A stretch of 64,000 nucleotides of DNA from Ceratodon purpureus (lineage: Eukaryota; Streptophyta; Bryopsida; Pseudoditrichales; Ditrichaceae). The stretch lies in contig CM026429.1 of NCBI GenBank assembly GCA_014871385.1, forward strand, positions 6,235,080 to 6,299,079. Direction: 5' to 3'. Position numbers and translations under genes: made by a program. Shown here in pieces: positions 1 through 64,000 of the stretch. How positions within the stretch are numbered: the stretch's first letter is position 1; the number at the start of each line of letters is the position of its first letter. Under the pieces are notes generated by a model, which saw only the letters and a program-made list of their open reading frames with translations, ran no database searches and was not told the DNA's origin.

Positions 1-201
1 AGCAAGTGGAAAGCTAGTTCTTTGATCCTAGAGTCAATTATGCAAACCTTTAAATCAGACATCCAAAAAAGTAGACATTACAAATTGGCATGTGAAGTAG
101 CACTTTTGATTAAAATCAATAAGTGTTCGAAGATGAAAGCATAAGTGTTCATGTGGCAAATATTACAAAATATGCACAGAAGTAGTCCAATATCTACAGG
201 T

Positions 202-3200
202 TTATGCTCGACGGTCATCTTCCACAGTGTCCAGGAATGGAACGTGCTCCTCACTAGCATATATGTCTAAATATCTCTCAACAGCACGAGATTCTAGACT
301 TGGTGTCTTCTCTGAAGGAAAGGGAGATGGAGCCAATGCCAAGGTCTGAGCGGCTTGTTCTGCATACGAAGGTAATATGAATGACCTTTCAGGGCTAACA
401 ATGCTCTCCACTGTTCTGCGAAATGAACTCCCTTCTCCGGATGTTTTGTTTCTTATTTCCCATCTGCATTGCCAAAAAGGAAATTAGCAAAGAACTCCAC
501 CGAAATTTGAATACTGCAAACTGCTAAAGTATGGAGATATGGACTTACTCACATTTGCGTTTCGGTGCCCTCTTGACCTTTGGTTCCATTATAACTTTAG
601 AAGGGGGACGTCTTGGAGGAGATGGAGGGGTCGGTGGAGGAAAGTCTTCTTCATCGGAGCTCTGTTATGGAACAAGAACTTCTTGGTAAAGATCCTCGTC
701 CCCCTCCAGTGCCACAATATGACGATAGAGTCCTCTGCAAGCTCGAATGGAGGCACCTGATACAACCTGACATTTAGTACTAAGAGCAGAAATCATTATA
801 AGGAATTCCATTGAACATCATCATCGGCGCGGAATAGATATGTCACCTGTGGATGCTGAAAGGTCGACAACAATGTCTTCTTCTTCGCTGCAGAGGTCAA
901 TTAGAGCCAGAAGCAAATTGTCCGATTTCTCCCAAGCCCCTCGCCAAGGAATTCCGGAACGCCGTTGTTTGGAAATAGATTCCTCGGATATGCAATTAGT
1001 AACCACCCCTTTGTTGATAAGATCAACACCTTGATCGAGGAGCTGGCTTTGAGGGTTGTAACGGAAGTTGGCATCCTGAAAAGACTCCTCGCGGTTTTCC
1101 TGCCTAACGAACAATTTCATAACAAAGTATTCAACATACTTCCCAACAAAATCCGGCTTAGTGAGAGGCATATTGTTCGTCACGATCGACTTCATCTCCA
1201 CCTTGAAGTTCGACCATTTCGCCCATGCTGAGATCTCGTTGGTGATATATTCAGAATCCGGGTACATGACAAGGAAACCTCCATCGTTGCTGAGCCACTC
1301 ATTTGCAAACTCGAAAGCATGCCTGATCCACTTCGCCTCCTTATTTCCATCCTCATCTGTAGTAATGAGGAGCTGATTCCAGATAGGAACCTCCTTCGCA
1401 GGTAGGAATCCAGGAACAGGTAAGCCCTTGGGCACGTCACAAATAATAAGGTCCACGCATTCGTTTGTTTCTTGCCTCTTGTATATCCGACGCTTACGTC
1501 CTTGATGTTCCTGCACAAAGCTCAGAATCTTCGAATACAGCGGCGGCTTCTTGTCCTCCTCAGCAATCGACTCGACCAGGAACTCGTCGAGGATACTTGT
1601 GGCGCTCTCGTTCAGAATGAGGATTTCCGCATTGTCTTCCGCCGAATCTTGAGTCTTGATGGTGTAGACAGATTGCGAAGGCAAGCTAGATGTCCCGTGA
1701 ATACTATCAGAAGCCTGTATGCTACTGCCAGAAGGTGAAATACCTTCATCCTCAGCAACCTTCTTTAAGCCCATTTCCTTTACCTTCTTGGCTTGAGTGA
1801 GAAATATGAGCTTCTCTTCCTTCCGTCTGGTGGATTCCGCCCTCTCCTTTTCCTTCTTCTCAGCCTTTGCTTTTGCCCTCTGCTCTTCACGTTCAAGCTT
1901 TTTCGACATCTTCTTCCGCTGCTGTTCAGTCAAATTCAATATCGCATCTGCATTCGCAAGGTCCAGGCCTTTAGACTTCATCTCCTCAGTCTCCCTCTTG
2001 CAGATGGCCAATGTCTCCAGCTCATGATCTGGGCAACGGTCTCCAGGCTTGAGCTCAATGTACCAAGGGCACCGATGAAGGTGCGGCCTCGTGAAATCGC
2101 GTCGCTGGCTTGGAGTAAAAATGCAGTCCTTGCTTGCCGTGTCCAACCATTTCCTGAAACGAGCTGGAAATTGGTCTTCGGTAATTGCCCCTTTCTTCAA
2201 CAACTCCTCCTGAAAGTATCTCACCACAACCCTGCACGCAGCTTCCTTTGTATTCTCCCACTCCAGAAACTCCTTCTGCTTATTGAATTTTGAGGGCTTC
2301 CCAACTAAATCTGGATAGCCTTTCTTCCATATTATCTGGCTTCCGTCAAGAACAAATTTCCAGATGTTAACAATGGCTCCCTCAAAGCCCGGGCGCGGAA
2401 TCTGGAGATCGTCTTCATCAATGATATTGTTGTAAATATTTCCTGCTTCTTCCTCAAGCTGCATCAAACTTCAGAAGATTAGTAAAATTTCTCCCCCTCC
2501 AAACGGACTCTCGGATCCGAAAGTACCCTGGGCAGTGCAAAAATTATTTTATCTGAATAAAAAATGGGTATAGAAATTGACGACATATGCGTTTTGGGAG
2601 GTAAAAACAGCCTCCTCCAAAAGGACTTTCGGATCCGAAAGTACTCTGGACCCTACAGGAATTTGTTTTCTAGAACTCTAATGGGTACAGGAATTGACGA
2701 CCTACGAGTTTTTGGAGTTAGTAATAGCCCCTTCCAAAAGGACTTTCGGATCCGAAAGCACTCATGGAGGTAGACTTTATTTTTGAAATATGAAGAATAC
2801 GGTACCGAGAACTTACGCCTGCGTAGAAGGAAGCAGTTTCCACCCATGGTCTCAGTTGGGTAGTAGCGCAAGGTTGCTCTGGGAAGTTGTTGGCCGGTCG
2901 TCCATCCTTGCTCATATTCCACCATTTTAACCATCGTTGCTTGTACTGGGCCGGAACTTTGGCGGTCGCTATCAACTGAAGTTTCTCAGGACTCATCTCT
3001 GGCTGAGACATATTACAATTGTAATGCGCAATAATCTGTCCAACAACATCAAAATATTCATTAATAAAGTCAATATCATCATAAGCTGACCATTTAATCA
3101 AACAAAACCTCAATTAAATGGTGATGACTTGAATTAGGCTGAAATCAGGGTTGTTTATCAAGAATTAAAGTAAATATCCAGTTCCACGGAACTACTCTCG

Positions 3201-6200
3201 GATCCGAAAGTACATTGGGCTGCATCTACTTTCATATTAAAATTGAGAATTAGCTTGAGAAAACAACAACTTTGTTGCACTGCAAAACTACTCTCGGATC
3301 CGAAAGTACATTGGGCTGCATCTGCTTTTATTTTAAAACTGAGAATTAGCCTAAGAAAACAACAAATCTGTTGCACTGCAAAACTACTCTCGGATCTGAA
3401 AGTACATTGGGTTGCATCTACTTTCATTTTAAAATTGAGAATTAGCCTAAGAAAACAACAAATCTGTTGCACTGCAAAACTACTCTCGGATCCGAAAGTA
3501 CATTAGACAGTGTCTACTTTCATCCAAAGTTGGAGGATTTGCCTACTAAAACACTGATTTCTCTGTAACAGAAAACTACTCTCGGATCCGAAAGTACATT
3601 GGCATGCCTCTACTTGCATCTTAAGTAAGTATTTTTGGCCAGAGAATACATGAGTTTCCATTACAACAAGAACAGTCTCGGATCCGAAAGTGCTTCTAAC
3701 AGTATAAAATTGATGCTTCTTATAAGTAAATCGAGATACCTCATCGATGAATCCCTCGCCATTTGCGGGGTCCGCGATGGCAAGCAAGCGGTCCATATTG
3801 GTGTGCAACTTCTTTTTGCAAGCCGCCATAGCTTCTTCGGATTTTTTTTTGACGTCAATAGATGAGCCTTCCAGGGCTTTTCCCTCGTACTTCAGCAGCG
3901 TGTCCTTGTACTGTTGAATCGCAGCGTCCTCCGCCATATTGATTTCCCTCTGTAGAGTACATAAAGCATACATTAAAATGACATATAATCAAACGATGAA
4001 TCATAATATCACGGAGGTAGGTTTGTTCAGTACCCCATACAAGAAGTTGCAAAAGGCATCTGCTGTCATATGGTACCACTTCTTCTTCTTCTTGGTCACC
4101 TTTTCCCACTCCGCAAGACTAGCTGCATAGTCCCGTTTGGGAAGAATGGTCTTTAACGTCTCGAAGGGCATAGTGCCGAACTGTATGATTCGGCGTAATT
4201 CATGAGTCCAATGCTGTTCGACATGGTCGACTTCGTTCTTCCTGCAACAGTAAATCGTTAGCACCACTACTCATTAAATAAAGAAGAATGCAAAAATCCG
4301 TATTTCAAGACACTTACTTGTTCCAATGAGTCATCGCGTTTAATAGCTGCTGATTGTTTTCTTCGGAAACGCGCAATACGATTGACTTCACTGCCGGATG
4401 GAAATCAGGGTCGTCATAATGAAACTGATGAATCCCCTCCATCCAAGCCTTGAATCTATGATTCCCATCCCAAATGAAGAACATTTTGTTTGAGAAGATT
4501 CTCAATTCCGGAATAGCTTGGCATTGTTCTTCGAATGTCTTCTCAGCATTCTTCCAAGTGTCTGACCACCCGGCTCTAATCTCGTCTGTTACCTCCTGTG
4601 TCTGCAATGCATAACTGTGAAGAGACACATAGAAGCACGGTCCACCTCGCCTGTAGCCAGTAGGAAATTCCGCCTTCAGCTTCGCAATATCTTTCAATAG
4701 AGGACTTCGTACATCTGTCATTGCCACCATCCTACAAAGCGGAATATCCAACTCCCCAATCGGTTGCTCCACCGATTCATTAAGGACGATGTGTGAGTTT
4801 CCAGCACGTTTCTGCCTCAACCTTGCAACCGTATAATGAACTCCACGGTCTTCAGATGGCTCTTCTTCTTCTCCAGCTCCCTCCACATCCATGGGTACAA
4901 TCTCAGACTCCTGAAAATCACACCCACGACTACATCAGTTCTCTATATATCCTCTAAAATATCTGATTGTATTATCTCTCAACTCTGCGGACAAAGGAAA
5001 ATATTGTGCACCTCAGAAGTACCTTCGAATCCGAAGGTACTTCAGAGGGGCACGATATTTTCCTCCACCCTCAACCCTCTCCCCCTTCTCTGCCACCGTC
5101 TCACTCTTCCCTCCTCTCCTCTTCCCCTTCTCCCCTGTACTTTCTCCCTCTCTTCTCTAAATTTTCCCTCAGCCGCTCCCCTCTATCTTCCCCTACTCGA
5201 CCTCCCAATCCCGTTGTGGGGAAGAAAGAGGAGGGGGAGGAAGGGACCTTCGGATCCGAAGGTCCCTTCCTCCCCCTCCTCTTTCCCTCCTACTGTCCCT
5301 CTCTGCCCCGCCTCACTCACCTCTCCCCTCTCCCTCACCCTCCTCTGCCTCCTCTCCCTCATCCGCGGGAGGGAAAGTGGAGGGGGAGGAAGGGACCTTC
5401 GGATCCGAAGGTCCCTTCCTCCCTCTCCTCTTTCCCTCCTACTGTCCCTCTCTGCCCCGCCTCACTCACCTCTCCCCTCTCCCTCACCCTCCTCTGCCCC
5501 CTCTCCCTCATCCGCAGGAGGGAAAGTGGAGGGGGAGGAAGGGACCTTCGGATCCCAAGGTCCCTTCCTCGCCCTCCACTTTCCCCCCCACCGCCCCTCT
5601 CTGCTCCTCCTCCCCGACTTCCCCCCCACCTTCCTCTCCCTCGGGACTAGCATCTCCTCTTCTCCCTCCTACTTCGGAGGGAAAAAGCACCCCCTGCCAA
5701 AGGACCTTCGGATCCGAAGGTCATTTGGCAGAGGGTGTTCTCTTCCTCAAACACCCACCAACTACCTATCAACGTAACTTCTCCCTCACTTTGCCCTCTC
5801 CCTCCCCTCGTGTCGGTCGTCCCCTCGCCTCGCCTCGCACTATCCCTCGCCTTCATCTTCCCCCTCATCTCCGCCACAAGATGAGAAAGAGCAAGGGCTC
5901 CAAAGGACCTTCGGATCCGAAGGTCCTTTGGAGCCCTTGATCTTTCTCCTCCATCGGCGCACCCTCCACCTCATTCTTCACTAGCAACCCCTCTCCACCT
6001 CCCACCTTACCCCCTCCCCTTGCTCACTTCTCTCTCTTTGCACTCGTCTCCCCTATCCCACTTAAAAAGAATACGCATATTTAAATGACAGTTTGAAAAG
6101 ACCAAGAAACCCATACCTCTTCCGCGACTTCTTCCTCCATCGCGGACCTTGAAGCTGCAGACGCTGATCCTGGTGTATTCATCTTCTTTGAGGTTCCTCC

Positions 6201-7129
6201 TTTCTTCACCTTCTTCGACCCTCCAGAACCCTGCGCCGCGCCAATGCTTAAACCCTTCATCTTTTTTCTGTCCGGGCCTCGTCACTACTCCCAGACTCAC
6301 TTAGCACAATACTAGACTTTGGTTTCTGAACCCTTCCCTTCTTCCTCCCAGTCATAGCTCTTATACCCAGCGAACCAAGGTACCCTCACAGCCCTAACCC
6401 TAAACACAGCCGTCACAAAAATCTAACGAAGATTTCACAAAGAACGCAGACAATAGAAAACAACCCAAGATAACCAAGCACAAAAGAAAGCACGCAAATG
6501 AAGCATCTGAAGTGGGGGTTCATATACCTTGCCTCCGCGGCCCAGAGGAATCCTACAACAGAGAGAAGGGGAAGGGCAAAGAGTAGGGAAGAATGAGGAG
6601 ATAAGACAAGTCGCGCAGCAAGAGGGACAGAATGAGTGCAGATGAGCCCTTCTTATACCTCTAAGTCCTCAAGTGGGAAGCTACTCGCGACCTTCCCGCC
6701 CACGCAGCCCAATCCGCGACCAGGGAGAAGTGAGCCGCAAGTCTCTTCCACGCCTCCAAGCTCGAGTATTGCCTCTACTGCGCCATCATGCACCTCTTCG
6801 GGAACCGCTGAAGTGACGTCTAGCCCCTGAGGTGCAACCGCTGCGATAATTGGTGTCTCCACTTCAATTGAGTGGCACTTGGGCCCCTCCTCTAAAATAT
6901 CGGAGACCCTTCGCAGCGGTCGTTTACTAACTCCCTCGTCAGTACAATCCTCAAACGTTAACGACCTAACTAGAGTGTCCACCTATTCTAGCAATTTCTT
7001 TTGTTTCTTCCTAGCTATTGCAACCCTCTTGCCTTTAGGTATACCTGAATTATTTTCGTGCCCATCCTTCTTCTCAGGACTAGTAATCGATTCTAGAACT
7101 ACTAACTTTCTCCCTTTCCTTTCCCTCAT
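202..7129 (-). CDS. ParB-like / beta-class DNA methyltransferase-like fusion protein, outer-element copy (P1)
   Basis: Multi-exon gene collinear with the intact copy at 44158-51208. Well-supported exons in transcript order: 4910-4318, 4241-4034, 3949-3740, 3035-2817, 2458-847, 756-553 and 410-202, all with GT-AG borders and matching phases. Tentative 5' exons: 7129-6659, 6552-6528 and 6260-6117. A ParB-like domain (IPLCRMVAM, then WDGNHRFKAW) lies in the first solid exon. A coiled, Lys/Glu-rich linker and a methyltransferase fold follow, with CDVPKG at the DPPY position and VVDLSAST-GG-AS across the last intron at the SAM-binding FxGxG position. Odd points: in-frame TAG at 6985-6983 and TAA at 667-665, the latter after the fold is complete. 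Three introns of the sibling gene are missing (one 1.6-kb exon). The introns are packed with GGATCC palindromes. It may be a decaying or C-terminally shortened copy. Role unproven. Confidence 0.75.
2509..2760. repeat. Three GGATCC-centred repeats in an intron of P1
   Basis: Three units of about 116 bp carry cores at 2513-2518, 2631-2636 and 2748-2753. Each has the form CCAAAAGGACTTTCGGATCC followed by GAAAGTACTC or a close variant. They fill most of the intron between the exons ending at 2817 and starting at 2458. Confidence 0.8.
3186..3690. repeat. Tandem ~96-bp repeats with CTCGGATCCGAAAGTAC cores in an intron of P1
   Basis: Six units with cores near 3200, 3296, 3392 (GGATCT variant), 3488, 3584 and 3680 give a very regular period of 96 bp. 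The units also share AAAACAACAAATCTGTTGCA and nearby words. They lie wholly within the intron 3739-3036. Confidence 0.85.
4318..4910 (-). other. Exon encoding the ParB-like domain of P1
   Basis: This 593-bp exon starts after a TTTTCAG acceptor and ends at a GTAAGT donor. Translated, it shows the two hallmarks of the ParB/sulfiredoxin-like fold: an IPL-type first strand (DIPLCRMVAM) and, about 100 residues later, the GNHR box (IWDGNHRFKAW). The corresponding exon of the sibling gene (47243-47826) has VPLCRMIPM and VWEGNHRLSAW. Known family members use this box in nucleotide (CTP) binding or nuclease activity. Bacterial and phage proteins that join a ParB domain to an N6/N4 methyltransferase are also known. 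Activity here cannot be judged from sequence alone. Confidence 0.8.
5016..5940. repeat. Array of long palindromes centred on GGATCC/GAATCC in the first large intron of P1
   Basis: Six palindromes sit in a C/T-rich 1.2-kb intron (6116-4911), with centres near 5030, 5254, 5403, 5552, 5712 and 5915. All share the core ACCTTCGGATCCGAAGGT, but their outer arms differ from site to site. The one at 5225-5284 is a perfect 60-bp palindrome. The one around 5892-5939 is perfect over 48 bp. The one around 5030 extends, with mismatches, to roughly 64 bp. The C/T-rich spacer between units is itself repeated at about 150-bp spacing. Confidence 0.85.
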
Positions 7130-7212
7130 GTGTATGACATAGACTCAACGCACCAATCTAGACACAGAACTTAAGCGCAGATTTAAAGAATAAAATGGAC
7201 CTTATCAATCTA

Positions 7213-7227
7213 AGCTCTTATAGTGCC
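7213..7227 (-). promoter_or_regulatory. TATA-like promoter of P1
   Basis: On the minus strand the sequence reads GCACTATAAGAGC, about 85 bp before the first ATG of P1 at 7129. The promoter of the HAYS gene on the other side of the 7.2-35.1 kb block reads GCACTATAAAATC. This suggests that the two were once a closely spaced divergent promoter pair. Confidence 0.5.
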
Positions 7228-7554
7228 TCTAAGTTCTGACATTAGAGAAAATTTCGGGTGAAGGAGTGTCCAGTACTTTTGGCTTGGAAATGCAATTAAA
7301 CTTTTCCGAAAATCAAAGAAATTGGCCAGTTTGAGTACTTGCAGCAAGTTGCCATCAAATCCATTGACCAATCAAAATGTGGATCCATGGGGAAGTTGGC
7401 ACTGTGTGGGAAAGTAGTGGGCCTTGTTGGCAGCATTTGGGTTGTCCCGCATGTACTCCGTTGGTAACACTTATGAGAACCTGGGATAAAATATAATATC
7501 AAGCCAAATATATTATGTATTTAACCTTGATACATCGTTTTTGGGAAAATGTAC

Positions 7555-7790
7555 ATTCGGATTAAATTGGGATTAGTTTATGTTGGCACCGCGTGGCCAT
7601 GCGGGGCCATGAGTGTACTATATACGGTACACATGGTGCCAACATGTGCATGGGTGTTGCCACCAACATTAATCTAGGATTATTTATGTTGGCACCATGT
7701 GGTCATGTGGAGACATGAGTGTATTATATATGGTACACATGGTGCCAACACGTGTGTGTGAGTTGCCACCAACAGAATGGCCGAGAGATG
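7555..7790. repeat. Duplicated subterminal block upstream of the transposase-like gene
   Basis: Two copies of about 110 bp (starting near 7577 and 7687) each run from TGTTGGCACC through a TATATA-containing GTGTACTATATACGGTACAC-like palindrome to GTTGCCACCAACA. The block lies 190-420 bp before the ATG at 7976 and may act as its promoter or as a transposase-binding region. Similar words occur near 34800-34860 at the other end of the block. Confidence 0.6.
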
Positions 7791-7975
7791 TGGACAGGTC
7801 GACGTACTGTTGTGGACATGTAAAAATTTCCCGCCATTGGGGACAAGACCAATGAAAATGTTTCCCGGCAAATCCCAGCCATGTCCAGACTTTGTTCTAC
7901 AAATAGAATTCTTTCCCGCCCTATACAGGGTTCTTTCCAGGTGGCCACTTGATTGTCTCAGTTTTGTTGTTAGAG

Positions 7976-10900
7976 ATGGCGCTTCAGGATGTTGCCAACA
8001 GGGGAAGGGGTAGTGGATACACGGCATCTGTAGCTCTTGATAGCAAGTTCGCACCTATTGTCAAGAAAGGGGTTCGACTTGATCAACAAGTCTCCAGATT
8101 AGAATTTCCAGTCTTGAGAGCATCTGGTGCCACCAACATGGATCTGTGGTTGGATGGAAATTTGTACCCAACAGATCCACTCACTAGGAAGCCACCGCAG
8201 TTTGGGACGTTGAAGAGTTGTTTGGAATTCCTTTGTCATGGTGAATCTGGCCTGTTAGGATATACAAAACGCCTCGTTAGCACCAACGATGCAATAGTGG
8301 GGTTGGAACAAGAGCTAGAAAAGGCAAGGACTGATTGTATCCGTGAAAAGGTTGGCTTGCAAAATTCCGTTGCCAATCTGAAGTCCGAACTTGATGCTGC
8401 AAATAGCAGATGGGCAATGCGTTCAGCTGACCTTCTTGCCGGTAGTACAGAGGAGATTAATATGTTGAAGAGCGAATCTGAATCTTTGAGGTCTCGATGT
8501 GTAGCACTGGAAGATCAGTTGGAGCGTAACGAGTACAATTATAGGAACAACTTACTACACCTCCGACAGCAGGGACAAGAAGCGGCTGATCAACATGCAG
8601 AAGAAATATCGTTGGCAATGTTGCAAGCAACCCATGGTTTGCGACAAGTACGTGAAGCGCACCAACAACAACTTGCGGACGGGCAACATGAACTGACAGA
8701 AGCGAGGAGGGCTTTGTCGAAGTTGAGGAAGAAAATTGAACGAATGATTAGTACTCCACTAGGAGCACAATTGAGAGCATCCAAGGGTTTATCTGAATTA
8801 GCCAAGACTGGTGGAGCTGCAAGAGCTCGTATAGCCAAAATTAGAAGCTTGTTGCAACCCAGGGTAGTTCAATCCATACATGATGGAAACAAGACATCAA
8901 AAGGTAGGAAGCGGTTGTGTGGCGACAGGGACATACAAGAGGGGACAGGCCATGCTCTTGCTCAAATAATGTCACAAGGAGAAACAGTGGCATTGGTGTC
9001 AAATCCGCGAAATAGTTTTGCTGCGACCAGGATGACCAACTACTACCTTGAGAGAATTGGGAAGGAGCTAGGAACAGAAGCGGTTCTGGCAGCATGTGAT
9101 ATGACTGGAGTCTCTCAAAAAGGATACGGTGAGATCTATAAGACAGTTAAAGGGAGAGTGCAGCTTGTTGACAAACGCTTAAAGGCAACATTTTTGCCAA
9201 ATCCTCACAAGGTACGTGGTAACACTTGTTGGGAACACTGATTTTGAAGCAGAGTACTAGTTAACCTTGATACTAGTCTTACTGTTGAGAACACTATTGG
9301 GAACTAGAATTTGTGAGAAAAAATCATCTGGTTTGCCATTTTATTGGTTCTAATCAAATAACATGCATGCATGTGATTGTTGTGTAACTTTTAAAATTGA
9401 ACTCTGGGCAATGCATTCAACAGGTCAGTTTGTTGCGAACAGAATTAAATTCAAAGTTGAAAGATCTTGTTGGTGACTATTACTCCATAGATAATACACT
9501 GGAGCTGGTAACACAAGTTCCAACGACCAAAGGAAAGAAGAAGAAATCAGAGATTGAAAGAGTTGTCTTGACATCAAAAAATTCTTTGTTTGTTGACATC
9601 GAAGCTGTGCAACGGAGTATGGTGAAGCTGTACGGTTTTACCACCGAAGGTAACTACTTCGTTCAGAAGCAACCGTAGACAAGTATGGACAGTTAGCTAT
9701 GTGTTCCCAACGGGTTTCTTATTGATTAGCAATTCTACGCTTTGTCATGATTGCATCGTGCTCAAATGTGGTAGCTGTTGGGAACTTGGGATGTGCAGAA
9801 GTTGGAAACACGCCTTTGGTCTTTGTGTTGAAGATGGACGAAGCTGAGATTATGCATGGAAGGAAGTATGAAAGGGTTAGTTTGACAATTATGAATCGTG
9901 CCTTAGACACCAGCATTGAAAAAAGCGACGATAGGTATTTTTCTGTTCAGTCAGAAACAGAAATATGGCCTGTTGCTTGCTTTGAGGTTGCCAAAGAATC
10001 ACATGAGGTCCTCAAATGGGTGTTTGAACTTACTGCGTTCCCAGCATTGATCAAAGCTCAAGAAGGGGGCCAGCTGCTTTCTGTTGAAGGTGTTGGCAAC
10101 TTCAAAGTCGAGTGGCACTTATCTGCAGATATGAAGACAATCAAATGCTTGTATGGATTGAAGCATGGTGCCAACGCGAAACATTCTTGCATCTACTGTA
10201 ACCAAGAGAGGACAAAACCTGTGGTGGGAACAGTGGCAGGTGCCACCTCTGAGGCAAGGAGAAGAAAACATACGTGGCATGGAGGTCTATTTGCAAGTAA
10301 TATCAGATCCAACCCGTGTCCTATTGTAGAAGAATCGCGATGGAAACCTATACTGCCTATTCCACTTGAAAGAGTCCATATTTGTACATTGCATGCTTTG
10401 ACAAGAATGATTGAGAAAATTCTTCACATGCACTTCATGTTCATTTGGAACATGGAGAATGAAGTCCGTCAACATGCTGCTATAGAGAATATGGAAAAGA
10501 CACTGTCTGCAGCTGGGCTTCATGGTGGGAACGTGCGCATAATGAAGGATGCAACACTTAGCGGTGCTTCCAACAGTGTCCCTATCAAACCTTCCCTCAG
10601 TGGCGTGACTGCAGCTAGGATGTTCCAACCGTCCACTTGGTCAGGGCAAGATCGAGTGTGGAAGGATGTTTTGCGCTCAGAAAACAACACCCTAGATCAG
10701 GGTAGGCAATATCTAGATAGGGTGGAAATGTGGGAAGCGTTGGAACAAGTGTTTCCATATCTGGTGGGCCTTACCTTGAATCAGGAGCAGATCAGCACTT
10801 TTAGGCCTAAAATTGAGAAATGGGGGCGCCTTTACTTGAAGTGTTTTGGGGAAGACCACGTCACTCATTATATGGTATGATTCTGGATTTGAACCACCAT

Positions 10901-11469
10901 TACTATTTGATCTTAATTGTTGCAACAGTTCTAGTCATTACTACCGTGTTGTTTAGGATGTACTAATAATTCATGAAACTGGCTTTTTTTTGTAGCATAA
11001 CCTTGTGAGGCACGGTCCTTGGTATGTGGAAACATACGGGAGCCTTGCTGTTTGGAACAATCAAGGTATGGAAAAATCGCATCATGCAGCTAAGGCTGCT
11101 AATCAACACCACACTCAACACAACGGCACTAAGGACAGGACAAGTGCTATTGTTCAGCAATATCAACATTGGTACCGGAATATACAGCACCGGTTTGCAA
11201 AGAAGGAACGACTGCAAAGAATCAACAACGTTAGGTCAGTGGAAAATGACGAGTTCATAGCAGCAGCATTGCAGAAAAAGAGGATGGCATATAACGCATC
11301 AGATGCGGTGGAGGGAGCAAGAAGGTGGAGGGAAGATAGAACACGGGTTGGCAGAGCTTGGGTTAGGGTGGACGTGACAGAAGATTCCATCGATAACAAT
11401 GTTGTTGGCAACGTGGAGTCCTCCGAAGATCAACAAAGCCACATAGAAAATAGCGATGATGATACTTAG
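7976..11469 (+). CDS. Putative transposase-like protein with coiled coil and CIYC zinc-knuckle-type motif, four exons
   Basis: Exons 7976-9211, 9424-9649, 9799-10874 and 10996-11469 join in frame with GT-AG borders to give 1003 aa. The start is the ATG in GAGATGGCG. Residues about 108-265 are a long coiled coil. The centre (about 590-630) reads EWHLSADMKT, then GLKHGANAKHSCIYC, and is followed by IPLERVHICTLHAL. From memory this order (WxLGGD-like, CxWC-like, IPxDxVxxDTLH) recalls an uncharacterised transposon-associated protein family of cnidarians and other animals, but I cannot confirm this by search. The tail is acidic (SDDDT). The gene sits about 740 bp inside the left end of the candidate composite element and would be its natural mobility gene. 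No stop or frameshift was seen, and the TTNCCAMC motif occurs within the exons. Confidence 0.75.
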
Positions 11470-12530
11470 TCTAAAGTTTACCTCAAGGTTGCAAACTGTT
11501 TACCATTGAAGTGAAGGGCTCTTGAGGTTTCACATTGGAGTCTAAAGCTTAAACCTTGATCCCTTTGGATGTGCTTATATGGTTATACTTTTGGTGAATT
11601 TTGGCATTGAGATCTTTAAGAGAGTATTTTAGAGTTAGTACTGTTGGGAACTCCGGTAAGTTGAATTGTCACGAGGGACTCTTGGATTTAGTTGGTGGAA
11701 TCGTGAGGCTACTAATTTCCCGTTAGGAACTGTTCATGACAAACAAGAGCAGGTTGGTTTTGTGGTTTTCAGTTTGTTATTTGGAATATGAAATTGCATT
11801 ACAATATGCAAAAGTCTTGTTTCCAGATTTAATTCTTGTGCTGGCAGGTTTCCAACGCATATGATATCCTCCTAATGTACTAATTCATGTACTAATTTCC
11901 CCATCAAGCAAATGCCAATGTCAAATATGAATCCGAATTACCTATTATTCCGAAGATGCCTTTACTTGAAATATAGATCTGCTTCAGACTTGGAACAATG
12001 TTCACTGCACTTGAATAGTTCATTTTGCAAAAATGAGTTCATGGTGCTTATCAACATCGTGCAGAATTGACTAGGAGTATCATGGATGGTGTTTTTAGAC
12101 TAAAATTCTGTTTAATCTTTCCAAAACATTCTGTTTAATCTTCTTTTTGTCGTTCATGTACCATTCTCAATTAGAATTCAGTTGTAGAACAGAGTAGCGG
12201 TCTCTAAACAAAACGCCAAAAAAAAAAAAAAACGCCAACTATTGCTAGGAATATCACCTTCTCATTCATTTCATACTGTTTATTTCATTACAGATTGTAT
12301 TCATTTCATTACAGATTGCATTCATTTCATTACAGATTGTATTCCTTGAATTCCCCATTCAGTTTACTACAAAGCTTCCACAGCAAATGTTATGTTAAGC
12401 GAATTCGTGGATGGTACTTTTACCCTTGTCATGTGTACACCTTGAGTAAACCAACTATTAATTATCAACAGTAGATTTAAATGTTTTCATCAATCAAATG
12501 AAAACTCTAAGTTCTTTAAATCCTTATACC
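11470..12530. other. 3' flank of the transposase-like gene, no gene seen
   Basis: The stretch begins with the shared word CTTGAGGTTTCACATTGGAG (11521 onward), which recurs at 18935, and continues with ACTGTTGGGAACTCCGG, which recurs at 13548 (inverse), 19060, 27325 and 29300 (inverse). The rest is AT-rich. I see no open frame of interest. Confidence 0.5.
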
Positions 12531-12539
12531 GAATGGCTA

Positions 12540-12760
12540 CGATCTTTGGTGTAAGCCTTTGTTTCCACCGCCTTTAAATCAATTTGCCTTTGTTTCCACC
12601 GCCTTTAAATCAGTCTGCCTTTGTTTCCACCGCCTTTAAATCAGTCTGCCTTTGTTTCCACCGCCTTAAATTAGTCTGCCTTTGTTTCCACCACCTTGAA
12701 TTAGTCTGCCTTTGTTTCCATCGACCTTAATCAGTCTTGAATCGGTCTGTTATGTTTTTT
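12540..12760. repeat. Minisatellite of ~32-bp CCTTTGTTTCCACCGCCTT units
   Basis: About six units contain TTTGTTTCCACCGCCTT followed by TAAATCAGTCTG with small changes. The inverse unit appears at 28105-28200, 29465-29550 and, as a GGCAACAAAGGCAGA variant, at 32610-32670. Each unit contains the TTTCCACC form of the TTNCCAMC motif. Confidence 0.75.
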
Positions 12761-13016
12761 CTGGTCATTGATCCACCCCCTTCATCCAATATATCATCAA
12801 CAATGATTACCCAAGTATTCTGATGAAGAAAAATTGCGTTTGAATGTGTTGGGCTTGACTGAGGCTACAAAAAGGGATGTGGCTAAACAAAATTTCATAT
12901 GTGGCTGAGTGATATTTTGGCAAAATTTCTTATGTGGCAGGTGAATTTTGGCATTGAGATCTTTTAGAGAGATCTTTTAGAATTAGTAAAACAAAAAAAT
13001 TAAAAAAAAGAAAATT

Positions 13017-13207
13017 TGCACCATCAACTGCGCATCGGAAAGCGTGGTGGGGTGGGTGTCGGAGGGTGGATTCGAACCCGGCACTAGCACCCTGGGGTTG
13101 CCACGACAGTTCGAACCCGATCCTCGGATCACCAAGCCACCAAGGCTTTGACTGAAGACGTAAATGTTCTCAACAAACTTATACCAAAATCGAGTCAGTA
13201 AAAATAC
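13017..13207 (-). mobile_element. tRNA-derived SINE-like copy 1
   Basis: On the minus strand it reads GCCTTGGTGGCTTGGTGATC (A-box-like), then GGTTCGAA twice. The second occurrence is a perfect B box, GGTTCGAATCC. It continues through CCGACACCCACCCCACCACG to a short A/T-rich tail. Five copies of this about 190-bp unit occur in the window. Confidence 0.6.
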
Positions 13208-13240
13208 AGAAAAAAAATAAAAAATAAAAAATAAAAAATT

Positions 13241-13437
13241 GCACCATCAACTGCGCATTGGGAAGCGTGGTGGGGTGGGTGTCGGAGGGTGGATTCGAAC
13301 CCGGCACTAGCACCTTGAGGTTGCCACGACAGTTCGAACCCGAAGCCTCGGATCACCAAGCCACCAAGGCTTTCATCGATGATTCAAACTTTGTGATTGT
13401 ACTTATATCCAAATTGAGTCGATAAAAATACAGAAAA
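13241..13437 (-). mobile_element. tRNA-derived SINE-like copy 2
   Basis: Same structure as copy 1: A-box-like GGCTTGGTGATCCGAGG, B box GGTTCGAATCC and a (AAAAAT)n-like border. It is separated from copy 1 by a simple A/T run, as if the pair arose by tandem insertion or duplication. Confidence 0.6.
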
Positions 13438-14501
13438 AATTAAAAGAATTAAAAAAATTCAAATTTGTTGCCACCGTCTGCCTTCAGTAAATTGTTTTGC
13501 CCCTTGACATTTCACTATATCTAAGAGTCCCTGGACAGTTCAACTTCCCGGAGTTCCCAACAGTACTAATTCTGAAATATCTTTCTAAAAGATCTCAATG
13601 CCAAAATTCACCAAAAGTATAATGTTTCTTGATTAATGATTAATTCCAAGTAAAATGTTGCTTGATTAATTAGTAATTGTGCATTAGCTTTAGAACTGTC
13701 GTGTAAATCCTCAAGAGGCCAATTTCCACTCATACCTGGAATTTGATTTGCAAATAAACTTTTACTTTTACTTTTCCACTTTTACTTATTATTGGCAAAT
13801 TTTAAGTTCTAGAAAGTAAAAAGTCCCAGCTTTAGGGTTTAGAAAGTAAAAAGTCCCAGCTTTCTAATTTTCTTCGAATAGTTTCAAACATTTATTTTGT
13901 GCCTTAGCATGCTAATGTACATAAATTCTGCATCAACATCCTCTACGATTTATCAGAACTGTATTCAATATATACTTTCTCATAAGTCCATTATTACAAT
14001 TCATCCACGTTTAGATTAAACCTCCAAAATTCTACACATAGTAATTTCAAATTCAAGATAACATGAAGAACTATTGAATTCTCAACAGTATGAGCACTTC
14101 GAAACAAAAATGACAACTAGGTGATAAAGCCGATGATTGAAAAGAATGATCAGGAGGTGAATTCAAACCGTGCTTGCTTTTTCAATTGCAAGATTGCTTC
14201 AGAAACCAGCATGAAGTTCAAGCAAGACATCTACGTTCAAAGTAAAATGTGACCATGATATGTACCAAATCCGAGAATGGTGCTAAAATACTAAAGAGTC
14301 TCTGAAAACCCTACATCAGTCAGAGGTAAAGAAACACCCGAGGGCCAAGATCATAGCAAGTGTACCAAACACAAAACTACTGAAACACTGGTAGACTGTC
14401 CTAGCATACAATAGGTGTAGACAGTTACATAAAGAAAAATGATTGTTTGGTGCTTCATTTCTAGAGTCCCTGGCTTCATTCTACTGTCCACGTTGAGGAG
14501 A

Positions 14502-16874
14502 CTACTCTGAGCCTGAAGATACGGGAACTGGAGACTCCGCGCGAAGACCCTGTGCTCGGTCAGTTCCCATGGGGACATCCGTGACTATTCCACTTGGAAT
14601 AGATAGTCTGCGGGGGAGTCCTACAGTGATAGGTTTGGCCACGGTAACATCAACCTCCATCGGCTCCGACTGCCTCTCTACCTCCTCACCTATTGATTTG
14701 CCATGTTCCTCCTCCCCCTCGGCTACCTGCTCATTTGCTGTTGGAAACAGACCAGACCCATTCCAGACATTAGCAACAACCTGTGGTAAGTGAGTTTCCA
14801 ACAACAATAACGGTTATTATAGTTACAAGCCTTGCAAACAAAGAGCTCTACAACTAACTGGCTACAAATAACTATGGTGGAAACTAAAAAGTGTGACGAG
14901 GAACGTACTGTGAAGAAATAAGTACGCCACAGCCTTAGCAACCGCTTCTATCTTTTTAAAAGAAATTTGCGTTTTCTTGTTAGAAGGTTTTAGCTGTAGT
15001 GTCTCAAAACAAGGTAGCTCTTCGGGCAGTTTTAGGGGGGGCAGAAAACAAGGAAAATCCGAAATGTATTCTGTAGGACAAGATAAAGGAGTGGAGATTC
15101 TGTGTTGAGCCTTACCAAGCTCAGGTGAGGGCTCTGAGTTCTTTGTCGCTCCAGCCTGAGACGATTCACCCTCACCAGGCACAGGGGTGGGCTCTGAATC
15201 CAATTTCGCCATCTTTAGAGGCAGTTCACACTCGAATGAACCAGACCCTGGTCTCTTCCTTGAGAGAGGCATGTCAGCGTCTTCGTCAGATTCATATGCA
15301 TACGGGTCCACAACTGGAGTAGAGGTCACGTTGATAGTGGTGTCTTTGCCGACTTCTGGCTTTGGTGTAGAGGACATGTTGGCAGAGGTGTCTTCGCAGG
15401 CTTCTGGCTTTGGTGCCGACACATCAAACCCCCATGCTGCCATCCAGCGAGGGTCACCTTCTTGTTTGCACAGAGGACACATACGACCTCCTGCAAGAAG
15501 CTCTGCCCACAGACACCAAGGGTGGAACAAACAACCACAAGAAAAAGGGAAGACGGTGTTTGCAACAAACTTGAGGTGGCACCGAGGACAAGGTTTGTCC
15601 AGGTGAAGAACAGGGTCTCCACCCGCCTCTCCTCCGTTGTTTCCATCAGGCGCCTTTGGCTTGATGGAGGCTTGAGCAAGTTTTTCGGCTTTGCACTTCT
15701 CCTGGAGGTCTGCGATTTCCTCCTCCGCCTTCTTGTACTTCATTGCAGCCACATCCACATCTTCCTTTGCTGAAGTCCTGGCGAGGTCAGCCGCATCCCA
15801 CTCCAAGATGTTTGCTTGAATCTCCCCCCCAACCTTGCGGATCTCCCTATCATTCAGAATCTTCTCCTCTACATCCCCGGCCCGCTGTAGCTCCTTACTC
15901 TTCTTCCGCAAGAGCATTGCATGCTGTTGGAGGCGCTCATCCTCGGCCTCAAAGTGGCAAATCCTCTCATCCATCTGCAACAGGGATTGCTGCTTCGTCT
16001 CCAGCTCTTTCTCTGCAGCTTGAAGCTCGGCCGTCTTACGCACCACCTCCTCGAGCAATTCTTCGAGCTTAGTGGTAGCACAGCCTTTCGTGTCGCCACC
16101 AGTACTTCCTTCTTGGTGCGGTTCCTTGACGTTGCCAACAGAAGCGGCCCCAACTCCATCACCCCAAGTATCGCATTCTCCATCCTTCAAGAACTGTGCC
16201 ACCTCCTTGAGAATTCGCTCAACCTGGTAACGGAGAGCTGGGGGTCGCAGCTTCAGAGGATTTAGGTTTGCATGTTGGAAACGTTCCTCCAGTATCTGAG
16301 CCGCTGCCCCAGCCCAATTGACTGGGTGCCCCTCCTTGAAATGGTAAATGCAAGCCCGCAAGAATGATTGACTGAAGGCCTTGTTGTCCGGAGCTTCCCC
16401 ATACACCTCCATGTAGCATTGGTTGTACTTCTTCAAGGCTACTTCATCACAGCAGTCTCTGAAGTAGTGTCGATTTTTGTTGGCACCATCGCCAGGAGGC
16501 CATATCTGATCGTACCAAGAGCGAGGCACCATAGCTTTGGTGACCTTGTTGGGCATGGGTCCTTCATTGCTGAGCCCGAACGCCTCCACGAAAAAGGTAG
16601 GTGGGTACCTGGCGTCGTCCCTCCCCAGCAGCAACGGAGCCTTAGTCTGGAGGCGCTCACATAGCTTTTGTGGAATCCCATCCAGATTGAAGGGAGTCTC
16701 CCACTCATAGCTGGTGATCCCTTCCGGCCCTGGTTCCGTCTTGACCTTCGGCAGATCTTGTGCCACGACTTTCCCTTTCCCCTTCACGGAATCGCGCCGC
16801 AGCTCCTCCTCTTGTGCCATAGCTTTCCCTTTCACCAAAGATTTGGATCGCCGCTGCACAAATAGGTTTGACAT
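14502..16874 (-). CDS. RING-type/coiled-coil protein, paralogue 1
   Basis: The main exon runs from the ATG at 16874 to about 14930. A last exon, 14781-14502, follows a CACAG acceptor; the exact donor is unclear. The protein has a basic N-terminus and a domain shared with the other two paralogues (FNLDGIPQKL, then WPPGDGANKNRHY, then APDNKAFSQSFLRAC). A coiled coil of about 150 residues follows. Next comes a RING-like zinc site, CPRC, then CGCLFHPWC, then CPLC, with spacing C-x2-C-x12-C-x-C-x2-H-x2-C-x10-C-x2-C. This is close to the C4HC3 order. The tail is acidic and proline-rich. RING proteins usually act as E3 ubiquitin ligases, but nothing here shows a substrate. The gene stands head to head, at a distance, with paralogue 2. 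Confidence 0.7.
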
Positions 16875-16919
16875 TCTGCTGCACAAATAGGTTTATCATC
16901 GAATTGCCATTCCCTCTTG

Positions 16920-18540
16920 ATCCTAAAAAAATATTTTCTAACTAAACTGGACATTGCGTCCGATCAGTAAACTATTATCTCCAGTTAAACACATTGCAAG
17001 AAAACAACATGAACATCCTAGCTGCAGTCACGCCACTGGGTACTGAAGGCAGGCGGTGGCAACAAAGGTAATAGATTTCTAAACATACCTAGCAGTTTCC
17101 TTGAAACCGTAAGACCCGGCTGCTCCAATTCGAACTCCCCTCGGCCGCCCAAGACCTTTACATCACAACAACAACAACATTATCAGTCAAGACTCAATCA
17201 AATGCAATGTGGCCCATATCAGATTTGTGAGTTCATTGGAAGGGTGTTTCCACCTAGAACTGGCTGGGTTATCATTCCCTCTTGTTTCTAACTAAAAAAT
17301 ATTTTCTAACTAAACTAGACATTGCGTCCGATCAGTAAACTATTATCTCTAGTTAAACACATTGCAAGAAAACAACATGCAGAAATCAATTCACAAGCCA
17401 TGCACAAATAGGTTTCACATACTGCAACCACAATAGTACTGAAGGCAGGCGGTGGCAACAAAGGTAATAGATTTCTAAACATACCTAGCAGTTTCCTTGA
17501 AACCGTAAGACCCGGCTGCTCCAATTCGAACTCCCCTCGGCCGCCCAAGACCTTTACATCACAACAACAACAACATTATCAGTCAAGACTCAATCAAATG
17601 CAATGTGGCCCATATCAGATTTGTGAGTTCATTGGAAGGGTGTTTCCACCTAGAACTGGCTGGGTTATCATTCCCTCTTGTTTCTAACTAAAAAATATTT
17701 TCTAACTAAACTAGACATTGCGTCCGATCAGTAAACTATTATCTCTAGTTAAACACATTGCAAGAAAACAACATGCAGAAATCAATTCACAAGCCATGCA
17801 CAAATAGGTTTCACATACTGCAACCACAATAGTACTGAAGGCAGGCGGTGGCAACAAAGGTAATAGATTTCTAAACATACCTAGCAGTTTCCTTGAAACC
17901 GTAAGACCCGGCTGCTCCAATTCGAACTCCCCTCGGCCGCCCAAGACCTTTACATCACAACAACAACAACATTATCAGTCAAGACTCAATCAAATGCAAT
18001 GTGGCCCATATCAGATTTGTGAGTTCATTGGAAGGGTGTTTCCACCTAGAACTGGCTGGGTTATCATTCCCTCTTGTTTCTAACTAAAAAATATTTTCTA
18101 ACTAAACTAGACATTGCGTCCGATCAGTAAACTATTATCTCTAGTTAAACACATTGCAAGAAACAACATGCAGAAATCAATTCACGAGCCATGCACAAAT
18201 AGGTTTCACATACTGCAACCACAATAGTACTGAAGGCAGGCGGTGGCAACAAAGGTAATAGATTTCTAAACATACCTAGCAGTTTCCTTGAAACCGTAAG
18301 ACCCGGCTGCTCCAATTCGAACTCCCCTCGGCCGCCCAAGACCTTTACATCACAACAACAACAACATTATCAGTCAAGACTCAATCAAATGCAATGTGGC
18401 CCATATCAGATTTGTGAGTTCATTGGAAGGGTGTTTCCCTAGTTAAACTCAGAGCAAGAAAACAACATGCCGAAATCAATTCACGAGCCATGCACAAATA
18501 GGTTTGACATTCTGCAACCACAGCATTACTGAAAGCACAG
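16920..18540. repeat. 396-bp tandem repeat array upstream of RING paralogue 1
   Basis: The word ACTGAAGGCAGGCGGTGGCA starts units at 17042, 17438, 17834 and 18229, so the period is 396, 396 and 395 bp. Partial units flank the array on both sides. Each unit contains GGTGGCAACAAAGG and GTGTTTCCACC forms of the TTNCCAMC motif. Short identical open frames in each unit are by-products of the repeat. The array covers the likely promoter of the minus-strand gene ending at 14502. Confidence 0.85.
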
Positions 18541-19188
18541 AAACAAGCTCGCGCACCTCACGGAATTCGCCCTTCGCAAACCTGGTTCTAAAGTACTATG
18601 CTAAATTAAGCAACACACACGGCCAAAAGCCTCTGGTAGCAACACGCACGGCCACATTACTCTGGTAGCAACACACACCGCCACAACCCTTTGGTAGCAA
18701 CACACACGGCCCGAACTCAACGCTGTGGTAAAACCCTATATTTATTTAATAATCACGGCCACAACCCTCTACTAAACCCTTGACCTAATTCGTGGACGCC
18801 CAACCCCTAAATCTGGGACTTTTTACTTTTTAGAATTTAAAATTAATCAAACAACATTAATCAATCAGGGAAATCAGTACTTTTCTCATTTAGTAATTGC
18901 TAAACTACCAAATTCCAAGTAAAAGTGGTTATACGGCTCTTGAGGTTTCACATTGGAGTCTAAAGCTTAGACCTTGATCCCTTTGGATGTGCTTATATTG
19001 TTATACTTTTGGTGAATTTTGGCATTGAGATCTTTTAGAAAGATATTTCAGAATTAGTACTGTTGGGAACTCCGGGAAGTTGAACTGTCCAGGGACTCTT
19101 AGATATAGTGAAATGTCAAGGGGCAAAACAATTTACTGAAGGCAGGCGGTGGCAACAAATTTGAATTTTTTTAATTCTTTTAATTTTT
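18541..19188. other. Intergenic, repeat-derived, no gene seen
   Basis: It contains four imperfect CACACACGGCC units (18610-18710) and then the shared CTTGAGGTTTCACATTGGAG block that also follows the transposase-like gene at 11521. No convincing coding frame is present. Confidence 0.5.
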
Positions 19189-19384
19189 TCTGTATTTTTA
19201 TCGACTCAATTTGGATATAAGTACAATCACAAAGTTTGAATCATCGATGAAAGCCTTGGTGGCTTGGTGATCCGAGGCTTCGGGTTCGAACTGTCGTGGC
19301 AACCTCAAGGTGCTAGTGCCGGGTTCGAATCCACCCTCCGACACCCACCCCACCACGCTTCCCAATGCGCAGTTGATGGTGCAA
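19189..19384 (+). mobile_element. tRNA-derived SINE-like copy 3
   Basis: Plus-strand copy of the unit with A-box-like GGCTTGGTGATCCGAGG and B box GGTTCGAATCC (about 19322-19332). Together with copy 4 it mirrors the pair at 13017-13437. Confidence 0.6.
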
Positions 19385-19410
19385 TTTTTTATTTTTTATT
19401 TTTTATTTTT

Positions 19411-19615
19411 TTTCTGTATTTTTACTGACTCGATTTTGGTATAAGTTTGTTGAGAACATTTACATCTTCAGTCAAAGCCTTGGTGGCTTGGTGATCCGAG
19501 GCTTCGGGTTCGAACTGTCGTGGCAACCCCAGGGTGCTAGTGCCGGGTTCGAATCCACCCTCCGACACCCACCCCACCACGCTTTCCGATGCGCAGTTGA
19601 TGGCGTAAATTTTTC
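19411..19615 (+). mobile_element. tRNA-derived SINE-like copy 4
   Basis: Second plus-strand copy, directly after copy 3 and separated by a T-rich run. The box sequences are the same. Confidence 0.6.
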
Positions 19616-20199
19616 CCTTTTTTAATTTTTTTTACTTTTTCCGTTTTCATACAGTAATTAGTTTTAATTAGGAATCGCTAAACTTATCGAAGTTCCCAAC
19701 AGTACTCTAAGTTTTGGATCTGAGGCATTCATTGTTGCCACCACCTTCAAATCAGTTTGCTTTTGTTGCCACCGCCTTGATTTCTAGCCATTTAATTGTC
19801 AATAGTAGATTTAAATGTTTTCGTTAGTCAAATGAAAATTCTAAGTTCTTTAAATTCTTATATCGAATGGCTACGATTTGTATAAGGATTTTTAAAGATA
19901 ATGTCACAACTATGTCAAGTTGCTTTTGCAAAGTCAAAATATCCTAATGAATAAGTCTTACTTTCTAATCAACCTTCAAAAGAATTTTGTTTACATTCTA
20001 TTCATTACAAAATTTTAATTAAACGATTTTGAAAATTGATTGTCAAATATTAATGATAACTTGACTACATTTTTTATTAACATAGAAATACAATCTACAT
20101 AGCTATGATATTGAAAGATCTACTCGTCAATTTTAAGTTAACTAGTTGTTGCCAAAAATTAAAAGAATGAAATGGTAAACAATTTAAAATAGAAATTGT

Positions 20200-20820
20200 T
20201 TTAAATTATAGAAGTGCAAAATTATTAGAGATTTGCACTAACTTGTTGCATTTATTTATGCACTAAAGGTTGCATTAATTTGTGCACTAAAGGTTGCATA
20301 AATTTTTGCACTTAATTGATCAATAATTTTTGCTTTAAATGGTGCAAAAAATCGTTTCATTTAGTTGAGCATTAATTTTTGCACAAAATATGCAATAATT
20401 TATGATTAAATTGTGCATTAATTTATGCACTAACTAGTGCATTAATTTATGCACTAGTTAGTGCATTAATTTATGCACTAAAGGTTGCATTAATTTGTGC
20501 ACTAAAGGTTGCATAAATTTTTGCACTTAATTGATCAATAATTTTTGCTTTAAATGGTGCAAAAAATCGTTTCATTGAGTTGAGCATTAATTTTTGCACA
20601 AAATATGCAATAATTTATGATTAAATTGTGCATTAATTTATGCACTAACTAGTGCATTAATTTATACACTAGTTAGTGCATTAATTTATGTATCAAGTTG
20701 ATTAGAAATGTATGCAAAATTTTTTGCAATAACTTATGTGCTTAGATTTACGCAAGAATTTTTGCATTAATTAGTGTTTTGATTTTTTGCAATACTTGGT
20801 GTATTAGTTTAAGAAGTGAA
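20200..20820. repeat. AT-rich tandem duplication built of TGCATTAATTTATGCACTAA words
   Basis: A unit of about 220 bp (near 20250-20465) is repeated at about 20470-20690 with few changes. Inside it, short words such as GCATTAATTTATGCAC recur in both orientations. I see no open frame and no other signal. Confidence 0.7.
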
Positions 20821-21039
20821 GCTAAATAAACACAACATGGTTTAAGAACCTGTGTCCGTGTCCTCTTGCATGGAGCCCTGTAAAATAAACAGGGAGTTGC
20901 AAATCAATCAATAAACATCAAAAGTGAGAGTGTTGACAAGATAACATGATGATTTAGTCAAGAATTCTTACATCTCCATGCCCATCCCACAACAAGAACT
21001 GCCGGCTCTACAAAAACTTCAATGGTGAGAGAGGTGTTA

Positions 21040-22150
21040 AGTGTAATATGATTGACAACATTAGAGTGAGAGTTATGTGTAATGTGATGAACACATCTAC
21101 TAGTGATTCGGCGCAAATGAAGAAGCATTTTATCGCTTCAAGTAATCCACATCTGGAAAATGATGTCACAAATGTCTATGGTCAAACGATTAAAACTTTA
21201 AAAAGCTTAAAAAGAAATGTAAAATTGGGATTGAGAAGTTGAGACAAATGCGCAAGATAGAAAATTAACAAAATCAAAAAGACACTACTTCACGAAGATC
21301 CATTGCGACCCAAATGTTAGATTATTGAAGCATTGGAAATATAAAATTGGAATTGAGAAGTTGAGAAAAAGGCACATAGATAGATTAAAAAACTTGCATC
21401 AAATGATATTTGAAAATAAAAAGCATGAATTGCATCAATGAGAGTCAAAGTTGCTAAAAGGTACTTCAACAAGTAATCACTAGATCCTTTTTAAAAAAAT
21501 GTAAATTAAATAAAAGTATGAAATGTAAAAAATAATATTTAAAATTAAAAAAAAAATAAAAAAACAATCATTGAATGATTGAAAAGAATAATGAAAAATA
21601 CACTAAAGCATCAACTTGATATTTGAAAATGAAAAGCATGAATTGCATCAATGATATTCAACCATGCCAAAAGCTACTTAAACAAGTAATTACTAAAGCA
21701 TCTTAAAAAATATGTAAATTAAATAAAAGTATGGAAGGTAAAAAATCATATTTAAAACTGTAAAAGAAATAAAAAACAATCACTGAATGATTGAAAAGAA
21801 TAACAAAAAATACATAAAAAGATGAAGAGGAGAAGATGAAATTTAAGAATGTCACACAAAAAGTAAAAGAACCAAAAGCATGTAGAGCATTTTAAAATTC
21901 CATGAGATATTTTAAAAATTAATCACTAGATCATATTAAAAAACAATAGACTCAATTAAAAGAATGAAATGAAGCAATAGATATTTAGAAAAACCAAAAA
22001 AATAATAATAAATTATTGAATGATCTCTACGAACAACGGAAATCCCATAAAAAATGAAAACATGGTAAAATGATATTCGTATTTAAGAATGTCACAAAGA
22101 TGAAGGAAAAGAATGAAAAGCATCAAATGAAAATTAAAATCTCATCCAAA
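21040..22150. repeat. Degenerate AT-rich tandem repeats, no gene seen
   Basis: Imperfect units of roughly 200 bp share AAAAAGCATGAATTGCATCA and AAACAATCATTGAATGATTG. They appear near 21400-21600, 21605-21810 and, more diverged, 21840-22030. No credible coding frame. Confidence 0.5.
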
Positions 22151-24436
22151 AAATACCATCCAGTTGGCACAGTGATGACAGTGCGATTGAGTGAAGCGAG
22201 ACATCTTGAGGAGTTCAGCTCAAGACAATGGCGGCTTCACATTGAGTGAAATCAAGCTGTTGGCATCAAGAGCAGCAGCTGTAATGAATTCCTCCCAACC
22301 CCTACTCCAGACTCTGCGACACCAAAGATCGCATTGCAAGTTTTGGGGTTTCAAACAACGTCTACAATCTCTGCCGCACCCAACAATCATCGTTGCGGCT
22401 ACATTGTCGTATGCATGAATATGAGAGAGAATGCTTGTAGTTTTAGATCCTGGATGCGAGTAGTTTTAGATCCTGGATTTGTTGCTTCAGCATCGCAGGT
22501 TCCAACTAATTAGGATGTAGGACTCGTCGTATTGTTCCTGGTCTGTTACTTGGAAGGAATTGAATGCTTCGACGTTGGTGATCTTCGGTTCTGTCCGTGC
22601 ATTGTGTTCAATCGGTAGCATGTTCTGTGTTGCTTCGTCGGACATTTAATTTGTTCAATTACATTTACCCTATACGAAGCTTGTTCAAAGACCTCTGACC
22701 CTCCTTTGAACGCCTATGCTCAAGGATGAGCTAAACATCTTCAGTTCCCAACAAGGAGCTTTCTGCTTGTAAGCTGCTCGCAAACTACTAGAGCTATTTT
22801 TCCTTTTCTTTACAATTCAACATGCATGAACTATGAGTGGGGTGGTTGAGCTTAATTAAAGTGATTTGGTGAGTTTTTTTGAAGATTTTAAAGTACTCAT
22901 TGAGATTGTTTGTTGGTTTTGTGGTTGTCATGGTTGCCACTGTTGCTAACTGTCATCGTTGCCACTGTTACCGATAGTGAACTTTGAAGCCAAAGACTAG
23001 TGTTTTGGACTGTTTTTATGGGCGGGATTTGTATGTTGCAGGTATTGCTATCTCCATTTTAGTATTGTCTTTTTGGTGGTATAGTGAGTATACTATTTTA
23101 TAACCATTGAGCGATAGTGTAGATATTGAAGTGCCTTGAATCTTGTTGTCATCGTTGCCACTGTTGCTAATGCCGCACCCAACAAAGATCGTTGCCACTG
23201 TGTTGGACCATGTATGAGGTGTTGCCAGCAAACGCAAGGGACATTGACTTTTTTCATTCCCATGTCGCAGCTACCGACTGCTTGTTTGCATCAGAAGGGC
23301 CAGTGAACTTTGAAGCCATAGATTGGTGCGTCTCCTGTTTCTGTGGGCAGGATTTGGAGGCCAATAGTTTCGGCTGCAACTTTTTTTCCTTTTCTTATTG
23401 CAGGTATTGCTATCTCCATTTTCGTCTTGTCCTTTTTGTCGCTATGCTGCAGCTAATCATTGCTGGTTTTTGGAAACTTTTACTTTAGATTGCTTAAAGA
23501 ACCATTGAGACCAGTTTTGATTTTTTTTCTTGTTAGAGGTATGAGTTGGGATTTGATAGCCTTCTTGGCATGTTGCATGGATATGAGAGAGATTGGGATG
23601 AGTATGTGATTGAATAGAGATCAGTTTGTTATATTGGCACTTTTTTTTTTTTTTTTTTTTTTGTAGTTTCGGTGGTGTAGTGAGTAATTGGTAATGGTGC
23701 ATATACGATGTGTTTTAACTTTTGAGATGTTGAATTCGTTTTGGGAATGCTAGAATTGTCAAAGATATTCTATTCAGTATAGTAATTTAGAACCATTGAG
23801 CTTGCTGTAGATGTTGAAGTGCCTCGAATCTTGTTGTCATCGTTGCCACTGTTGCTAACTGTCATCGTTGCCGCTGTTACTAATTTTAAAGGTATAATTC
23901 GTATTTGTGTTCTCTTGTGTGGTTTGATCAATGAGCACTTAATACCGATTAATTACCATTTCATATTTCAGGACTGTTTGGAACTTCTCAAAAACCTCTA
24001 GGACGCAGTAATCCTTCCAATCAGGTCAGGGTTGTTTCCATTCTTGTTTTTTTTTCCTTTTGTTGGAATTCTCTTGTTGGTTGCTGATGGGTAGGACTTC
24101 AGTCGTATTAACAGCACTATGTGTTGTGCTCTAGATGTGTAAGTGATAGACTGAGTCCAATATATACCTCAAACTTATTTTAGGTGGGCTGCAGATTTTG
24201 ATCAGCCGGAACTTTAGGGCTTCAATACATTTGTTAACTTCTAAAGTTGCGGAAGGGGAGTGCAGATAGTAGTACGCAACAGAAGGTAATTCTATTTAGT
24301 ATAGTATTTTAGAACCATTCAGCTTGTTGTAGATGTTGTGTTGTTGTCATCGTGTATGGCCTTTGAATTAGATGTTGTATTCAGTCGTGGCTTCTAGTTT
24401 TAATAGAAGTTGCGGTCGCTTGAATCTGGTTGCAGA
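22151..24436. other. Upstream region of RING paralogue 2, no gene seen
   Basis: It holds repeated words CATCGTTGCCACTGTTGCTA (22935-22970, 23148-23175, 23835-23880) and a duplicated GCAGGTATTGCTATCTCCAT block (23040 and 23400). It may be promoter, leader exons and introns of the downstream gene, but I cannot define exon borders. Confidence 0.4.
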
Positions 24437-26403
24437 TATGAGGAGACCCACTCGCAAGTGTAGAGGGAATTCCATGCAGCCTCACGATGGAGCAGATGCA
24501 GTGGGCCCAGAGATGTTGGAAACAGGCCCCAGCGATGTTGGAGACGGCACTGTTTCTATTGGCAGGGGAGACATTGGCAGCGATGAATTCCAAGAGCCGA
24601 TTATGTTGGATGGAATTCCGGAAGATCTTCAACAACGAATGTATGCTGTGGCGCCCATGCTTAAAGGCCGTGAGGGTGTCTATGACGAGCGATTCTTCAC
24701 CCTTGTTTGTGGACTTTGTAACCATGGTGTTGAGGTAGACCAAGTCCAGACGGTGGCAGCTGTTTCTGACGCCGAAATTCTCACAAAGTGGTCGCCTTCA
24801 TCAGACAAGTACAGGTTTGCAATCGACAACTGTGTTGACCAGGACCAAGCCGCACAATTCTGTGAGCACTACAGGCTTGTCTATGGAGGCCACCCGACCA
24901 ACAGTTCCTTTTCTATGAGGTTTTTACGGGCTTGCTATGCGACATTTGTGCACAATGTCAAGGTTGATTGGGTGGCAGAGGCTGTGAAGAGGCACAAGAT
25001 TCGAATGTCCACTAAGTCCCTAAACCGCCACAAATTGGGCCCTGTGGCGATGCGGGAGCAACTGGCCTCCTTGTGCGCCGTCGTTGCTGCCAACAAAGCG
25101 GCAACTTTGGAGTTCAGGAGGAGCTCCTCTAAACGACCTAAATTGCCTAAGTTGCAGAGAGATCAGGCTATACGCGAGGTAGAGACAGCCTTGAGAGATA
25201 GTTACAAGCTTCAGGAAGAAGCAATGGCTGTCCAAGACGATCTGCTGCAGACTGTGATTAAGTTGAAACAAGGACTTCTCTCCAATGGCGAATAGATGAG
25301 TGCGATTCAAGAGGAGTATAATGAAGCTTATGCAGTGGCAAATGAGCTGAAACTAAGAGGTACCAACCAGCTGTCCGCTCAGAAGTGGCGTGAGGGAAAG
25401 GATTTATTGGAGAGGCTCATTGAAATGTCAGATTCGCAACAGAAGACGGAGGAATCCATACTAGTCATTGAGACTAGCAAGTTGCCAGAGGCTGCCAATG
25501 CAGTTGAGCAAGCAGCTCGTGCCATTGCTGCCAACAAGGAGAAGTTGCTGAGCCTTCAGAATTTCACCTTGATGCTGCAAACAAGAGCTCCATTTCTGTA
25601 TCCAACAGGGACGTCATTGCCTGAGTTGCCAACAGAGTCAAAGTTGAGACTGTGCGCAGGATGTGGGCAACATGGATTTGTAGCGTGTGCTATTGTTGTC
25701 GGTTCTTGTGGGTGTGGATTTCATCCAACGTGCATTGCAGTGTTGCTACAGTTCAAGCGACCCACTTGTCCACGCTGTTGTACGTCCTTCACTGGGGCTT
25801 GGATGGCTCAGTTTGGGCTCCCTCTTACACCAGAGATGGAGGAGGATGTCTCCACCGTGAAGAAGAGTTTGGAGGCAACAGCTGGTGGAAGTTCAAGTTC
25901 GTGTAAGTCACACTTACTACTCCTTGGTATGCCATGTAGAGTATTTGCATTCTTTGTAGAAATGGCGGCTTCTTGCAATTATTGGCTAACAGTTTTGTTT
26001 TCTCACTGGTACAAGGAAAGTGGACGCGTTTCAAAAGGAGTTGGATCTGAAGACTTCAGAACTCCAGCAGTTTGCATCTGCACTACAGGAGAAGAAGGTA
26101 GCTCACACTCGTTTGCAAGCTCAGATTTTGGCGTTGGAAACAGAGGATGAGCGGCTGAATTCCATGAAGGATGATATGCGGAAAAGGAGCAGACAGTTTG
26201 CTACAGCCGGAGAGCTTAAAGAGAAGGCGGGTGTAGACAAGGAGCAACGGGAGATCAGCAAAGCGATTGCTGCAAACATCGCCACGTTGGAAGCAGCCCA
26301 AGAGGAAGCATTGAAGCTGGCATCAATCATAGAGCGCGACAGTTCAGCCATCCTATGTTCCCAAGAGCAGCTTCGCCAATTTGAATCGAAACGTGGACAG
26401 TAG
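24437..26403 (+). pseudogene. RING-type/coiled-coil protein, paralogue 2, with in-frame TAG
   Basis: Exon 1 runs from the ATG at 24437 (MRRPTRK) to 25902, and exon 2 from 26021 to 26403. The N-terminal domain matches paralogues 1 and 3 (IMLDGIPEDL, then FSMRFLRAC), though it lacks the WPPG block. The zinc site is CAGC, then CGCGFHPTC, then CPRC. An in-frame TAG at 25293-25295 cuts the protein after about 285 codons, and the frame continues without shift behind it. The final exon encodes a coiled coil that closely matches the one placed before the zinc site in paralogue 3 (QILALETEDERLN). The parts are thus in a different order. The stop codon sits at the start of the long inverted-repeat arm. 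Probably a decayed or rearranged copy. Confidence 0.65.
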
Positions 26404-27730
26404 AATGAAGCCAGGGACTCTAGAAATGAAGCACCAAACAATCATTTTTCTTTATGTAACTGTCTACACCTATTGTATGCTAGGACAGTCTACCAGTGTT
26501 TCAGTAGTTTTGTGTTTGGTACACTTGCTATGATCTTGGCCCTCGGGTGTTTCTTTACCTCTGACTGATGTAGGGTTTTCAGAGACTCTTTAGTATTTTA
26601 GCACCATTCTCGGATTTGGTACATATCATGGTCACATTTTACTTTGAACGTAGATGTCTTGCTTGAACTTCATGCTGGTTTCTGAAGCAATCTTGCAATT
26701 GAAAAAGCAAGCACGGTTTGAATTCACCTCCTGATCATTCTTTTCAATCATCGGCTTTATCACCTAGTTGTCATTTTTGTTTCGAAGTGCTCATACTGTT
26801 GAGAATTCAATAGTTCTTCATGTTATCTTGAATTTGAAATTACTATGTGTAGAATTTTGGAGGTTTAATCTAAACGTGGATGAATTGTAATAATGGACTT
26901 ATGAGAAAGTATATATTGAATACAGTTCTGATAAATCGTAGAGGATGTTGATGCAGAATTTATGTACATTAGCATGCTAAGGCACAAAATAAATGTTTGA
27001 AACTATTCGAAGAAAATTAGAAAGCTGGGACTTTTTACTTTCTAAACCCTAAAGCTGGGACTTTTTACTTTCTAGAACTTAAAATTTGCCAATAATAAGT
27101 AAAAGTGGAAAAGTAAAAGTAAAAGTTTATTTGCAAATCAAATTCCAGGTATGAGTGGAAATTGGCCTCTTGAGGATTTACACGACAGTTCTAAAGCTAA
27201 TGCACAATTACTAATTAATCAAGCAACATTTTACTTGGAATTAATCATTAATCAAGAAACATTATACTTTTGGTGAATTTTGGCATTGAGATCTTTTAGA
27301 AAGATATTTCAGAATTAGTACTGTTGGGAACTCCGGGAAGTTGAACTGTCCAGGGACTCTTAGATATAGTGAAATGTCAAGGGGCAAAACAATTTACTGA
27401 AGGCAGGCGGTGGCAACAAATTTGAATTTTTTAATTCTTTTAATTTTTTCTGTATTTTTATCGACTCAATTTGGATATAAGTACAATCACAAACTTTGAA
27501 TCATCGATGAAAGCCTTGGTGGCTTGGTGATCCGAGGCTTCGGGTTTGAACTGTCGTGGCAACCCCAGGGTGCTAGTGCCGGGTTCGAATCCACCCTCCG
27601 ACACCCACCCCACCACGCTTTCCGATGCGCAGTTGATGGTGCAAATTTTCTTTTTTTTAATTTTTTTGTTTTACTAATTCTAAAAGATCTCTCTAAAAGA
27701 TCTCAATGCCAAAATTCACCTGCCACATAA
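26393..27730. repeat. Right arm of the long inverted repeat
   Basis: Reverse complement of 12931-14493, apart from one missing SINE-like copy. The stop codon of RING paralogue 2 lies inside its first bases, as the related GTGGACAGTAG sequence does beside paralogue 1. Confidence 0.8.
27447..27644 (+). mobile_element. tRNA-derived SINE-like copy 5
   Basis: Single plus-strand copy within the right arm, with A-box-like GGCTTGGTGATCCGAGG and B box GGTTCGAATCC. One of the two GGTTCGAA words is changed to GGTTTGAA. Confidence 0.6.
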
Positions 27731-27732
27731 GA

Positions 27733-27925
27733 TGTTTGAAATTACTATGTGTAGAATTTTGGAGGTTTAATCTAAACGTGGATGAATTGTAATAATGGAC
27801 TCATGAGAAAGTATATATTGAATACAGTTCTGATAAATCGTAGAGGATGTTGATGCAGAATTTATGTACATTAGCATGCTAAGGCACAAAATAAATGTTT
27901 GAAACTATTCGAAGAAAATTAGAAA
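27733..27925. repeat. Direct copy of 26833-27024
   Basis: About 195 bp, from GTTTGAAATTACTATGTGTA-like sequence to AACTATTCGAAGAAAATTAG, recur immediately after the right arm in the same orientation. This is a second layer of duplication. Confidence 0.7.
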
Positions 27926-28214
27926 ATTTTGAAGTCAGACGAGTCAGTAAAAATACAGAATCAGTTTTTACGATACTCATCACTTTAAATTTCAAGTCAA
28001 ACATGAATTTTACAACAACCTCCTACGCAGTAATTAATCTAAATAAATTGTTTTGCCCCTTAGAGATGTCACTAAATCCAAGAGTCCCTCGACAGTTGGA
28101 AACAAAGGCAGACTGTCATCGTTGGAAACAAAGGCAGACTAATTCAAGGCGCTGGAAACAAAGGCAGACTGATTTAAAGGCGGTGGAAACAAGAACGGTG
28201 GAACCGTGAGGCTC

Positions 28215-29173
28215 TGTCCCCAATAATGATAGTTTATATATATATTCTTTAAATGAAATTAAATTCAACTTAAAAATAATACAATATTTTATTGAAATGA
28301 TTTTATCAAATGATAACTAAGTCATTTCAATTAATGTTTAAAATTTGGTTTTTCAAATTCTCTATTTTTTCTACAGAGGGATCTAACACGTAAATTTTAG
28401 TTCCTACAAAAAGAGGGGATTTTATTAAACCTTCTACATCAAAAGTATTTCCAATCAAGATTAAATTTCAATCTTGTGGTAAATAAATTATAACACTCTA
28501 TTAAGTAATTAAAATTTAATATTCTTCTCTCACTAGAAACGCATTGAACTTCATCTTTAGTAAATATGAGTGGCAACGGTTCACTTAAAAACTTTAATGG
28601 AAAATTTAAAGATGGAGCACTTTGACTTTGGTAAGAAAAAATAAAAATAATTTCGGATTTTTGTTGAAAACATATTGAGTTTTGTTGATTATTATCTTGT
28701 AAAATTTCGCCTTCATGTTGTTTAGGATACCCCCAATTGCCTTGCATTATAATATGTTCATCATTTATTTCAAGATAAGAAAGTATCTCATGTGCAGAGG
28801 TGTCTATTGGCAATAAGAGAATTACATTCCAACGTGAAATTGAAGAAGTCCATCTTTTGAAATTTGTTCCAAATAAAGTATAATCATTCTTGGACCAATG
28901 CCGTCCATTAACTCCTTGGCGTGGTGTATCAAAAACAAATAAAGAATCATTTGAAAGAGCATAGGAAGTTATATTAAAGTTTCCAATTTTTGCAAAAATT
29001 TCAATGGACTTATTTAAAATAGGACTTTGAATTTTCTCATTCCATGTCCAAAAATTAGAAGAACTTGGAACCATTGATTGGTTCAATAAAAATTTATTTG
29101 ATTTGTAATGATCAGATATGAGTGGAGGAATGTATCTTTCATAATTAGGTAATTCTTTAATTTGTTTAGGTAA
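28215..29173. other. Captured AT-rich segment with a truncated ORF between 125-bp direct repeats
   Basis: The 125-bp sequence starting TCACTTTAAATTTCAAGTCA occurs at 27979 and again at 29174, both plus strand. Between them, after a few minisatellite units, lies an AT-rich segment. Its minus strand is open from 29173 to 28439 (244 codons) with no family that I recognise; stretches such as FNITSYALSNDSLFVFDT and GVNGRHWSKNDYTLFG look like real protein. The frame ends exactly at the repeat junction, so the 5' part of the source gene is missing. Base use is clearly unlike the neighbours. Origin (host, organelle, virus or other) is unknown. Confidence 0.5.
28439..29173 (-). pseudogene. Truncated hypothetical ORF in the captured segment
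   Basis: The segment encodes 244 residues with no stop. The first ATG in frame is at about 29074. I do not recognise the family. The protein is rich in Asn, Ser, Ile and Phe, as expected from AT-rich DNA. It contains no membrane segment or obvious catalytic motif. The abrupt 5' boundary at the direct repeat argues for a captured fragment, not a working gene. Confidence 0.35.
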
Positions 29174-29952
29174 TCACTTTAAATTTCAAGTCAAACATGA
29201 ATTTCACAACAACCTCCTACGCAGTAATTAATCTAAATAAATTGTTTTGCCCCTTAGAGATGTCACTAAATCCAAGAGTCCCTCGACAGTTCAACTTACC
29301 GGAGTTCCCAACAGTACTAATTCTAAAATATCTCTCTAAAAGATCTCAATGCCAAAATACTTTATGCTTCATCAGAATACTTGGGTAATCATTGTTGATG
29401 ATATATTGGATCAAAGGGGTGGATCAATGACCAGAAAAAACATAATAGACTGATTCAAGACTGATTAAGGTGGATGGAAACAAAGGCAGACTAATTCAAG
29501 GTGCTGGAAATAAAGGCAGACTGATTTAAAGGCGGTGGAAACAAAGGCTTACACCAAAGTATAATACTGTTCTATACAAGCCGTAAGAAAGGGGATGAAA
29601 GTCAACAGGCTACTCCCAGTACTATTCACCTAGTTGACAACGACTGCCCCACTAAGTCTACGGGGGTCATAGGACTGTCCCAAGCCGAGTCCATCTCGTT
29701 GGCGGCTGCGTTGTGCGCTTCCATCATCTAAATGTACCAGCCCCAATTTTTTAAGGTTCAAAACATGGCCTCTTTGTGGTACATCAACCATTCCCGCCAG
29801 ATTTAGTGTTGCTTTGCTCTGAACTGTGTCCACCATTGTTTCCACAGTTGTTTCAATCACCTGCTCTGCTTTAGACTTCTAGCTTGCTGCCGCTCCTTGT
29901 TGTCGATCTGGTTGCTGTAGCTTTGTTGTAATCGAGGTAAATAGTTTCCACC

Positions 29953-31979
29953 ATGCCTCCCTTGGGCAAGAGAACCCAACGTCCCAACAGAGGAAAAGCG
30001 GTTTTGCGAATTGAAGCAACTGATCGTGAGGCAATAGTTGTCAAGTCCGAGGTGCCATCACAGTGTCATACAGAGTCTACCTGGGAAGCGCCATTTGACT
30101 TAGAGGGGATTCCAACAGAGTTGAGAGAGAAGCTTGTCCTGGCTGCACCATGCTTGCTGGGTCGATCAGCTGCTGTCCACGACCAAGATTTCTTCCATAG
30201 AGTGGTAGGACTTTGCAAGGAAGGTTGTACGCCCAAAGAAGTCACGGAGAAGATGGTTCCAGCAAACACATATGAGGAGACTTGGCCGCCTGGGGAGGGT
30301 GCAAACAAGACGCGCTACTTGCTGGACCGGTGTAAAGACTCCAAAGCAAGGGACTTGTATCTGAGGATGTACCAACGAGTATATGGCGATGCTCCCGACA
30401 ACAAAGCATTCAGCCAAACTTTTCTACGCGCATGTGTGTATTACTACAGTGGTGGGCGAGACAGCAACGTCAACTGGGCTGCTGCAGCTGCAAAGGTGAA
30501 TCAAGAACGCCGAGCCCATGCTGCCAACAACCCACAGAAGCTGAGTCCTCCGGCGTTGAAGCAACAGATGGCGGGCATCATCTCGGCGGTGGCAACGTAT
30601 TATCATCACAATGGTGTTGACACCGGTGCTAGGAAAGTGGATGCATTGCTTAAGGAGTTGCAGTTGCAGACTTCAAAACTCCAGCAGTCTGCATCTGCGC
30701 TAGACAAGAATAAGTTAGCTCACCTCGGTTTGCATGCCCAGATATTGGCGTTGGAAACCGAGGATGAGCGGTTGAACTCTAAGAAGGAAGATCTGCGGAG
30801 AAGAAGCAAGAAGCATGCTACAGCCAGAGAGCTCCAAGAGAAGGCGGATGTAGACAAGGAGCAACGGGAGATCAGCAAAGCAATTGCTGCAAACAACGAT
30901 GCATTGGAGGCCGCCCAAGAGGAAGCAGCAACGCTGGCATCAACCTTAGAGCGCGACAGTTCAGCTTACCGGAGTTCCCAAGAGCAGCTGCGCCAACTCG
31001 AGAAGAATTGTGCATCTGAGAGAATTGCGCAGCATTCTATCAAGCCGAAACGCCCTGTTGGGAAGAATATGTCTGAAGCAGGCGTCCCTCTAAAAATTAA
31101 TCTTGACTCAGCGTGTAGATGCTGCAACTACCTCTTTGTTTCAAACTGTGCAGTGCCATATTCATGTGGTTGTTTGTTTCACCCTTGGTGCTTGTTTCCA
31201 GCGCTGATTTCGGGACGTGGCAATTGCCCTCTCTGCGGCAAACTCGGTGATGCAAGTTGGTTGGAATCATGGGGGTTTGATGGGCTGGAGCGCTCTGGTC
31301 CAGTCTCTCGTGACAGCAAAGGCAAATGTCTATCGAGTCCACCAGACTCTGGCTTTGTGAAGCGAATGAGAGAAGGTGCTGGCGATGCTCAAGGTCGACC
31401 AGCTCCAAAGGTGGCCAAAACGAAGGTCAAGGTAAAGGGTCCATCGCCTCAACCACCAATTTCTCCATTTATTCCAGCGTTCCCACGTCCCAAACCACTT
31501 GCTAGCCGACCCGCTGGCAGCATACACAGTGAAGTTGTCAATGTGGCCGTTGCAACCTTGGCGCATCACAGTAAGTTTTAGTGTTTTTTTGCTCCCTGCA
31601 TTTTTCAGAATTTTAGCCAAGGTTCTTTTTAGCTTAGTATCATGCTTACAATTTCAGTTATGATTTAATGTGCCGGAATTGTCCATGTGTTCGTTTGGAA
31701 CAGCGTTGTCTCTCTAAAGAAATAAGTACTAATGCTAGATGTGTTGCCCTCTAAACAGCAAAACAAAAGCTAGAAGAGTTCAAGAGGGGGCTCCAGGAAG
31801 GTACAAGCCTTGTTCGGGACGTTGAACCATGCCCAACAGCTGCAGAGGACGTGCCAAGCCGTTCTTCCAACAAGCCAAGTACTGGCAAGTTGCCACCAGC
31901 GCCACATTCCTCCCCAGTGTCACTGGATTTGTTGGTTGAGCAGAGCATATCGACCGTTGAGCAGAGCATATCGACCTAG
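29953..31979 (+). CDS. RING-type/coiled-coil protein, paralogue 3 (intact)
   Basis: Two exons, 29953-31570 and 31759-31979, join in phase (GTAAGT donor, AACAG acceptor) to give 612 aa. The start CCACCATGC is a good plant context. Order of parts: a basic N-terminus; the shared domain (FDLEGIPTEL, then WPPGEGANKTRY, then APDNKAFSQTFLRAC, about residues 45-180); a coiled coil (about 220-365); and a RING-like zinc site CRCC, then CGCLFHPWC, then CPLC (about 385-430). A proline-rich tail ends with a short repeat of VEQSIST. This is the only one of the three paralogues with a fully resolved, uninterrupted model. A ubiquitin-ligase role would be the default guess for a RING protein, but the C-for-H change in CGCLFH makes the class uncertain. 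Confidence 0.75.
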
Positions 31980-33102
31980 TGTTTAGTTCAAAGATGTTAG
32001 CGGCCGAGTTTTATTATCATGGCGTTAGTACCAAAGTGGTTGTAGTGTTTATAATAGCTAAGCCTGTACTCCATTCACTTCCTGGCCTTGTGCTGAACAT
32101 TTTGATGAAAAAAAAGTTGGCATTTTTTCACAACTTCATGACTTCATGGACGTTTCCACTTCCCCTTTGTTTCCACTCCATGGTCTTTCCACTTCACTCT
32201 TTTTCCACTTCGCTTGTTTCCACTTCACGCGTTACAATTCTACACTCTGTTTCCTCTTCCCGAGCTTACTGACGAATTCATTTAGTTCAGTCTCCATACT
32301 ATGCATTGGAGAATCTTTCAATGAAGGATTTGCGGTGTTCATATGTGCCTGGCTTGTATGATTGTGTTCTTTTATGTTACCCAATGAGGCACAGCCTAGT
32401 TTCTGTTGAATGAGTTTGCAGCTCAAGAATGATACTTTGGAGTTGTTGCTTCACTGCTTTAATCAGCCTTTTTTCCGAGGATAGGTGAACTCTAATTGGA
32501 CAAGATAAGCGACCAAAGGACCGATTCTAATCACCGTTGACATGCATGCAACTCGCATTGACGTCGTCTAGACGTTGCTAGCAGTTTATATTCTTTGTGT
32601 TGTATTTGCAGGTGGCGGCAACAAAGGCAGATTATTTTAAAGGCGGTGGCAACAAAGGCAGACTGAATTATATTCTCTGTGTTGTATTTGCAGTTTGTTC
32701 AGATTTCTTGAACACCTGATTCAAAGCGAGGCACATTACATCGTAATTTATGCCACCAATGAAGAAAATATTGAGGTTTGGTTAACTGTGTTGGGGTGAT
32801 CTGGTTTTTCTGAATTCGTGTGAACACTGATCGCACATTTTCGTGAACACTGAGAATGGTACAAATAAGCTAATAAAGAATATACAAATTGAAACATGGA
32901 TAATTGGGTAGAAAACAAACGTATATTTATGAAACCTCCACCATTTAGCTAGAATTCAACCATGGCTGAGCCATAGTTCCTATTCAGCTTGAGATGTATA
33001 CAAAACTACCTTTCCAGGTCTACATCCGTTTAACTGCCTCGCGTGTTTACAACGTGTCTACTTAAAAATACACCTGCGGCACTAGCCACTCTAAGCTCAA
33101 AA
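31980..33102. other. Intergenic, no gene seen
   Basis: It contains short runs of TTTCCACTTC words (32145-32225) and two GGCGGTGGCAACAAAGGCAG units (32610-32665), i.e. more TTNCCAMC motifs. No coding frame is convincing. Confidence 0.5.
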
Positions 33103-34574
33103 CTAGCTGGTAAGTGCTACTATCTCAAAAGTCCACGGTGGTAGAACTTGTGATACAGTGTTGGAACCTTCGTGTCTGCGGTTCACCTTGACGTCTGGAT
33201 ACCCAACTCGCTTGAGCACAAAGCGGAATTCCTCTGGAGCCACGTCGCCTAAGGTAATAGCAACCTCTCGACGAATATGTGATAACGGCCACCCTCGACC
33301 AACTTCAAACCGTGCCACTGGCAGTCCTTGAAAAAAACATGGAAGCACCACCATGTCTTCTTCCCGCACTTGGTCAATTAGTTCCCAAGTTACACCATCT
33401 TGCGCCAGACGCTCCCTCCCGTATTTAAAGTTCGAGTACAACACTGATCTTCCAACGTGGTACCTGTGCAATAAACACATACGAGAGCTTCACACAAGAG
33501 AGCTTCGGTCATAGCATGCAGAAATGGCATTACAATGGCAACAGCGGCAACAGTGGCAACAAGCATCAAACGATGACAACAGTGGCAACACACCTGAAAG
33601 TTACAGAAGGTAAGGATATTGTGCATCGCACAATATCCTTACCAAACACCACTTTGGTTTGCCAACCTGGATCCATCAGAGATGTGAACACTTCTTCCGA
33701 GGGATTCTCCACGATATACAACGTGGATGTTCGTCTCATAGTGTCTTCAGCTGCAGCAAAAAGGTCTACGAAGACATGTAGAGGAAGAAACCACTGGAGG
33801 TGGCCCATACGGCTCCCAGTGGTGGACTTTGTTACAGACTGAAAGTCTGCATACAGTTTAGCTCTAAATGCCGAGCACTAGTATGCATATCTGGGAGAGG
33901 CCACTCCGGATCACTGAATGGTGGCAACAGCAATGGCTCGACTGATCCATACAAAAGCCCTGGCGTAGGTGGAACATAGACAAGATTAGAAAAAAAGATG
34001 CCAACATCAAGCAGCTCCTTATACGACCGCCCATTGCGAGTTGCTTCACCAACATCGCTGTGCACAACCATGATCACTCCCAGTATGGAATCAGGGTCGA
34101 CCCAATCTTCAAAATACGACTGGTATAAAACTGTTCCCAACACCCAAAGCAAACACAAAATTAACGACTCCTCGTCATAAAGGGATGGCCACATGAGAAA
34201 ATTGATGGTTAGCTCAGAGTTAGTCGTGACTCACAATTGCATGGAACCCGATCCCGAGTAATCTGTGGATCCAGTAGCACCTGATGCCTGTGGTAGGCAT
34301 GCCTCACCAACACGGACTGCAGTTCCGGCTTGTTGGTGACAACCTTGCGATGATCTACCTTGAATTTAAAATCCCTTATCTGAGCCTTGTAGGTTCCCCT
34401 CATGTCATCGCCGCCATGGCGTCGCGCATCTCTAGCCCAAGCCCCAATACTCCCAGGATTCAGCCTCACCCATGACATCCGCTCATACCTCGTTGGAATC
34501 CATTCCCCATCGGCGTTGTGAGTGCTGTGAAGAACAACTGCAGCAACCTGCGAAGTTGGTCGGCGGTTCTCCAT
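33103..34574 (-). CDS. Hypothetical multi-exon gene at the right end of the composite element
   Basis: Open blocks on the minus strand look like exons: about 34574-34235 (first ATG, MENRRPTSQVAAVV), about 34190-33850, about 33830-33637 and 33469-33103. I could not join all phases, so the model is approximate. The last block, GLPVARFEVGRGWPLSHI and onward, has the feel of a ubiquitin-like beta-grasp, but this is weak. The first block is rich in basic and aromatic residues (RLNPGSIGAWARDARRHGG). The gene faces inward from the right end, as the transposase-like gene does from the left. A palindrome at 33609-33643 covers a likely splice donor. Family not recognised. Confidence 0.4.
33609..33643. 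repeat. Perfect 16-bp-arm hairpin covering a splice donor
   Basis: GGTAAGGATATTGTGC and its exact complement are separated by three bases. Because the arm begins with GGTAAG, the hairpin presents a donor-like sequence on both strands. The minus-strand one probably ends the exon that reads QTKVVFG. Confidence 0.7.
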
Positions 34575-35197
34575 ACTTCCAACTACCTCAAGAACTTTCG
34601 ATTCAAAGAATTTCGACACTGTTCCTCACTAGCAACAACATCACAGCAACAGTTGCAAGCTGATTCTTCCTAAACTCAAACAACCAATCATCCCACATTT
34701 CCCACCCAAAATCACCGTTGACCATCTATGGTCACATCAAGGTTCATCGAATTCCGGCGCCACTACCTGTCCCGACTCTCCAGCACGTGTGATGGTGTTG
34801 CCAACAAGGACATCCACTACGCGGCCCCAACACGTGTGTGGGTGTTGCCACCAAGGACAGCCAAGGCCCCAAAACCGAGGTACACCCCACTCCCAACAAG
34901 GACCCTCGATTATCTTTTTACTATCCAGCATTATCCAGGACCACCATCCGCGATTGGCTCCCACCCATTCAAAATCTGATGTCACCGCCTTATACTCCAC
35001 CATGGCAATCTGCATGTGGAATTTCTTGGCAATTTTTATTTTGACAAAATCCGGATATTCCAATTTCGGATTTGGGCATCCCAGGACCTCAAATTTTCTC
35101 TAATGACTACTTGGCGATTCAAAACACTTTAATTAACCTACCCGTAAATATTGACTTTATTCCAGATCTAGGATTAGACTGCAGTGGGCGGCAATAC

Positions 35198-35226
35198 CAC
35201 GTGGCCGATACGAGCACTATAAAATC
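35198..35226 (+). promoter_or_regulatory. G-box and TATA box of the HAYS1 gene
   Basis: CACGTG at 35198-35203 is followed by CTATAAAATC at 35217-35226, about 70 bp before the ATG at 35296. This is a standard plant core promoter with a bZIP/bHLH-type element. Confidence 0.6.
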
Positions 35227-35295
35227 AGAAGTTGAATCACTTCTATGGCTCTCTTTATGTCAGTTCTTGTTGCTAAACGGCCGTAGAATTCGAAT

Positions 35296-35775
35296 ATGAC
35301 TCATGTAATGCAGATGAAGTTTGAGGACAGTGCAGCAACGAAGGAACCTGCCACAGACGAAATCGTATCTCTGGATGATCTTCATGGACCGTTTGATCCA
35401 CTCATAGATGTTGAAGCCGGGATTACCAACGTCTCCGAAGATGCGGCTACTTCGGTCCAGCCCGTGGAAGACATTGTGGAACATGAAGCGATTCATCCAT
35501 CCAACGACCACGTGGAGGACGGCAATATGAGATTGACGCCTGCTCCAGAAGCGTCGAGGACTCACGCCTATTCGAAGGTAGGAATTATCCCACGTGGAAC
35601 ATACCACAGGACAATGTTTAGTGGGACACATAGGCGTAGAGGTCCTAAACTTAGCAAGCCAGGCTGTAGGTCCTTACCCATACCCGACAATATCAATCGT
35701 GGAACTGAGAATTCCGCTGATGCAATAAGTGTAGACCGCAAAGACGGCCCTTGCAAGCGATATAAGAGGCTGTAA
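35296..35775 (+). CDS. HAYS1, small element-encoded protein (159 aa)
   Basis: Single-exon frame from ATG 35296. The N-terminal half is acidic and variable. The C-terminal half carries HAYSKVGIIPRGTYHR, followed by RRGPKLSK and a basic end (CKRYKRL). The same motif and position occur in the protein at 39044-39496 of the inner element (HAYSMVGKIPRGTYSR, RRGGGPLLKR). I recognise no family. Conservation of the motif in two diverged elements, next to a transposase in both, argues that it is a real gene with a job in the element's life cycle, for example a DNA-binding or transposase-helper protein. That role is inference. Confidence 0.65.
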   Translation: MTHVMQMKFEDSAATKEPATDEIVSLDDLHGPFDPLIDVEAGITNVSEDAATSVQPVEDIVEHEAIHPSNDHVEDGNMRLTPAPEASRTHAYSKVGIIPRGTYHRTMFSGTHRRRGPKLSKPGCRSLPIPDNINRGTENSADAISVDRKDGPCKRYKRL

Positions 35776-36103
35776 TTCTCTTTCCCTTTTAAGGCTTTAA
35801 TATTAATACATTTGCCTGCGTATTCGATCAACATGCTCTTAACCTCATTCGTCAGTTTTAATCGTGGTGGAAAGTCTTTATTCCAAATTAATATTATCAA
35901 CAGAATGATCGGAAAGTGCATTCATATTCCTGACCATCGCCGTCACAGGCCTCTCTAAGAATATCCACGACAGTAATCCAAGTACATAGATTCCGTAAAT
36001 GGTAAAGGAACTGTGTCTACTTAATGGCTCATTTATGCAGAGTCTTCTGGATACCCGCGCACTAATATCGTATCTGGAGGAAAATAGTTTATATGACTCA
36101 TGT

Positions 36104-36122
36104 ACTCTCGGATCCGAAAGTC
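36104..36122. repeat. Single GGATCC palindrome between HAYS1 and the transposase
   Basis: ACTCTCGGATCCGAAAGTC, the same core as in the introns at 2.5-5.9 kb. It links this stretch to the outer element. Confidence 0.7.
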
Positions 36123-36379
36123 GTTTCTCAACCCAGACATTTCGTCTGTAATCTTGAATTAGGACACTCATAATTTAGAACTTACAGGATGCTTGTCTGA
36201 TTTAACCCTCCTAAACTGGACACTTGGCAGAGGGAATCATGTATGCACCTAACATCCTAAGTATATTACAACGACAATTATAATTTAAGCAAAGAGTCAT
36301 TGTATATGAAGCTCCAAGTCCTTCCCCAATTCATTCCTTCAAGTCATCTACTGTTGCCTCTTCCTTCTTGTTCTCTGTA

Positions 36380-38047
36380 ATGCACGACTGTACCACTCCC
36401 ATCTTCTTCCAGGCTCTAAGGATGGCGTCTCTACGTGCACATGGTAGAGCAACGCCCTTCACAGCACCCTTAGGGGAGGACGGCACAGTTACCATTCCAA
36501 AGCAACTGCTTAGTCTTAGGTTCAACTTTAGAATTGGGTCAATGTACGTGGAGAGAGAGATTTATGATGATAGCGGAGAACTAAGTGAGACCATTTTGCA
36601 GACCAGGTCTAGAGATGAGGAGGGTTATTTTTGGACTTTGTCGAGCGGCACGTTTAAGGTTTATGGTTTGTCTCATTCTGACATGTCGATGTCAACAGTC
36701 ATTCTGACTCCTCCGTCCTCAACGTCAACAGTCCAAGTCCCAGCGTTAGTGAGAGTGAAAGTCGAGAATCCTGAGGTCCATGTCATTAGTGATTCTGACG
36801 ATGACATTGTTCCGGATATCAATATAGCTGATACAAAGGTCAACCCCTTTGTACGACGTACAAGTATTGGCTCCACTCGGTCTCTACCAATAGGCAGCTT
36901 AAGGCGATCTCCGTCAGTCTCCCCTGGTCGTCCCCCAGCTCATCCAAACACGAAGAAACGTCGTAGTATCCTCGATGCGATTAAAGCGACGGCAAAGCGC
37001 AAAGGGTCCCGGTCAGAGATTGTGTTGGTTGACTTAGACTCCCTAGAGCATGTGGAGGTTAAGTATCTCCCTCCGACATATAACGGTGACAAGATCTTTG
37101 AGCTGCCTCCGATTCCTGAAGGCGTTCCGACATCATTTAGCGGTGAACTGGATGGAATGGGAAAACAGTATGACGGACATGCTTGGTGTAAGACCATGAC
37201 CACGAACATTAGGAATGATTTCGGTCTGAAATTCCGGAAATCTCTGTGTACTGGGCATTTGCAATGTCCGAATCCTGCTTGTGATTTTGTTGACAGGAAT
37301 CCCGGGAAGGTGAATTCAACAGAGTGGGCTGGATTAACTCCTACACAGATTCCAGTAAGCGGGGCGCATCCTCCTTCGTCGACTCTGGTTTCCAAGCTGT
37401 GCCACACACCTCCTATTTGTTTAGCGTCTTGTGATGCTTGAATTTATCATGTGACATCGAGAGAGCCAGATTACACACGCGCTGCAATACACTTGGGGGT
37501 TCATGACCATCCAGTTTCCGATGGCACTTGCCAGGATACACTAGACCATATATATGAGTGTATCGGCGAGCAGGTCCTCCGTACTCCGAATGCCAAGAAT
37601 TCGGGGATTGTGATGGGCGCATCCAAGCTTTTCTTAGCCGACTACCTAATTCGAGCAACTCCAAGACAGAACCATCTCCGTGGTGTTTCGATGGAGGAGG
37701 CTATGGACAAGTTCGAGACGATGTCCGATGCCAATGTCAGGAACTTTGTTGCAGGTACGAAGAAGTTTCTTCGGCAAGACAACGGTCTCATCGACAACAT
37801 TATGCGATTGAAGGAACACAATAACTTCAAGTTTGTGCACGATAGTCGATTTCCAGGCCAAACTAAGGGGAAAGTCTTCATCTTCAAGATGTCCGTCGAT
37901 TTGCCGGGCAGTGGAACGGATTTGGTGAAGCGCATGCAACCTGGAGGAGACTTGCAAGATTCATGGATAATGTTCGACCACGTGAAGCGCGTGAAGAAGT
38001 GGAGCACCATGGCTTGCCACGTGTACGACAGCAAATACTGTAAGGTG
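36380..38047 (+). pseudogene. Outer MULE transposase, 5' part, interrupted by the inner element
   Basis: The frame starts at ATG 36380 or, better aligned with the sibling, 36422 (MASLRAHG). It matches the inner-element transposase end to end: an N-terminal beta-rich region, a Ser/Pro-rich linker, CPNPACDFV, a GxHDHP block and WIMFDHVKRVKKWSTMACHVYD. An in-frame TGA at 37439-37441 replaces a lysine codon of the sibling. At 38047 the frame runs into the 10-bp duplication and the inner element. The continuation is at 52864-54787. With four premature stops in total it cannot encode a transposase without correction. Confidence 0.85.
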
Positions 38048-38057
38048 ATGACCATTG
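38048..38057. repeat. Target-site duplication, left copy
   Basis: ATGACCATTG, identical to 52864-52873. In the host gene this codes for part of KVMTI. Confidence 0.9.
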
Positions 38058-38260
38058 GAGGGTAGCTTGTACGTGAGCGCAGAGCGGAGAGCGGAGAGCG
38101 GTGAGCGCAGATTTGGAGAGCGGAGAGCACAGAATGGGGGACAGAACCTTAAAATAGCACTTTTTTTACTAAAAATAAATCATAAAATTAGAAGATTCGA
38201 ATATTCTTGATTTATTTTGGGAAATTTACTAATTTTAGTAATTCAATTGACCCTATAACC
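38058..38260. repeat. Left terminal inverted repeat of the inner element
   Basis: GAGGGTAGCTTGTACGTGAG followed by repeated AGAGCGG and GAGAGCACAGAATGG, then, after A/T-rich DNA, a CCCTATAACCGTGG word near 38250. The right end (52738-52863) gives the same order on the opposite strand. Confidence 0.8.
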
Positions 38261-38773
38261 GTGGACTAATTACAGTATTTTCATTGGATTTGTAGTTCGT
38301 TTTCTCTTTTCTTGGTGATTAATTTTTTAACGTGCACCAATTACTATGCTCCAGCTCCTTCTTACTAGTTCAGGCAGACTGTAATTCCCCTTATCTCCTT
38401 AAATTTATATGCAAATTACTACTTAAAATGTATTGGTATTGAACCTCTGAACAGGGATCAAGTAACATTTAATTTCGTAACATTTTTTTAACATTGGTAG
38501 AATTCATCCACCATAGTCTACACGCCTTTCTCCTTTTTTTTATTTTCTTTTAATTTTTTTGAAATTTGTCTTGTATTTTTTATAAAATTTTCTTTATTCT
38601 ATCTATCTTGTTAGAGGGGTCAAAAGCCTCCTTTCATTTAATTCTCTCCTTCATTTTATTTTCACAATCATTTTATTTTCACATTCAATTTGTTAATCTT
38701 CTTCATATTATTTTCAACCTTCATTTTAAATATTGCTATTCTTTTCTTTAATCTTTTTAATTTCAATTTATAT

Positions 38774-38815
<42 letters not shown>

Positions 38816-39043
38816 CCTTCTTTAATTTAAAAAAAAAAATTTAAATGCTAAATGACCTCTGCTAAACCTTCATCTTTTTCCATTCGGTTTAGGAGGATGA
38901 CAACTTCTAAATGAATGAATAGCCGATTTTCAAGGGCGCCAAGCATCTTCTTCGCGGATATTTAAGATAAGAGTAGGGAATGTCTCTGCCTCTTTTGTGT
39001 TGGTGTTATGTGAAGCTCTTTTCCGTAGTGCGGGACAGCAGCT
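38261..39043. other. Non-coding left region of the inner element
   Basis: T-rich DNA with a run of almost 50 T near 38768-38815. A TATTTAAG word about 85 bp before the HAYS2 ATG may serve as its TATA box. No coding frame is seen. Confidence 0.5.
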
Positions 39044-39496
39044 ATGGAAGACGTCAGAGATATTGTTGTTTCACTTGCTGACGATGTTTGTCCATTTCAA
39101 CCATATGTTGAGGTGGAGGACGAAGAAGAGGTGATGGCCAACAGCCAAGGGCGTCCTTCGACAACGGATGTTGACGTCCAACCGGATGTAAGAGCTGACC
39201 CTCCACGTTCAGAAAATTCGGATGAAATCATAGTGCTAGAGAAGGACGCAGATGTGCCTTTGCAACCACATGCATACTCGATGGTTGGAAAGATCCCAAG
39301 GGGAACCTATTCCAGGGAATCAGTTAATCGGAGGCGGGGAGGTGGGCCATTGCTGAAACGATCCTACCAAGGACACGCTCCAAGTGTGGGAACGAAAGTG
39401 AATGCGAATGTAGTTTGTCCTGTAGTACAGTCAGCGGCTGGCAGTCCTGCTGATAGTGTAGTGGGCAACCCTAAACGTGTTAGGTTCGAAGATTGA
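39044..39496 (+). CDS. HAYS2, small element-encoded protein (150 aa)
   Basis: Single-exon frame from ATG 39044. The N-terminal half is acidic (VEVEDEEEV, SDEIIVLEKD). The motif HAYSMVGKIPRGTYSR, then RRGGGPLLKR, follows at about residues 83-110, and the end is basic (KRVRFED). It is homologous to HAYS1 only around this motif. It lies just inside the left end of the inner element and converges on the transposase gene, with about 250 bp between their stops. Function unknown. A short conserved basic motif after an acidic half suggests a binding protein, but I see no known fold. Confidence 0.65.
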   Translation: MEDVRDIVVSLADDVCPFQPYVEVEDEEEVMANSQGRPSTTDVDVQPDVRADPPRSENSDEIIVLEKDADVPLQPHAYSMVGKIPRGTYSRESVNRRRGGGPLLKRSYQGHAPSVGTKVNANVVCPVVQSAAGSPADSVVGNPKRVRFED

Positions 39497-39750
39497 GACA
39501 TCTAATAACAAGTATATGTTTGCTGTAATAAAAGATACATGTCAGGGGATACGAAGTATATAGTGCACTTGTTCAAGATAGATTGTATTCAAATAGAATG
39601 CAATTAATGTGAACGACAAAGCCCTTAATATAATGAAAAAGTCAATACAGCTTCTATATTGCTGACTTAGTACATGGGATATTACTAAAATCATTCACTA
39701 CCTGACAAATGGCCATTGTGGAAATGGCACTTCTAAAGTAGGAGGGCTAC

Positions 39751-42700
39751 CTACTTCTTCGCCAAGGGGTGACGCAAGATTCCACTCTCTAGGAGAAGCT
39801 TGACCTCGTTGAAGCTAAAGGTAGGCGCATGGATGAAAAGCTCGGCTTCGGGATCACGGTTGCAGACCTTCAAGAGTATGTAGTATAGGTGCTTACAATA
39901 CGTGAACAGAGTCTTGCCACGGAACGTAGTCATCGTCTTCTTGAATGCTGGGCAAGTGCAACCAGGGTAAGAACTGATGGTAATCTGGTACCGCGTGATG
40001 TGTGGAGCGACGCCCGAATCCAGCCCAATGATGCAACCGTGGCCCGGCTCAGGTATCATGGTGACGGAACGGAGGCGCGCTTTAAGAGACTCGGAGGAGC
40101 CCATGGAGAGTCGCTGCGCTTGATTGGGACGAGTGGCAGTGCGCTTCACCATCTTGCCGTCTCTCTTGCCTGGGTAGCGGTCAGCGTCTGCAGGGACTGG
40201 CACGGAGCTGAGATTTGCAGGGGGCGGGGCAAAGGAGAAGAGGCGTCTTGGGGAGACCGGCTTCTTGGGCGGAAGTTGAAAACCTGCTGCTTTGAGGGCA
40301 AGAATCTCAGTAAGTTTTAGGTTAGTACCTAGTTTCACTGGCCAGACCTCTGGAATGGAGGGGAATTCCTGGTCCTTCGAGTAGTGTGCTACCCACTTGC
40401 GCTTAGAGCCTTTCACGCAACGCTCGATATCGTCGGAGCAGAAGAAGAACTCAGTCTTCTCCACTAGGTTCCTGCGATAGTTAGTCCAGAGCCCAGTGTA
40501 GGTCGGTGCAGCTGTGCAATGGGGCCCCCTGACGATTCTCTCAGTGCACTTCTTCTTCGTTTCAGCTCTTTGGGCCCAGCAGCACTTCGCAGAAAGTTTG
40601 TGAAGTCTCGAAATGTGCCACTCCTTCACGTCCACCTTGGTTTCTTCAACCGCGTTGACATGGCGAATGCCGCCCTTGTTCACAGGTGAAGGTAAAGGGG
40701 AATCAACTTCCTGGGCAGGAGGTTGGGTACATTGTACCTCGGTGTCGTGTTCGGAGTCGTCTTCCACAATGACCGGCATCTGCATAGGGCGAGCCCTGAC
40801 GGCACGTCTTGGGCCTCTTGGGCGTGAGAAGTTGGTCTTATCCGGGCGATGAGACTCTTCGTCAGCTCCGATAAGGACGTCGGCTTTTCGCTTCTGTGAA
40901 CCAAAGACTTCCGCTCCTGGCATGATAGGCTGACGGGTGCAGAACTCATCCGCGCCTGGCATATCGAGCATGGGCTTGTCGAGCAGTGTAGGATTTCCCC
41001 ATTTCTTCGCGTTGCGTTCCGCCATCCGAAGCCTGAGTTCCTTCTTGGATGGTCCTGTTCCGCCGACGTCACCTTTGAGGAACTGGTAGTAGTTGACAAC
41101 CTGAAGAAAAGCCCGAACGAAATCGTCCACGGTAGCAACGTAGAGGTCGTTTCCATTGTTTCCTGAAGCTTGGAGCCACTTGTTGTGAACTGTTTCGGCG
41201 AGGTTACAAGTGGGCATCTCTGTGAGTTCTTCTTTCGTGAATTTCTGCAGATTTGACAGTAGGTGACGTTAGATTCACGGATTAGACTTCTGTAGGTTAG
41301 GGCTAGGAAACCAGTATCAAAAACATCAAAACAGAGTGCAGAGATAATACGTCGGTCATGAATCCCCCCCACTGGCGGAAGCGGTGGTGCCAGAATGACA
41401 GTCACTGATCGAGTTTGATGAGCCCGCTCTCGCCAACGACCCCGGTGGATGCCCACCATGCTCGCAACGCGTGGTACAGAGTTTCCGCCTCTGCCATGCT
41501 GGTCGCATTCTTGTACTGAGTGCACATCTTCTTGTGCTGTTCCCAGAGTTCTTCGGGGAAGTGCTTCTACGTATACGCCACCATGTTCTGAGTCCAGTGG
41601 AACAAGCACGACCGCTCCCGGTCCTCCATTGGGTCCTCTTTGTTGCCATTGCCGTAAAGGATTCGCACTGCATTCCAATTCGCCTGTGCGTTATCCGCCA
41701 TGAACCCCTTGAAGTTCGGCGCTGCAACGCCATTGATCTCCATGACCAGGTTCAGGTTTTTCCAGAAGACGAGCTGGGCGTCCGTGTCCTCGGACTGCAT
41801 GTCGCAAGTGGCGATTGTCATCACGCGGCAGTAGGTGGCGTCGTACACATGGCACGCCATTGTCGACCAATCTTTGACGCGTTTGACATGGTCGAACATG
41901 ATCCATGCGTTCTCCAAATCGCCACCAGCTTGCATACGGCTGACCAAGTCGACACCGCTGCCCGGCCCGACCTCCGACATCTTGAAGACAAAGACTTTGT
42001 CACGCATGGATCCCTGACCAGGAAACCTATTCTCCTGGACATACGCCCAGAGACTGTTACCACGGAGCTTGGTGATACCGTCCATGATTCCGTACCTTAT
42101 GAATTTTTTGAAGGTGGCGACTTTGTTGCGGATGTTGGGCGACGCCATGTCTTTGCAACGATCCAAAACAGGAACCAGCTCCTCCATCGTCAGCTTCCTC
42201 GGTGGTGCATCCTCGGGCTGTAGAAGGTAGCTCCCGATGAGGAGTTTGCTCGCCTCCAAGACAACGGCGCTCTTTGTTGCTTTGTTGTTCATCTCTACCT
42301 GCTCTTCTATTAAGCTACTAATCTCTGCTTTAGAGTCTCTGTAGTCTCCAACTTTCACTGGATGATCATGTGTTCCTATGTGAATACAAGCTCTAGTCTG
42401 ATTCGGTTTGCCCACAACGTAATAAATCTTAGCCTCGCATGTAGCTACACATGATGGAGGTTCTTTACATACCTTGCACAATAGCGTGGAGTCAGATGGA
42501 GGAGGCTGGTCCATGACAAAAGCTTGCAGGGTACAGCCTTCGAACTCAGTCTCGTTGACCTCGAAGATCTTGGGAACACGCTTGAGGAAGTCACACTCCT
42601 GGTTGCTGCACCGAAGCCATCCGACGCAGGTGGAACTTCGAAAAGAGAGTCCGAAGTCGTTTTTGATGTTTGTTGTGATGGTCTTGGTCCACAAGTGTCC

Positions 42701-43429
42701 GTCGTATCTTTTGTCCATTCCCTGCATAGACTTCGCGGCGAGCTTAGAGGATCCTGCAGCAGCTGGGGGCAACTCAAAAAGAACCGGACCATCAAACTTC
42801 GCAGGCAAGTACTCTACTCTCTCGTGTCTAATAGTGGAATAGTCTATCTTCTTCAAAATGTTTTTGGACCCACGCGTCTTAGCAATCTCTTTAAGGAGCG
42901 GAACAATGCTAACTGTGACCTGGGACAATGGAGGAGAGACATTGGAAGGAGGAGCATCTGCGTGGACCTTAGGCACCAACTTGACGGGACTGACTTCGTC
43001 ATCAGAAGAGAGAGATATGACGGTCGGAGGAGGTTTCTCTACATCTGAAGTCTCGGTACCCGGCTCGACTTTGACTTTGACATCACGAGGTAAGGGAGTC
43101 TGAATTGTGCAAGTAGAAGAGCGACGGGGGGTGAGGATCTCAGTGGATGCAGCCATCAGAGAATCAGTAAGACCGTAGACTCTATAGGATCCAGGGAGGA
43201 GTCTCCACTGCAACATGTTGTTCTCATCTCTCACTGAAGGTTGCCCGAGGGTGTGGGTAACCTCGGCAGTAACGTCATCAAAGATCTCCTCCTCTATACT
43301 GATGGAATCCTCACGGAAATGGAATCTGAGACTGAGGCGAAGAGAGGACACCGTAGCTAGACCATCGTCATCTACGCGAAACCTAAGGGGGATGCCCATG
43401 CCTTGGGCGTACAGACAGACCATCCCCAT
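39751..43429 (-). CDS. SWIM-type MULE transposase of the inner element (two in-frame stops)
   Basis: Exon 1 runs 43429-41351 and exon 2 41244-39751, about 1190 codons. The start ATG at 43429 (MGMVCLYAQG) aligns with MASLRAHG of the outer copy. The catalytic core shows IMFDHVKRVKDWSTMACHVYD, then NFKGFMADNAQANW, then RSCLFHWTQ. The last has the C-x2-H motif typical of MULE transposases. A SWIM zinc finger (CTCPAF, then YCKHLYY) lies near the C-terminus at about 39.97-39.87 kb. In-frame TAG at 41569-41567 and TGA at 41404-41402 sit where the homologous frame continues, so this copy is probably broken although otherwise well kept. The gene is divergent from the ParB/methyltransferase-like gene and convergent with HAYS2. 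Confidence 0.85.
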
Positions 43430-44157
43430 ATTCGCAGGCAACTCAGATATACTAGAGGAAGAACGAAGAAAATTGAGTGTACCAGCCAAGCGCTATCTTG
43501 AGAGCAAAGTGAGAGGAATGATGCATCGTTGATGATCATTTTATTCAAGGTGGAATGTCCATGTCAACAGTTGGGGAATGATTCTGTCTGTTACGTAACG
43601 AATGTATGCAACAAGAGAGACGGCGCTAACTGATTAGAATGTGCTTTTTGCAGGCCCATAAATATGTGGTGAGATTTTCAGAATATTGCTTTTAAGTGTT
43701 TAAATCGTGGAGCAGATTCTATTTTTTATGGAGTGTGATTGGATTAAATAGAGCCGTCTTTTCCTTCTGCATTTAAAACAATAAATATATAGAATTTGAA
43801 TTAATCATATTCATGCATTAGTTATATATGTATAGGACTAATGCAAGCATATGATTTATTCAAATTCTATATTTTATGCAGTGTTAGGGTTCCTCAATTT
43901 TCATAATAGATTTCTGGACAGACAGACTGTGAGTGAGATTAGAGTGAGCCGTCACTTGAATCCATATTTAATACAAGTATTCCTGTGCTTAATTAAAATC
44001 TTTTAATATTTTGTGGGCTTGGTTTATTCTCTTCAAAAATAGATTGATCTCATCAGCTTTAATTCAAAATACAATTTATTTATAGTTTTCATTAAATCAA
44101 GTAGGTTTAGAGTAAGGTAAGTATCTAGGGCTGAGTCAGGGGGTTTGAAGGTTTGGG
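43430..44157. promoter_or_regulatory. Divergent promoter region of the inner element
   Basis: This 728-bp AT-rich space separates the starts of the transposase (-) and the ParB/methyltransferase-like gene (+), so it should hold both promoters. An imperfect inverted repeat is visible near 43780-43880: ATATAGAATTTGAATTAATC and the inverse GATTTATTCAAATTCTATAT. I cannot assign a definite TATA box. Confidence 0.45.
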
Positions 44158-47100
44158 ATGTATAAGTTAGAGGGAAGTCAGGAGGAGAGCTATATTGTGA
44201 GGAGAGTTCACTTGTTAGTTAGACACATGAAGGAGAGTGGAGGGTCAGCTCCCTCCACTTATGTCACTCCTAGACCTAGAAGAAAACCAGGTCGTACAGA
44301 TTTTACGAATAGGAGAGCGAGGAAGAGGAGAGAGTCACGCAAGAAGGTAGTTTTGAAAGGTGACCATTTGAGTGCACCACTGAAAAGGAGAGGAGCAGGT
44401 CTGCCATTAGCCTTGAAATTTACTAGCATTCGCAAAGTCATTCTAGACTCTATAGTGGAGGACAAGGAAGAGTATTTAGAGAACACCGTAGGCGGTAATC
44501 ACGAGAAGGAGGTAGATTTAAGTGGAGAAACACTTGAGGCCATGACGGAAGAATTAGTTTTTAATTGTAGTCAAAGGGTTGAGTCACCGCAGCCTTCTAT
44601 TAGCTATAATGAAATTTCGACAGGGGAGTTGGGATCTCAAACAAATGTATATGTTAACTCCGGAACGGTAAGCATTTTTACACCGTTTTGACTGCTGTGC
44701 ATTGTTTAAATTAATTCAACATTCTAAAGAGTAGACGCATTTCTATTGATAATGAATCAATCTAAAGTACCGTAGCATCAGCTTAAACTCACATACGGTA
44801 GCACTCACGACTGTAAATGTTTAAAATAAATGTGTAGAGTAACCAAAGGATAAGGGTAGAGGGAGAGTGGAATTTTGACTCACCTTCTGAAGAGGGTCGT
44901 GAACTCGACCATTTGGCTGCCATTGCGAGGAGAGCGAGAATCGAGATATTGGGAGCAGGAGAAGGAGGGTTTGCAATGGCTGCGAGGGAAGAGCAGGTGA
45001 GGGCGGGGCTTCTGAGAGCAGGTGAGGAGCAGGCGGGGGTCGGTGCAGAGGCCGCGGAGGAGGCTGCTGTCGAGATGGCGGTGGAGGAGCTGGGAGGAGC
45101 GGAGGAGCAGCTCGCGCCGCCTGGGTTTCCTGAGGAGCAGGAGAGAACTGATGAGGACGACGAGGAGGGAGAACGGGAAAGTGGAGATGAGGTACGATTT
45201 TTTGGTGTCATGCGGTTTGATTGCTTGGTGTACGGATCTTGTCGTACGGGTAGATGGCGATGTGGCAAATTATGATTATGAGATGATTATTCTAAGTGCT
45301 GGGTGTTCAGAATTAGGGGGATTGGAACCTCTTTGCGGATTTACATGATTTCAGGTTTCGGGTTTTGGGTTTTTGGTTTCGGGTTTTGGGTTTCGGGTTT
45401 TGGTTTCGGGTGTTGTGTTTTCGAGTTTTCGAGTTCTGGGTTTACATGGAATGCGAGTCAAGGTTGCTGCTTGGGATTTGGGTTTTTGAGATGGGGATTG
45501 GATTGGGTGCGGGATGGGGATCAGATGCGTAGTGGGTTAGGGAGAGGGACAGGGAGAGGCCGCGGGGAGATGGACAGGGAGAGAGTTAGGAAGAGGGACA
45601 GGGAGAGGCCGCGGGAGATGGACAGGGAGAGAGTTAGGGAGAGGGACAGGGAGAGGCCGCGGGAGATGGACAGGGAGAGAGTTAGGGAGAGGGACAGGGA
45701 GAGGCCGCGGGAGATGGACATGGAGAGGGTTAGGGAGAGGGACAGGGAGAGGCCGCGGGAGATGGACATGGAGAGGGTTAGGGAGAGGGACAGGGAGAGG
45801 CCAGCGGGGAGATGGACAGGGAGAGAGTTAGGGAGAGGGACAGGGAGAGGCCGCGGGAGATGGACATGGAGAGGGTTAGGGAGAGGGACAGGGAGAGGCC
45901 AGCGGGGAGATGGACAGGGGAGAGAGTAAGGGAGAGGGACAGGGAGAGAGTTAGGGAGAGAACAGTAGGTGGTCGCGAGGGAGATGGGCTCTTCCTCGTT
46001 TTCATGTTTTTTTTTTTTTTAAATTTAAATTAAATGCCGACCCAGCCTACTGTCGTTACAGACAGTAGGCGGGACAGATTTTTATTTTCATTATGTTACC
46101 GAGGCTCCCTCCTTTGAGGGGGAGCATTGCTTCACATTTTTGTTTAATGTTGTTGTGAGCATTGCTAAGCTTTGCGGCTCTTCCTCATTTTCATGTTTTT
46201 ATTTTTTTCAAAATTTTAAATTAAATGCCGACCCAGCCTACTGTCGTTACAGACAGTAGGCGGGACAGATTTTTATTTTCATTATGTTACCGAGGCTCCC
46301 TCCTTTGAGGGGGAGCATTGCTTCACATTTTTGTTTAATATTGTTGTGAGCATTGCTAAGCTTTGCGGCTCTTCCTCATTTTTATGTTCTGTTTTTTTGA
46401 AATATTTTAAATTAATTGCCGTCTCTGTCTACTATTTTAAATTAAATGCCCATCATAAACGTGCCTTGTGACTTAGGAATCCTCTGAGGACAACATGGAG
46501 AGCCAAGGTCTATATCCGACTCCAGCAGAAACCGAGGTACTTTTTTACTGTCTACAGAAAATCTAGGATTCTTTTGATCTTAATAGTGTGTCCTCGACCT
46601 CTACGTTGTTGTTTCTCTCATTTTTGGATCTGCAAATTAACCTTAAACTTTTTAATGTACTCTAGGTATATTCAGATGCTCCTGAGATGTCCGCTACATC
46701 CCCCATTTCAGTCATCAATGTTTCCGATCTCTCGGATTCATTCGATCAGCCTTATTGTACCTGTGATGTAGCCAACCCTGTAGTTGGAGATAGTGGACCT
46801 TTCGAGGTCCACTCTCCCCAATACATGCCTACTTCTCCCGTGTACATGTCTACCTCCCCAGTGTATGAGCCTACCTCCCCGGGGTACATGCCCACCTCCC
46901 CTCCACAGGGCTCACCGCCGATGTCTCCACCCTCGCCTTCCTCGCCTATTAGAGTAAGGAGGCCAGCACATGTGGTCTTCGCGCTTCCGGCAATTCTGCC
47001 GTGCCCGGTTCAGCAGACCAGGCGGTTTTGGAGGAGGCGCCGTCACTGGAACTGTAGACAGTCCAAGGAGTACTATAGTCGAGCATCACGTAGATAGTTC

Positions 47101-50100
47101 CTTCCATCGCAGATGACGATTGACTTGTTACAAAAGAAATGACAGTATGAAGATATATTGTTACTTTCTTTTACATACTTGTCTTCTTTGCATGACTTCC
47201 TTTGATTGTGATTCCTCTCTTAATTCGAACACCTCTTCGCAGGTTACGCTAACACAAGATGTGTTGGCAAAACCATCTTGCCCGATCGACTTGAAGACTG
47301 CTATGGAAGGGGAATTGCAGCATCGAATAACATACAAGTTGGACTCCAACGCCGTCATCAACAACTGCAGGATCAAACCGTCGCACAAGTCTCGAATGCT
47401 GGTGCCCTTATGCAGGATGATTCCAATGGCCAAGGTTAGACCAGTGGGTGAAATGGGGGTACAACACTTGGAGCGGGAGTTTGTTAAGGGATATAGAGAT
47501 GGGGACCGCGTCATGTACATCTCCATGTACAATACCGAAGAGGAGACGAAGAATGTGACGGCGGAGATCATGGCCACTTGGAGCCCTTTATGGAGGGCCG
47601 CAAGTGATCGCTTTGATGATGAGGTCTCTGGGGACGAGGAGTTGATGCAGTTCAAACACAAGATGTTTTATGTCTGGGAGGGTAATCATCGCCTCTCCGC
47701 TTGGCTCCGGCACATCAACAAGCATCATGTGGACGACCCATCCTGGCACATCTCTGTGCATTGCATTGTACTTGACCCTCGTGGCCATGTGGGTATTCTC
47801 CTGCACGCTATGCACGACATCAACTGGTACGTTCAAAAACTTGAGTATTTGTTATCCACTTGGAGTCATTTTCTATAATATTTCTCCCACTTACTTACTA
47901 ATTTGATATTCAGGTCGACCGAGAATGACCACGTGAAGAGTAATCTCCCAGCAAAATTGTTTCGAATCCGCTCATTCGGAATGATGAAGCTGGAGGAGTT
48001 CAAGGACCTCCTGAACCCTCAAGAATACGATGCTTGTTTGAAAAACAAGCCCCCGAACCCGTCATGGTTTCCCCTGACTACTCGAGTTTTCATCGCGTTT
48101 CTCTACCGAGTAAGTTTGACCTCCACTCCGTCTTCGCTCGTTCTATCTTCTCTCATACTTTGAAAGTTTAATTTCGTTCTTTTCTGAATTCTCTAAAAAT
48201 TGGTTATCCTTCTACAGCGGGAAATTGCTGTGGCCTCGGATGAAGCAGCTAATGCCTACATGGAGAAGACACCGGCGGATGAACAGACTGCGTCTGCGGT
48301 TTGGGAAATCATGAATGACGCGTCTGAGAAAATGGTGGAATCCATAAAGAATAAGGACTTTACCAAGTACTTGGCAATTGCAAATCCCAAAAACGGAGAC
48401 GACTTCCTGAATGAGGTAACAACTTCATTCAATATCATTTAAGAATTTGGAATTGTTACAAAGTTCAGAATACTATTTTCTAATACTTCTCTGCTCCTGG
48501 CAGATCAATCGGCATTACAGTCTAAACTCCAAACCTGAAATGTCCCTTGATAAGCTCCAGAAGATCTGTCCGGCGGCCGTTGAGCCCAAATACAAGGTTC
48601 GGTGGCTGCGGTGGTGGAACTCATCTCTGAGTTCCAGACTATCTTACAGATTTCCACCGCCAGGATTCAAGGATACTGATTTTGACCCTTGGTTGAACAG
48701 GGCTTCATTCTGGGCTGGGGTATTGTTTCGAAAAATGCCTTCCCAATTACAACATGCTTTCTGAATTCTTTTCTCATTGGTACTTATTTCAATTCTGTAT
48801 TTCAGTTGGAGGAGGCCGTCGTCAACGAGGTCGAGGACATATTCAAGTCGGAGAACCTCGATATCGACTGGAGGGCATTTCCTGATGTCCAACAGCCGGG
48901 CGATTACGTCGAGAGTTCACGTATTATGTTGTGGGACAAGGCCTTCCCTTCGTTCATTGGAAAGAGAGCTAAGAAGCCCTTTGAGAAGAAGTCCGACTTC
49001 GCTAAATTCCCTGGAACCGCTGATGTTGTCAAGCGGGTTATTTACCGGTATATTGCGTTACTTTTTCGCATTTGCGTATTCTAATTCGCTAGAGCTTTCT
49101 ATGCTACTAACCTTCTAAATCTCTTCTCTTAGGTACTTCAAGCGAGAGCTTGTTTTGAAGGGGGTCATCACAGTCCAGCAGCTACCCAACTACTTCCGTT
49201 CTTGGACGCAGACAACCTCGGACCAGTGTATCTATTCTCCCCAGCAGCTGCAAAGGTACAAAGCTCCTCACTTGCTTGAGGGATGCTGGTACCTTGATTG
49301 CTCTCGTGGTTTCACGATTGATTCAGAGGTCGAAGTCAAGACTCTACACGATGGGGGTGCGGTGGTGGTCGAGGACACAGAGGATGGCGCAGACGATTTT
49401 GGAGGCCATGAAGATCAATCCTCTGCTCCTCCACCAAAGAGAGGGAGAGGAAGGCGACTGAAATCTCTGGGTTCTCAGTCAGAGGCATCACAGCAAACTG
49501 GTGCGGAGTCTTCCGCGCCAGCTGACAAGGCACCAGATCCGTCTCCGTGTGTTGTCGTTACCAACCCTTCTCCAGCTTCTTCGCCGGCTCCTTCATCGAT
49601 CAGTGCTTCGGAGATCACCAGAGGTCTCCTTCAGCAGAGGAAGGCCAAACTATATCCTCAAACAACTTCTTCCGTTGGCGCTTCGATTTCCACACATGTT
49701 TCCGTCTTCAACTCATCTGTGGATTCCCTGTTGCGGCGAAATAGGAGACAGGAGAGAAAAGGTGGCGACCCGGATTGGATCAAGACTCAAGACTTCATTC
49801 GCAAGGTTTGTTCCTATATTTTGGCATTTAATGGATTCTGGCACCTCTACTCGCTATGTAGTTACTAACTCTCCTTTCTTGTTTCCTCAAGTTTGGAGCA
49901 GGCCGCGAAAACGAAGTTCCGGACCGGTGCAAACAAGAGGACCATCTGGGAGTCGACTTGATCATTGCCGACATCCCTGAGAATCTTCCCGTCCCTTCCG
50001 TTTCCGTTCCCCCCACGAGTATTCCGCCTTGGAACTCTCGCTACAAGGATTATTTGTACGACATCTTCCATTTTGCAGATGAATTCATGCAGAAAGATGG

Positions 50101-51208
50101 TGCCATCTGCCTCATCTACAACACTGATCAGAAGCTGGCTAAGGATATCGAGGAAGAAGCTGCTAATGGTGGATACGTGCTGTTCAAGGACTGGTGGGGT
50201 GTCAATGTCCTCGGCCTCACTTCTCCCACGAACCCCGAGAACTTGGTAATTTTCCTGAACATGCCCTTCTCTTCGCTTACTGATAACCCTTCCGCTTCAT
50301 TTTACTCACTAGTTTTGCTTGACTGCAGACTATGCGATTCTGGATTCGCGTCTACGTTCGTAGTGGCAGTACCTTCTCCTTCCAGACGAAGAAGGAAGAC
50401 CTGATACATGGGCTCCTCAACATTACCGAGAGTGATGCCATTTTCAACTTGACCGATGTGGATTCGCAGCTCATGAATGGGGAGGTGCCGTGGAGAGGCC
50501 CAAGAGAGAAATCCATCGAGATGATGCAGGGCATACTTGAGGAGCTGTCGAAGCCCGGCGACATAGTTGTTGATTGGAATGCTGGGACAGGTAACTATTC
50601 ATGCATATCTTTGCTGAATTATTCTTCTCGTTTTTTCCACAGTTTCTCATTTCTTTGTATCTCTCCGAGTTTCAGGAGCCTCCATCAAGGCTGCCCAGGC
50701 TATTGGTCGCCACATTCTCGCCTTTGAGGAGGACGAAGCCATATTCAACGCCCTTCTCAAACCATCCGCCATGGGTCCTCCTAAACATCCAAGGCCGGCA
50801 GCAGCAGGCGAAGCGCCTCCAAAGAGAGCAAGACCTGACAAGTGGTGTAAGTCTTCTATTCTTTGTTTATATTATTCAATCATTACTTCTCTTTGTAGCT
50901 CTACGTACTCAATGTAACCACAGTCCGTTCTCTATTGCAGAGTAGTTTCAACAACACCGCCACGTGGGCCAACATCACTGTCCACTCCATCGTGGCGTCT
51001 TCATTCCAGCCCGATTCAGCCTTTTATACTTCCGGACTACGCAGAGGACGTAGCACAGGCGTTTCAATCTGGAGCCCTTACGTATGTTCCTAGTCGGCCA
51101 ACTACTTTTGATCCCAGGGCCCTCCTATTTGTCGATGACGAGGCGGTAGAAGGAGATTCAGAGTCATCTAGTTCTGAGAGTGAAAGTAGCGATTTTAGCA
51201 TGTTGTGA
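44158..51208 (+). CDS. ParB-like / CTD-heptad / beta-class DNA methyltransferase-like fusion protein, intact copy (P2)
   Basis: Fourteen exons join without a frame break: 44158-44667, 44838-45191, 46477-46536, 46666-46953, 47243-47826, 47914-48109, 48218-48415, 48504-48719, 48806-49047, 49133-49805, 49892-50245, 50329-50590, 50676-50846 and 50943-51208. Total 4374 nt, 1457 aa. Parts in order: a basic region; a Glu-rich region; four heptads like the Pol II CTD (about 361-388); a ParB-like domain (VPLCRMIPM near 456, WEGNHRLSAW near 550); a long middle region; a Ser/Pro-rich linker; and a methyltransferase fold. The fold has DLIIADIPEN near 1131 at the DPPY position and VVDWNAGTGASIKAAQAIGR near 1305 as the SAM-binding loop. 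The tail is acidic. DPPY before FxGxG is the beta-class order. The aromatic residue of DPPY is lost, so catalysis is doubtful. Confidence 0.8.
45353..46000. repeat. 48-bp G/A-rich minisatellite in intron 2 of P2
   Basis: After a short run of TTTCGGG/TTTTGGG words (45353-45440), about eight to nine units of 48 bp follow. Each contains GTTAGGGAGAGGGACAGGGA, GGCCGCGGGAGATGGAC or a close variant. The array lies wholly in the intron 45192-46476. Confidence 0.8.
46016..46385. repeat. Tandem ~184-bp duplication with an internal hairpin in intron 2 of P2
   Basis: Two near-identical units both contain CCTACTGTC, a six-base loop and GACAGTAGG, followed by GAGGCTCCCTCCTTTGAGGG (itself a hairpin) and GTTGTGAGCATTGCTAAGC. 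A third, shortened start appears at 46385-46450. Confidence 0.75.
46822..46905 (+). other. Four RNA-polymerase-II-CTD-like heptads in P2
   Basis: The codons read YMPTSPV YMSTSPV, then YEPTSPG YMPTSPP, in exon 46666-46953. The consensus Y-x-P-T-S-P-x matches the CTD heptad YSPTSPS at Y1, P3, T4, S5 and P6. This is followed by SPPMSPPSPSSP. The frame is fixed by phase-0 splicing on both sides. Confidence 0.8.
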
Positions 51209-51721
51209 GTTTGAAGGAGGCTTCGGTCTATTGTTGTTTTCATTGGATTTGATTTGATTTAATTGGAGTTCATTGGGTAATCCTTCGTCTACTCTACTAC
51301 CCTAAACCTAAACTTGTTATAATTCTCATATCAAATTTGTCTCCGTGTTTGTAAAGGATGAAATGTCACAACTGTAATGCTCAAAATATAATATGAAGAA
51401 TGAAATGTTACCAAAGAAAGGCTCAAATATAATATTGTGCTGTTATTTATATTTTACTCATTCAAAATCCCACATTTGCATAGCCAGGTTACCTATTCTT
51501 GACTTGGTGTACATCTTGGTTTCTGCTACTCCATTATTGTACACGAACTCTGAAATATTCCACGAACTTCTAAGACCATTTCTTTTAGTTGGTTTTTCTT
51601 TTCTTATTTCTAGAATCGTCTATATTATATAAAACCATCATGCTAGAATTCTCGCATCTAGATCCAATGAATGACCAAATCTTAAGGATTGTATTCGAAC
51701 ACCCCACTAGACTTCACAGTA
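51209..51721. other. Intergenic, no gene seen
   Basis: AT-rich DNA between the end of P2 and the small minus-strand ORF. No repeat or frame stands out. Confidence 0.5.
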
Positions 51722-52093
51722 CTAATCCTTCGAAGGATATACAGTCCAACTCTTGTCCATATCAAACCAGCAAGTTTCGCCATCCGATATGATCACTTCG
51801 GGCAGCTCAACAACTAGATTCTCATTGATGTTCGATAGCAAGGGATACGGGATTAGGGACAACTCCATAATACGGAGAAGCTCATTGGTACAAAGCACTG
51901 TCCAACGCCATTCACCTTCACCAACATGGAGGCTTCCGATGTGCCTAAACAATGGCAGGTCCATGCCTCGTTCCCTGGCGCGCTCCACCTCCAGCAGCCA
52001 CCGCCGCAGCTCCTCATAACTCGCCGGTGCCTTTGGGGGCAAACCTACAGCCGCTCTCGTCCTCCTGGATCTCGCATTACACACCTTCGGCAT
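51722..52093 (-). CDS. Hypothetical small protein near the right end of the inner element (123 aa)
   Basis: Frame from ATG 52093 to the stop at 51722, starting MPKVCNARSRRTR and containing YEELRRWLLEVERARERG and a tail with CWFDMDKSW. The balance of residues and the length free of stops make it plausible as an exon or a small gene. I recognise no family and no counterpart elsewhere in the window; the matching part of the outer element lies outside it. It could also be the 3' exon of a gene starting closer to the right end. Confidence 0.35.
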   Translation of the reverse strand: MPKVCNARSRRTRAAVGLPPKAPASYEELRRWLLEVERARERGMDLPLFRHIGSLHVGEGEWRWTVLCTNELLRIMELSLIPYPLLSNINENLVVELPEVIISDGETCWFDMDKSWTVYPSKD

Positions 52094-52737
52094 CGCGCAA
52101 CACACTGAATTCTTGTAGTCTTAAAAGGTTCCACATAAGCCTACAGATTGACCCCCCTGAACTCCATCGCTACCTTCGCATACAACAGAGAATGCCAAGG
52201 ACTGTGTCACTATCCTAATACGCCACCTAGAAACAACCTCAAGAAACCAAGAGTGACCTCCTTCTGTGGAACCCAGCTTACCAAGTGCTGTTTTATGATG
52301 AAAATCTCTTACTTGTATCACTCAAATGAAGATGCTTTGCTGCCTACGAAGAGAGAGTAATCTTCGATGAAGACAAGGACTCTAACAAGGTATATCTTGG
52401 TTTGAGCAGTTCAGATATTATACACGAATTTTGAAATATTCCAGGAAGTTTTCAAACCTTGCCTCCTTTATGTTCTGTGAAAGTTGTTTCTTTCCTTGTG
52501 CATTTACATTAACCTATGAAAGAATTAATTGTTTGATCTAGAACTTAACGCCTGATCATTATATCTTGCCTAAATCCATGAGAAATCTAACAAAATATAT
52601 GCATGACGTCATCATGACATCAGCCCTAATTTGTATCTTAGAGAACAAACGTAATAAATTCTTACCAGAGATAATCCTGATTTCCACGGTAATATACTCT
52701 TTTCCTAAAAAAAGTGTCAAAATCAAGCCTTAATTTA

Positions 52738-52863
52738 GTAATTTTCCACGGTTATAGGGTCTACTTTGCTTTTGAAAATTTTGCTAATTGTCAATTCTGT
52801 GCTCTCCATTCTGTGCTCTCCGCTCTCCGCTCTACGCTCTCCGCTCACATACGAACTTTCCCC
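52738..52863. repeat. Right terminal inverted repeat of the inner element
   Basis: CCACGGTTATAGGGTC, then CTCTCCATTCTGTGCTCTCC, then GCTCTCCGCTCACATACGAA, then CTTTCCCC at the end. This is the inverse of the left end at 38058-38260 with scattered differences. Confidence 0.8.
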
Positions 52864-52873
52864 ATGACCATTG
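52864..52873. repeat. Target-site duplication, right copy
   Basis: ATGACCATTG, identical to 38048-38057. The host frame resumes here (MTI, then ANCDMQSED). Confidence 0.9.
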
Positions 52874-54787
52874 CAAACTGTGACATGCAGTCAGAGGATG
52901 CGACAGCGCAAGAACTGTTCTGGGAGCAGCTGAATGGAGTAATGGTGGATAACGGACATCTGAAACCAAACTTCAAGGGCTTCATGGCGGACAGCGCTAG
53001 GGCAAATTGGCACGCAGTACGCAAGGTATACGGGAATGGTAATATCGACGACAAAATGGAAGACAGAGAGCGGACGTGTTTGTTTCATTGGACGAAATGT
53101 CTGGAGAGGGTCACCTTAGCTCATTTCAAGACAGACTGCCAGGACCAGATGAGAGCTCTTTGTAAACAGTGGAAGGATGCAAAGACTCAAGAGGAGGCAG
53201 AGGACATGTACAACGTCATACGGGGATGGTGACAATCTGGAGGTTGTGTCCCATGTGAGGGCAGCAAACGAGCGCTAAATGACTGGATGGTATTCTGGCA
53301 TTACAGATACAGGCAGTGGGGTGGATCTATGCAACTTGTAAGTGTCTTCCAAACTACTTAATTGATGAGTACCATTAGAGCTTCTAATTGATATCATCTC
53401 ACATTTACACTTCTACTTGCCTATGCAGAACCTATCTCTGGAAGAGAGAGCGGACATGCCGTCGTGCAACCTAGCAGAGACTATACACAACAAGTGGCTT
53501 CAACAGTCCGGCAACACAGGCGACTGCCTCTACGCTGCAACTGTGGACGACATGATGCGTGCGTTCATGCAGATCACTCAGTACAGAATGTATCTGAAGG
53601 GAGGGAGGGGAGGCAAAGGACCAGACAAGGCAAAGCTCCGCCTCCGTCAAGCACAGCGGAGCTTAGACCCGGAAATGATAGCTGAGGCAATGAAGGCGTA
53701 TCCCGGAGCTGCAGACGTTTTAACGAAGGAGAAGGGACTCGAGGGAGCTGAAATCTTTGGATCTATGAAGAGAAAGCTTGATCACCCTCCTGGTTCAGCC
53801 CATGACTCTCACTGCTCCGATACGGTCAATTATTCAATTCCTGCGATGGGGACACGGTCAACAAGGGCCCGGATTCACGAGGCTCTTTCGGATCCAACGT
53901 GTGGTGTACAGCACACCACGTCCGTGCAGGAGTCAGAGTGCGATCCATCCAAGTGGCACATTGCCCGCCTTTCAAACCGGTCTGGATGAAAATGTCAAGC
54001 ACTTCAGGCACAGACTCGTAAGAAGTGCGACGCTAAGATTTCGAAGGGATCTCGGGGTACAGCGGAGCCTACATATTCTGGATAGAAGAAGGACTTCCAC
54101 ACTAGACGCTTGACTGCAGCGGAGTTTTGGTTCTGCTCTGATGATATCAACCGATGCGTGAAGGGAGGTCCTAAGTCATTTATTGTGGATTGGCCGGAAA
54201 TTCCTGTGGTTTGGCCAGTCAAAATTGGAACAAATCTCACTCGACAGGAGATACTCTCCTTGGAAGAAGCGGGTTTCCAACTGCAACAGCGTGGCGCTCT
54301 ATCACCACGCCGCCAATTCCAAGCAGCTTGTAACTGGCCTCTTCCGAGATCCCATTTCAAGGCACCAGCGGATCCCAATGCACACCCAACGCTTCGAGGT
54401 GGGCATTCCATTCGCAAGAACTCTGATGCCCCAACTGTGGAGCACCGTAACAAGTGGGAAAGCGCCGCTCTCATGGACCATTGCGGTATTACGGGGGTAA
54501 CGACTATTCCGTATCCTGGATATGGTTGTGTTGTTACCCTTAACACGGGAAATGACAAGCTCTACCGCGTCACCATTGGCTGTTTTCCGGAATGCACTTG
54601 TCCAGATTTCATCAAGATGCTTTCAGAGACTCTAGGAAAAAACAAGCAATGGAAATACTGCAAACATATGTATTATGTTCTTCGATACATGTGCAAGATG
54701 GACCCAAAAGAACACTCCTTCATGCACGCTCCGAGTTACAGCTTCGACGAGGTTATGGAAATCCTCGAACGAATGGGTGCTTTTTGA
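52864..54787 (+). pseudogene. Outer MULE transposase, 3' part
   Basis: Continuation of 36380-38047. Exon 52864-53338 holds NFKGFMADSARANW and RTCLFHWTK (C-x2-H). A GTAAGT donor follows, and exon 53428-54787 begins NLSLEERADMPSCNLAE. The intron sits at the same place as in the inner copy. The SWIM finger is CTCPDF, then YCKHMYY, at about 54595-54680. In-frame stops are TGA 53230-53232 (the sibling alignment expects Trp), TGA 53987-53989 and TAG 54083-54085. Similarity to the inner copy continues on both sides of each stop, so these are substitutions and not frame changes. Confidence 0.85.
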
Positions 54788-55049
54788 AGAACTATTCAGT
54801 TTATAACGTACAAGTAGTCCAGCAGTGGACAGTAGGTAATCTATATCAGCAGTGTTTTGTTCTGGATTGGTTTTGTCTTGATTTGAACTGTGGAAAATAA
54901 AGATAGTTTCTTTCTATGCCATTATATACAATCAAAAAGGTGAATTCTTTTGCACAGCAAAATAGAAATCCTTCAACCCTATGACAAACAACTCTATTTT
55001 TCTGGTGAGAAAACTCAGCAACGTATCATTAAGTTCCCACAATGTGTAT

Positions 55050-55245
55050 CCTCTAGAGATGTATCTCGGATCCGAGGGTCCCCTGGAGGCAGAGTGAAAT
55101 GGACTCTCGGATCTGAGATACATCTTAAGCATTGCAAAACCACCCTTAAAAAAAAAGACAAATTGGATACACAGGAGGTGACTTTCGGATCCGAGGGTCT
55201 CTTTGTGGCAGAGCCAAGGGGACTCTCGGATCCGAGAGCCACCTC
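55050..55245. repeat. Two paired GGATCC palindromes near the right end of the outer element
   Basis: Cores at 55068, 55109 (GGATCT), 55187 and 55228. The outer arms of each pair are inverse to each other: GATGTATCTC with GAGATACATC, and CAGGAGGTG with CACCTCCTG. Each pair can therefore fold into one longer hairpin with two small palindromes in its stem. Confidence 0.75.
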
Positions 55246-55559
55246 CTGCGCATCCATTTTTTTTTTTTTTTTTAAATTCGATATTAAAATAATTCAGGCA
55301 ATGTCGTAAAAATCTGGAAAAAAATCATTGTAAACTGATCCGCATTTCAGTAAATTCAGTGTATATTCGATGAATTTTTTTTAAATTCTATATTCAGCTT
55401 TTTTGACAAAAATATCCTCGATCCCACGGAATTCCACGGTGATAGGTCCTTTACTAATTTTAGTAATTTATCTCCAATTTCGTCAAAAATTCCGAAAAAT
55501 TTCAAAATTAGGTCAAAAAACGGAGCGTTTTTCAAAAAAAAAAAAAAAAAAAAAAAAAC

Positions 55560-55617
55560 GTCAAAACGGCTCCGCTGCTCTCTGCTCCCGCTCGCTGCTC
55601 ACAAGATAGCTTCGCTG
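55560..55617. repeat. Right terminal repeat of the outer element
   Basis: The sequence GCTCCGCTGCTCTCTGCTCC, followed by CGCTCGCTGCTCACAAGATA and GCTTCGCTG, is the same type as the inner element's right end (CTCTCCGCTC then CACA). The end is set at 55617 by counting the same 15 nt outside GTGAGC. The partner end lies outside the window. Confidence 0.5.
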
Positions 55618-57072
55618 TAAAAATCACTGGACATTGAGTAACAAAGTTTTCCTCTATGAAGAATTCAATGAAAAGTTATTATGCCCAAATTTTGTAAAAT
55701 AGATATTTCTTTGTTGCAATTACATTTTGGCAAAAGAATTGTACCATCATGCTCAAATGTACAATGTTAATTCCCATGTGAGGAGAAAAACTAGAACACC
55801 TCACTTCAACTATCCTCAATTGTATTAAAGCAGTGATTTCAGCTGGGGGTGGAAATATTAGGTGATAAATAGTGTATAAGGAAAACACAAATGCTTATTT
55901 AGTTTTTATAATTCCATGTATGTATTTTTGTATTACTGAAGGACACTTCATTAGCATACCAACAGAATTTGAAAATCCCAAAATCCATCATTTTTTGAGC
56001 AAGTTTGTGCATTTCAAAGTTTTCTAATTTTTTAGTGTAATGCATGTCGACTAGAATTTGTAAGCAATGTGTCGGCCAATGTACATAATACATGGCTACT
56101 AAAAAAGGATAGATGCGTGATGAGAATAGGCATGATCCAGTCTATTTCAAATGCTATCACCATCTAGATGGAGGTTTCAAGAATATGATGAATAAATATG
56201 GACTAAATATGTTTTCTTGAATGGTTTATCTTAGAATTGAAATGGATTGGGTTTTATCAAAATGTTCTTTAGTAAGTATGGAATTGGATTGTTACCATTG
56301 CGTTGAGTTCAGATGATAGTTTGTCTCCAAACATGTCTTAAGGTTGTTTCTTTGTATAAAATTCTTTTCAAAGATGTTTTTAAAAACTTTTCAAAGATGT
56401 TTTATGGCACAGAGTTTAAAAGTCAAATAGATGTTTTATTTAAAGGAAGAGTAGGTCTTATCAATAATTATATGTCAGATGTGAAAGAACATTGGGTGGT
56501 AATTAGATACATACAAATATTGATTATAAAGGTATATTCAATATTGTTTGATGCTTTATTAAATATCCATACATGAGACTAATGACCTTGTAGTTTTTAT
56601 CATTTTGTCTAAAAAATTTGAAATTTCTTGCTATGTACAACAAATTTTGACTCTCACTAAAAACTCACCATTTTATTTCTTCTTCTTATGTTGTGGTAGG
56701 CCCAATTTCCGACCAGCACCTCATACTTTAGGAGATATTTGCAGTCAAACTTTAAAATTGCTATTTGGGCATACTCAAAGTTTGCCCACAATTAATTAGA
56801 TCACAGAAACTTCAAAAACTCACCCAAAATTGAGATTTTACTTTTTTTTTAGTTTTGATTCTCGTACATGTAAATATAGTTTGAAGGCATGATCTTACTA
56901 CTTGGATTTCCAATCCAATGATTCTCCATATGCCTTTTTTACTATCATAGATTGGACTTTGAATTTGAATTTCATTTCTAGGTTGTTTCTACGAGGATGT
57001 AGACCATATGGTTCTATATTGAACAAAGCTGTCAATGTCAAAAACTCTATCTGTAATGAAAATTTGATTCTA
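55618..57072. other. AT-rich DNA between the MULE family and the LTR element, no gene seen
   Basis: Only short, low-complexity frames are present on both strands. I see no repeat, RNA gene or regulatory site that I could support. Confidence 0.5.
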
Positions 57073-57497
57073 TGATAGAGAGAGGATTTATCAACCAAAC
57101 CCTAACTCTATAAACCCATCAAAACCCTAGAAAACCCAACACATCCAAGTACTCCAAACACTCATAACAAGCTAGAAACATACAATACAAGTGAAGAAAA
57201 CAGTCAAAACTGCAATTAATGAGTCAAAAACAGTCCATAATCATGGTACAACAGCCTCTAATGGCTCTCAGACTCCTCTAACTCTAACTGCTCTAGTTTA
57301 CAGGAAACCCTAAAGTTGCCTCTTAAACCCCCCTTGAACCTGGCGACTATCATCCAGTCGGCTGGACAGAGTTCATCCAGTCGGCTGGACAGAGTTCATC
57401 CAGATGACTGGATGACTGTCTGGGGACTGCCAAGGTAAAAACTGAGGGGACCTAAAGGAAACTAAGAAAAAAGGGGGAGAGTGATCTCCGGTTAACA
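57073..57497 (-). repeat. 3' LTR of the Ty3-type element (~425 bp)
   Basis: On the minus strand it begins TGTTAACCGGAGATC and ends CTCTCTCTATCA, giving TG...CA ends. The inner end abuts the polypurine tract. It contains two and a half tandem copies of a 23-bp word (CATCCAGTCGGCTGGACAGA on the plus strand, 57352-57412). The outer border is chosen by the CA end only, because the other LTR is outside the window. Confidence 0.65.
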
Positions 57498-57510
57498 TTA
57501 TCCCCTTTTT
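57498..57510 (-). promoter_or_regulatory. Polypurine tract of the Ty3-type element
   Basis: On the minus strand AAAAAGGGGATAA directly precedes the LTR that begins TGTTAACCGG. This is the usual plus-strand priming site. Confidence 0.7.
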
Positions 57511-57693
57511 CCGGTAGTTCTGTCCTCAGAACGTGCGGGCAGCGGAAAAAAGAAGGAATGTAAACTGGGCCCTAAAAAAACGCAACAGGTGAAAGTTGCT
57601 GTAAACAAAACTGTTCGTGCTAACGGACTACTCTCCAGCCTAAATCCGGTGAACACTATTCTACAACCGACACAGAAGCTACGGACAAGTCGG

Positions 57694-60600
57694 CTATGTC
57701 GTTGGCGGAGCATCATCGTCCATCAGCCAGGGCTGAAAGTCGGGGTTGCGTTCCTCGAATCGCATTAACCAGCGCTGTTGGCGCTGGAAGTCGGCATGAT
57801 GGCTGATGAGGGCGGCCTCAAGGTCTCTGTTCTTGGTTGTAACATAGTCTCGCACGGCGCGACTAAGGTCGCGAGGGGGAGATGTCCGGGTGGCGAGCTC
57901 TAGGGATAGACGCTGATTCTCCAAGAGCAACCGGTCGGCTTGTTGCAAGCGGTTGCTGAGGGTCTGCTCCAACTCCAGACGGCGTACGGATGGGTCGGGT
58001 CGGCTCACTGGAGCGGTGGCGGCTGCCAACTGGTCCTGTAGGGTGGTAACAGCCAACTGAAGTTCCGCCTTGTCCTTGACAAGCTGATCCCGTGCGATGG
58101 CGGTAGACTGTAATGTGTTGGCTAATAAGGCCACCTGAGCACTTAAGTCCCTGACCGTGGCGTTGAGGGTCTCGGCGGAGGAGGCTGTCTGCTGGCGAGC
58201 GACTTCCAGCTCTCTGGCTGCGGCCTTGGTCCTGACAAGGACAGTAGCTAAAGCCTCAAGGTTATTCATCAACACGCCAAAGTCAGATGACGGGTCAAGG
58301 AAACCCTGGGAAGATGTTCCATTGGAATCATCTGGTGGTCCTCCTGAAGAACCATTGGGGTAAAGTTGCGTGGTGCGGTGGGTGATTGGTGTGGCCCCGT
58401 TGCTAGCACCCTGGGGGTTGCTGACAGTGGTGGTGGTTGCTCGGCCCGTGTGGTGCGGCCTCCCTGAAGCAGTATGAGCAGCTGTGGTGTTTGGGGGATC
58501 GGCTGCGGCAGCTGATGGTGGAGCCAAGTCGGCTGCTGTAGCCGTGTCTTCAGAGCGAGGGGTGGTGGTCGCGAGTATCCCTCGAAAAATGGGAAGTGGC
58601 TCCTTCCAGGGGAGAATGGCCCAACCTGAGGAGAGTAAACCAACTTCGGCTGCCAAGGGAGAATCTGCTCTGGGGGAGGTGCTCTGGCAAAGTGGTGACG
58701 AAGCAGCCTGAGTCGGCCCGAAGGTTGGATCACCAAGAGGGTCGAGTGGAGGTTCAGGCACGGTGATGCAGGGTTGACTTGGGGGGACTGGACCCTCAGT
58801 CGGCTCGTCATCAGGTGGCAAAATCTGATCCTGGCCAGACACTGTGGCAGAAGACTCGCCAGACAGACTGCAAAGGCAAAGAATAGGTATAGTGGGTCGT
58901 GTTCCTGGGAATTCCGGTTCTGAGGGTGGAGTTGGCTGACCCGGAAGTTGTGGGCGGGACCGTAGGGGATACCGGCAACTGGGCGAGGCTGTCACTGGGG
59001 GAAGAGTGGTTGTATGGGGTAGACGACTGGCTGGTGTTGCTTCCCCGGTAAAGTCTGGTTGTCGCACCCTCTTGCCATTCTTCACCAGCCGGCGGCGGCG
59101 TCGGCCGACATCAGACGATCCTTCTTGCGAGTTCGTGGTCGGCTGTGCCTCGGCGGTTGGGACAGATGCACTCACTGGGCCAGGAAACCTATCTCCGCTA
59201 GCTCGATCTCGAAGCTTGGAGCCAGCCAAAGACTGAGGGGGTGGGTCAGTGGCAGGTGAGCCCTCGTGGCTGCCATCCATGGTGACGACGCTAGAAGATA
59301 TATGGGTCGGGCCGACAACTTCTTCGCGGTCCGGAAACCAGTAGGACAACACTGCATCCATGACAGGGGCACCTCGAAGTCGGCGCTTGCCTGGAGCCTC
59401 CGAATGGATGTAAATAAGATGACGACGGAGGTTGGCGAGGACATAGTGTGACCAATCAAACCTCTCATTACGCTTACCAGCCTCCTCAGCAGCGAAAATA
59501 TGCTCCAATAGGTTGTTGCTGACAAACAGCAACCGCTGCTTGAAACCAATAGCATCCCCTAAGGCCTGTGCGCGGGTCTGATATGCAGGAGTAAGGGCAG
59601 AGGTACGATTACCATCGTGAATGTGTTTATCCTCTGTCAGCCCATACTTCGCAAACTTGGGATGGAAGCCATCAGTCCTGCGCTTGTCCAGTAAGTCGGC
59701 ACCTGAGTCGAAACCCAAAGCCTCCCGGATGACAAAAGCCGTGATCTCCACTGGTTTCCCCCGAACCATGGAGCGGATTGTATCTCTGCTGTCGGCTGAG
59801 GAGCGGCGGGAACCCTTAGTTGGTGGGGAGTACTCGAACCCCTCGATGAAGTCCAGGATGAGCTCGTGGCGGGGCTCAGGCCAACGAAAGTGATAAAAAA
59901 CGTCTAGGCTGGTCAGTCCAGCCCAATCATCGTCCTGCATTTCTCTCCAAAAGTCCCAGTGGGTGTATGGTTCGAAAACAACCTCCCAGCGACGGTGGGT
60001 GTTGCGAGCTACACAGACCTGTTTGGGAAGCCGACCATCCACAGGGGTGTGTTTGCGCTTGACTCCCCTCCTCTGAGTAGACAGGGTTGGTAGTGACTCG
60101 CAGGGTGGAGGAAGGACAGTCGCTGAAAGAACTGGAAGGGCCTCAACATTATCCAGCTGTGGGGCGCGGTTGACCGCCTCGACGTGCGGTGTGGGCAGCT
60201 GGCTGCTAGGGCCCGCCTCGTCCATGGATTCCTGCCCGTTGAGAGTCTGCAATACTCCCCTCGAAAAGTATCGCTCCAAGGTGCCGATCTGTCCTCGGCG
60301 TCGGCGATGACCGCGCTTAGCAGGTCGGCTGTGATACTCCGGGCCCTGTCTGTGCTCGAAAAAAGGTGGAGAGCTGAAGACCTGGGAGCAGTGGGCAGGA
60401 AATTCGCCACAGGCAGAGTCGCTGCTAGTACTAGAAAGCTGCGGGGGATCGTCTCCGTAAGCTTGGAAGTTGGTGGGACAGAATTGGCCCGAGAAAACCC
60501 GACTAGGCTGGGGCTCTACAACTGCTGCGGGAAGACCTGCTTGTCGGGAACTAGGGTTGTGAAGATAGTGACAGAAGGAGGGTGAGGAGGAGACTGGGGG

Positions 60601-63600
60601 GAGATTGAACTGAGATGAAGGAAGGTCCGTAGGAAAAGAATCAATGGGCTCAACCTTAACCCGACAAGTTGGCTGAGGTGCCTGACTCGAAACAGAGAAA
60701 ACAGCAGCAGAATTTGAGTATAAGAGGGACTGGCGAGATTGAACTTCAAGACAGCAAGGAGGGTGAGTACGATGAGTGCGATTGAAGGATCGCTGACCTG
60801 AACCGCTGGTTGGAGGGAGGTGACTGAAGGGCGCGTCAATGTGCGAACATTCTCGCCAATCGTATGCTGCTGCGACTCCAGGATCAGTCCTAGAAATCGC
60901 CTCCAACGTGCAGGGTGGTGAGTGCGAGGATACTCCGGCCGATGCTGAGTAACAGGGAACCTGCAAAGAAATGCCGCCGACAGTGCGCTCCTCGCTAACT
61001 AGGTGACCACGAACAGGCCGGCTGGAGATCTGTTGGAGAGGATCGGGGGGAGGAACGTGTGCTGCGGAACAACGTGAGCAGGGTGATGGGTGTGGAGCCG
61101 GTGAAGTGGAGCGCCGTCTGTGAAACCCTAAGTCGTCTCTAGAGTGAGCTGCCTCGGGGTGGCGGCCAAAGACGCGGTCACTGACTGTATTCCTGGGTCG
61201 GATGGGGGCGGCAGCTCGCAAGGCGTCCTCTATGCTCAGCGTATGACGGCGAGGACGGAGAAGGGACTCGGTTGGGGCTGCGTCCAGAATGGGAGAGAGA
61301 GGTTGCTGGGGTATGGGGGTTGGATTTTGGCCTGACCCTAACCCTAAAACCAACGGGGAAGCTTCAGCCCGAGTGCTAAATGGCCGGGTGCAAGGGCTCT
61401 CGAGGGAGCGATGAGCTTGGAGTGGGGGGCAGGTCTTGCAGGAGGTTCTGGCCGGGAGTAGGGGGGCTGTCAGGGGCGTAGAGTCAATAAAGCAACACGC
61501 CACATCAAAAATTGAATTGGCCAAAGTGGTTGAAGCAGTGGTTGAAGGCTGAGTGTTGAGGAGGGGAAGGTGCTGACTAACATCTTGAGGGGTCGTCGTC
61601 AAGTGAGTTGGGTCTGCCATGGTTGGAGTAGACGAACTCGGGATGAGAGAATTAGGAAGGGAGCTACCAGAGCTCGGCTGGGCTCTTAAATGCACTGCGG
61701 GCTCGGGTGTCCCATCAGCTTGGTCTTCAGGTATTTCCGTGGGCAGCCCCCGTGGCAGCTGTTTAGGGCTAATGGTGACCAATTGATCCGCAGAGTATAA
61801 ACGGTATGGTTTTAGCTTATTAATGTTGACGATGATGGGGTCCGGCTCGAAATGGGTCTCTGTCACCAACAGGGCAGTGTTGTTAGGTAACCTGTACTGC
61901 ACCCGATATAGGCCAAACCAGCGGCACTTAAATTTTCCTGTATGCTCCTTCTCTCCCTTGGGATACCAAAGAACATGATCACCCACTTGGAAGTCCTTCT
62001 GCCTGTAATGTTGTTGGCTCCATAGAGCCCTGTCCCATTGGCGGCTACCCGCCTCCCCCTGCGCGGCAAGCCTGTGACTGTCCAACTGTTCCAAGTCGGC
62101 TGTGCGTGCCTGCAGTACTCGGGTAAGGGTATAATCGATGCTGTCGTCTGTCCTGCGGGTAGGGACCGTATACTCTGTAGGCATCAATGGATGGAGTCCG
62201 TAAACCAACTGGAAAGGTGTGTACCCGGTAGAGACCTTAAAAGCAGTCCTATAAGATAATAGGGCGGTGGGCAAATGCTCATCCCAGTCGGTTCTGTTGT
62301 CATTAACCAGTTTGGTCAGCAGCCGACCTAACACCTTGTTGGTTGACTCGGCCTGTCCGTTCCCCTGAGGATAATAGGTAGTCGAGGTGCGATGTTGCAG
62401 TAAAAAGTGCTGCACCAAGTACTCAATAGCCTCATTGATAAAATGAGTCCCTTGATCACTGATTAGAGTCAGCGGACAGCCATAACGGGTCAGAATATGT
62501 TCGTACAGGAACTTGGCAGTCACTGCTGCAGTATTAGTGCGCAGGGCCTTCGCTTCCACCCATTTGGTGGCATAGTCGGTTGCCACCAAAATGTACCTAT
62601 TGCCGGTCCGAGCTGCTGCTGGCTTAATGGGGCCTACAAAGTCTAGACCCCACTTCATGAAAGGCTCCGCAGGTAGGCTAGTGACCAACTGAGCCAGACC
62701 AGTGTTGGCTAAGCGGCCGACCCGCTGGCACTTATTACATGCTCTGCAGTACTCAGACACATCCTTGTGCATTGTCGGCCACCAGTAACCCGCATCTAAG
62801 ATCTTCCTGGATGTGATGTCTTGTGAAAAGTGGCCCCCTGCGCAGCCGTCATGCATTTCCCTCATCACTGTCTCAGCCTGTATAGGGTCGAGAACCCTGC
62901 GTAGCACCAGGTCTTGTCCCTTCTTGTACAGCACATCCTGAATCAGAGTATATGGTAATGCCTTGAGGGTTAATCTCCGCTTCTCATCCTTGGTCATCGT
63001 GGCAGTAGGTTCACCCGTGCGCAGGTAGTCCGTGACATCTTGGAGCCATTCTGGCTTGACATAAAACAGTCCTGCGTCTGGAAGCTGGTCTGGAACTCCT
63101 GTTGGCGCCTCGCCATTCGGAAGTCGGCTCAGCAAGTCGGCAGCGCCATGCGTCTTACCGGGCTTATACACCACCGTGAAATCGTATTCCTGGAAGAGCA
63201 GTAGCCAACGTGCAATCCGCCCCGACACTTGGGGCTTGTTAACCAGATATACAAGGGCCATGTGGTCCACATAAAAAACCAGCTTGTTTCCCAAAAGGTA
63301 ATGGCGATATTTATTTAAAGCATACACCATAGCTAGAGCTTCTTTTTCTGTTGTTGTATAATTCTTCTCAGCTGAATTCAACAATCGAGATGCATAAGAG
63401 ATGGGCTGATCGCACTTCCCATTCTGATTCTGAGCCAGCATGGCTCCCACTGCGATGTCTGAAGCATCGGTGTGAACGTGGAACTCCAGGTCCCACCTCG
63501 GGGCAACCAAAATCGGGGCATTGGTATATCTGTCCTTAATGTCCGCCCACGCAGCTTCACACTTCTCAACCCACTTGAACTCTTCAGTCTTCCGCATCAG

Positions 63601-64000
63601 CCTGGTGATGGGTTCCATGATGTGAGCATAGAATTTGATATAGATTCGATTGAACTGCGCAAAGCCGTTGAAGATCTGGACGTCGGTTGCATGTTGAGGT
63701 CGAGGCATATCCTGGATGACTTGGATCTTCTTAGGGTCTGGCATCTTGCCTGCCTTAGAAACAACATGCCCCAAAATGATGCCAGAAGCTACCAGAAAAG
63801 CACACTTTTCGGGATTCAAGCTGATACCATACTCCCGGCATTTTTCAAAACACAGTCGCAGCTTGAGCTGATGGTCGGCTATGTCACTGTAAACGGTAAA
63901 GTCATCTAAGAACAGCTTCATGAAGAGCCCCAGGTATTCCTTGAACGCCTTGTTCACAGCCCTCTGGTAGGTCGGCGGTGCATTAGTCAAGCCAAAAGGC
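57694..64000 (-). CDS. Ty3-type polyprotein with long post-integrase extension (5' partial)
   Basis: Open from the window edge to the stop at 57694, about 2100 codons. It starts inside the reverse-transcriptase palm with active site FLDD ([12 protein letters not shown]). RNase H follows ([14 protein letters not shown], then [13 protein letters not shown]). The integrase has its HHCC finger ([10 protein letters not shown], then [11 protein letters not shown]) and DDE core (GLDFVGPI, then LISDQGTHF, then NGQAESTNK). About 1330 residues come after the integrase: a Pro/Ser-rich stretch; a globular region at about 60.0-59.3 kb ([17 protein letters not shown], then [17 protein letters not shown]) that resembles the mobile-domain-like proteins found in plant retroelements; another Pro/Ser-rich stretch; and a coiled coil near the end (58.25-57.95 kb). 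No frameshift or stop was seen, so the copy may be recent. Confidence 0.9.

Follow-up and report, generated by a model that had tools for sequence, protein, structure and literature searches.

A 14.8-kb DNA transposon of Ceratodon purpureus carries an intron-rich gene for a ParB-like and methyltransferase-like protein

Among described systems, the VANDAL elements of Arabidopsis come closest to the locus considered here. In the published account of VANDAL21, variable tandem repeats hold the target motifs of the VANC protein, the VANC intron included, and the transposase is the more conserved component (PMC5735166). VANC proteins are described there as containing DUF1985 and DUF287 (PMC5735166). 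Fungal DNA transposons of the KDZ, hAT, EnSpm and other groups have been reported to carry TET/JBP dioxygenases, which are thought to aid escape from silencing (PMC12730594). Among phages, Wolbachia phage WO encodes a ParB-methyltransferase fusion in which a GxHR-type domain is followed by a beta-class DNA methyltransferase.

Here we analyse a window of 64,000 nucleotides of C. purpureus contig CM026429.1, to which all positions below refer, and the transposon found in it. Like the VANDAL elements (PMC5735166), this transposon combines a transposase with a variable, intron-bearing second gene, the transposase being the more conserved, and has copy-variable repeats in a probable intron of the second gene. 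The protein encoded by that gene, however, is ParB-like and methyltransferase-like and has no Pfam match to DUF1985 or DUF287. The element also has clear inverted ends, which VANDAL elements are not known to have. The combination of cut-and-paste transposition with a gene of the DNA-modification type is shared with the fungal TET/JBP transposons (PMC12730594), but the enzyme family and the transposase are different, the gene here being related to methyltransferases, with motif IV disrupted. The domain order is that of the phage WO protein, and the methyltransferase parts of the two align with an hhalign E-value of 9.8e-6 over 56 columns; the phage protein, however, has DPPY and FSGSG motifs and a 405-residue frame without introns, whereas the transposon protein has 1438 aa in our model, and shows DIPE along with additional regions at the N terminus and in the middle. 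Literature searches retrieved no paper joining Mutator-like elements and ParB, nor one joining Physcomitrium, ParB and transposons, in agreement with an earlier reading of the sequence alone (the sequence-only reading), which knew of no description of a eukaryotic MULE with such a fusion.

The transposon occupies positions 38058-52863 and is bracketed by an exact 10-bp target duplication, ATGACCATTG, whose two + strand copies in the window lie at 38048-38057 (left) and 52864-52873 (right). Its terminal inverted repeats lie at 38058-38121 (+ strand), with GAGCGGA-like 7-mers, and at 52800-52863 (- strand), and align over 53 columns with a local score of 69; 300 random placements of the end comparison gave a median of 18, a 95% point of 24 and a maximum of 410, the latter a single outlier. 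Both the exact duplication and the inverted ends had been called in the sequence-only reading and are borne out. Selection among 69 transposase-similarity hits (numbers 2-6 and 8-12) gave ten other copies; the left end was seen in all ten and the right end in five, the five with both ends covered. In each of these five the 10-bp duplication is perfect and different from the others, and its length is 10 bp in 6/6 elements with both ends seen (the window copy and these five). The duplication sits within an older related transposase reading frame (40-71% identity with the transposase that the element encodes), which is split by the element into a 5' part at 36422-38059 (+ strand) and continuations at 52864-53097 and 53408-54769, with stops in the frames; the insertion is therefore a true nested one. 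The element belongs to a large, recently active transposon family. A small ORF of about 150 aa with no assigned function was read by eye at 39044-39496 (+ strand), and a look-alike of it (HAYS.VG.IPRGTY) is located at 35287-35775.

The transposase (39751-43492, - strand) comprises two reading frames, 43492-41567 and 41268-39751. Motifs of the DDE, C-x2-H and SWIM-like kinds were recognised by eye within 41570-43492 and 39754-41268, namely D-A-T-Y with a further D, the C-x2-H, the string NLAETVHN, and CxC...CxH as the SWIM-like motif. The 10-bp duplication and the inverted ends are shared with the MULE/MuDR superfamily, for which a target duplication range of 8-11 bp is given (PMC6446971), and the by-eye series of D-x-T-Y, D, C-x2-H, E and SWIM-like finger would fit it. 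In contrast to that superfamily, the transposase has no match to the MULE transposase domain PF10551 in 31/31 sequences at E <= 1 and no Pfam match for SWIM, and a genome-wide PF10551 search returned 93 places without the window's transposase among them (best 150 of 384 candidates scored). In hhalign comparisons with the genome's own Pfam MULEs, the second D and C-x2-H fall in register and the alignment is not significant, the score being 14.6 under the settings covered by column shuffles (95% point 16.4) and 17.9-19.1 under other settings or lengths. The MULE label is thus used at the level of motifs only, and the MULE-type SWIM/C-x2-H transposase proposed earlier is recognised by eye in its motifs but not reached by significant homology.

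The fusion gene (+ strand) was modelled in 14 exons with GT-AG borders and matching phases, yielding 1438 aa with no internal stop. Exons 1-2 (44158-44667 and 44895-45191) and 3-4 (46477-46536 and 46666-46953) precede exon 5 (47243-47826), which encodes the ParB-like domain (VPLCRM...VRP, VW[DE]GNHR..AW); exons 6-10 (47914-48109, 48218-48415, 48504-48719, 48806-49047 and 49133-49805) encode a middle region with no Pfam match above cut-off, and exons 11-14 (49892-50245, 50329-50590, 50676-50846 and 50943-51208) the methyltransferase-like domain and an acidic tail. The 14-exon structure first proposed reads through in this model, but two of its details fared less well: the first ATG of exon 1 is not conserved in other copies, the probable start being a later in-frame ATG at 44227 that is common to the eight of ten copies whose frames were read, and exon 3, at 20 aa a query so short that it is easily missed, was found in 0/10 other copies. 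Exons 4-12 were placed with GT-AG borders and the right phase in 87/90 cases, 84 of them exactly where projected. Exon 4 contains YMPTSPV heptads resembling the RNA polymerase II tail, of which 11/11 elements have two to four; the window protein has four, where shuffled sequences average 0.008.

The linkage between gene and transposon is not a one-off, as the sequence-only reading had maintained. The fusion gene is present in 10/10 transposase-selected copies, and a transposase at 9/10 ParB-selected places; a fixed-distance upstream look had found it at three of these, a wider look at the sequence found it at seven, and coordinates added two, with no transposase found at the remaining place, C13:6444842. 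Each of the two genes has at least 150 copies. The 89-aa core of the transposase is 100% identical at 150 or more places (best 150 of 1832 candidates scored), and the best 150 ParB-exon places (150 of 1881 candidates scored) are all at least 79% identical. On all these counts, the fusion gene is not mostly a single-copy host gene. At least 41 of these 150 places have a listed transposase within 20 kb (a lower bound), 40 of them in divergent orientation, against a mean of 0.8 and a maximum of 5 in 500 random sets (length of contig C11 assumed). A diverged fusion gene also lies within the window at about 668-4799 (- strand), with 38% identity in the ParB part, 25-46% in other stretches, and DVPK at motif IV. 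It is oriented divergently from the interrupted transposase, some 31 kb away, and no borders uniting the two into one element were found in the window; the second element proposed earlier is therefore retained as diverged copies of both genes, but not as a single unit.

In a large protein set, the 1053-aa spliced core had no match (7998 candidates scored), a likely reason being that this set contains relatives as frames of exon size; the ParB-exon alignment gave 148 matches at E <= 1 in the same set, and 65 of the 120 listed were aligned. Viral contigs searched for ParB-exon relatives contained none. Among prokaryote genomes, one 4.7-kb contig of a 'Synechococcales' bin contains the intron-bearing gene; we take this contig as eukaryote contamination.

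In the GNHR box, which we take to be the active pocket of a ParB-superfamily domain, N and H are invariant and G and R are present in at least 90% of 66 aligned sequences. Significant homology to ParB, by contrast, was not obtained: the ParBc profile had no match in 66/66 sequences at E <= 10, a PDB search with the domain returned no ParB, the 15 phage records matched by the ParB exon at E <= 10 include none, and hhalign scores against ParB (16.6-16.7) fall below the shuffled 95% points (16.8-17.0). The GNHR-box domain of the sequence-only reading accordingly keeps its conserved box, and the ParB label is applied at the motif level only. A weak DUF1015 match was seen in 5/66 sequences (best E 0.058). 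AlphaFold, given an alignment of two sequences, produced an unusable model of the domain (mean pLDDT 35).

The C-terminal part is, by profile similarity, a relative of beta-class N6/N4 DNA methyltransferases, with PF01555 matched in 4/4 sequences (best E 8.9e-10) and CcrM over profile positions 18-228 (E 1.4e-4). The catalytic motif IV of beta-class enzymes is (D/N/S)PP(Y/F/W). In the stretch that we take to be motif IV, 13/13 sequences have D[IV]P[EK] and never DPPY, the window copy having DIPE, and the presumed SAM-binding motif I (DWNAGTG in the window copy) is without its F and, in diverged copies, also without the first G. The N6/N4-methyltransferase fold noticed earlier is thus upheld as homology but has lost the catalytic tetrapeptide; given the altered motif IV, the domain is probably inactive and hence probably no writer of 6mA or 4mC. 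An AlphaFold model of the second gene's methyltransferase part without the last exon (3 sequences) was unusable at a mean pLDDT of 37; Foldseek with this model placed SAM methyltransferases, including M1.HpyAVI, near the top among unrelated chains, none at E <= 0.001, and is given little weight.

The two genes differ sharply in divergence. Among versions, the transposase is nearly invariant (dS 0.058-0.094), whereas exons 5-9 jointly give dN 0.13-0.21, dS 0.89-2.1 (the mean excludes saturated exons) and dN/dS 0.08-0.18 in six pairs; the ParB half, old and much diversified, is under purifying selection. Exon 9 is less diverged in six copies (dS 0.39-0.46). When copy L011 is compared with three others, its exons 5-9 are nearest to L013 and its exons 10-13 to the window copy; such a change of nearest version by exon block points to recombination, and the ParB half is swapped as a module between elements. 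In 11/11 elements, tandem arrays follow exon 2, ahead of the next exon that could be placed. Their unit length goes with the version of the gene: six elements have 117 bp, two have 171 bp, two have 224 and 202 bp, and the window copy has 48 and 191 bp. Physical linkage alone may explain this. In the window copy, a 48-bp array lies between exons 2 and 3 at 45536-45948 (+ strand; element 7479-7891), followed at 45987-46421 (+ strand) by 2.3 units of a 191-bp repeat, each unit with an inverted repeat (13-bp arms, one mismatch) that 0/60 shuffles equalled. Across the 14 units tested, the inverted repeats were better than all 60 shuffles in only four and had a shuffle fraction of 0.03-0.15 in five; those of the 171-, 81- and 48-bp units are unremarkable (0.27-0.50). 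Of the eight copies whose unit is 117 or 171 bp long, four have arrays wholly open in a + frame, giving repeats of 39 and 57 aa, and these four could be coding; the arrays of copies L019 and L025 have many stops in every frame. The 17-bp tandem repeats near element positions 531-969 are likewise variable among copies.

We tentatively favour, at slightly less than an even chance, an element-borne, sequence-specific anti-silencing or transcription factor that would work in the manner of VANC with different parts. We infer that the ParB-like domain (which may, like ParB, be switched by nucleotide) and the inactive methyltransferase fold would bind DNA, their target being the tandem array in their own gene. 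Transcription machinery would be recruited, or repressive methylation warded off, by the acidic tail and the CTD-like YMPTSPV heptads; this would keep active the transposase gene, which is transcribed divergently at a distance of a few kb. The small number of CTD-like heptads counts against this explanation. A protein with no epigenetic role, required for excision or integration and binding DNA of the element such as the 7-bp repeats at its ends, would also account for a gene that, in the copies examined, always accompanies the transposase inside the mobile unit and is under purifying selection; the ParB domain of a Bacillus cereus ParB-methylase reportedly nicks DNA (PMC5512222), and mudrB is described as apparently required for integration (PMC6446971). 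Such an accessory factor seems rather unlikely to us: almost no variation is seen in the ends or the transposase, yet the ParB half varies widely, and a protein recognising such uniform ends should itself be uniform.

The conserved GNHR box, and the DNase and nucleotidase activities reported for ParB-superfamily domains (PMC5512222), would also suit an NTP-regulated nuclease or nickase (ParB/Srx DNase) engaged in replication or transposition, but ParB membership is at the motif level only and nothing further speaks for this improbable role. Slightly less probable still is an active methyltransferase masking or labelling element DNA with 6mA or 4mC: the significant beta-class homology and the reported frequency of ParB-methyltransferase fusions in phages (PMC12704722) favour it, but it was rejected on the D[IV]P[EK] tetrapeptide of 13/13 sequences and the missing F, and in diverged copies first G, of motif I. 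Gene-fragment capture is reported as common in plant MULEs (PMC6446971), and a host gene taken up in Pack-MULE style would have no function for the transposon; this is very hard to reconcile with a long, many-exon gene whose dN/dS of 0.08-0.18 between old versions contradicts neutrality, with diverged relatives of both genes in the same window, and with the close mutual relationship of the best 150 of 1881 ParB-exon places, a multi-copy family, and capture as a passenger was rejected.

For the anti-silencing factor, module swapping together with version-specific arrays makes the idea more specific and testable. With rather less confidence, it can be extended to a history in which a phage-type ParB-methyltransferase became a catalytically dead DNA-binding factor reading palindrome-bearing arrays in its own gene, in a family that swaps the recognition module and keeps one transposase; this would be an independently invented, self-recognising form of anti-silencing. 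The family is abundant and its transposases are nearly identical, so matching and non-matching versions share one genome, in which the idea is directly testable. If it is true, these elements would represent a second solution, unrelated to VANC and not described in the literature reached, of the same problem, and a eukaryotic mobile element would have put the phage-type ParB-methyltransferase plan to new use without its catalysis.

The DNA transposon at 38058-52863 is flanked by an exact 10-bp duplication, ATGACCATTG, has inverted ends made of GAGCGGA-like repeats and carries, from left to right, a small ORF (+), a transposase that spans two reading frames (-) and a divergent 14-exon gene (+) that joins a ParB-like domain (exon 5) to a part resembling beta-class DNA methyltransferases (exons 11-14). 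It is inserted in an older, related transposase gene, the halves of which continue one another across the element. In the genome (362.5 Mb, 151 contigs), the transposase exon was found in at least 69 places at 98-100% identity (69 scored of 2675 candidates), the 89-aa transposase core in at least 150 places at 100% identity (150 scored of 1832) and the ParB-like exon in at least 150 places, every one at least 79% identical (150 scored of 1881). Ten further element copies, picked by transposase similarity (matches 2-6 and 8-12 of the transposase-exon search), all align starting at the first base of the element and all contain the fusion gene, including the ParB-like and methyltransferase exons (to exon 12 in copy L009). 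In five of the copies both ends lie within the fetched DNA; these five, 13.7-16.1 kb in length, all have perfect 10-bp duplications, each different (CGGCGGTGTC, CATGAACATC, ACTATTTAGT, AGTGAAGAAA and ATAAAAATTA). In the reverse check of ten ParB-exon places, a transposase lies upstream in seven within the fetched DNA and in two more by coordinates, with none seen at one. Given its presence in 10/10 copies picked by transposase and the transposase at 9/10 ParB-exon places, the fusion gene is part of the mobile unit, and the recurrent association proposed in the sequence-only reading holds.

Of the 90 instances of exons 4-12 in the ten copies, 87 could be placed with GT-AG borders and in the correct phase, 84 of them exactly where projected, despite protein identities of 60-100%; for exon 5 of L021 and L025 and exon 8 of L023, no placement free of a stop or shift was found. 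Exon 13 was placed in nine copies and exon 14 in eight, the misses (L009, L019) being located where the fetched DNA ends. The 5' part of the model is uncertain, because exon 3 was found in none of the ten further copies and the copies do not share the first ATG. Exon 4 (46666-46953 in the window) encodes two to four YMPTSPV-type heptads in all 11 elements, which resemble the RNA polymerase II tail (CTD) and here belong to a transposon protein.

The methyltransferase reading is supported by significant homology of the last exons: PF01555 matches 4/4 sequences (best E 8.9e-10), a CcrM match spans nearly the whole domain (E 1.4e-4), and 475 phage records match at E up to 10 (best E 7e-7), with 34 of the 35 annotated records among the 40 listed being methylases or methyltransferases. 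The enzyme itself, however, is probably inactive. We infer that this part would not methylate, because DIPE in 11/11 family members, DVPK in the diverged second fusion gene of the window (668-4799, -) and DVPE in contig L047 stand where relatives have DPPY. L047 (CADCWO010000058.1), from a 'Synechococcales' metagenome bin, holds an intron-bearing relative of the entire ParB-like/methyltransferase gene and is likely contamination by eukaryote DNA.

The domain of exon 5 belongs to a broad family, matching 148 of 1459 candidate proteins at E <= 1, and the VW[DE]GNHR..AW box is conserved in the alignment of the query with 65 of the 120 matches listed. The motif order, as judged by eye, and the adjoining methyltransferase resemble those of ParB-methyltransferases of phages, Wolbachia phage WO among them; a 2025 ParB-fold survey reports phage methyltransferase fusions and gives sulfiredoxin as the member found most often in eukaryotes (PMC12704722). 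The GNHR box stood, but significant homology to ParB was not reached: searches of Pfam, PDB and phages were all negative for this domain, and profile alignment to seven ParB domains from phages puts the right box in place with a score just below the 95% point of shuffles. The ParB name is a motif-level one. The same applies to the MULE label of the transposase, for which hhalign against the Pfam-recognised MULEs of the genome places the second aspartate and C-x2-H in register, but the score is under the 95% point of shuffles at the same settings (somewhat higher under settings without shuffles), and the transposase is not among the at least 93 Pfam-MULE places listed.

Elsewhere in the window, three look-alike coding stretches (14865-16892, -; 24372-26403, +; 29941-31578, +) have by eye a common block at the N-terminus, GIP..L..RL...AP.LLGR, and a RING-like cluster at the C-terminus, CPxC...CGC.FHP.C...CP.C; they are probably another multi-copy gene, and a Pfam scan of two of them gave no match above cut-off. 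At 7907-11469 (+), a coiled-coil-like ORF precedes one that contains the motifs CIYCNQE and HICTLHALTRM, perhaps genes of another transposon; frames 7907-9238 and 9726-10877 had no Pfam match above cut-off. Repeats at 3158-3506, 4797-5970 and 54932-55324 read in frame, by eye, as T-F/L-G/R-S-E-S/G, as if one short unit recurred at several places.

The modules of the element differ in divergence. The transposase exon of the ten copies differs from that of the window copy by dS 0.058-0.094 and dN 0.004-0.005, fusion exons 5-9 together by dN 0.13-0.21 and dS 0.89-2.1 between versions (six pairs; saturated exons omitted from the dS mean), exon 9 alone by dS 0.39-0.46 in six copies, and exons 11-14 from the window copy by dS 0.04-0.16 in eight copies and 0.27-0.86 in two. 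The nearest relative of the gene also changes from one exon block to another. The ParB half has thus been swapped as a module: its versions are old and under selection, and they occur together with a single, recent transposase.

All 11 elements have a tandem array after exon 2 and before the next exon that could be placed, and its unit goes with the version of the gene: six elements have units of 117 bp (two of these also have an 81-bp array), two have 171 bp, two have 224 and 202 bp, and the window copy has 48 and 191 bp. The L009/L010 copy contains 69 units of the 117-bp repeat (8 kb; element coordinates 7727-15787) between exons 2 and 4, so the arrays can expand strongly. When 14 array units were each compared with 60 shuffles, inverted repeats beat all shuffles in four (191 bp in the window copy, 202 bp, and 117 bp in L015 and in L017), reached 0.03-0.15 in five and were unremarkable in five (171-, 81- and 48-bp units).

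No paper was found in literature searches for 'Mutator-like' with ParB, or 'Physcomitri' with ParB and transposition, which largely covered non-subscription papers; in a MULE survey (PMC6446971), 'methyltransferase' does not occur in the main text and no such gene appears in the portion of its table consulted. In VANDAL21 of Arabidopsis, target motifs of the anti-silencing protein VANC often lie in copy-variable tandem repeats, the VANC intron included, and conservation is higher in the transposase (PMC5735166). TET/JBP genes are carried by fungal transposons of several superfamilies, presumably to the same end (PMC12730594). The architecture of the element suggests that the anti-silencing job of VANC may here be done by a protein with a ParB-like domain and a probably inactive methyltransferase part.
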